DNA of 35,520 nt from Helicobacteraceae bacterium (GCA_027066325.1 JAMONY010000041.1:1-35520); one strand, 5' to 3'. Shown: positions 1-35,520, counted from the first letter of the stretch. The notes: generated by a model from the letters alone, not told the origin. Numbers and translations: made by a program.

Positions 1-38
1 AAATAACATCTTACCATCAAGAGAGTGAGAGAGAAAAC

Positions 39-773
39 ATGACAAAACTTAGTGTAAATTTAAACAAAATAGCACTACTTAGAAATTCGCGCGGTCGCGA
101 CTTCCCTAATGTTGTTGATTTTGCAAAAAAATTTATTGACTTAGGGGCTGAGGGCATAACTATTCATCCGCGACAAGATGAGAGACATATTACCCAACAA
201 GATGCAGTTGATTTAGGAGACCTATTGTCAACCTATAGTGATGTTGAGTTCAATATTGAAGGCTACCCATCAAGAGAGTTTTTAGATCTAATTGCAAAAG
301 TTAAACCTACACAGTGTACGCTTGTACCTGACTCTCCCGAACAATTGACTTCTGATCACGGATGGGATCTTTTAAAGGATGGAGATTTTGTTAAAGATGT
401 CTGCTCTTTACTTTTAGATTTAGATGTTAGAGCGGCTATATTTTTAGACCCTGATATTGACCAAATCAGACTTGCCCCAGAGACTAGAACAAAAAGAGTT
501 GAGTTGTATACTGAAACTTATGCTGCTTCATTTCAGAATAGAAACAGCGCTAAGATTTTTAAACAATTTAATCAAGCTTCAGTAGAGGCTCAAAAACTTG
601 GATTGGGCGTGAATGCTGGACATGACTTAGATCTACTGAACTTGCCTAAATTTTTAGAGATCAAAAATATCTTAGAGGTTTCAATTGGGCATGTGCTTAC
701 TGTCGAATGTATTGAGCAAGGTATGAAAAAAGTGGTAGATAGATATCTAAACATTTGTAAACAGAGTGCTTAA
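39..773 (+). CDS. pdxJ: Pyridoxine 5'-phosphate synthase PdxJ
   Basis: PdxJ condenses 1-deoxy-D-xylulose 5-phosphate with 3-amino-2-oxopropyl phosphate (from PdxA) to give pyridoxine 5'-phosphate, in the DXP-dependent vitamin B6 pathway in the cytosol. The 244-residue length is normal for the family. Family landmarks visible: N-terminal VNLNKIALLRNSRG, the phosphate/substrate segment IHPRQDERHIT, NIEGYPS, LVPDSPEQLTSDHGWD, the glycine-rich VNAGHDLDLLN and the C-terminal SIGHVLTVE. The start ATG follows a purine-rich GAGAGTGAGAGAG stretch. Only 38 bases of upstream sequence are present, so an operon partner cannot be judged; pdxA precedes pdxJ in other Campylobacterota (recalled). It converges on adk. 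Confidence 0.96.
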   Translation: MTKLSVNLNKIALLRNSRGRDFPNVVDFAKKFIDLGAEGITIHPRQDERHITQQDAVDLGDLLSTYSDVEFNIEGYPSREFLDLIAKVKPTQCTLVPDSPEQLTSDHGWDLLKDGDFVKDVCSLLLDLDVRAAIFLDPDIDQIRLAPETRTKRVELYTETYAASFQNRNSAKIFKQFNQASVEAQKLGLGVNAGHDLDLLNLPKFLEIKNILEVSIGHVLTVECIEQGMKKVVDRYLNICKQSA

Positions 774-776
774 AAG

Positions 777-807
777 CTTAGAAACCAATGAAAAATTGGA
801 TTCTAAG
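777..807. terminator. Bidirectional hairpin terminator between pdxJ and adk
   Basis: Seen directly: a 7-bp arm CTTAGAA (777-783), an A:A mismatch, a 5-bp arm CCAAT (785-789), loop GAAAA, then ATTGG (795-799) and TTCTAAG (801-807). A TTTT run follows at 811-814 on the plus strand. AAAA at 772-775 supplies a T run on the minus strand. It lies in the 50-base gap between the two convergent genes, so it can stop both transcripts. Confidence 0.7.
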
Positions 808-823
808 GGATTTTGAGTCTATC

Positions 824-1393
824 TTAGCTTAAACTGAGCACAAAAGTCTCCATCTCCTCTACAACCTGCTCTATGGTTCGCTCACCATCTATCTTTTTTA
901 GTAGTTTTTTGTTACTGTAGAAGTTCTGGATATCTAACAACGGCTCTGTATAGACACTCATACGGTTGTTAAAAACTTCTGCATTATCATCATCACCTCT
1001 AGCTCTACCTAAAACCCTATCTTTTGCAACTCCAACACTTACAACTACCTCTATAACACTCACAAGCTCAACACTTGACTCACTAGCTAAGTAGCTATCT
1101 AGCTCTCTCATCTGCTCAACTGATCTTGGATAACCATCAATGAGCACTACTGGTGTTGGAGCTTTCTTGATCGCCTCTACTATGGTCTTGATCACAATCT
1201 CTATGGGTACAAGATTGCCTTTTGAGATATAGCTCTCTATAAGCTTACCCTGCTCGCTACCACTTGCTACTTCTGCTCTAAACATATCACCTGTTGAGTA
1301 GTGCGTAATCTGCTCATTTTGCTCTGCAATAATCTGCGCATCTGTTGTCTTGCCACTACCTGGTGCACCTATGATTAAAAATAATCTCTTCAT
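824..1393 (-). CDS. adk: Adenylate kinase
   Basis: Adk catalyses ATP + AMP = 2 ADP in the cytosol. The 189-residue protein has the P-loop GAPGSGKTT (about residues 9-17), the AMP-site segment YSTGDMFRAEV, DGYPRS, and a short LID region around RGDDDNAEVFNNRM. It therefore belongs to the short-LID class without a zinc-binding insert. The ATG is preceded by a strong AAGGAGAG ribosome binding site, and that site overlaps the end of aspS, whose stop lies 9 bases upstream. Co-transcription and coupling with aspS are likely; aspS-adk adjacency is as I recall it from Campylobacter. Confidence 0.96.
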   Translation of the reverse strand: MKRLFLIIGAPGSGKTTDAQIIAEQNEQITHYSTGDMFRAEVASGSEQGKLIESYISKGNLVPIEIVIKTIVEAIKKAPTPVVLIDGYPRSVEQMRELDSYLASESSVELVSVIEVVVSVGVAKDRVLGRARGDDDNAEVFNNRMSVYTEPLLDIQNFYSNKKLLKKIDGERTIEQVVEEMETFVLSLS

Positions 1394-1402
1394 CTTCTCT
1401 CC

Positions 1403-3169
1403 TTAGTTTTGTGTTTGGCGTAAGCGGATATGTAGATCACGCAACTGAGTGCTGTCTACACTATTTGGTGCTTTTGTAAGTAGACATGAGGCTTTTTGAG
1501 TCTTTGGAAATGCTATAACATCGCGAATGCTATCTTTTGAAGCAAGTATCATGATGAGCCTATCAAGACCCATAGCAAATCCACCATGTGGAGGTGCTCC
1601 AAACTTAAGTGCATCTAACAAGAAGCCAAATTTTTGCTCCTGCTCCTCTTTGCTAATACCAAGCAGATCAAACACTTTAGACTGTAGGTGCTCTTGATGT
1701 ATACGGATAGATCCGCCACCTAACTCAACACCATTTAGTACTATATCGTATGCTATAGACTCTATCTGCTCAACATTATCACACTCAAGATTTTTAGGCA
1801 TAGTAAATGGATGATGAAGTGCTTTTAGATTACCATCTTCTAACTCAAACATAGGAAAATCTACAACCCAAACAAACTCAAATCTATCTGAATCTATAAG
1901 ATCCATCTTCTCATGTTCTGCTATATAGATCCTAAATCTTCCCATGTAGTCCAATACACGCTTCTTATGACCAGCACCAAAAAAGACAACATCTCCAACT
2001 TTAAGAGAGCATCGCTCAATGATAAGCTCAATATCTTCTGGTTGAAAAAACTTTATAAGTGGACCTTTTAGCCCATCCTCTTTCATCTGAAAATACCCCA
2101 AGCCTTGAGCACCAAACTGTCTAACATACTCCTCAAAGCCCTTCATCTCGCGTTTTGAGAAGATGGTATCACCCTGTGGTACCTTAAGAGCTTTGATACG
2201 GTTAGAGATAGGATCTTTTGCTATCTTTGAGAAGATCTCATTGTCACATCGCTCAAAGATATCGATCACATCTACCATACCAAGGTCATATCTTAAATCT
2301 GGTTTATCAGAACCATACTTCTCCATAGCATCGCTATAAGTTATGCGATTAAATGGTGTAGCTATAGTGTGTCCAGCTGCACTAAACATTGCAACTATAA
2401 GCTGCTCTGCCACATCTATGATCTGCTCTTGATCACAAAAGCTCATCTCAACATCTATCTGTGTAAATTCAGGCTGGCGATCTGCTCTTAGATCTTCATC
2501 TCTAAAGCATTTTGCTATCTGAAAATATCTATCGAACCCTGCAACCATGAGAAGTTGCTTGAAAAGCTGAGGAGATTGAGGAAGTGCGTAAAACTCTCCA
2601 TCATGAACACGACTTGGCACAAGGTAATCTCTAGCACCCTCAGGAGTTGACTTAGTAAGTATCGGTGTCTCAACTTCTAAACAGCCTAACTGATCCAATA
2701 TATTTCTAGCAGCAATAGCTACTTTTGAGCGTAGCGCAAATGTCTCATAAGAGCTTTTTGAACGCAGATCAAGGTAGCGATACCTTAACTTGGTCTCCTC
2801 ACCAACACTCTCATCTCCTATCACAAAAGGTACAGGAGAAGAGCGGTTTTCGATGATTAGCTCATCTACCACAATCTCAATCTCACCAGTTTTTAATCGT
2901 TTATTGGTTAGTCCTTCACCTCTTAAGCGCACCGAACCTTTGGCGATAAGCACAAATTCATCGCGCACTCCAGATGCCACTTCATGTGCGCCTGCACTAT
3001 CTGCTGGATCACAAACAAGCTGTATAAGACCACTTCTATCACGCAGATCGATAAAAATAATACCGCCATGATCGCGATAGCTATTTGCCCAACCTGCCAC
3101 TTCAACACACTTTCCAACATCATCTTTACCCAGATCAGTACAGTAGTGACTTCTCAAAACGAACTCCAT
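1403..3169 (-). CDS. aspS: Aspartate--tRNA(Asp/Asn) ligase
   Basis: Class II aminoacyl-tRNA synthetase of 588 residues, the usual length of bacterial-type AspRS with the GAD insertion. Visible: N-terminal OB-fold anticodon-binding domain (about 1-105), motif 2 [16 protein letters not shown] (about 222-237), and motif 3 with [10 protein letters not shown] near the C-terminus. In related Campylobacterota the enzyme is non-discriminating and also charges tRNA(Asn) for later amidation by GatCAB; that is inferred here from relatives, not read from residues. First gene of the aspS-adk unit, with an extended -10 promoter 15 bases upstream. Only a weak TTGAG precedes the ATG. Confidence 0.97.
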
Positions 3170-3190
3170 TAATACTCAATATTTTCCGCG

Positions 3191-3199
3191 ATTATAGCA
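3191..3199 (-). promoter_or_regulatory. Extended -10 promoter of aspS-adk
   Basis: On the minus strand TGC is followed by TATAAT (complement of 3191-3196), a perfect extended -10. The predicted start point near 3184 leaves a leader of about 15 nt before the aspS ATG. The rest of the 239-base gap 3170-3408 holds the divergent promoter for the DUF1800 operon and a small imperfect inverted repeat, GTGGCTTA/TAAGCAC with one bulge (3227-3245). I saw no small gene in it. Confidence 0.6.
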
Positions 3200-3367
3200 A
3201 ATATTCAATAAAGTAGCAGTTAAAAGGTGGCTTAAGGCTAAGCACTTTAGCAGACTCTGATAACTAATCTTTATTTTCACCATATTACTCTTTATATATG
3301 TTTACTTTAGCTGAACTAATACTTAATTTAATGATATTGTTTAAGAGTTTTAAGTGCTTAAAAATAG

Positions 3368-3373
3368 TATACT
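3368..3373 (+). promoter_or_regulatory. Putative -10 box of the DUF1800-DUF1501 operon
   Basis: TATACT at 3368-3373 would give a start point near 3380 and a 29-nt leader that carries GAGGAAA, a good ribosome binding site before the ATG at 3409. An alternative AT-rich box (TATAAA at 3380-3385) is also present, so the exact start is uncertain. Confidence 0.4.
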
Positions 3374-3408
3374 TACGATTATAAATAAAACTAATCGAGG
3401 AAATAGCT

Positions 3409-5859
3409 ATGGTATTGAGAACAACCCTAACAGCGATCTTGCTGGCGCTTATGCTAGGAGGATGTGTTACGACCGAAGAGGAGCTAGATGATACAGGCTC
3501 ATCATCTTCTAGTGCTACCAACTCTCCACAGACCATTAGCAGCTCATCTATAACAAATAGCAGCTCATCCACCCATACCGTCATATCAAAATCTTCAAGC
3601 AGTAGCTCAACACAAACACGCTCAAGTAGTTCTCAAAATCAAACTAGTAGCACAGTATCTGCAGCATCAAGCATCTCTACAGCAGCATCATCTAGCACAA
3701 TCAACATATCATCAAGTGGCACATCTTCATCATCTAGCCTAGCCACATCTTCATCAAATAGTCTCATAGCATCTTCATCAAGTAGCTTAACTGTCTCATC
3801 AAGCTCTTCATCGAGTAGCCCAATAGTAAAAACCATCAGAATCCAACCATTTGCAAGTCTCACAAGAGAAGAGTACTTTAAACCTATCACAATCAAGCCG
3901 ACAATAACCTACAACGGTTCAGAAACTCTACGATATTTTTTAGAAAATAGCAATCCATCGCTCATTAATGCTTCAGTAAACTCAAGTGGAACCATTACTA
4001 TCTCAAGTACAGGAAATGGTACAGGAGTAGGGGTAAGTAGATTAAAACTCATAGCCTTTACTAGTACAAGTACCCATAGTCACTCATTTACGATCACAAT
4101 AAAAGCAGCAACAAGTGGTGGAGTATCCGCACTGGCTTTTAATGTAGTAAACGATAGAGACTGGGATGAGACAGCTGTGCGTAAAGTCTTATATACCTTT
4201 GCTTATGGTGGACATGCTACCGATAGGCAGATTAAGACTTGGGCAGATATGTCAGCAGAGCGTGCCATAGTTCAAATGTTAACATTAAATCCAAAAAACA
4301 ACCTACTCTCTCCGCTGCAAAATAGCACTCTTCCAAACACAACATCTCTTGAGACATTGTCAAAATTCTGGAGCAGTAATAACCGTTCAAATTTTATCAA
4401 GTCTGATGAAAAAGAGCGTTTTAATGTGGCACCTAGATCTTGGGGAGCGCCTGAAACAAGCTGGACAACAGCTGTTTTTAGTAGAGGGCTTAACCCGTTT
4501 GTGCATCGTGTAGGCTTCTGGGAGACCAACTTTCATATGTCTGTAAGTAGAGCATCAGGCATATACCCTCTACCGTTATTTAGTTTCTATGATGGCATCA
4601 TGGATCTGCTTAGTAAAAATAGAAGCTACAAAGATGTCATAGCCAAAGGAGCAAAAAGTGCAGCGGTAGCATACCAGTACGGACACAATAAAAATGTATT
4701 TAGAAATGGTCGATTTAGAGGAAATGAGGACTTTGCAAGAGAGTACCACCAGCTCTTTTTTGGTATCTTAGGAGAGTATGATCATAGCTACCATGAAGAG
4801 ACTGCTATCCCAAATACAGCTAGAGCACTTACAGATATGAGAGCTGTATTTAAAACAGAAACTGCTGGTGGACCAGATCGCGTTGTAACTTTTGGTACTG
4901 AATTTCACTATGATGCAGATTTGGACATACTACATGAGACGATATCTGGAGATAGAGCAGATAAAAAGATAGATGCCATAGCAGATATAGCCATAAAACA
5001 TGAAGAGAGCCTAAAAAATCTTCCTGTTACGATTATTAGCCATTTTGCAGATGACACATTAACAGCACCAACCATAGATAGGATTCGTAGAAGCTGGGCA
5101 ATGATGGATACTAAGAGACTATTGCCATTCTTAAGAGCATATGCAATCTCTACAGATTTTCACAATCCATCGCGTATTAAGTATGCAAGCTCCATACAAC
5201 GCATGGTAAGCACCTTAAATCTTCTTACTATTGAGAATGAAGAGGTTGGATACATGTTCTACAGTCCAACATGGTGGCTCTCAAGAGAAGATATTAGAAT
5301 TTTTACTCCAAAACATGCTGTATTTGGACACCAAACAGGTCTTGAAGCATCCAATGATGGCAATATCTTTAGGTTAAACTACAATCTAAGCACACAGTTT
5401 GGATGGTTATACTGGAGATACTACACTTGTGATGGAAAGTGTAAAAAAGATGCCAACAACAATCCTATAACAACTTGGGAAAAAAAGTGGCAAAATGTCA
5501 TACCTGCAAACAGTAGAGGTGAGTATATCGTTGAAGATGTAGCTCGCTGGCTATGGGAGAGGTTTATAGTAGATGGTGGAAAGCACTACGGCGCCTTAGA
5601 GAGAGCTCATGTAGTAGCCCTTCTTAATGGCAAAGATCTATCACTACTAATCAACAGAGCAAATCCGCTAGCTGTATATAACAAAAATCAGATCACAAAC
5701 AACAGCAGTATAAAAACTCTTATCCATGACGCCTCAGTTGCAAAAATGGATCTTAAAAGTAGTGATGGAGCAAAACAGAGAGCTGCTAACTACAGGGTGA
5801 ATTTAGCGATATCATTTATAGTAGCAACACCTTACATATATGCACAAGAAGGACGATAA
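3409..5859 (+). CDS. DUF1800-family lipoprotein with poly-serine linker
   Basis: 816 residues. Residues 1-19 form a lipoprotein signal ending in LGGC (Cys19). Residues about 31-137 are an almost pure Ser/Thr linker, followed by an Ig/cadherin-like beta region (about 140-232). From about 245 the sequence resembles DUF1800 proteins, with VRKVLYTFAYGGHATDRQI and the FFGILGEYDHSYHEETAIPNTARALTDM segment. DUF1800 proteins are typically encoded next to DUF1501 proteins, as here, where the stop overlaps the next ATG (TAATG). The biochemical function of the pair is not known to me. The long Ser linker suggests a tethered domain held away from a membrane. The ATG has a GAGGAAA site. Family assignment is from sequence memory and gene pairing. 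Confidence 0.8.
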   Translation: MVLRTTLTAILLALMLGGCVTTEEELDDTGSSSSSATNSPQTISSSSITNSSSSTHTVISKSSSSSSTQTRSSSSQNQTSSTVSAASSISTAASSSTINISSSGTSSSSSLATSSSNSLIASSSSSLTVSSSSSSSSPIVKTIRIQPFASLTREEYFKPITIKPTITYNGSETLRYFLENSNPSLINASVNSSGTITISSTGNGTGVGVSRLKLIAFTSTSTHSHSFTITIKAATSGGVSALAFNVVNDRDWDETAVRKVLYTFAYGGHATDRQIKTWADMSAERAIVQMLTLNPKNNLLSPLQNSTLPNTTSLETLSKFWSSNNRSNFIKSDEKERFNVAPRSWGAPETSWTTAVFSRGLNPFVHRVGFWETNFHMSVSRASGIYPLPLFSFYDGIMDLLSKNRSYKDVIAKGAKSAAVAYQYGHNKNVFRNGRFRGNEDFAREYHQLFFGILGEYDHSYHEETAIPNTARALTDMRAVFKTETAGGPDRVVTFGTEFHYDADLDILHETISGDRADKKIDAIADIAIKHEESLKNLPVTIISHFADDTLTAPTIDRIRRSWAMMDTKRLLPFLRAYAISTDFHNPSRIKYASSIQRMVSTLNLLTIENEEVGYMFYSPTWWLSREDIRIFTPKHAVFGHQTGLEASNDGNIFRLNYNLSTQFGWLYWRYYTCDGKCKKDANNNPITTWEKKWQNVIPANSRGEYIVEDVARWLWERFIVDGGKHYGALERAHVVALLNGKDLSLLINRANPLAVYNKNQITNNSSIKTLIHDASVAKMDLKSSDGAKQRAANYRVNLAISFIVATPYIYAQEGR
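3721..3792 (+). repeat. Imperfect 24-bp in-frame tandem repeat in the poly-Ser linker
   Basis: The core CATCTTCATCA recurs at 24-base spacing (starting about 3722, 3746 and 3770). It encodes three diverged 8-residue units: TSSSSSLA, TSSSNSLI and ASSSSSLT. Because the period is a multiple of three, copy-number change would lengthen or shorten the linker without a frameshift. The flanking linker is also Ser-rich but less regular. Confidence 0.6.
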
Positions 5860-7283
5860 TGAAACGACGCGATTTTATTAAACTATCAGTAAATGCGGCT
5901 ATATGCTTAGCTATTGGTGGGGCAACAACAGCCAATGCTGCAACCAATACGCCTAGAACAGTTATTGACTTAATGCTAGATGGGGGTCCAGACTTTAGGC
6001 ATCTTATAGTTCCTCCATTTACAACAGCTTCAAATAGTTACGCAGCTGCATACTGGAGAGCTCGTGCCTCAATCTTTAGATCTACTCCAGACAACACAAC
6101 AAAGCTTAGACAGGCGTATCGTGACAACTATGATGAAGTTGTATACAAGGGTGTTAGGTTTGGCATACTTAAATCGTGCGCTTGGCTAAAGAGTGAGATC
6201 TTAAAAGGTAATGTTGCTATCTTTAGTAATGTATTTGCCTCAACCAATAGAGATCACTCACACTCAAAACTGATGCTAGAGTCAGGCTCACTAGAGACAG
6301 GTCCACTGGAGACCGAAATTAGTGGCTGGGGAGGCAGATCTGCAGCAGAACTAAATAGCAATGTAGTTGCAATGACACAGGGAGTAAGAGTTGTATGTAA
6401 TGCACCAGATCCACTTGGTATCAAAGGGTATGACAATAGTCGCGTAATAAGCAACTATGATAGTCGCAACTTTGGTCTTTACAACTACGACACACAGAGT
6501 GATCTAGACAACAAGGTAGGCAATAAGAGCATATACTGGTCATCCAATGCTCTACTTAGTAGGTCACTTACTAGTTACTATAGCGCAAAAGATAGTGAAA
6601 TTCCAGCAAGCAGTCCATATAGAAAATTTATCGATCATGAAAAAAAGTTTCGTAAATTTGGTGGTAGAGTTCAAAATAGACTCAAAAGCAATGCTCTACC
6701 AAACAGTATAGAGTCACTCTACACAGGCAATAGCTCACTAAATTCAAAATACTTTGGCAAACAGATTAGAAATCTATACGATAGCTTTGTTGTGCAAGAT
6801 ATACTACAGATGAGATTTGCTAGCCTAGAGTACAAAGGGTGGGATAGCCATAGACAACAACTCAGCTCACTAGAGGCAAAATTTGGTGATCTATTTGGTC
6901 GCAATAGAGGTCTTGATACTCTAATACAGCAGCTAAATAGACTCAATAGTAACATATACAACAATAGTGTTTTTGTTGTATCTGGCGAATTTGGAAGACA
7001 GCTTAAAAGCAATAGTGACAACGGCACAGATCATGGTCGTGGTAACAACATGATCGTTATAGGCAGCAGTGTCAATGGAGGCTTTTATGGTGATCTATTT
7101 CCTCAAGAAGAGACCAATGCTCTTGAGGTGAAAAATAAAGACATAGAGGGTAAAACATCTATGTTTCAAGTCTATGCTAGAGTGCTTGATTGGCAACAAA
7201 GTGGTCTTGGGTCAAAAGTTTTTGACCTTGGAAACAAACCTATTGAGAGTGGTCTCAAACTAGCTTCGCTACTAAAAAGATAG
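5859..7283 (+). CDS. DUF1501-family protein with Tat signal
   Basis: 474 residues. The N-terminus KRRDFIKLSV plus a hydrophobic stretch ending in ANA is a twin-arginine (RRxFxK) export signal, so the protein should be exported folded. The body matches DUF1501 (a sulfatase/alkaline-phosphatase-like fold): an early DLMLDGGPD segment, WDSHRQQ in the middle, and a C-terminal VVSGEFGRQLKSNSDNGTDHGRG. The conserved His/Asp residues there resemble metal-binding positions in that fold, which is inference. It overlaps the DUF1800 gene by one base (TAATG), with AAGGA just upstream, so the two are translationally coupled. Its stop is one base from the convergent cpsB stop, with no terminator between. 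Confidence 0.82.
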   Translation: MKRRDFIKLSVNAAICLAIGGATTANAATNTPRTVIDLMLDGGPDFRHLIVPPFTTASNSYAAAYWRARASIFRSTPDNTTKLRQAYRDNYDEVVYKGVRFGILKSCAWLKSEILKGNVAIFSNVFASTNRDHSHSKLMLESGSLETGPLETEISGWGGRSAAELNSNVVAMTQGVRVVCNAPDPLGIKGYDNSRVISNYDSRNFGLYNYDTQSDLDNKVGNKSIYWSSNALLSRSLTSYYSAKDSEIPASSPYRKFIDHEKKFRKFGGRVQNRLKSNALPNSIESLYTGNSSLNSKYFGKQIRNLYDSFVVQDILQMRFASLEYKGWDSHRQQLSSLEAKFGDLFGRNRGLDTLIQQLNRLNSNIYNNSVFVVSGEFGRQLKSNSDNGTDHGRGNNMIVIGSSVNGGFYGDLFPQEETNALEVKNKDIEGKTSMFQVYARVLDWQQSGLGSKVFDLGNKPIESGLKLASLLKR

Positions 7284-7284
7284 G

Positions 7285-8235
7285 CTATAGAGTCTGATTT
7301 AGTATGTTGTTTTTTTGAAAAATTGATCTAAATAGATCTGTCTTAACAGTCTGTTGCATTGTCTTAAAGTGTCGCATATGGTGTGTATCACTTCCAACAA
7401 AATCTATCATGCCCTTATCTATAAGTATCTGTGCAAATCTTTTAACTTCTTCTGAATAGTACCCAGCAAGTGAGTTTATGTTAAGCTGAAACAATACACC
7501 TGCTCTCTTAAGACTCCTGTATCGCTCTATATCACCGATCATGTATAGGTACCGCTCAGGATGTGCCAAAACTGGTCTATACCCATGCTCTATCATAAAC
7601 TCTATCATAGAGTCCAGATTGATGGGTAGTGATGCATATGAGAGTTCAAAAAGCAGATAGTTATCTGCAAATGTCAATATATCTCTCTGCGCAATAAGCT
7701 CAATTAGATGATCATCTAAAAAGTACTCTGCAGATGCTTCTAACTCTATATTGATACGATTCTCTACTACTAGGTTATTGACAGCTCTAAGCTTAGCAAG
7801 GATAATTTTAGAGCTATTTGGATATCTGTGCGACATGATATGTGGAGTGACGATAAGCTTTGTATACCCTAGCTTCTCAAACTCTCTAATAATCGCTATG
7901 GACTCCTCTAAGCTATCTACACCATCATCTATATCTGGCATAAGATGTGAGTGAAGGTCTGTTTTGAGATACTCGCCAACTCTAACACCACCTATGCTTT
8001 TTGCTTTTTGTGTAGATATTTTTCTAAAGGCGTATAGGATCAGACCCATGCTCAATAAAGCAGCAATAATATACCATATACTACTCTGCTCATCACTCTC
8101 TTTGCTCCGTATAAATCGACTATTGTCTATGTTATTTTGGATAACAAAACTACTATTTGTATCTTGTATACTAGATCCAGATAAGCTAGCTAGCGATACA
8201 CACAAAATAGCAAAGATAGTAAAAATTAATCTCAA
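7285..8235 (-). CDS. CpsB/YwqE-family tyrosine-protein phosphatase, membrane-anchored
   Basis: PHP-fold, metal-dependent phosphotyrosine phosphatase expected to dephosphorylate the Wzc-type kinase encoded upstream. Catalytic motifs: DLHSH (93-97), VTPH (129-132), HPERY (225-229) and GSDTHH (281-286). Known CpsB/YwqE/Wzb-PHP proteins are soluble and about 240-255 residues. This one is 316 and adds an N-terminal hydrophobic signal-like segment (about 3-20), a short polar loop, and a transmembrane helix (about 53-70) followed by basic residues. That topology places the catalytic domain in the cytoplasm next to the kinase tail. The start is TTG, preceded by AGGGG, 20 bases after the wzc stop. Third gene of wza-wzc-cpsB. 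Confidence 0.88.
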   Translation of the reverse strand: MRLIFTIFAILCVSLASLSGSSIQDTNSSFVIQNNIDNSRFIRSKESDEQSSIWYIIAALLSMGLILYAFRKISTQKAKSIGGVRVGEYLKTDLHSHLMPDIDDGVDSLEESIAIIREFEKLGYTKLIVTPHIMSHRYPNSSKIILAKLRAVNNLVVENRINIELEASAEYFLDDHLIELIAQRDILTFADNYLLFELSYASLPINLDSMIEFMIEHGYRPVLAHPERYLYMIGDIERYRSLKRAGVLFQLNINSLAGYYSEEVKRFAQILIDKGMIDFVGSDTHHMRHFKTMQQTVKTDLFRSIFQKNNILNQTL

Positions 8236-8255
8236 TCTATACCCCTGTATTGACT

Positions 8256-10586
8256 CTACTTTTTGCCATACCCATATCCGTATCCGTATCCAGATGTTTT
8301 ACTCATCTGTGCTCCATTTAAGACAATACCAGCACTACTTAGTTTCTGCTCATGAACAAAACGGTTAATGTTTTTCACAAACTCTTTTTTTGAAAGATTG
8401 GCTCTTAAGATAAATAGATTTATATCTGAAAGCTTCATCAATATCATAGCATCAGTTACAAGTCCAACTGGCGGGGAGTCAAAAATGATATAGTCATAAT
8501 CTGCAGATAGCATCGATACGATATCTTGAAAAACTGGTGCCAATATTAGCTCTGAAGGGTTTGGGGGAACTGGTCCAGCAGTGATGATATCTAAGTTTTC
8601 CTCAACATCAACATGCACAACCTCATCTAAGCTATTACTAGAGGAGAGAAGAGTACTCATGCCGATAGTGTTAGAAAGATTGTATCTCTCATGAACTCGT
8701 GCACGACGCATATCTAGATCCAACAAAACAACTCGCTTGTGACTCTTAGCAATTAGCTGTGCTAACTTGGATGAGATTGTGCTTTTGCCCTCAGAAGATA
8801 TGGATGATGTTATGGTGATAATCTTTGTCTTAGAGTGATTTTGCAAAAACTCCAGATTGGTTCGTACAACCCGCATAGCCTCACCAAATTGCTCTGAACT
8901 ATCAATCGACTTAAAGTGTGGCAAAACTCCATATATCGGCATGTCCGTTAGAGCTTTAATATCTTCTATATTACCCAAAGTATCATCACGAAAGTTACGC
9001 CATAGTGCCAACAGTACACCTAAAACCAACCCAAAAATAGACCCAATAATAACCATGGAGAGGCGCTTAGGTTTAATGGGGCTTTTAGGTTTTAATGCTC
9101 TATCTATGATCCTTGTTTCTGAAACCGTAGATGATTGTATGATTGCCATTTCAGCACGCTTCTCTAGTAAAAAAGAGTATATCTTCTCATTTACCATAAA
9201 ATTTCGTGTAAGTCGCGATAGATCGCGTTGCTGTTTAGGTAGATTTTTCATCTGTTTTGTATGTTTATTGATAATTTCAGTTAGTCTAAATTTTCTATCT
9301 TTAGCACTTCTGATACTGCTCTGAATGGTCTTTACAAGTGAATTTCTCAATGATGTAAGCTGCTGTGTTACCTTCTGTACATCTGGATGTAGTTCAGTAA
9401 AATCTACAAGTAGAGAGTTGCGCAAACTACTGGCTTCTTGTATTTTTTGAATCAGTAGATTAATGGTAGAGCTAGCCTCACGCTCTGCTACACCAAGATC
9501 TATGCCTGAGATATCATCATTAGTTTGAATGTAGTCCAAAGTGCTCTCTAGGACACCAAGTTGCATATCTAGCTCATAGCGTTGACTCTCAAACTCTGCC
9601 AATTTACCAGCTGTCATCTGAGCCTTATCGTCTATATCAACTACTATATTGGTAGCCTTGTAACGCTGTAGAGTTGCTGCTGAGTTCTGTAGTGTTTTAT
9701 TGATGGCATCTAGCTGTGTATCTAAAAACTCAAGTGCTTTTTCACTACTTTGAGTCTTAAAGTCGATTGTCTCTTGAATGTATGTCTCTGCAATAGCATT
9801 AACAATCTCTTCTGCTCTTTGAGCTACGCTATCTTGAAAGCTAAGACGCAAAATAGTGCTTTTTGCCAAGGTAGAGATAGATAATCTTGATGCTATAAAC
9901 TTACTCATAGCCTCATCTGAGGAGATGGTAAATGAGTATGACTGCGCAGTAAGATCATGTACCTTTTGTACACTTAAGTTAAACCAAGGAGTTGAGATAG
10001 GCTCTCCAAACATATGTATCTCATCATACTCAAGTGCTCCATTTGATGTGGGAGTAGATATAAATAGTGAGCGAATATATGTCATAAGTTGACTTTTTTT
10101 TCTAGGCTTTAACAGAAGTCTAAAGTGCTTATCATCTACAGGAATAATAGCAAATGGCGTAGTTACACGATCACTAATATGGTCTGCTTTGACGATAAAT
10201 GGTGATGCTTTATACAGTTCTGTTGTTTTATAGTTATGTGTTTTAAAATATCTTGTATTGATATTTAAGTTCTCAACCGCCTTAGATATGATAAATCTTG
10301 ATCTAAGAAACTCCTTATCGTTATCTAGATTACTACTCTCTTGCCCTAATGCCAAAGAGATGAAATCATCTTGACTACCCTTCTCGCTTTTGATCAAAAT
10401 GGTAGTTTTTGCCTGATAAACATTTTCAGACAAGTACGCCATTACTGCAGCAATAGATGCTGCTATAAACACTATAAAGATAATTGAATATTGATATTTT
10501 TTTAAAACTTTAAATAGGTCTCTTAAGTCAAACTCACTACCCATAGATCCGCTAGTAGCTAGCTTGTTTTGAACTCTAGACTCCAC
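8256..10586 (-). CDS. wzc: Wzc-like polysaccharide co-polymerase / tyrosine autokinase
   Basis: Inner-membrane BY-kinase that controls chain length and export. An N-terminal Wzz domain begins with TM1 (about 36-53), followed by a long coiled-coil periplasmic part (about 255-470) and TM2 (about 512-531). The cytoplasmic kinase has Walker A SSEGKST (about 599-605), Walker A' VVLLDLDMRR (about 621-630) and Walker B IIFDSP (about 702-707). The tail GYGYGYGYGKK carries four tyrosines as autophosphorylation sites (residues numbered from the longer TTG reading). I chose GTG at 10586 because GGAG sits 7 bases upstream and it overlaps the wza stop (TAGTG). A TTG two codons earlier (10592) lies too close to that site. 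Length is about 776 residues. Confidence 0.93.
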   Translation of the reverse strand: MESRVQNKLATSGSMGSEFDLRDLFKVLKKYQYSIIFIVFIAASIAAVMAYLSENVYQAKTTILIKSEKGSQDDFISLALGQESSNLDNDKEFLRSRFIISKAVENLNINTRYFKTHNYKTTELYKASPFIVKADHISDRVTTPFAIIPVDDKHFRLLLKPRKKSQLMTYIRSLFISTPTSNGALEYDEIHMFGEPISTPWFNLSVQKVHDLTAQSYSFTISSDEAMSKFIASRLSISTLAKSTILRLSFQDSVAQRAEEIVNAIAETYIQETIDFKTQSSEKALEFLDTQLDAINKTLQNSAATLQRYKATNIVVDIDDKAQMTAGKLAEFESQRYELDMQLGVLESTLDYIQTNDDISGIDLGVAEREASSTINLLIQKIQEASSLRNSLLVDFTELHPDVQKVTQQLTSLRNSLVKTIQSSIRSAKDRKFRLTEIINKHTKQMKNLPKQQRDLSRLTRNFMVNEKIYSFLLEKRAEMAIIQSSTVSETRIIDRALKPKSPIKPKRLSMVIIGSIFGLVLGVLLALWRNFRDDTLGNIEDIKALTDMPIYGVLPHFKSIDSSEQFGEAMRVVRTNLEFLQNHSKTKIITITSSISSEGKSTISSKLAQLIAKSHKRVVLLDLDMRRARVHERYNLSNTIGMSTLLSSSNSLDEVVHVDVEENLDIITAGPVPPNPSELILAPVFQDIVSMLSADYDYIIFDSPPVGLVTDAMILMKLSDINLFILRANLSKKEFVKNINRFVHEQKLSSAGIVLNGAQMSKTSGYGYGYGYGKK

Positions 10587-11389
10587 TACCAATCTCCATT
10601 ATGTATAGTAGTGATCTGAGTAAATGGGTTTAAGATTGCTGATATAAGCTGCAAAAATGGCATTCTTTCACGAAATAGAACATTGGAGGCTTTGCTATCG
10701 CGAGCTGTTACAAAAACTATGTCGTTTGGTTGTAAGATAAGGCTAGAGTAGCGGATAGAGTTAAAATCTGTTAGATCCACTTCACGAATTTCGGGATTGC
10801 GCAAACTGCCGCGAATAATCTTGATATTTGTTCTCTTTGCATCAACCGTTAGGTCTCCCCTAGATGCTAGCGCCTCAAATAGCGTCATAGTTCCATTAGT
10901 AATCAGTGATACACCAGGCTCCCTAACCTCACCTAAGACAAAAAGTCTCTGGTTGATAATCTTTACTGAAACATAAGGATTTCTAAGGTACTTTCTATAC
11001 TCTTGCATCAATTTTTGAGCAGCTTCATTCTCTGTTAAACCAGCTATTTTGATGAGACCAACCAAAGGTAGGTGGACTACACCATCAGCTCCTATTAAGA
11101 TTCCTTCATCGCCAACCCTTTGAGTATAGCTATATTGACCACCTGTGCTCAAGAGTTGATTGAGTTGACCAGAACCTGTTGATGACTGATTAAAAGCGGT
11201 GATCTGAACACGATCTCCTTTTGAAATTTTCCACTCAAAAAGCGACTCATTGACATACTCTTCATCTGAGACCTTCTTGATCACCTTCTCCTCATTTACA
11301 TTGTTGCTAAATCGATTATAATCTTTAACCGAGCAACCAGATAAGATAAAAACCATAATCAGCAAACTAAAAATAGCTACTTTTTTCAT
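10586..11389 (-). CDS. wza: Wza-like polysaccharide export lipoprotein
   Basis: Outer-membrane polysaccharide export protein. The lipoprotein signal ends LSGC (Cys19). A Poly_export domain covers about 50-150 (WKISKGDRVQITAFN, then GADGVVHLPLVGLIKIAG), and an SLBB-type domain follows (FVLGEVREPGVSLITNGTMTLFEALASRGDL, about 155-190). At 267 residues it is much shorter than E. coli Wza (379). It has a single obvious SLBB domain and a hydrophobic C-terminal stretch (FLQLISAILNPF) that could form the membrane-spanning helix. First gene of the wza-wzc-cpsB unit, with its own promoter at 11430-11435 and GGAG before the ATG. Confidence 0.92.
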   Translation of the reverse strand: MKKVAIFSLLIMVFILSGCSVKDYNRFSNNVNEEKVIKKVSDEEYVNESLFEWKISKGDRVQITAFNQSSTGSGQLNQLLSTGGQYSYTQRVGDEGILIGADGVVHLPLVGLIKIAGLTENEAAQKLMQEYRKYLRNPYVSVKIINQRLFVLGEVREPGVSLITNGTMTLFEALASRGDLTVDAKRTNIKIIRGSLRNPEIREVDLTDFNSIRYSSLILQPNDIVFVTARDSKASNVLFRERMPFLQLISAILNPFTQITTIHNGDW

Positions 11390-11429
11390 TTTCTACTCCA
11401 TTGTAAACTTAAGATTTAATATAAGTGTG

Positions 11430-11435
11430 ATTATA
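11430..11435 (-). promoter_or_regulatory. -10 box of the wza-wzc-cpsB operon
   Basis: Perfect TATAAT on the minus strand (complement of 11430-11435). The predicted start is near 11423, giving a leader of about 34 nt that includes GGAG ahead of the wza ATG. No convincing -35 box is visible, which is common in Campylobacterota sigma70 promoters. It shares the 138-base gap 11390-11527 with the divergent wecA promoter. Confidence 0.55.
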
Positions 11436-11512
11436 CATTAATATAGATTAAGATCTACAACTAGCAAAAGTAGCATCCAAATTTGACCATAATCAATCTT
11501 TAACTAAAAAGA

Positions 11513-11528
11513 TGATACTATGCTTTTA
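11513..11528 (+). promoter_or_regulatory. Extended -10 promoter giving a leaderless wecA mRNA
   Basis: TG (11513-11514), A, then TACTAT (11516-11521). Counting the last T as -7 puts +1 at 11528, exactly the A of the wecA ATG. There is no purine-rich ribosome binding site between the box and the ATG (GCTTTT only). A leaderless transcript is the simplest reading. Confidence 0.5.
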
Positions 11529-12556
11529 TGAATTTAGCTCTATTGATAGTTGCGGCAGTAATCTCATTTGTTCTTATATCTATGCTTATAAAATTTGCCA
11601 ATAAACTAGGTCTTATCGATATCCCAAATCAGCGTAGTGCGCATACAGAGATTATGCCACGCGGTGCTGGTATTGGGTTTGTATTGGCTGTCATACTCAC
11701 CCCGATGATAATTGATTTTAACTTCTTCACAGAGTACTATTATGTATTTCTTGCGATTATTATAATCTTTATTGCTGGTGGACTAGATGATAAGTACAAT
11801 ATATCACCAAAGATAAAATTTATCTTTATCTTTACCGCAACACTAATGTTGTACATGCACGACATAGAGATAAGCTCCCTTGGTGATTATTTTGGCTTTG
11901 AGCTATTGATCCCATCTTTTCTTGTGCTTATATTTACCTTTTTTGCCATTGCTGGGTTTACAAATGCACTCAATCTCATGGATGGGCTAGATGGGCTTGC
12001 TGGCTCTGTATCGCTCATAATGTTTATCTCTTTTCTTGCCATAGGTCTAAATCACAATGATGCATTGATGATAAACCTATCGACCCTATACATAGGAGCA
12101 CTACTCTCATTTCTATTTTTCAACTGGAATCCAGCAAAAATTTTTATGGGTGATAGCGGCTCTTTAACACTAGGGTTCTCTATAGCACTACTTAGTGTGC
12201 AATCTCTAAACTATGTTGAGCCAACTGCTGTGCTGTTTCTATTGGCTCTACCTATTTTTGACACCTTTATAGTGATGCGTCGTCGTATCCAAAGAGGTCT
12301 GTCTCCATTTGATGCTGACAAAACACATCTACATCATCTTCTATATAAAGTCAAGCTAGATGTGAGATTTACTACTGTCATGTTGTTGTGTATGCAGACT
12401 ATATTTTCCATCATGGGGTATCAGATGCATAGTGCAAACAACACTTTAACTCTTATTCTTTTTGTACTATTTTTCTATATTTTTCTCAATCTTTTTGATG
12501 AGCGCCTGCGATATCGTAAAAAAGATAAAAATAGTGATACTAAAGATAAAACTTAG
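11528..12556 (+). CDS. WecA/MraY-family undecaprenyl-phosphate sugar-1-phosphate transferase
   Basis: Polytopic membrane enzyme that transfers a HexNAc-1-phosphate from a UDP-sugar to undecaprenyl phosphate, starting the lipid-linked repeat unit. 342 residues, mostly hydrophobic helices, with the family's cytoplasmic motifs: GGLDDK (85-90), NLMDGLDG (149-156), GDSGS (208-212) and THLHH (266-270). The HLHH motif favours WecA/WbpL-type polyprenyl transferases over MraY. It is the only initiating transferase in the window, so it most likely serves the neighbouring polysaccharide operon although it is on the opposite strand. Its stop overlaps the stop of the last operon gene by 4 bases. Confidence 0.92.
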   Translation: MNLALLIVAAVISFVLISMLIKFANKLGLIDIPNQRSAHTEIMPRGAGIGFVLAVILTPMIIDFNFFTEYYYVFLAIIIIFIAGGLDDKYNISPKIKFIFIFTATLMLYMHDIEISSLGDYFGFELLIPSFLVLIFTFFAIAGFTNALNLMDGLDGLAGSVSLIMFISFLAIGLNHNDALMINLSTLYIGALLSFLFFNWNPAKIFMGDSGSLTLGFSIALLSVQSLNYVEPTAVLFLLALPIFDTFIVMRRRIQRGLSPFDADKTHLHHLLYKVKLDVRFTTVMLLCMQTIFSIMGYQMHSANNTLTLILFVLFFYIFLNLFDERLRYRKKDKNSDTKDKT

Positions 12557-13662
12557 CTATTTTGAGTGATCGCCTCTCTGTATCTATCTATGACGATCTG
12601 CTGATCAAACTCTACTACAACTTTCTCTCTGCCAAGCCTACCCATCTCTTTGCGCTGAGCAGCTGATAATGAGACCATTTTCTCAACTTGTAAAGTTAGA
12701 GACTTAGAGTCTTTAACTTTACACAGATAACCATTTACACCATCATCTACAACCTCTCTACAGCCTGGCGTATCTGTTGTAATGATAGGTTTAGCTAGAC
12801 TTGCTGCCTCAAGTAGAACTCGCGATAGACCCTCTCTGTAAGATGGCAAGACAACACAATCATACTGCTGCATAACCGAACAGACATCATCAGTTGAACC
12901 AAGATAGACAATAGCACCACTCGCTTCCCAATCTTGCATCTGATCTTCTGTTATAGCGGTTGGATTTGCCATGTAGTATGAGCCCAATATATAAAACTGT
13001 ACCCTATCGTTATCTATAAAAGATTTAGCAGTTTGCACATACTCAATCAACCCTTTATCGCGCACCAATCTTGCTACAAATAAAAACTTAATCTCTTGAG
13101 TGACACTAGAGCTATCGTCACTTGGCTTAAATCTCTCTGTATCTATGCCTGATCCTGGTAGAAGATCTGACTGTTGCTTGCTAGCTAATTTAAGCTCAAC
13201 AAATAGATCTCTATCATGTGAGTTTTGAAAAAAAACTTTTTTAGAGCCTTTTAATGCAACACCATAGAGCCATTTTGCAACTCTTGAAGAGAGACTATTG
13301 TTTAAAAATACAGTGCCGAGCCCAGATATATTATTGACTGTAGGTATGCCTAAAAATTTTAAAGCTATAGAGCCATATATGTTTGGTTTAATCGTATAGT
13401 GCAGCACTATATCGGGTTTAAGTTTTTTATATAGATGATAAAAATCCCAAATTAGCTTCAGATCCTCTAGAGGGTTTGTACCTTTATTGTTTATATCTAT
13501 ATGGTAGTGCTCTATGCCCAACTCTTGAAGTTTATGTGAATACTCATCTTTAGGAGCAACTGCTACAACACAAAATCCATCATCTTGTAGCGCTTGAGCA
13601 AGAGCTAATCTAAAGTTAAATATATTCCACGAGGTGTTGGTAACTATAGCGATTTTTTTCAT
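12553..13662 (-). CDS. Glycosyltransferase family 4 (PglA/WbaZ-like)
   Basis: Cytoplasmic retaining glycosyltransferase with two Rossmann domains, 369 residues. The N-terminal acceptor domain begins KKIAIVTNTSWNIFNFRLAL. The donor-side domain carries FVARLVRDKG and the EX7E motif (E277 and E285 in REGLSRVLLE), followed by TPGCREVVDDGVNGYL. The N-terminal pattern resembles bacterial PglA-type HexNAc transferases, but donor and acceptor cannot be read from sequence. Last gene of the 13-gene operon. Its ATG overlaps the stop of the previous gene (ATGA) and its own stop overlaps wecA. Confidence 0.88.
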   Translation of the reverse strand: MKKIAIVTNTSWNIFNFRLALAQALQDDGFCVVAVAPKDEYSHKLQELGIEHYHIDINNKGTNPLEDLKLIWDFYHLYKKLKPDIVLHYTIKPNIYGSIALKFLGIPTVNNISGLGTVFLNNSLSSRVAKWLYGVALKGSKKVFFQNSHDRDLFVELKLASKQQSDLLPGSGIDTERFKPSDDSSSVTQEIKFLFVARLVRDKGLIEYVQTAKSFIDNDRVQFYILGSYYMANPTAITEDQMQDWEASGAIVYLGSTDDVCSVMQQYDCVVLPSYREGLSRVLLEAASLAKPIITTDTPGCREVVDDGVNGYLCKVKDSKSLTLQVEKMVSLSAAQRKEMGRLGREKVVVEFDQQIVIDRYREAITQNS

Positions 13663-14741
13663 GAGTGTTTCAGCAATCTATCATATATAGATGATAACTT
13701 TGAGCAGTATATATCGTTGTTAAAGTTAGCACTAGCATACTCAACAAGTTCATCCGCATACTCATCTCTCTTAAGATCATCTAAGAACTCAACAATACGC
13801 TCAATCTCATCTATATCAAAAAAATTATCTATAAGTATGGCGCCTGATAGATCTTTTACTATTGCTGGTATACCTCCTACATTAGAGGCTATGATTGGTT
13901 TTGCACACATCATGGCCTCTATGATAGAGAGTGGCAGATCTTCTGTAAAAGATGAGATACAGTAGAGATCTATACGCTCATAAAAACTCTCCATCTGTGC
14001 TACAAATCCTAAAAATTGAACTCTATCTTGCACTCCTAGCTTCTGTGCATACATCTGAAGCGTCTGTAGCCATGTGCCATTGCCTGCAACTACAAGCTCA
14101 ACATCATACCCTCTCTTTAAGAGCTCAGAGATCATAAAGATGGCTCCTTCTATATTTTTTAGAGGTATCAATCTTGATGCTACACCTATGGTTAATGTTT
14201 GCCTCTTCTGTTGAGGAGTGTTAGTAGCTGGCTCTATATCAACAGAGTTAAACAGAAGTGTCATCTTCTTGCTATCATATCTCTCTCGCTGAAGACGCAA
14301 ATCATAGCTTTTTTGTGATACAACTAAAAATTGATCTGCTAGAGAAGATGTTGCTCGATCTAACCACAACTTAGGCTTAGATATCCAACTAGACATTCCA
14401 TGGTAGTGATTTACAACTCTGCTCTTAGGTAGTGAGAGCTTTAAAAATCTACTTAGCATATTTGCATTGTACATATGTGAATGTATGATATCTGGTCTAA
14501 AAGATCTTAAACTTTTTACAAATCTATATAGCTCTACTAGATTAACTACAGACTCTATATTGAAAATCTCCAACTCTATATCGCTATTTTTAAGCTGTGG
14601 TAGTAGTTGAGTTCTATTTTTAAGCACAAATAATTTCACTTCATAATCTTCACAATTTATGCCATTTAAGATATTGATCTGCTGTTTTTCAGCTCCACCT
14701 AGACTCAATGTTGGTATGATGTATGCTATCTTAGTTTTCAA
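13659..14741 (-). CDS. Glycosyltransferase family 4
   Basis: 360-residue GT-B retaining glycosyltransferase. An N-terminal IPTLSLGGAEKQQINIL loop is followed by the C-terminal donor domain with GVASRLIPLKN, VVAGNG, and the EX7E motif (E267 and E275 in EDLPLSIIE), then SNVGGIPAIV. It adds one sugar to the undecaprenyl-linked repeat unit; specificity unknown. The start overlaps the upstream CapK-like gene by 11 bases and the end overlaps the next gene by 4, so it is translationally coupled on both sides. Confidence 0.88.
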   Translation of the reverse strand: MKTKIAYIIPTLSLGGAEKQQINILNGINCEDYEVKLFVLKNRTQLLPQLKNSDIELEIFNIESVVNLVELYRFVKSLRSFRPDIIHSHMYNANMLSRFLKLSLPKSRVVNHYHGMSSWISKPKLWLDRATSSLADQFLVVSQKSYDLRLQRERYDSKKMTLLFNSVDIEPATNTPQQKRQTLTIGVASRLIPLKNIEGAIFMISELLKRGYDVELVVAGNGTWLQTLQMYAQKLGVQDRVQFLGFVAQMESFYERIDLYCISSFTEDLPLSIIEAMMCAKPIIASNVGGIPAIVKDLSGAILIDNFFDIDEIERIVEFLDDLKRDEYADELVEYASANFNNDIYCSKLSSIYDRLLKHS

Positions 14742-16092
14742 TGATCACTGCCTTCTTTTTGCCTCTTGAAGTTGCTACTAACTTCTCAACTTTTCTAACT
14801 TCTAGTTTATATTTGGTGCCTATCTTAGCCTCAAGAGCTTGTCTAAAACTACTAAACTTATCTATCTTGATGATATCTGTAGATAGATAGTTTAAAACCA
14901 CTTCTAATTTTTGATTGTTGAGTATAAGTTGTGACTCAAACACTTCTGTAGGCAGACACTTCAAGACAACTGAAAAGCGCGTTATATAGTTGCCATCAAC
15001 TGTCTGAAAGATATCTTCATCACGCCCTATAATCTCATCTAAGATTAGACCTCCACTACCACAACTACAAGATTGATCCTCAGATACAACACAAAGATCA
15101 CCAATCTCATAACGCACAAGTGGCATAAAATGGCTAGTTAGGCTTGTTACAACCATCCTACCCTCACTGCCTACACTAGCACCATCTCCATCACCATCTA
15201 ACACCTCAAGCAGACCTGTAGTGTCTGCAGTATGAAGTCTACCTTGAGTACAAGTAAATATAAAAATAGACTGCTCATTTGAGCCATAATAGTCAAAAAC
15301 TTTACATCCAAAGACTTTTTGAATCTGATCTCTTTGATAGTCATGAAGCTTTTCAGCTGTTGTAAACACATGCTTTACACACTCAATCTTATAGCCTCGC
15401 TCCTCAAAGAGTTTTGCTAGAAGATAGATTGCTGATGGATAACCCTCAAGCGCCTCAATCTTATGTGTCACAATTGCATCTAAATACTTCTGTACACTAT
15501 CTGGCGATATGTGAAAAGCGGAGAAGAAGTAGTGTTGGTTTATGTAGTCTTTTCTATATATAACCCTCTCATCACTTATATCATGTCCTGTAATACGACC
15601 CAATGGTTTAGATGGGTCATAGCCAAAATCCATCATGGTCTTCAAAAGTAGGTGAAAGCGGGATTGAAGATCTTGCACACTAACCTTAATCTTCATAGGT
15701 GAGCCGGTAGATCCGCTAGTGTGTAGAGTTCGACTATTGGCTTTTGTAATGAGAGATGAGTAGAACTGATCTGTTTGAGACTTTAGTACTTTTTTGCTTA
15801 ACAGAGGAAGTTTTGAAATATCATCCAAGCGGTCTAGACCACTATAGAGCTCTTTTTTATCCATGTAGTATGGGCTATGGTCTGTTATATCATCTAAAAA
15901 TAGATTTAACCTCTCAACTAAACTTTCTGGGCTATTGGGTACTACACTTTTTGAGATTTTTTTAGCTATCTTGCTCATAGGGTTAAGTAGTGGTATGTAG
16001 CCATATTTTTTATATAAAACAGCTATGTTTTCGATACTTATTAAGATATTTTGTACAACTAGTGGTGATTTTTTATATAGTTTTTTTAACAT
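14731..16092 (-). CDS. CapK/PaaK-like adenylate-forming enzyme
   Basis: 453 residues, similar to phenylacetate-CoA ligase and CapK proteins of capsule loci. The AMP-binding P-loop HTSGSTGSP is at 124-132. YYGSNEQ corresponds to the adenylate motif, and EIGDLC plus the Cys-rich CSCGSGG precede GRDED of the C-terminal domain. The family activates carboxylic acids as acyl-adenylates, so this protein may activate an organic acid for attachment to the polysaccharide. CapK-like proteins are common in capsule loci but their substrates are largely unknown. It begins 2 bases after the deacetylase stop. Confidence 0.82.
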   Translation of the reverse strand: MLKKLYKKSPLVVQNILISIENIAVLYKKYGYIPLLNPMSKIAKKISKSVVPNSPESLVERLNLFLDDITDHSPYYMDKKELYSGLDRLDDISKLPLLSKKVLKSQTDQFYSSLITKANSRTLHTSGSTGSPMKIKVSVQDLQSRFHLLLKTMMDFGYDPSKPLGRITGHDISDERVIYRKDYINQHYFFSAFHISPDSVQKYLDAIVTHKIEALEGYPSAIYLLAKLFEERGYKIECVKHVFTTAEKLHDYQRDQIQKVFGCKVFDYYGSNEQSIFIFTCTQGRLHTADTTGLLEVLDGDGDGASVGSEGRMVVTSLTSHFMPLVRYEIGDLCVVSEDQSCSCGSGGLILDEIIGRDEDIFQTVDGNYITRFSVVLKCLPTEVFESQLILNNQKLEVVLNYLSTDIIKIDKFSSFRQALEAKIGTKYKLEVRKVEKLVATSRGKKKAVIIEN

Positions 16093-16094
16093 AT

Positions 16095-17228
16095 CTATCT
16101 TATAGCCCGTCTAAGTTTTTTAATGCTATCTACTATAAATGAGATACTTTTATTGCCACTAGCACGCCATATTTGAAGTTGCAAAAACATAACATTTAGG
16201 TCTGATCTAATGATCTTTGGGGTAAACTCATGATAGGCTGCAACTCTTGATATTTTATGTCGTCTGCAGTTAAATTTATTGAGCTCTGAGCCTTTTGAGA
16301 TAAGCTTATAGCCAGACTCAAAGGCTAACTGTTCTACTCTCTCATTATTGCCACCACCAGGCCATACCAGATACTCAACCCTCTTGCCCAACACTCTCTC
16401 AAGGTAGTTGCGTGTACCAAGAAGCTCTTTTTTTAATCTCTCAAGAGATTCATCTTCACTCTCGTAAGATCCTAGTTTATTATCTGCGCGATAATCAGCA
16501 GCTATTTGCTTTTGTACCTCAAGATTTTCGTTGGCACTTTTTGATGGATTGTAACTATCTATACAAGAGCGTATAAACTCAACAGACGGCTTAAAAGCTC
16601 TTAGATTAGCAAGTGATTTCTCATTCTTAAATATAGGATAACCTAACGGTATTTGCTCTAAACTATCATTGGTAAGCCACTTAGCCTTCTGCTCTATATT
16701 GTCGTTCCAAAATAGCCAAGGTTCTATCTGAGTTCCATCATAAACATCAATAATTTCATCACTAACTGGATACCAAGTGTGTGTGTAGCCATGTGCTTGA
16801 ATATCAACCAAACCAGAGGACTCCATCTCTAAAAGCTCCTCTTCACAAAGATACCCCCACCACTCAGATAGATTCTCTTCAGTAGTTGCATCAACAAAAG
16901 GTCTGACTGGATGTCTCTGTATAAACTCTGGTGTCACAACAACACTAAACTTAAAGTTTAACTCTTTCATAATCTTAAAAACAACACTCCAGTTGTCTAA
17001 AAAGCCATCATCAAACTGAATCATGATACTTTTTTTAGGTAGCTGTTTTATGCCGTGCATATGCTCATACAACTCATCCCAATTGCAAGCATAATACCCT
17101 CGTTTAGCAAGATACCTCATCTGCTTAACAAAAGTCTCTATATCGCAAGTGAGAAAACTCCATGCTCTTGTTGTGTTATGGTCTGCTACGGAGTGGTAAT
17201 ATAGTACCGGTATCGCATCTGCATACAT
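16095..17228 (-). CDS. Polysaccharide deacetylase (NodB-like, CE4)
   Basis: 377 residues with NodB homology: IPVLYYHSV, the catalytic FDDG (72-75), the metal-binding HxxxH (H146 and H150 in HGYTH), and WPGG (289-292). Between the last two lies an insertion of roughly 130 residues, which makes the protein longer than a minimal NodB domain. There is no signal peptide, so it probably acts in the cytosol on a nucleotide sugar or lipid-linked intermediate and not on exported polymer. It removes N-acetyl (or O-acetyl) groups. It lies between the acyltransferase and CapK-like genes with 2-base gaps on each side. Confidence 0.85.
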   Translation of the reverse strand: MYADAIPVLYYHSVADHNTTRAWSFLTCDIETFVKQMRYLAKRGYYACNWDELYEHMHGIKQLPKKSIMIQFDDGFLDNWSVVFKIMKELNFKFSVVVTPEFIQRHPVRPFVDATTEENLSEWWGYLCEEELLEMESSGLVDIQAHGYTHTWYPVSDEIIDVYDGTQIEPWLFWNDNIEQKAKWLTNDSLEQIPLGYPIFKNEKSLANLRAFKPSVEFIRSCIDSYNPSKSANENLEVQKQIAADYRADNKLGSYESEDESLERLKKELLGTRNYLERVLGKRVEYLVWPGGGNNERVEQLAFESGYKLISKGSELNKFNCRRHKISRVAAYHEFTPKIIRSDLNVMFLQLQIWRASGNKSISFIVDSIKKLRRAIR

Positions 17229-17230
17229 GG

Positions 17231-17779
17231 CTATAACTCCTTGTCTAATATCTTATTAACATACCCATCTGCGCCATCTTGAGATACCACTTTTGCAGGC
17301 ACTCCAGCTACAACACTATTGTCTGGTATATCTATGTTTACAACTGCATTTGCACCTATGGCAACATTGGAGCCTATGTGGATTGATCCAAAAAGCTTGG
17401 CACCTGGTCCTATGTAGATATTGCTACCTAGTGTTGGGGAACCTTTTTTACTGCCTCGATTTGATCTACCGATAGTTACGCCTTGAGAGATATTGACATT
17501 ATCTCCTATCTTTACGCCACTACCTATGATAATTCCACCCCAGTGACCTATATAAAAACCTCTGCCTATAGATGTCTCAGAGTAGATCTCTATGCCATAC
17601 TTTATCATCTTCTGCTTTAGGATAAACTTCATCAATTTGTTATTGTACTTTTGAGACAATCGAAGCCACACGATATAGCTAAACCCTGGAACCAACAGGT
17701 ATGTTCTCAAAAATGACTTAAAACTGGTCTCTTCATTGTACCGATATAGATCATACTTTAAAATTTCACGCAATCTCAC
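17231..17779 (-). CDS. Serine-acetyltransferase-like hexapeptide acyltransferase
   Basis: 182 residues ending in left-handed beta-helix hexapeptide repeats: IGSGVKIGDNVNISQGVTIG, then IGPGAKLFGSIHIGSNVAIGANAVV and VAGVPAKVV. It resembles CysE/WcaB-type acetyltransferases, but where serine acetyltransferases have a catalytic Asp-His (DHGTG) this one reads GHWGG. The aspartate is missing. A sugar O- or N-acyltransferase acting on the polysaccharide is therefore more likely than cysteine synthesis. The gene overlaps the upstream glycosyltransferase by 14 bases. Confidence 0.82.
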   Translation of the reverse strand: MRLREILKYDLYRYNEETSFKSFLRTYLLVPGFSYIVWLRLSQKYNNKLMKFILKQKMIKYGIEIYSETSIGRGFYIGHWGGIIIGSGVKIGDNVNISQGVTIGRSNRGSKKGSPTLGSNIYIGPGAKLFGSIHIGSNVAIGANAVVNIDIPDNSVVAGVPAKVVSQDGADGYVNKILDKEL

Positions 17780-18863
17780 TTAACACCTCCTCAAACATAG
17801 TTTCATACTCTTTTATGATAAACTCTAAGTTGTATCTTTGAAATACACTCGCTCTAATCTGATCTGCATCTATCTGGTGATCTACATGTAGATCAATTGC
17901 GTCTCTTAATTTTGATACACTGTACGGCTCCACAAACCATCCATTCTCCGCCTCAATGACAATCTCCTCGATACCGCCAGGAGATTTAAATGCCACAACA
18001 GCAGTACCACATGCCATAGACTCTAATACGGTATTTGGAAAACCTTCAAACTTGGAGCTCAAAACCATCAGATCTGCATCTCTCATGTAGGGGTATGGAT
18101 TATCTTTAAACCCAAGCAGCTTGACTCTGCTTTGTAATTTTAGATTGTCAATCAAAGCCAAAAGCTCCTCTTGCTTTGACCCCTCACCAATAATAAAGAG
18201 TCTAATATCATCCCTTCTGCTTAGAGCAATAGCCTCAATAAGCAGATCATAACCCTTCACGGACTCTAAGCTACCTACGGCAACTATATTTTTCATATCA
18301 CGCGTAAGTGAGCTTTTTTGACCACTCAATTTTAACTCTATATTGTCAAAATCTATAGGGTTATTGATCACACGCATGAGATTTTTTTGAATTGAAAAAT
18401 TTTCATGAAGATCTTGCATCATATATCTAGACTGACACACAACTCGATCAAATTTTGGATACAGTCTCTTATATAGAGCATTAAAGATTGTTGGGTATCT
18501 CTCGTTTTTATTTAAGATACTTGGTATGCTAGCCTCTCTGGCTACAAATCTAACATCTCTTGGCATAAATATCTTAAACATCATAAGTAGTAGATTTAAA
18601 TGTCCAAGAGTAGAAAATACAATATCTGGCTTATGGGTATTGATAAGTTTTATCAGTGAGCCTATAGATCTACTCACTCTTGATTGTTTTAGATCTACTA
18701 TCTTAATATCGTCTCTTAAATCTTTCAGATACGATCCGCGTTTCTCAAGCAGCACCAGTGTGATATCAAAAAGAGTGTGATCTAGATTATTGGCAATTAT
18801 ACTAACAACACGCTCTGCGCCACCTCTATGTAGCGATGGAATAATTAAAAAAATCTTATGCAT
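17766..18863 (-). CDS. Glycosyltransferase family 4
   Basis: 365-residue GT-B enzyme. The N-terminal IIPSLHRGGAERVVSIIANNL is typical of GT4 enzymes of capsule and O-antigen loci. The C-terminal domain has AVGSLESVKGYDLLI, FIIGEGSKQEEL, and the EX7E motif (E273 and E281 in EGFPNTVLE), then KSPGGIEEIV. It adds one sugar of the repeat; donor unknown. It overlaps the polymerase gene by 8 bases and the acyltransferase gene by 14. Confidence 0.88.
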   Translation of the reverse strand: MHKIFLIIPSLHRGGAERVVSIIANNLDHTLFDITLVLLEKRGSYLKDLRDDIKIVDLKQSRVSRSIGSLIKLINTHKPDIVFSTLGHLNLLLMMFKIFMPRDVRFVAREASIPSILNKNERYPTIFNALYKRLYPKFDRVVCQSRYMMQDLHENFSIQKNLMRVINNPIDFDNIELKLSGQKSSLTRDMKNIVAVGSLESVKGYDLLIEAIALSRRDDIRLFIIGEGSKQEELLALIDNLKLQSRVKLLGFKDNPYPYMRDADLMVLSSKFEGFPNTVLESMACGTAVVAFKSPGGIEEIVIEAENGWFVEPYSVSKLRDAIDLHVDHQIDADQIRASVFQRYNLEFIIKEYETMFEEVLSEIA

Positions 18864-20079
18864 TTTTGTCTCCTAGTCCCACTTTATAAGAGTGCTCTTC
18901 AATGTAGATAGATATATACAACAAGACAAAAAGTATAACTTTTAAATTATAGGTCACAATGGCATTGTCCATAACTAAAAGTGCAAAAAGAAATATCTGC
19001 AATACCCTCTTCTGTGTGCTAGAGTGTACAGATCTAAGCTTAACATATGAGTAGATGAAGATCAGGTAGTACAACAACATGCCTATCAACCCAACACCAA
19101 CAATCAGCTCTATGTAGTTATTGTGCGCATAGTAACCCATGTCGTTATGTTTTGAAAATGTTGATATGCCAGTTCCAAGTAGCGGGTTTGCAAAAAAAGC
19201 CTCGATACCGCTTTGGATAAAATAGAGCCTATCTCCTGTGCTTCCACCCTCTACATTTTCACCAATAGCGCCCTCAAGCTCCATAAATCTATCTACAGTT
19301 CTATCTACCTTTTTTTGTAAAAACTGAGCATCTGAAAACTTGACTACCGCAACTGCAAAGAGTGCGCCAACAAGCAGAAGCTGCAAGATACTCTTGTAGT
19401 TTCGGACATGCTGGATCATAAAAAGAACTATAAGAAAGATGCCTATAATAATCCCTTTTTTAGAGACTGTTAAAAATATAACATACATAGCCAAAAAGAG
19501 ATTTAAGATTAAAAATACCTTAAAGACTCTATGTCTCACTTGATCCCACAGCATCATAGTAGCAAACATACTAAGTAGCATAACAATGGCCATACTACCA
19601 GAACGCGCCATAGTCCCTATGAACTGTAGCTGATTATAAAATGGGTTATAGATCTGAATAATGTCTAATGCTACAAGATAGTTATAAAAAGCTCCAGCTA
19701 TGATACCGTATAAAATATAGTTATTGATATTGAATTTCTTAATAAGATTATAGAGTATGATGATATTGATAGCATTTAAAAATACTGTTTTTGCCATACT
19801 TTTTGATAGCTCAAAGTCTATAGACCACAAAAGACTTAAAAATACAAAAAGTGTAAATAGCGAATAGAGCACCACATAGTAGTTTATCTTTAAAATTGAC
19901 TCTTTGTTGATTAGTAGATATAGTATAAAATATGACCACAACAAGATATTGATGCTATTGCTGATATAGATGTTGATTTTTAGTGGAAAAACAATCTGAG
20001 ATGCTATATAGATGGCCAAAAATAGACCTGCAATCTCATCTGAGAAAAGGGTTAATTTTCTAAGTTTAAGATGGCTCAT
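18856..20079 (-). CDS. O-antigen polymerase/ligase-like membrane protein (Wzy or WaaL type)
   Basis: 407 residues with about ten or more hydrophobic helices and a large periplasmic loop (about 245-320). This is the layout of Wzy_C superfamily proteins. The conserved loop-end motif GTGISTFSKHNDMGYYAHNNYIELIVGVGLIG is in the C-terminal third. Wzy polymerises lipid-linked repeat units at the periplasmic face, whereas WaaL ligates them to lipid A core. With wzx, wza and wzc in the same locus and no other polymerase candidate, Wzy is the better reading, but sequence alone does not separate them. Confidence 0.82.
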   Translation of the reverse strand: MSHLKLRKLTLFSDEIAGLFLAIYIASQIVFPLKINIYISNSINILLWSYFILYLLINKESILKINYYVVLYSLFTLFVFLSLLWSIDFELSKSMAKTVFLNAINIIILYNLIKKFNINNYILYGIIAGAFYNYLVALDIIQIYNPFYNQLQFIGTMARSGSMAIVMLLSMFATMMLWDQVRHRVFKVFLILNLFLAMYVIFLTVSKKGIIIGIFLIVLFMIQHVRNYKSILQLLLVGALFAVAVVKFSDAQFLQKKVDRTVDRFMELEGAIGENVEGGSTGDRLYFIQSGIEAFFANPLLGTGISTFSKHNDMGYYAHNNYIELIVGVGLIGMLLYYLIFIYSYVKLRSVHSSTQKRVLQIFLFALLVMDNAIVTYNLKVILFVLLYISIYIEEHSYKVGLGDKNA

Positions 20080-21109
20080 TCTCTGCTCTTAGATCATTAA
20101 TCAAATCTTCTATCATAAACATTGCTGGACATATTTTACTCTCTTGCCACTGCAAGTTGTTGCTCCAATAGCCTGTGCAGTTTAAAAATACAGAGTGAGT
20201 AAAAGCGTAGCTAATCTCTATAATCAATGGTTGGGAATTTGAGATAATAAAATCATATGCCACAGATTGGGATTGTAATTTTTTGCTTGTCTTAAAAGCT
20301 GTCTCAATGCACTGCATCGGTATACAGGCTGGGTCAAATATAAAGTTACCACTTCCAGATGCCCTAAAGTCTCCATCTCTAACCATTCTTTTAATAGCAA
20401 GGGCTCTATTGCCTATAATGACCACTCTGATATCACTATCGCTACCAGGAATAAAGTCTTGCGCATAGATATAGTTTTTATCTATTGGCATGTTTGCTAA
20501 CCTGCTATTTGGAATAATAATTCTGCCGATACTCTTTAGAAGGTTGATCAAACTTTGGACTGTTTTATCTCGCCTAACTTGCCACCAACGCTCTTTAAAA
20601 GTACTAAATCGATTTACCCCAAAACCTCTTCCAAATGCTCTTTTGATATATCTTAATGCACTACTTTTATCTCTTATAAGCCTGACATTAGATGCCCCTG
20701 CACCCCCACGCAGCTTATAGACCTTTGGATAATCTGTATTTTTTGCCCACTTTACAGCGGACTCTTTTGTATAAAAAACATAACTTTTAACCATGGGAGC
20801 TTCAATGGCTTCTAGTAGATACTTCTGCCCCACTTTATCATCAAAGTGCCAAACTGTTTTGGTATCTGGAAAAAGCTTTTTGCCTACAAGCTCCAAAGAG
20901 TAGGTGAGCTGTCTAGCAAATAGTATGGCTTTATGATCGTTATGGTGCCAATGCCACATCAGAGCATCACACTCTTTAAGCTCCTCCATGATGGTTGTAG
21001 AGTAGCAGTCAACAAGCTTATAATCGATACTATTGTCTTGGCAATACTCTATCCACACATCAGAAAAAGATCCTTTGTTATGAGCAATGGCAAGTTTAAA
21101 ATCTGTCAT
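20066..21109 (-). CDS. ATP-grasp (RimK-like) ligase-type protein of unknown substrate
   Basis: 347 residues. The central and C-terminal parts carry ATP-grasp features: KVYKLRGGAGASNVRLI (129-145; Lys and Gly-rich loop for ATP), QDFIPGSDSDIRVVIIG (217-233), the Gly-rich RASGSGNFIF (249-258), YDF (283-285) and EIS (298-300), which would supply Mg/ATP ligands. Such enzymes join a carboxylate to an amine through an acyl-phosphate. There is no signal peptide or transmembrane helix, so it is cytosolic. It is coupled to the CapA-like gene (ATGA overlap). I infer amide decoration of a uronic acid or an amino sugar; no named family member with known function is recognised. Confidence 0.72.
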   Translation of the reverse strand: MTDFKLAIAHNKGSFSDVWIEYCQDNSIDYKLVDCYSTTIMEELKECDALMWHWHHNDHKAILFARQLTYSLELVGKKLFPDTKTVWHFDDKVGQKYLLEAIEAPMVKSYVFYTKESAVKWAKNTDYPKVYKLRGGAGASNVRLIRDKSSALRYIKRAFGRGFGVNRFSTFKERWWQVRRDKTVQSLINLLKSIGRIIIPNSRLANMPIDKNYIYAQDFIPGSDSDIRVVIIGNRALAIKRMVRDGDFRASGSGNFIFDPACIPMQCIETAFKTSKKLQSQSVAYDFIISNSQPLIIEISYAFTHSVFLNCTGYWSNNLQWQESKICPAMFMIEDLINDLRAENEPS

Positions 21110-22080
21110 GCTTTAACCCCAAGCAGTCTTTTAACATGAGTCATATTGGGGACTCTAGGATTTTCCACAAACCTTCTAATCATGTTGATTTTACGCTGAC
21201 GAAGAACTCTTTTCTTATAACTCTGATCTGATGTAGGTATCCATTTTGGTATAACAAAATCTCTTTTTTTCACAACGCCATCTTGAAATTTAACAGTATA
21301 GTGCCCAACCTCTAAGTCACTAGTTAGTGTTACAACCATAGACTCTCTATTGCTTCTGCGCTGCTTTTTAACAAATCGTTTGGTAAACTTAGTGCCATCA
21401 TGCATGGAGCCCATATTGATATCTGGGAAAATAAAATTTCCTATGCCGTAGTATATATGTTTGTCTCTATAGATCTCATGGCTCTGTACAATATGAGCAT
21501 GATGACCCACAATCAAATCTGCTCCAGCATCGATGCAGCTATGTGCTATCTGGACATCACTATATTTTGGAAATGAGATCTCCTCATCACCCCAATGAAA
21601 CTGCAATACTACAAAATCTACACTATCACGAATAGCTCTAATGTCTTGAATAACGCTATCTAGATGTAGTTGCGCTATAGCAATATCATCAGATACAGCA
21701 GAGTGTGTACTTGGACAAACATAACCCAATATAGCAATTTTTTTCTCTCCTAGATGAAGCAGATATGGGTTATTGAGACAGCTATCTGTATCTCCAGCAC
21801 CAAAATAGCTGATATCTTCTGATTCAAGCAACTTTATCGTCTCTTTAAGAGCTTCTGATCCATAGTCTAAAGTATGGTTATTTGCCAAAGATACAGCTAT
21901 GGGATTATGAGAAAATGTCTCCTTTATGAACAGTCCATCACTACTCAAAATAACCTTATTGTGCGCTATGTCATCGCTACTTGAAGCTACATGTTCAAAA
22001 TTGAAGATAAACCTATCCATTGGCAAATCAACCTTACAGACTCTATCTAAAAAAACATCACCTAAAAAATCTACTCTCAT
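21106..22080 (-). CDS. CapA/PgsA-like metallophosphatase-fold protein
   Basis: 324 residues of the CapA (poly-gamma-glutamate biosynthesis) family, a calcineurin-like fold. Motifs: FLGDVFLDR (5-13), the NNH metal motif in LANNHTLDYG (65-74), QFHWGDE (160-166) and GHHAHIVQ (192-199), followed by YGIGNFIF. Unlike Gram-positive CapA it has no N-terminal membrane anchor, so it is likely cytosolic. There is no CapB or CapC partner here, which argues against polyglutamate synthesis. CapA proteins also occur in polysaccharide loci with undefined roles. ATG follows GGGAGG by 7 bases and abuts the stop of the previous gene. Confidence 0.82.
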   Translation of the reverse strand: MRVDFLGDVFLDRVCKVDLPMDRFIFNFEHVASSSDDIAHNKVILSSDGLFIKETFSHNPIAVSLANNHTLDYGSEALKETIKLLESEDISYFGAGDTDSCLNNPYLLHLGEKKIAILGYVCPSTHSAVSDDIAIAQLHLDSVIQDIRAIRDSVDFVVLQFHWGDEEISFPKYSDVQIAHSCIDAGADLIVGHHAHIVQSHEIYRDKHIYYGIGNFIFPDINMGSMHDGTKFTKRFVKKQRRSNRESMVVTLTSDLEVGHYTVKFQDGVVKKRDFVIPKWIPTSDQSYKKRVLRQRKINMIRRFVENPRVPNMTHVKRLLGVKA

Positions 22081-23370
22081 CTAAAAACCTCCCTCTATAA
22101 GCTTAGTTACACACGCTCTGTGCCAGTCTAGTTTGTGCATATCTGGCTGATAAGTATTGACAATATCACCACTTGCAACCTGCTGAATAAAACTAGATAT
22201 CTGCTCAAGCTCATCTGAGCTACAAGAGCGGACAAGTTCTGAGTCTATCTTTTGAAGCAGATCTCTTATTTCACTATCTTGTGGCGCTACATTGATCACT
22301 GGCTTATTGATGATAATATAGTCAAAGATTTTTGTTGTAACAATACCTCTAACACTCTCATCTTGTGAAATGATGTCATTATGTATCACCGATATCAATA
22401 GATCGGCTTGATATAGCGAAAGTAGTGCTGTTTTTTTAGGTACATTGCCATGAACCACTACTAAATGCTCTAAGTTATAGTTTTGAAAATTATCTATTGC
22501 CACATCACCTCTACTTCCAAAGTAGTGCACTCTAAGATTTTTACGCAGTTGTGGATCTAGTAGACAGATTGCTGCTGCTATTGAGGTTAAATCTCTACCT
22601 TCGTAGAGTGTTCCTGTATATACAAGGTTAAAAAAAGAGTTATCAATTCCTATATCTGCACTCAACGCATCACTCTCCAAGTTTACAATCTCATCAATAT
22701 ACTCTAGATCTGGTAAGTTATATAGAACATTGATCTGCTTAGTTGTTGTGTTTTCGCCCAGTTTTATCCTGCAACCATCAGATACGGTTGTAACAAGTGC
22801 TGCGCTATCCATAAACATCTTCTCAGCACACTTAATCATAAAATTTTGGATAAAATTTCTTCTACTATGTGGTTGAGCGTACCATAGATCTCTAAAATCA
22901 AGTACATAAGGTATCTTTTTTGATTTTGCGACCTTATATGTTGCATAAAATGATACAAATGGTGATCCAGAAGAGACAATAAGATCTATCTTACGCTCAT
23001 CTGTAATCTCTTGAAGTTTCCTTGTCAAATCTACAATCCAACCAATGCTATTATCAAACCCTAAACTAAATGCAACTCTTCCAACTGCCTTGAGTGCATA
23101 GGACTTAAAGCTGCCGCTACTCTTGTAGAGATAAAAAGTATCTTTAAGTCTATATCTAGTACGAATAACTTCAATATTGTGTCTCTGTATAAACTCCATA
23201 CGGCTATCATCAAAAAACTCTTGTTTGATATCGCTCTGATCGATAGTAACAACAATCACCTTCCAGCCCTCTTGTGAAAAACTGCGTGCTATCTTAGATA
23301 CACGCTCAACAGCAATCGCCTTAACAGGAGCAAACGCTCTAGCAACCAAGACTACAGTTTTAGCACACAT
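22081..23370 (-). CDS. Glycosyltransferase family 4 (WbuB-like)
   Basis: GT-B glycosyltransferase, about 429 residues. N-terminal VVLVARAFAPVKAIAVERVSKIARSF, then VSSGSPFVSFYATYKVAK and VLDFRDLWYAQP are typical of WbuB-like GT4 enzymes. The C-terminal domain has NLVYTGTLYEGRD and GIVTTKIFDYIIINKPVI, but the classical EX7E motif is not obvious. The start at ATG 23370 is preferred over the upstream in-frame TTG at 23388 because GGAG lies 5 bases before the ATG. Expected to add the second or later sugar of the repeat. Confidence 0.82.
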   Translation of the reverse strand: MCAKTVVLVARAFAPVKAIAVERVSKIARSFSQEGWKVIVVTIDQSDIKQEFFDDSRMEFIQRHNIEVIRTRYRLKDTFYLYKSSGSFKSYALKAVGRVAFSLGFDNSIGWIVDLTRKLQEITDERKIDLIVSSGSPFVSFYATYKVAKSKKIPYVLDFRDLWYAQPHSRRNFIQNFMIKCAEKMFMDSAALVTTVSDGCRIKLGENTTTKQINVLYNLPDLEYIDEIVNLESDALSADIGIDNSFFNLVYTGTLYEGRDLTSIAAAICLLDPQLRKNLRVHYFGSRGDVAIDNFQNYNLEHLVVVHGNVPKKTALLSLYQADLLISVIHNDIISQDESVRGIVTTKIFDYIIINKPVINVAPQDSEIRDLLQKIDSELVRSCSSDELEQISSFIQQVASGDIVNTYQPDMHKLDWHRACVTKLIEGGF

Positions 23371-23409
23371 CACTACTCCTAAGTACAAAGTTATACCACA
23401 TCATGATTC

Positions 23410-24669
23410 TCAACACTTACCTTTTGCATATCCATACGACAAGTATAGATAGATGATATAAAATATAGAAAAAACTCCAGAAAATAGTGCCAAAGCCACC
23501 GTGACACTATCTACTACATAACCAACCCACAAACTCAACCCAACACAGATAAGCAAGATACCCTGCCCTAACATGTTAGCTTTTTGCTTATTGAGAATAT
23601 AGAACATATAACTTAGCGGACTTGAGACAAAGCGTAGAAAAAACATTGGAATCAATATCTGTGTATAGACTCCCGCCTCACTCCAAGCCTCTCCAAAAAC
23701 AAATGAAAAAATCTCAGGAGCAAATACCAAAAGTATTACTGATGGAACAGTAGCAACCATCAACAACATCTTAAATGTTTTGACATATATATACCTGCAG
23801 TTACCATCACGATTAAAATCACTAGCTGCACGCTGTTTAAAAACGGTTGTAACAGAAGATGCCAATACAGTTATCGGAAGACCGACAATACGCCTTGATA
23901 ACACAAAAAGACCAACTACTGCGGGAGAAAATAGAAACCCAAGCATAAAAATAGGTAGCTGAAGAGAGAAGGTGTTTAAGAAGGCTGCTGGTATATCATA
24001 CTTTGGAAAGTTGACATGTCTGCTTAACTGCTCTTGCATCTTAGCTCTACTAATATCACTCCAGATAACTACTTTTCTATTGACTATGACAATATATAGA
24101 GTTGCAAAAAATTGGCTTACCACTTGGGCTATGATCAATCCAGATGATTGAAAACTCTTTACTCCCAACAGTATAGCAACAGAGGCTGTGGTTGTAGCTT
24201 GTGTTACTTTAGATATTGCTAAGTTTTTATACCGTTTGTGACGATTTGTCCAGTTGTAAAATATGTCATAAACCGCAACCAAAAAAACAGTTACAGGGAT
24301 CAAAAAAAGATACCGTCCTATATCTTGTAACTGATCTATGGTCATAAAGTATGTATAAAAGATCGATACAATCAACAAAATAGTTAAGCAAAAAAGTGAT
24401 GCTATCAGTAAAGATAGACCCAACACATTCAGTGCATCTCTATCTAGCTTTGGCAGAAGTATAGCCATGCTATACCTACCAGATGCCATTACAGAGAGCA
24501 CAATAACAATAGAAGAGAAGAGAGCAAATAGTCCAAAATCCTCTGGAGAATATAGCCGTGTCAAGATTGGACTTGCGGCTATTGGAATGGCTTGTGCTAA
24601 GGTTGTACCACTTAGCATAGTAGTTAAGTTACGAGCAAAATCTGACCTTAGCCTAAACCTACCGATCAC
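23410..24669 (-). CDS. wzx: Wzx-like polysaccharide flippase
   Basis: 419-residue polytopic protein of the MOP/polysaccharide-transport superfamily with about 12 hydrophobic helices. The N-terminal SGTTLAQAIPIAASPILTRLYSPEDFGLFAL is a typical Wzx opening. It flips the undecaprenyl-pyrophosphate-linked repeat unit to the periplasmic face for Wzy. The start is GTG with a strong GGAGG 7 bases upstream. It lies 16 bases from the epimerase gene and about 39 bases before the next ATG, the widest gap inside the operon. Confidence 0.88.
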   Translation of the reverse strand: MIGRFRLRSDFARNLTTMLSGTTLAQAIPIAASPILTRLYSPEDFGLFALFSSIVIVLSVMASGRYSMAILLPKLDRDALNVLGLSLLIASLFCLTILLIVSIFYTYFMTIDQLQDIGRYLFLIPVTVFLVAVYDIFYNWTNRHKRYKNLAISKVTQATTTASVAILLGVKSFQSSGLIIAQVVSQFFATLYIVIVNRKVVIWSDISRAKMQEQLSRHVNFPKYDIPAAFLNTFSLQLPIFMLGFLFSPAVVGLFVLSRRIVGLPITVLASSVTTVFKQRAASDFNRDGNCRYIYVKTFKMLLMVATVPSVILLVFAPEIFSFVFGEAWSEAGVYTQILIPMFFLRFVSSPLSYMFYILNKQKANMLGQGILLICVGLSLWVGYVVDSVTVALALFSGVFSIFYIIYLYLSYGYAKGKC

Positions 24670-24685
24670 TCAAAGCCTCCAAAAA

Positions 24686-25759
24686 TCATAATCTAGTGTT
24701 ATCTGTCTGTATTGATGCTTTTTGGCTCTGTTTACTTAAGTTTTGAATGTACCACTTAATAGACTCACTAAGTCCCCTATCTACATCATGAGTAGGTCTA
24801 TAGCCTACCACTGTTTTAAGTTTATCTATATTGGCATTGGAGTGTCGTATGTCACCTGCTCTAAACTCTCTATATATCGCTTTTTTGGCTACAAAACCAT
24901 CTAGATTCTCCTCTAGTTCTCGGTTTATAGAGCCATATAGATCGTTGAGTGTTAGCTGCCCGCCTATACCAGCGTTAAAAACCTCTGCAAAAGCCTTTTT
25001 ATTAGTTGTTGTGCCTGCTAAGATATTGGACTGTATAACATTGTCTATATAGGTAAAATCTCGACTTGTTTCACCATCACCATTGATATACACATCTTCT
25101 CCACCCATAAGCGCCCCAAGCCACTTAGGTATAACAGCTGCATAGGCTCCATTTGGATCTTGTCGTTTACCAAAAACATTAAAATATCTAAGACCTATGG
25201 GCTCCATACCATAGCACTTATGAAACACCCCTGCATAGAGCTCATTCACACGCTTAGTTACAGCATAAGGAGAGAGCAGATCTCCTACTCTCTCTTCTAC
25301 TTTTGGTAACTCTTGTGAGTCACCATAAACAGAGCTTGACGATGCATATACAAATCTTTTAACACCACTATCTTTTGCAGCCGTAAGCAAGTTTAAAAAG
25401 CCAGTCACATTTGATAAATTTGAGGTAACAGGATCATCAATAGACCTTGGAACTGACCCAAGAGCTGCTTGATGCAATATGATATCAACCCCTCTACAAG
25501 CCTTTAAGCAACTATTAAAATCTACAATATCACACTCTAAAAATGTAAAATTTTTAGCAGCATCAACACCAACCTGAAACAACATGTCATCAAGATTGCT
25601 TCTATAGCCTGTTGAGAAGTTATCAACTCCCACCACCAATTGGTTATGTCTTAATAAAAACTCTGCTAAATTTGAACCTATAAAACCAGCAACACCAGTA
25701 ACAAGCCACTTTCTCTGTGTAGTCTTAAAACTATCTATCACATCATCAAATGCGCTCAT
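24686..25759 (-). CDS. wbpP: UDP-GlcNAc 4-epimerase (WbpP/TviC-like)
   Basis: Extended short-chain dehydrogenase that interconverts UDP-GlcNAc/UDP-GalNAc and the corresponding uronic acids. NAD site TGVAGFIGS (21-29), a catalytic Ser run SSSS (140-143) and YxxxK (Y165 and K169). Long stretches agree with Pseudomonas aeruginosa WbpP as I remember it: VVGVDNFSTG, HQAALGSVPRSI, LRYFNVFGKRQDPNGAYAA and YINGDGETSRDF. At 357 residues it is slightly longer than WbpP. It overlaps the dehydrogenase stop by one base (TAATG), so the two are made together. Confidence 0.92.
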   Translation of the reverse strand: MSAFDDVIDSFKTTQRKWLVTGVAGFIGSNLAEFLLRHNQLVVGVDNFSTGYRSNLDDMLFQVGVDAAKNFTFLECDIVDFNSCLKACRGVDIILHQAALGSVPRSIDDPVTSNLSNVTGFLNLLTAAKDSGVKRFVYASSSSVYGDSQELPKVEERVGDLLSPYAVTKRVNELYAGVFHKCYGMEPIGLRYFNVFGKRQDPNGAYAAVIPKWLGALMGGEDVYINGDGETSRDFTYIDNVIQSNILAGTTTNKKAFAEVFNAGIGGQLTLNDLYGSINRELEENLDGFVAKKAIYREFRAGDIRHSNANIDKLKTVVGYRPTHDVDRGLSESIKWYIQNLSKQSQKASIQTDNTRL

Positions 25760-27006
25760 TATAACCTTCCATCTGCGCTATCAAGGATTGACTTAATATC
25801 GTAAATAACCTGATTGGAGTTGTCTAGTGTTAATGTTTTATATTTATCATGAGCTACTGCCAACACAATAGCATCATACTCCTCATAATTGACCTGACTT
25901 GTAAGCTCTAGATCATACTCTCGCCTAACCTCTTTAGCGTCCGCCCAGTAGTCGGCAATATCTACGCAACAGCCAAACTCTTGTAGCTCTCTGATCACAT
26001 CTATAACTCTAGAGTTCCTGATATCTGGACAATTCTCCTTAAAAGTAACACCCAAAATCAGCACCTTAGAGCCCTCTATCTTTTTAGACTTTTTGATCAT
26101 CAGTTTAATCACCTGATTTGCTACATAGATCCCCATGTTGTCATTGAGTCTACGACCTGCTAATATAATCTCAGGATTATAACCAGCCTCTTGAGCTTTG
26201 TGTGTAAGATAGTATGGATCAACTCCTATGCAGTGACCTCCAACAAGACCTGGTCTAAACGGCAAAAAGTTCCACTTAGTACCAGCTGCTTGCAATACAG
26301 CTTCTGTATCTATATTGAGTTTATTAAATATGATTGCCAGCTCATTAACAAAAGCTATATTGATATCACGCTGAGAGTTCTCGATCACTTTTGCTGCTTC
26401 TGCGACCTTTATAGATGGAGCTAGATGTGTACCAGCAGTGATAACCGATGCGTAAAGCTCATCTACAATCTCTCCTATCTTAGGTGTTGAACCAGCTGTA
26501 ACCTTAAGTATTTTAGTAACCGTATGCTCTTTATCACCTGGATTAATTCTCTCAGGAGAGTATCCACAAAAAAAGTCTTGATTAAACTTCAACCCAGATA
26601 CTCTCTCCAATATAGGCACACAATCCTCTTCAGTAGCGCCAGGATAAACAGTCGACTCATAGATAACAATATCATCTTTTTTTAGAACTTTTCCTATAGA
26701 TTCGCTAGCTTTTAGAAGCGGAGTGAGGTCTGGACGCTTATGCTCATCTATTGGGGTTGGTACAGTTACTATAAATATATTGCACTTAGCAATATCATCA
26801 AGCGTATTTGTAAATACCATGCCATGCTCCAAAGCCTCTTTGACTTGGGAGCTACTAAGCTCAAGTGTGCGATCAACACCATCTCTAAGTTCATCAATAC
26901 GCCACTGCGCTATATCAAAACCTACAACGCTATATTTGGCACTAAAAGCGTGTGCTAGAGGTAGACCTACATAGCCTAAGCCTATAATTGCTATTTTTTG
27001 ATTCAT
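25759..27006 (-). CDS. tviB: UDP-N-acetyl-hexosamine 6-dehydrogenase (TviB/WbpO-like)
   Basis: NAD-dependent nucleotide-sugar dehydrogenase oxidising the C6 hydroxyl of UDP-GlcNAc or UDP-GalNAc to a uronic acid. Rossmann loop GLGYVGLP (9-16), TVPTPI (81-86), ESTVYPG (117-123) and the catalytic cysteine C259 in [12 protein letters not shown]. It closely resembles Salmonella Vi-antigen TviB as recalled ([38 protein letters not shown]). 415 residues. With the epimerase it should supply UDP-GalNAcA. First gene of the 13-gene operon. An AGGAG is present, but about 13 bases before the ATG, which is long. Confidence 0.93.
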
Positions 27007-27039
27007 GAGAGTAACGATGCTCCTTGTTTAGTTGACTAT

Positions 27040-27068
27040 TTATGGTACAAGATTAGACAGATTGTCAC
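27040..27068 (-). promoter_or_regulatory. Tentative sigma70-like promoter of the polysaccharide operon
   Basis: On the minus strand GTGACA (a -35-like box) is followed, after about 15 bases, by TACCAT/CATAAA, about 40 bases before the dehydrogenase ATG. No perfect -10 is present, in contrast to the other promoters in the window, so basal expression may be weak or need an activator. The 218-base gap 27007-27224 otherwise holds the nadK promoter and a C-rich stretch (about 27130-27155) with no recognisable structure. Confidence 0.3.
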
Positions 27069-27208
27069 TTAACTGCTTATCCAAATAAAGAGGCAATTGT
27101 AACACACTTGTTGCCATATTTGTCTTAGCCCCACACCCTCCCTATTAACCCTACACAATCTAGATTATGGTTAAAAAAGTGTGTATAAAAACTATCTGTA
27201 TCTATTTC

Positions 27209-27225
27209 TGATATAATTTTGATTA
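27209..27225 (+). promoter_or_regulatory. Extended -10 promoter giving a leaderless nadK mRNA
   Basis: TG (27209-27210), A, then perfect TATAAT (27212-27217). With the last T as -7, +1 is 27224, one base before the nadK ATG at 27225. No ribosome binding site fits in the remaining space (TTTGATT). Confidence 0.6.
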
Positions 27226-28076
27226 TGAACATAAATATAAAAAAGGTTGGTATCTGCTTAAGACCATCCACACCACAACTGCGTGAAGTTTTTTATAGTG
27301 TCAAATCTATCTTTGAAGCACATGGCATAGATGTCACCATAGACAACATCAGTGGCTCAATGATCGGTATTATGGGACAACCTTTTGAATCTATGTGCCA
27401 AAATAGCGATATATTAGTCACCATTGGTGGAGATGGTACACTAATATCAGCAGTGAGGCGTTCGTATGCATACGACATACCTGTTATGGGTATACATGCT
27501 GGTAAGTTAGGTTTTTTGGCAGATGTTGGGCTAGATGAGCTTGATGAGGTACTACTATCTCTACAGAGTGGTGAGTTCAACATAGACAAAAGAGCTATGT
27601 TAGAGGCCACAATCACAACAGCTACAGATACCAAAAGTGTAGTTGCTTTTAATGATCTTGTCATAACACGCCCATCTATATCTAAGATGATACATGTAGA
27701 AGCTTTTGTAGATAACAAAGAGTTTAACACCTATTTTGGTGATGGCGTTATCATCTCAACTCCTACTGGATCAACTGCCTACAACCTATCTGCGGGTGGA
27801 CCTGTGCTGTTTCCATTAACAAGAGTTTTTGCACTTACGCCGATCTGCCCACACTCACTAACTCAACGCCCTGTTGTACTTCCTGGTCACTATAAAATTG
27901 AGATGAGAACGGCTGATGAGAGTGCTTTAGTAGTTGTTGACGGACAAGATATTTACAAGTTTGGTAAAGGCGATAAGATAGATATTCATCTAGCACCCTC
28001 ATCTGCCAAACTCTTGCATAAAAAGAGCTTTAACTACTTTGATGTTCTCAAAGAGAAGTTAAACTGGGGTGAGTAG
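27225..28076 (+). CDS. nadK: NAD kinase
   Basis: Phosphorylates NAD to NADP with ATP (or polyphosphate) in the cytosol. 283 residues, the usual length. Diagnostic motifs: GGDGTL (in VTIGGDGTLISAVR), NDLVITR, and the glycine-rich TPTGSTAYNLSAGGPV. The ATG at 27225 is chosen over a TTG two codons upstream because it sits where a leaderless transcript would begin and gives a usual N-terminus (MNINIKKVGICLRPS). It is immediately followed by recN. In Campylobacter jejuni nadK lies directly divergent from aspS (recalled), whereas here about 24 kb separates them. Confidence 0.95.
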   Translation: MNINIKKVGICLRPSTPQLREVFYSVKSIFEAHGIDVTIDNISGSMIGIMGQPFESMCQNSDILVTIGGDGTLISAVRRSYAYDIPVMGIHAGKLGFLADVGLDELDEVLLSLQSGEFNIDKRAMLEATITTATDTKSVVAFNDLVITRPSISKMIHVEAFVDNKEFNTYFGDGVIISTPTGSTAYNLSAGGPVLFPLTRVFALTPICPHSLTQRPVVLPGHYKIEMRTADESALVVVDGQDIYKFGKGDKIDIHLAPSSAKLLHKKSFNYFDVLKEKLNWGE

Positions 28077-29627
28077 GTGATAGAGAGATTTTACCTCAAA
28101 GAGTGTCTAAGTTTTAATGTAGTTGATCTTGAGCTAAAGGCTGGATTAGTTGTATTTTCTGGTGCTAGTGGTAGTGGAAAATCTGTACTTTTAAATGCCA
28201 TACTAGCATCACTTGGACTTCAAGACACTACTGCATCCATAAGTGAGTGTAGTGTATCTTGGAGTATTGATGAGATGCAGTATGGTCTTATCAATGAGCA
28301 TCCAAATGTACTCAAATGTATCAAGAAAAATAAAAGTCGCTACTTTTTCAACCACCAATCTATCTCAAGATCTCTACTCAAAGAGATAAGCTCCTCTCAT
28401 CTGCGGTATCTAAGCCTAAAAGAGTACAGTGACTTTAACTCTAAAAATCTGTTAGAGATGATTGATGTGGCGATCTCTATTAAAAATCAATGCTTTACAG
28501 AACTGTTACTCAACTACAAGCAGAAATATTTTCAATATAAAAAAATATCTAAAGAACTATTAGAGCTTCAAAATAGTGAACAAGAGCTAAGACAACAAGA
28601 GGAATTTGCAAGATTTGAATTTGACAAAATTGAGAGTATTGATCCTAAAATAGGGGAGTATGAAGAGTCTCTAATAGTCAAAAAAAGTCTCTCTAAAAAA
28701 GAGAAGCTAGAGCAACTCCTGCTAGAGTCTCAACAGGTTTTTAACTCAGAAAGCAGTGTCTGTGCGCTCCTTCAAGAGCTAGAAATTGAGAGTGGATTTT
28801 TTGATGAGTGTATGAATGAACTTAGAGCACATTTTGAGAGTATAGAGCAGAGATTTCATGAGCTTGAAGATGTAGACATAGAGCAGGTGTTAGATAGGCT
28901 ACAGATGTTATCTGAATTAAAAAATAGATACGGAAGCATAGAAGAGGCACTAAACTACAGAGATCTAAAAGCCAAGGAGTTAAACTCATTTGAGACGCTA
29001 GAGCTACGCATAACAGAGCTACGCACAACTCTTGAAGATCTACTTAAGTCTCTGCAGCAAGATGCTAAAACCATAAGCTCCATACGCAAAAGTATGCTAG
29101 ACGAGATCAACAACTCTATCAATAGCTATCTTAAACAGCTGTATCTAGATAATGCATCTTTAGACTTAACTCCTCAAGAGCTAGATGAGAGTGGCTGTGA
29201 TAACGCATCTTTAAAACTCATGAGTAGAACTCTACAACAAGTAAGTCAAGGTGAGTTCAATCGACTACGACTAGCACTACTAGCAACAAGATCCGAACAA
29301 CTCAAAGGTAGCCATGGTGTATTGATGTTAGATGAGATAGATGCCAATCTAAGTGGAGAGGAGTCTATGAGTGTAGCAAAAGTGCTTAGGGTGCTAAGTA
29401 GACATTTTCAAATCCTAGTCATATCACATCAACCACAACTCACTGCTTTAGGAGAGCAGCACTTTTTAGTCAAAAAAGATGGTGGCATAAGTAGTGTAGA
29501 GGAGTTGGATACTCAAGAAAAACGCATAGATGAGATAGCGCGCATTGTTAGTGGCGAATCCATAACACCAGAAGCTAAAAAACTAGCCCAAACTCTCATC
29601 AAAGATAGTCTAGAACTACTGGTTTGA
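28077..29627 (+). CDS. recN: RecN-like DNA repair ATPase
   Basis: SMC-like ATPase acting in double-strand break repair. Walker A SGASGSGKS (28-36), a central coiled coil (about 140-340), a degenerate ABC signature VSQGEFNRL (389-397), Walker B VLMLDE (415-420) and a switch His in ISHQ (449-452). At 516 residues it is shorter than E. coli RecN (553), and the usual SGGE signature reads SQGE. Compact RecN proteins occur in Campylobacterota, so this may be lineage-typical. GTG start directly abuts the nadK stop (TAGGTG) with GGGG upstream, showing translational coupling. Its end overlaps ftsI by 12 bases. Confidence 0.88.
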   Translation: MIERFYLKECLSFNVVDLELKAGLVVFSGASGSGKSVLLNAILASLGLQDTTASISECSVSWSIDEMQYGLINEHPNVLKCIKKNKSRYFFNHQSISRSLLKEISSSHLRYLSLKEYSDFNSKNLLEMIDVAISIKNQCFTELLLNYKQKYFQYKKISKELLELQNSEQELRQQEEFARFEFDKIESIDPKIGEYEESLIVKKSLSKKEKLEQLLLESQQVFNSESSVCALLQELEIESGFFDECMNELRAHFESIEQRFHELEDVDIEQVLDRLQMLSELKNRYGSIEEALNYRDLKAKELNSFETLELRITELRTTLEDLLKSLQQDAKTISSIRKSMLDEINNSINSYLKQLYLDNASLDLTPQELDESGCDNASLKLMSRTLQQVSQGEFNRLRLALLATRSEQLKGSHGVLMLDEIDANLSGEESMSVAKVLRVLSRHFQILVISHQPQLTALGEQHFLVKKDGGISSVEELDTQEKRIDEIARIVSGESITPEAKKLAQTLIKDSLELLV

Positions 29628-31409
29628 AGTGCTGTTATCATCACTCTTTACAAGATACCCGCTCTCTACCATCATATCTATAATCTTCTTAGCAGTTGCT
29701 ACTGCAGTCTGAGAGGCAAAGTACTTTCCTTGTGGCTTGATAGCAGTCACTCCAAAGGTGTAGCTACTACCATTAGCATCATTCACAAAACCTACAAAAG
29801 ATGAGTTATACTGCTTAATATACTTACCTTTAGTGGCTATATGGGCAGTTCCTGTTTTACCACCAATCTCTAGCCCCTCTGTTATAACTCCAACACCAGT
29901 GCCTCTTTGCACGGTCTTGATCAACATAGATCTAATTTGTGATGCACTTTTTGGCGACAAGACTCTCTCTTGCTCTACCTCATCAAGATATATTTTTTCA
30001 CCGCTACTAGTGTCTACTAGCTTGTCAACTACCGTTGGGTTTACCATTAAACCGCTATTGTTAAATGTAGTATATGCGCGTACTATCTGCATCAAGTTGG
30101 CATTAAGTCCGTATCCATAAGCAGATGTAGCCTTATATATTGCGCTATTTAGCTGCTTTATAGATGGTAGTGAGCCAACCCTCTCATAAGGTAGACCCTC
30201 ACCACTGCCTCGTGTCAATCCAAACTTAACCAAACCCTCTCTAAACCGAACTCCATCTAGCCTCTGTGCTAGCTTAGCTATACCGATATTGGATGACTCT
30301 ACAATGATATTTTCAGATGTAATCCACTTAAATGGGTGCTCATCTACGATCACTTTGCGACCTATCCTATAGCGTCCATTATGAGCTTTTATGATCTCTT
30401 GTGGGGTTGTTAAGTTGTTCTCTAAAAGCAGAGCCATAGTGAGTGGTTTTAAAACTGAACCGACCTCAAAACTATACTCAAGCGCACCTATGCGCAACGC
30501 TCTATAGTCACTGCGTTGTATCTTTGTTGGCAGATACCTAGATGAGCTAGCAAGTGACAATACTCTACCACTCTTTGAGTCTAGTATGACAGCAATCATC
30601 TCTTCTGCTCTAAGCTTATCTCGCATCTGATCTAGTATCTGCTCAACTCTTACTTGCAACTGCAAAGGGATTGTTAGATATAGATCTAGCCCATTAAGAG
30701 CCTCTTTATAGTTGCTCTGTTTTGTAAGTCTTCTATAGTTGTTGACATCTCTTGGCGCAAATGATCTACCATCTTTGCGCGCCTTAAGATCCTCATCAAA
30801 CTGCTTCTCAACACCCTTTACACCCTTGTTGCGCGTATATCTACCATCTTCATACTTTTTTGGATAGCCTATAAGCGGGGTCAATAATCTACCATACGGA
30901 TATATACGCGCCTCACCACTCTCTATGATATCTAAACCTTTAAGTATAGAGCGACCAGACACACTCTCATAAGCTACAAATACCTGTTTTTGCCTTAGCT
31001 CATACGCCAAACTCTTAAGATAACTTGCAACCTTAGGGTCTATGCCATAACTCAAAACCACACTACCTTTGCGTTTAGATAGTTTTTTATATATCGCAGA
31101 CTGCTCTATGCCACTATAGATCGAAAAGAGCTCTACAAATAGTCTCTTTTTTTTAGGGTCTATACATCTAGTGTCGACCTCAGCTTTATACAGTTTTTTG
31201 GTTATGGCTAAGTGGTAGCCATCACGACTAAGTATATCACCACGCATAGCCTTGGTAGTTTGTGAAGTGTATAGGGATGGGATATGCTTTTGCATAAGCG
31301 CATTCTTCATCATAACTAAGATGAAGATAATAAACGCTATGAAGATAAGAGCAAAGAGTATGGCAACTCTTCCTCTATTGTTCTCTAATTTTATCTGCTC
31401 TTTTTTCAT
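29616..31409 (-). CDS. ftsI: Division-specific peptidoglycan transpeptidase FtsI (PBP3)
   Basis: Class B penicillin-binding protein of 597 residues that crosslinks septal peptidoglycan. One N-terminal transmembrane anchor (about 14-34), the dimerisation segment starting RGDILSRDG (57-65), and the transpeptidase with SVLK (catalytic S318 and K321), SSN (372-374) and KTGT (518-521). The RGDILSRDG motif and size fit FtsI better than MrdA/PBP2. It is a single-gene unit transcribed toward recN. The ATG has no ribosome binding site, and a TATACT box lies only 8-14 bases upstream. Confidence 0.92.
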   Translation of the reverse strand: MKKEQIKLENNRGRVAILFALIFIAFIIFILVMMKNALMQKHIPSLYTSQTTKAMRGDILSRDGYHLAITKKLYKAEVDTRCIDPKKKRLFVELFSIYSGIEQSAIYKKLSKRKGSVVLSYGIDPKVASYLKSLAYELRQKQVFVAYESVSGRSILKGLDIIESGEARIYPYGRLLTPLIGYPKKYEDGRYTRNKGVKGVEKQFDEDLKARKDGRSFAPRDVNNYRRLTKQSNYKEALNGLDLYLTIPLQLQVRVEQILDQMRDKLRAEEMIAVILDSKSGRVLSLASSSRYLPTKIQRSDYRALRIGALEYSFEVGSVLKPLTMALLLENNLTTPQEIIKAHNGRYRIGRKVIVDEHPFKWITSENIIVESSNIGIAKLAQRLDGVRFREGLVKFGLTRGSGEGLPYERVGSLPSIKQLNSAIYKATSAYGYGLNANLMQIVRAYTTFNNSGLMVNPTVVDKLVDTSSGEKIYLDEVEQERVLSPKSASQIRSMLIKTVQRGTGVGVITEGLEIGGKTGTAHIATKGKYIKQYNSSFVGFVNDANGSSYTFGVTAIKPQGKYFASQTAVATAKKIIDMMVESGYLVKSDDNSTSNQ

Positions 31410-31417
31410 AAGAGTGG

Positions 31418-31423
31418 AGTATA
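31418..31423 (-). promoter_or_regulatory. -10 box of ftsI with near-leaderless start
   Basis: TATACT on the minus strand (complement of 31418-31423). The predicted +1 is about 31411, leaving a leader of only two bases before the ATG. It lacks the TG extension. It is back-to-back with the promoter at 31451-31459; the two -10 boxes are 30 bases apart, so their upstream elements must overlap. Confidence 0.45.
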
Positions 31424-31450
31424 GCGTTGATAAGGTTAGAAGCAGATAAA

Positions 31451-31466
31451 TGGTACAATACTTAGA
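31451..31466 (+). promoter_or_regulatory. Extended -10 promoter giving a leaderless mRNA for the secreted protein
   Basis: TG (31451-31452), G, then TACAAT (31454-31459). The predicted +1 is 31466, exactly the A of the ATG. Only ACTTAG lies between the box and the ATG, so no Shine-Dalgarno is available. Confidence 0.5.
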
Positions 31467-32284
31467 TGAAAAAAACTATCTTGCTACTACTAGCTACCAT
31501 AACAGTACTATCAGCTCAATTAGAGATCGGTGCAACATACAAAGGCCCAAAAAAGATAACTATCCTAGATGGCTCAATCTCACTTGGTCTACTAGATGGC
31601 TGGAGTGCCACACTAGTAGATAAAAATGGTCCGCTCATCATAAGCTCAAACCATGGTGACGCGGAGATTATTCTACAGACTGACATAAGAGCTAATATAC
31701 AGACTCAAGAGCTACTTCACAATAGCATAGAATTTTACGACCTCATCTTAGATGCTAATGATCAAATAAGACCCATATCATCACACATATACCATCGCAC
31801 ATACTCTCTTCAGCACTCTAAAATCTATACCGATGCAGATCTCTATCTTGTAAGAGGCTCACACTATAGAGCTGTTATACTGTATGGATTTTTTACGCCT
31901 CAAACGCGCGTGCTCGCTCAAGATACCCTGCTTCACATTAGCCAGACAGTAACATTTACCCATCTACCGCCAACAAAAAGTCGACTAGATGCTATGTTGC
32001 GTGGTAACCACTTTGTATATTACGAGAGAATGGGCTCTTATAGTGAAAAGAGAGAGTTGTGGCTCTGTAGTGATGATACTATGATGATTCACAGTACAAG
32101 ATCTTCACTCAATAGCGGAACACGGGTACAGGTTTCACAAACAGGGAAATGGAGTCTAGAAGATACAACACTCTATTTGCATATAGATGATAATGCACAA
32201 AGATATAATATAACAACAAACCAACATACGATTTTTATAGATGAAGAGCAGACATTTAAGCTAAGTAATAGCTACTGCAGATAG
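31466..32284 (+). CDS. Hypothetical secreted protein
   Basis: 272 residues, not recognised. Residues 1-18 are a Sec signal peptide (MKKTILLLLATITVLSAQ, likely cleaved after LSA). The mature part is predicted mainly beta: an N-terminal region with LGLLDGWSATLVDKNGPLIISS, a middle region with alternating hydrophobic strands, and a C-terminal segment with LWLCSDDTMMIHS and GKWSLEDTTLYLHI that looks like a small beta-barrel or lipocalin-like module. Two cysteines (in LWLCS and near the C-terminus, SYCR) could form a disulphide in the periplasm. It shares a 56-base divergent promoter region with ftsI, but nothing else ties it to division. Confidence 0.75.
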   Translation: MKKTILLLLATITVLSAQLEIGATYKGPKKITILDGSISLGLLDGWSATLVDKNGPLIISSNHGDAEIILQTDIRANIQTQELLHNSIEFYDLILDANDQIRPISSHIYHRTYSLQHSKIYTDADLYLVRGSHYRAVILYGFFTPQTRVLAQDTLLHISQTVTFTHLPPTKSRLDAMLRGNHFVYYERMGSYSEKRELWLCSDDTMMIHSTRSSLNSGTRVQVSQTGKWSLEDTTLYLHIDDNAQRYNITTNQHTIFIDEEQTFKLSNSYCR

Positions 32285-32290
32285 AAGGTG

Positions 32291-32308
32291 TGGGCTCAAG
32301 AGAGCCCA
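32291..32308. terminator. Hairpin between the secreted-protein gene and the cold-shock gene
   Basis: Perfect 7-bp inverted repeat TGGGCTC, loop AAGA, GAGCCCA, placed between two convergent genes. Neither strand has a long T run after it, so it may be a weak bidirectional terminator or an mRNA 3'-end stabiliser. A 14-base palindrome GTAAGCTAGCTTAC (32310-32323) follows and includes the cold-shock gene's stop codon. Confidence 0.5.
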
Positions 32309-32314
32309 AGTAAG

Positions 32315-32527
32315 CTAGCTTACTACTGTAACATTCTCAGCTTGTGGACCTTTTTGACCCTCACCTACTTCAAAAGTCACTTTTTGACCCTCTAGTAGAG
32401 TGCGGTGACCCTCAGCATTGATTTGACGAAAGTGTACAAATACATCTGATCCGCCCTCATCTCTTTGAATAAAACCGTAACCTTTTTCCTCATTGAACCA
32501 CTTAACAGTACCATTAACTAAAGACAT
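32315..32527 (-). CDS. Cold-shock domain protein (CspA family)
   Basis: 70-residue single OB-fold RNA/DNA-binding protein. RNP1 KGYGFI and RNP2 VFVHF are intact, as are [12 protein letters not shown] and KGPQAENV. It probably acts as an RNA chaperone and antiterminator. A purine-rich AGAGG precedes the ATG. A second ATG lies 4 bases upstream in another frame and would encode only five codons. A long structured leader (32528 to about 32640) suggests post-transcriptional control. Confidence 0.95.
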
Positions 32528-32655
32528 ACATACCTCTTTTGCGCTTAGCGCGTTTTAATACATCAGATACCCCTGATGGACGGGTGAAAACCAAAAAACC
32601 AAAGCTTCGGTACTACGAAGTTCAGATATTTACTTTCATAAGACGAATTATACCA
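32528..32655 (-). promoter_or_regulatory. Promoter and structured 5' leader of the cold-shock gene
   Basis: Extended -10 TGG-TATAAT on the minus strand (complement of 32647-32655) predicts a start near 32640 and a leader of about 113 nt. Three hairpins are visible: CTTCG/CGAAG (32605-32620), CATCAG/CTGATG (32562-32579) and GCGC/GCGC (32542-32552), the last just before the ribosome binding site. Long folded leaders are typical of cspA-type mRNAs. No E. coli-like cold box is evident. Confidence 0.55.
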
Positions 32656-32671
32656 AAATAATCTAAAATAT

Positions 32672-32694
32672 TAGCTTACCCCACATGTAAGCTA
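32672..32694 (-). terminator. Hairpin terminator after the RCC1-repeat gene
   Basis: Perfect 8-bp stem TAGCTTAC/GTAAGCTA (32672-32679 and 32687-32694) with a 7-base loop. It starts immediately after the RCC1 gene's stop codon. On the minus strand it is followed by the T-rich ATATTTTAGATTATTTTGG, which overlaps the upstream edge of the cold-shock promoter. Confidence 0.6.
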
Positions 32695-35160
32695 CTATCT
32701 GCTCCTCTCATGAGCAGTAATTGGCTTAAGATCTGCTAAGCCAAGTTTGCCATATGCACTATCTCCCCAAGAGTAGATAGTGCCATCACTTTTGAGTGCT
32801 ACCGTGTAGTCATTACCAACTGACACACTGCTCCAGTTGCCACTAGAACCTATCTTTGTTGGGGTCAATCTGTATAGTACGGTACCATCTCCTAGCTCTC
32901 CAGAGTTATTTTGCCCCCACGCCAAAAGAGTGCCATCACTCTTTAGTGCTACTGTATGGTGGTATCCAACAGATACACTACTCCAGCTATTGTCTGAGCC
33001 TATTTTTGTTGGGGTAAGCCTATTAACTCTAGTGCCATCACCCAACTGTCCAGAGTTGTTTCGCCCCCATGCCCAAAGAGTGCCATCACTCTTTAATGCC
33101 AATGTGTGCCAATATCCTGCAGATACACCACTCCAGCTGTTGTCTGAGCCTATTTTTACTGGTACAGTTCTATTCTCTTTTGTGCCATCTCCTAGCTGTC
33201 CGAGACGGTTATATCCCCATGCCCAAAGCGTGCCATCACTCTTTAGTGCCAATGTATAGTAACTTCCAGCAAACACCATACTCCAGTTGCTGCCTGAACC
33301 TATCTTTATTGGGGTGCGTTTATATGTTCTGGTGCCATCACCTAACTCTCCATAAAAGTTGCTTCCCCATGCCCAAAGAGTGCCATCACTTTTGAGTGCC
33401 ACTGTGTGCTGAAGTCCAGCAGACACACTACTCCAGTTGCTACTAGAGCCTATTTTTGTTGGGATAAGCCTCTCAACACTAGTGCCATCACCCAACTGTC
33501 CAGAGCTATTGTATCCCCATGCCCAAAGAGTGCCATCACTCTTTAATGCTACCGTGTAGTCATTTCCAACAGATACACTACTCCATCTGTTATCTGAGCC
33601 TATTTTTGTAGGACTTTTTCTACTACTTTTTGTGCTATCTCCTAGCTGTCCAAAATTGTTGTGTCCCCATGCCCAAAGCGTGCCATCACTCTTAATAACA
33701 ACAACATGACTATTTCCTGTAGATACTCTTGTGTAGTTGCTACTAGCGCTTACTTTTGCTGGAGATAGATGTCTGGATAATGAGCCATTACCTAACTGTC
33801 CCTCTCTATTGTCTCCCCATGCCCAAGCTCTACCATTATGATCAATAGCCATGGCATATTGACTGCCCGCACTAATGCTACTATATAGAACTGGAGAGTC
33901 TATCTTGGCTGGTCTATCTTTAGAGCCATAAGTGCCATCACCTAACTCTCCATAAGAGCTATCTCCCCAAGAGTAGATAGTGCCATTATCTTTGAGTGCT
34001 ACTGTATATCTACTGCCAGCAAACACACTGCTCCAGTTGTTGTCTGAGCCTATTTTTACTGGTACAGATCTATTCTCTTTTGTGCCATCTCCTAGCTGCC
34101 AAGAGTTGTTATATCCCCATGCCCAAAGAGTGCCATCACTCTTTAGTGCTACCGTGTGGCTACTACCAGCAGACACACTACTCCAGTTGTTACTAGAGCC
34201 TATTTTTGTTGGGGTAAGCCTTGCAGTTCTAGTGCCATCACCCAACTGTCCAAAATTATTGTATCCCCATGCCCAAAGAGTGCCATCACTCTTTAGTGCT
34301 ACTGTGTGATAATATCCAGCAGACACACTCCTCCAGCTGTTATCTGAGCCTATTTTTACTGGTACAGATCTATTCTCTTTTGTGCCATCTCCTAGCTGTC
34401 CAAAATTGTTACTTCCCCATGCCCAAAGCGTGCCATCACTCTTTAGTGCTGTTGTGTATACATGGCCTGCTGATACACTGCTCCAACTATTGTCTGAACC
34501 TATCTTTATTGGGGTACGCTTATATATTTTAGTACCATCACCTAATCCTCCAAAGCTATTATATCCCCAAGCCCAAAGCGTGCCATCACTCTTTAGTGCT
34601 ACTGTATGATAGCCTCCAGCAGACACACTACTCCAGTTGTTATCTGAGCCTACCTGCACTGGACTACTTTTGGGCATAAATGCACCACCAGTACCTAACT
34701 TTCCAGAGTTGTTACTTCCCCAAGCCCAAAGAGTATTGTCACTTCTAATGGCTACTGTATGAGAGATATTAGCTGAGATACTTCTCCAGTATAGAGTCTG
34801 CACACTAATATTGATATCAACTACAGCATTACCGTCTGTAATCTCAATGGTCCCGATATCACTCTCATTGGTCTCTACAGTTTTTATATAACTTATGAGA
34901 TTGTCCGACACTGTAAAGTTGCCAAATCTACCATCGGCTTTAACAGTAGCACTTAAAGAGTCGCCATCTGCATCGCTAGCAAGCGCACTACTACTCCACT
35001 CACTTGTTACGGTTGAGGTGTTAATATCTAGCAGCATCGTAAAATTTGATGCCACAGGGACGCTATTGCTTGTACTAGTAGGTGAGCTACTAGAGCTTCC
35101 ACCACAAGCAGCCAACAATACTGCCACAAATACCACCAATATTATCTTTATAGATCGCAT
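32695..35160 (-). CDS. RCC1-repeat lipoprotein with two predicted seven-bladed propellers
   Basis: 821 residues. Lipoprotein signal ending LAAC (Cys19), a short Ser-rich spacer, and a cadherin-like beta domain (about 35-120, with ASDADGDSLS). Then come 14 tandem RCC1-type repeats of about 50 residues (about 123-815), each like WSSVSAGxxHTVALKSDGTLWAWGxNxxGQLGDGT. RCC1 propellers have seven blades, so 14 repeats suggest two propellers; the last repeat is partial, as is common for ring closure. A surface-exposed binding or adhesion role is possible; no enzyme motif is visible. Good AAGGAAG site and an extended -10 promoter upstream. The DNA repeats are highly similar, so assembly errors and copy-number variation are possible. 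Confidence 0.88.
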   Translation of the reverse strand: MRSIKIILVVFVAVLLAACGGSSSSSPTSTSNSVPVASNFTMLLDINTSTVTSEWSSSALASDADGDSLSATVKADGRFGNFTVSDNLISYIKTVETNESDIGTIEITDGNAVVDINISVQTLYWRSISANISHTVAIRSDNTLWAWGSNNSGKLGTGGAFMPKSSPVQVGSDNNWSSVSAGGYHTVALKSDGTLWAWGYNSFGGLGDGTKIYKRTPIKIGSDNSWSSVSAGHVYTTALKSDGTLWAWGSNNFGQLGDGTKENRSVPVKIGSDNSWRSVSAGYYHTVALKSDGTLWAWGYNNFGQLGDGTRTARLTPTKIGSSNNWSSVSAGSSHTVALKSDGTLWAWGYNNSWQLGDGTKENRSVPVKIGSDNNWSSVFAGSRYTVALKDNGTIYSWGDSSYGELGDGTYGSKDRPAKIDSPVLYSSISAGSQYAMAIDHNGRAWAWGDNREGQLGNGSLSRHLSPAKVSASSNYTRVSTGNSHVVVIKSDGTLWAWGHNNFGQLGDSTKSSRKSPTKIGSDNRWSSVSVGNDYTVALKSDGTLWAWGYNSSGQLGDGTSVERLIPTKIGSSSNWSSVSAGLQHTVALKSDGTLWAWGSNFYGELGDGTRTYKRTPIKIGSGSNWSMVFAGSYYTLALKSDGTLWAWGYNRLGQLGDGTKENRTVPVKIGSDNSWSGVSAGYWHTLALKSDGTLWAWGRNNSGQLGDGTRVNRLTPTKIGSDNSWSSVSVGYHHTVALKSDGTLLAWGQNNSGELGDGTVLYRLTPTKIGSSGNWSSVSVGNDYTVALKSDGTIYSWGDSAYGKLGLADLKPITAHERSR
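32717..34789 (-). repeat. About 150-bp tandem DNA repeats encoding RCC1 blades
   Basis: Fourteen adjacent units of about 150 bases encode the RCC1 blades. The segment CATGCCCAAAG(A/C)GTGCCATCACT recurs nearly unchanged in most units on the plus strand. Protein-level comparison pairs blades 2, 3, 4 and 6 with 10, 11, 12 and 14 (for example KRTPIKIG, KENR(S/T)VPVKIG and TIYSWGDS), suggesting an ancient eight-unit block duplication. Confidence 0.75.
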
Positions 35161-35190
35161 AACACTTCCTTTGTTAACTAAGATCTACAG

Positions 35191-35199
35191 ATTATATCA
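35191..35199 (-). promoter_or_regulatory. Extended -10 promoter of the RCC1-repeat gene
   Basis: TGA-TATAAT on the minus strand (complement of 35191-35199), identical to the nadK box. The predicted start near 35184 gives a leader of about 24 nt containing AAGGAAG ahead of the ATG. Unlike nadK this gene keeps a normal ribosome binding site. The remaining gap to 35314 shows no other feature I can support. Confidence 0.6.
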
Positions 35200-35314
35200 G
35201 ATAAAAATTTTAAAAAGGCTCTCTCTACATTAATAGATAGTTATAAAAAAGGATTGGGTGTTGCTGATTTTAGTGGTTTATATCGATTTTATTACTTAAA
35301 TGCTAATACTCTGA

Positions 35315-35520
35315 CTAATCTTCAAACCTAGATTCAATATCAGAAAATTGGGAGTGCCACTGTATAAACTCCTCTTTATACATCTTTTCCGCCTCAGATC
35401 TTATCTGCAGAACATCCTCTGACTCTCCATATCTCTCTTGTTCACTTAGATCCTTTACTGGTTCAAGCGATAACTCATCTCTAAGCCAAGCGATATACTC
35501 ACTCTTGTATGGACTCTCTT
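35315..35520 (-). CDS. Partial CDS, 3' end of an unrecognised gene
   Basis: An open frame on the minus strand runs in from the right edge of the window and stops at TAG (complement of 35315-35317), giving the last 67 residues of a protein. The visible part is strongly charged and helical, for example KSEYIAWLRDELSLEPVKDL and EAEKMYKEEFIQWHSQF, ending IESRFED. The two other minus-strand frames are closed by stops. I do not recognise a family. Start and length lie outside the window. Confidence 0.6.
   Translation of the reverse strand, partial: ESPYKSEYIAWLRDELSLEPVKDLSEQERYGESEDVLQIRSEAEKMYKEEFIQWHSQFSDIESRFED

Follow-up and report, generated by a model that had tools for sequence, protein, structure and literature searches.

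A recurrent CapA/ATP-grasp gene pair in a Wzx/Wzy polysaccharide operon and its possible role in surface-polysaccharide amidation

Gene content of the polysaccharide operon

The stretch of DNA analyzed here (hereafter the window; 35,520 nucleotides, GCA_027066325.1, JAMONY010000041.1:1-35520) comes from a Helicobacteraceae bacterium of the phylum Campylobacterota, whose genome (1.69 Mb) is assembled into 82 contigs. It harbors an operon on the minus strand, running from 27006 to 12553, that contains in order tviB, a tviC-like gene, wzx, a GT4 gene, a CapA-like gene, an ATP-grasp gene, wzy, a GT4 gene, and genes for an EpsC/CysE-like acetyltransferase, a PgaB-like deacetylase, a PaaK-like ligase and two further GT4 enzymes. 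The operon is followed by a WecA-like gene on the plus strand and by genes for Wza, Wzc and CpsB. The operon genes described below all lie on the minus strand.

The operon encodes a TviB-type UDP-GlcNAc 6-dehydrogenase (25759-27006; NCBIfam equivalog NF011729, 611.6 bits, cut-off 592), a predicted source of N-acetyl-hexosaminuronate, and a TviC-like UDP-GlcNAcA 4-epimerase (24686-25759), for which NF011728 is the best match at 413.7 bits, under the cut-off of 760. Genes for a uronic acid sugar nucleotide, noted earlier from the sequence alone, are thus present, the first by equivalog score and the second by best match. The Wzx flippase (23410-24669; PF13440) is followed by a family 4 glycosyltransferase (22081-23388; PF13439) that abuts the gene for the CapA-like protein (21106-22080; PF09587, PGA_cap), a 324-aa protein with a predicted calcineurin-like metalloenzyme fold. 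The next gene (20066-21109; PF08443) encodes a RimK/ArgX-like ATP-grasp protein of 347 aa, a predicted carboxylate-amine (amide) ligase. The two reading frames (22080 to 21106 and 21109 to 20066) share an ATGA start/stop overlap at 21106-21109, which suggests translational coupling. At its start, the gene for the Wzy polymerase (18856-20079; PF04932) shares 14 nt with the ATP-grasp gene; it precedes a second GT4 gene (17766-18863; PF00534). Further along, the operon encodes a PgaB-like polysaccharide deacetylase (16095-17228; PF01522, with a weak match to TIGR03938) and a PaaK-like AMP-forming acyl ligase (14731-16092; weak PF00501 match, NF045666 at 121 bits), the latter being a possible second candidate for an acyl- or amide-forming enzyme. 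A pathway to a phosphorylated amine was not recognized among the operon genes, and a search of a plasmid collection gave no match.

The earlier note had described the CapA-like protein as lacking a membrane anchor and the locus as lacking both capB and capC, and these descriptions held. The maximum 19-residue hydropathy of the CapA-like protein is 0.80, versus 2.46 for the Wzy protein of the window, which therefore points to action in the cytosol. The window genes that were scanned yielded no Mur-type ligase (CapB), and CapC (PF14102) had no match in the whole genome, while a B. subtilis control was positive in the same search. The "CpsB_CapC" domain at 7285-8235 is a collision of names, since this domain represents the CpsB-type family. 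A hidden polyglutamate system that includes the CapA-like protein was rejected on the grounds of the missing CapB (window) and CapC (genome).

Predicted fold and active site of the ATP-grasp protein

The ATP-grasp protein belongs to the RimK-like ATP-grasp family (PF08443, 29.6 bits, cut-off 21) and falls outside the RimK alpha-L-glutamate ligase subfamily (TIGR00768, 48.5 versus 143.4 bits). A TupA-like identity (PF14305, as in Cj1438C) was rejected, as this family is absent among the Pfam matches at E<=0.01. Structure prediction, which had been suggested earlier, gave AlphaFold2 models that match the expected PDB folds for both proteins of the pair. For the ATP-grasp protein (mean pLDDT 94.2), the best PDB match is ArgX (3vpb, E=2.3e-15), followed by RimK and LysX. 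In these three enzymes, ATP activates a carboxylate of the acceptor, to which the amino acid is then joined.

The motifs reported earlier from the sequence were all located, namely KLRGGAGASN (132-141), DSDIRVV (with D226 and R228) and EIS (298-300) in the ATP-grasp protein, and NNH (67-69) and GHHAH (192-196) in the CapA-like protein. K92, K132, Q217, D286 and E298 are invariant in 74 ATP-grasp homologues. In classical ATP-grasps the third magnesium ligand is the Asn of the ExN motif, a position taken by Ser300 in 71 of the 74 homologues. A helical insert spanning about residues 165-205 further marks the family, as does the motif GDFRASGSG. By homology, the ATP-grasp protein probably forms an amide or peptide bond. 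The source genome contains a single ATP-grasp of this kind, and tandem adjacent copies occur in 5 of 82 related loci (from the best 80 of 225 relatives together with whole-genome loci), including one (L023) with four ATP-grasps in a row that are 54-62% identical to one another and retain all catalytic residues.

Predicted fold and active site of the CapA-like protein

Membership of the CapA-like protein in the PGA_cap family is clear (E=8.9e-49, 166.7 bits, cut-off 27). To our knowledge, what CapA does during capsule synthesis has not been settled biochemically. The closest PDB fold to its AlphaFold2 model (mean pLDDT 79.4) is the lasso-peptide epimerase MslH (8gq9, E=2.7e-14), which is also the best PDB match by sequence, followed by 5'-nucleotidases and the phosphodiesterase YmdB. 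Eight residues of the calcineurin-like metal and catalytic site (D8, E29, N68, H69, D72, H162, H194 and H196) are invariant in 24 CapA homologues.

The metal ligands of MslH are Glu44, Asn87, His259 and His261, with the catalytic dyads His88/Asp91 and His295/Asp11, whereas the YmdB site comprises Asp8, Glu39, Asn40, Asn67, His150, His175, His177, His68 and Asp71 (PMC10406935). H194 of CapA aligns with the metal ligand His175 of YmdB, where MslH has Gly293, and His261 of MslH has no conserved CapA counterpart (an invariant G164 and a variable position 165, which is D165 in the CapA-like protein of the window). The one-metal site of MslH is thus not reproduced, and the protein was also rejected as an MslH orthologue (NF038314, 53.7 bits versus an equivalog cut-off of 700). 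Because H194 is invariant and the His261 counterpart is missing, the predicted active site leans toward a hydrolase rather than the MslH type, without deciding between them; the Asn40 metal ligand of YmdB lacks a conserved counterpart in CapA, and a two-metal phosphatase site is accordingly only tentative.

Two types of CapA pair with one and the same ATP-grasp family. The 324-aa type comprises the protein of the window and those of the loci L015 (55% identical) and L013 (47%), and the other type has about 376 aa, a conserved C-terminal CESHRD-like motif, and 19-25% identity to the CapA-like protein of the window.

Recurrence of the CapA/ATP-grasp pair

An alignment of the ATP-grasp family was scanned against 84,980 species genomes, yielding 225 relatives; the best 80 loci were kept and, together with loci from whole genomes, gave 82 non-duplicate loci. 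These loci span about a dozen phyla, among them Bacteroidota, Campylobacterota, Pseudomonadota, Chlorobiota, Ignavibacteriota, Balneolota, Spirochaetota, Thermodesulfobacteriota, Planctomycetota, Acidobacteriota and Cloacimonadota. Within this set, drawn from the best 80 of 225 relatives and the whole-genome loci, the position directly 5' of the ATP-grasp gene is most often held by CapA (18/82), and 13 of these pairs, the one in the window and 12 others, overlap by exactly 4 nt. Laboratory-grown relatives with the CapA pair include Salinimicrobium marinum KCTC 12719 (L069) and Arachidicoccus ginsenosidivorans (L079). The slot on the 5' side is next most often occupied by AsnB-type asparagine synthase/glutamine amidotransferase genes (11/82) and DUF362 genes (8/82). 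Directly 3' of the ATP-grasp gene lie most often GT4 glycosyltransferase genes (36/82) or wzy (11/82), and a GT4 gene of the type found at 17766-18863 occurs within about 9 kb in 74 of the 82 loci. On a tree of 73 ATP-grasp sequences, the presence of CapA requires at least 20 changes, at least nine of which are forced by the starred branches, which implies that the pair arose or broke up repeatedly; the clustering of CapA presence on this tree is not significantly above that of shuffled labels.

The controls were 11 loci (9 Bacteroidota, 2 Campylobacterota) that were picked by a relative of the GT4 at 17766-18863 and contain no ATP-grasp gene, and were compared with the 44 fully flanked ATP-grasp loci, defined by at least 8.5 kb on both sides of the ATP-grasp gene. 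With a CapA search profile built from the CapA proteins of ATP-grasp loci, CapA was found in 16 of the 44 loci versus none of the 11 controls (Fisher p=0.023, with a small control set). Four of the controls (L154, L156, L162 and L164) are not clearly polysaccharide loci; in the other seven alone, CapA occurs in 0/7 (one-sided p of about 0.06) and UDP-sugar dehydrogenase in 4/7. The proposal in the earlier note that the two genes form a module is therefore borne out as a pairing that recurs across phyla.

The pairing does not reflect a general habit of CapA proteins: in a sample of 249 Campylobacterota genomes, 30 CapA-like loci were retrieved, and 29 adjoin no ATP-grasp gene, the window itself being the sole exception. 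In the reverse test, only 10 CapA proteins were found at E<=1e-60 in 296 Bacteroidota genomes, and such proteins are therefore rare. Six of the 10 (G456, G713, G736, G671, G536 and G535) have an ATP-grasp gene no more than three genes away, including G456, which had contributed a sequence to the search profile; an AsnB-like gene lies between CapA and the ATP-grasp in two of the six. CapA is not an obligate partner of the ATP-grasp either, as 28 of the 44 fully flanked loci lack it, and therefore it is not needed for the ATP-grasp reaction. Collectively, the CapA/ATP-grasp pairing is real and recurrent; no description of CapA with an ATP-grasp in polysaccharide loci was found in the open-licence literature, and the pairing has apparently not been described before.

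Relationship to uronate genes

The earlier note had tied the pair to uronate genes in particular, with action on GalNAcA, and would have counted regular occurrence of the ATP-grasp without CapA or uronate genes against the idea. At the locus level this is what was observed: 19 of the 44 fully flanked loci contain neither CapA nor a UDP-sugar dehydrogenase, the dehydrogenases are as frequent in the controls (4/11) as in the fully flanked loci (16/44), with no enrichment, and the presence of CapA is independent of that of a dehydrogenase (p=0.52). A uronate-specific association is thus rejected for the locus, so that only the operon's own content points to a uronate. It is not rejected for the genome, as all 25 genomes tested carry a UDP-sugar dehydrogenase somewhere, and a uronate may therefore yet be the acceptor in every case. 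Action on GalNAcA accordingly fits the gene content of this operon, but does not extend to a general rule. Context and analogy give a uronate acceptor in the window's operon about an even chance.

Proposed function of the pair

Building on the family memberships, predicted folds, conserved active sites and recurrent pairing described above, we propose that the pair would constitute an amidation module for a surface polysaccharide of the Wzx/Wzy type, a sugar chain to which it probably couples an amine or amino acid. The ATP-grasp protein would phosphorylate a carboxylate with ATP, here most likely the C6 carboxylate of the TviB/TviC-made HexNAcA residue on a cytosolic lipid-linked intermediate, and would then couple the activated carboxylate, through an amino group, to a donor that context and analogy suggest to be a small amine or an amino acid. 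The CapA-like protein, encoded on the same transcript and presumably translated in a coupled manner, would process the resulting amide ahead of its use by the next glycosyltransferase or by Wzx/Wzy. In this broad form, an amidoligase with a product-processing CapA acting on a polysaccharide precursor, the explanation comes close to an even chance. The processing step itself is a more tentative matter; the leading guess is removal of a phosphate, mainly because of the ligase-phosphatase analogy with Campylobacter jejuni, and a phosphatase role for CapA is possible rather than probable. The predicted ATP-grasp fold with its invariant core, the recurrent pairing, H194 and the missing membrane anchor of CapA, and the C. 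jejuni precedent speak for this explanation, whereas the many loci without CapA, the lack of dehydrogenase enrichment, the Ser300 replacement, the missing YmdB Asn40 counterpart, the negative result for a phosphorylated-amine pathway and the small control set speak against it.

Several other functions are conceivable. It is rather unlikely that the ligase places an L-amino acid on the sugar carboxylate or on a short peptide and that CapA then acts as an epimerase, inverting the alpha carbon to the D form. MslH, which inverts the C-terminal Trp of a lasso peptide, is the best match of CapA by sequence and fold, and seven of its eight metal and catalytic residues (PMC10406935) are identical in all 24 CapA homologues; however, these residues belong to the calcineurin-like fold in general, the equivalog score is far too low, and the two sites differ at His261 and H194. 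An acceptor other than a uronate is unlikely as well: here the ATP-grasp protein would acylate an amino sugar exposed by the deacetylase or make an amino-acid acyl donor, and TviB/TviC would be incidental. The lack of dehydrogenase enrichment and its independence from CapA are compatible with this, as are the polysaccharide-deacetylase-like genes present in 16 of the 44 fully flanked loci and in the window, but every genome tested carries a UDP-sugar dehydrogenase, the relatives ArgX, RimK and LysX activate carboxylates of the acceptor, and the neighboring slot is also taken by AsnB-type amidation genes.

Least probable of these is a peptide or polyamino-acid side chain, in which an oligopeptide would be assembled on the sugar by successive ATP-grasps, with CapA handling the chain as in poly-gamma-glutamate systems. 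The tandem ATP-grasps in 5 of 82 loci, with four catalytically intact copies in L023, and the placement of CapA within the PGA_cap family would suit such a scheme; however, the source genome has a single ATP-grasp of the kind, CapC is absent from the genome and CapB from the window, and CapA lacks a membrane anchor.

If amidation is the function, the pair would extend the known chemistry of capsule amidation beyond C. jejuni and could flag, by sequence, amide-decorated polysaccharides among bacteria of unknown surface chemistry. The pairing links CapA to one defined amide-bond enzyme in many phyla, and both are small cytosolic proteins suited to direct reaction tests. More speculatively, this may be a widespread, mobile surface-polysaccharide amidation module with a CapA-family metalloenzyme devoted to processing, as a phosphatase or an epimerase, what a RimK-like amidoligase makes. 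A defined reaction in polysaccharide synthesis could then be assigned to a member of the CapA family, and similar chemistry would be suggested for CapA in polyglutamate synthesis.

Comparison with known systems

The CapA-like protein shares the PGA_cap domain with CapA/PgsA of poly-gamma-glutamate synthesis but, unlike that system with its CapB and CapC, has neither CapB in the window nor CapC in the genome, and no anchor. With MslH it shares most active-site residues, whereas MslH has a one-metal site with the His261 that is missing here and acts on a ribosomal peptide. The ATP-grasp protein has the fold and core residues of RimK, ArgX and LysX, whose acceptors are proteins (ribosomal S6, LysW); RimK keeps the Asn of ExN, whereas the family of the window has Ser300, the helical insert and GDFRASGSG.

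The closest precedent is the HS:2 capsule of C. jejuni. There, Cj1438 carries a C-terminal TupA-like ATP-grasp domain that links serinol-phosphate or ethanolamine-phosphate as an amide to GlcA of the capsule, at its C6 carboxylate; Cj1435, a HAD phosphatase, takes the phosphate off the product, and the next glycosyltransferase accepts the amidated sugar only (PMC11800379). Linked peptide ligases, including ATP-grasps, have also been proposed in general for teichuronopeptide and O-antigen operons (PMC4431377). The general idea is therefore precedented, and the role that the earlier note did not know to be described has in its general form been described in C. jejuni. As there, a predicted ATP-grasp amide ligase lies in a polysaccharide locus with glycosyltransferases, and the layout of ligase, phosphatase and next glycosyltransferase is similar, with the phosphatase only a possible one here; in C. 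jejuni a second enzyme finishes the amide and both act on the growing polysaccharide, the same arrangement as proposed for the present pair. However, the protein families and the partner differ: in C. jejuni, ligation is carried out by a TupA-like domain that is fused to a GT2 and works with a HAD phosphatase, whereas the ligase described here is a free-standing RimK/ArgX-like protein paired with a CapA-like one.

The following gene arrangements occur in loci that carry homologues of the window's predicted ATP-grasp ligase. Locus L023 harbors a row of four genes (7906-12084), all belonging to this ATP-grasp family, which share 54-62% mutual identity, retain intact catalytic residues in all four copies, and are flanked by genes encoding the flippase Wzx and the polymerase Wzy. 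This row possibly carries out four successive ligations. The gene order CapA, AsnB-like, ATP-grasp recurs in several loci, mostly of Bacteroidota, including L086 (6881-11029), L146 (8459-12525), and L150 (5724-9631).

DUF362 proteins, for which we know of no role in polysaccharide synthesis, are encoded in L077 (8629-9984) and nine further ATP-grasp loci, and occupy the position directly 5' of the ATP-grasp gene in eight loci. The window, although bacterial, encodes an 821-aa protein of RCC1-like repeats (32695-35160, minus strand; PF25390, E=6.8e-265).

In six Campylobacterota loci (L010, L012, L020, L025, L027, and L036), a ThiF/E1-like gene adjoins the ATP-grasp gene, usually in divergent orientation, and is accompanied by an MBL-fold gene in four of the six. 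The proteins of L010 (10530-11441) and L012 (7869-8774) are 70% identical. Among 249 sampled Campylobacterota genomes, the only carrier of this ThiF/E1-like protein, G078, also possesses the ATP-grasp.
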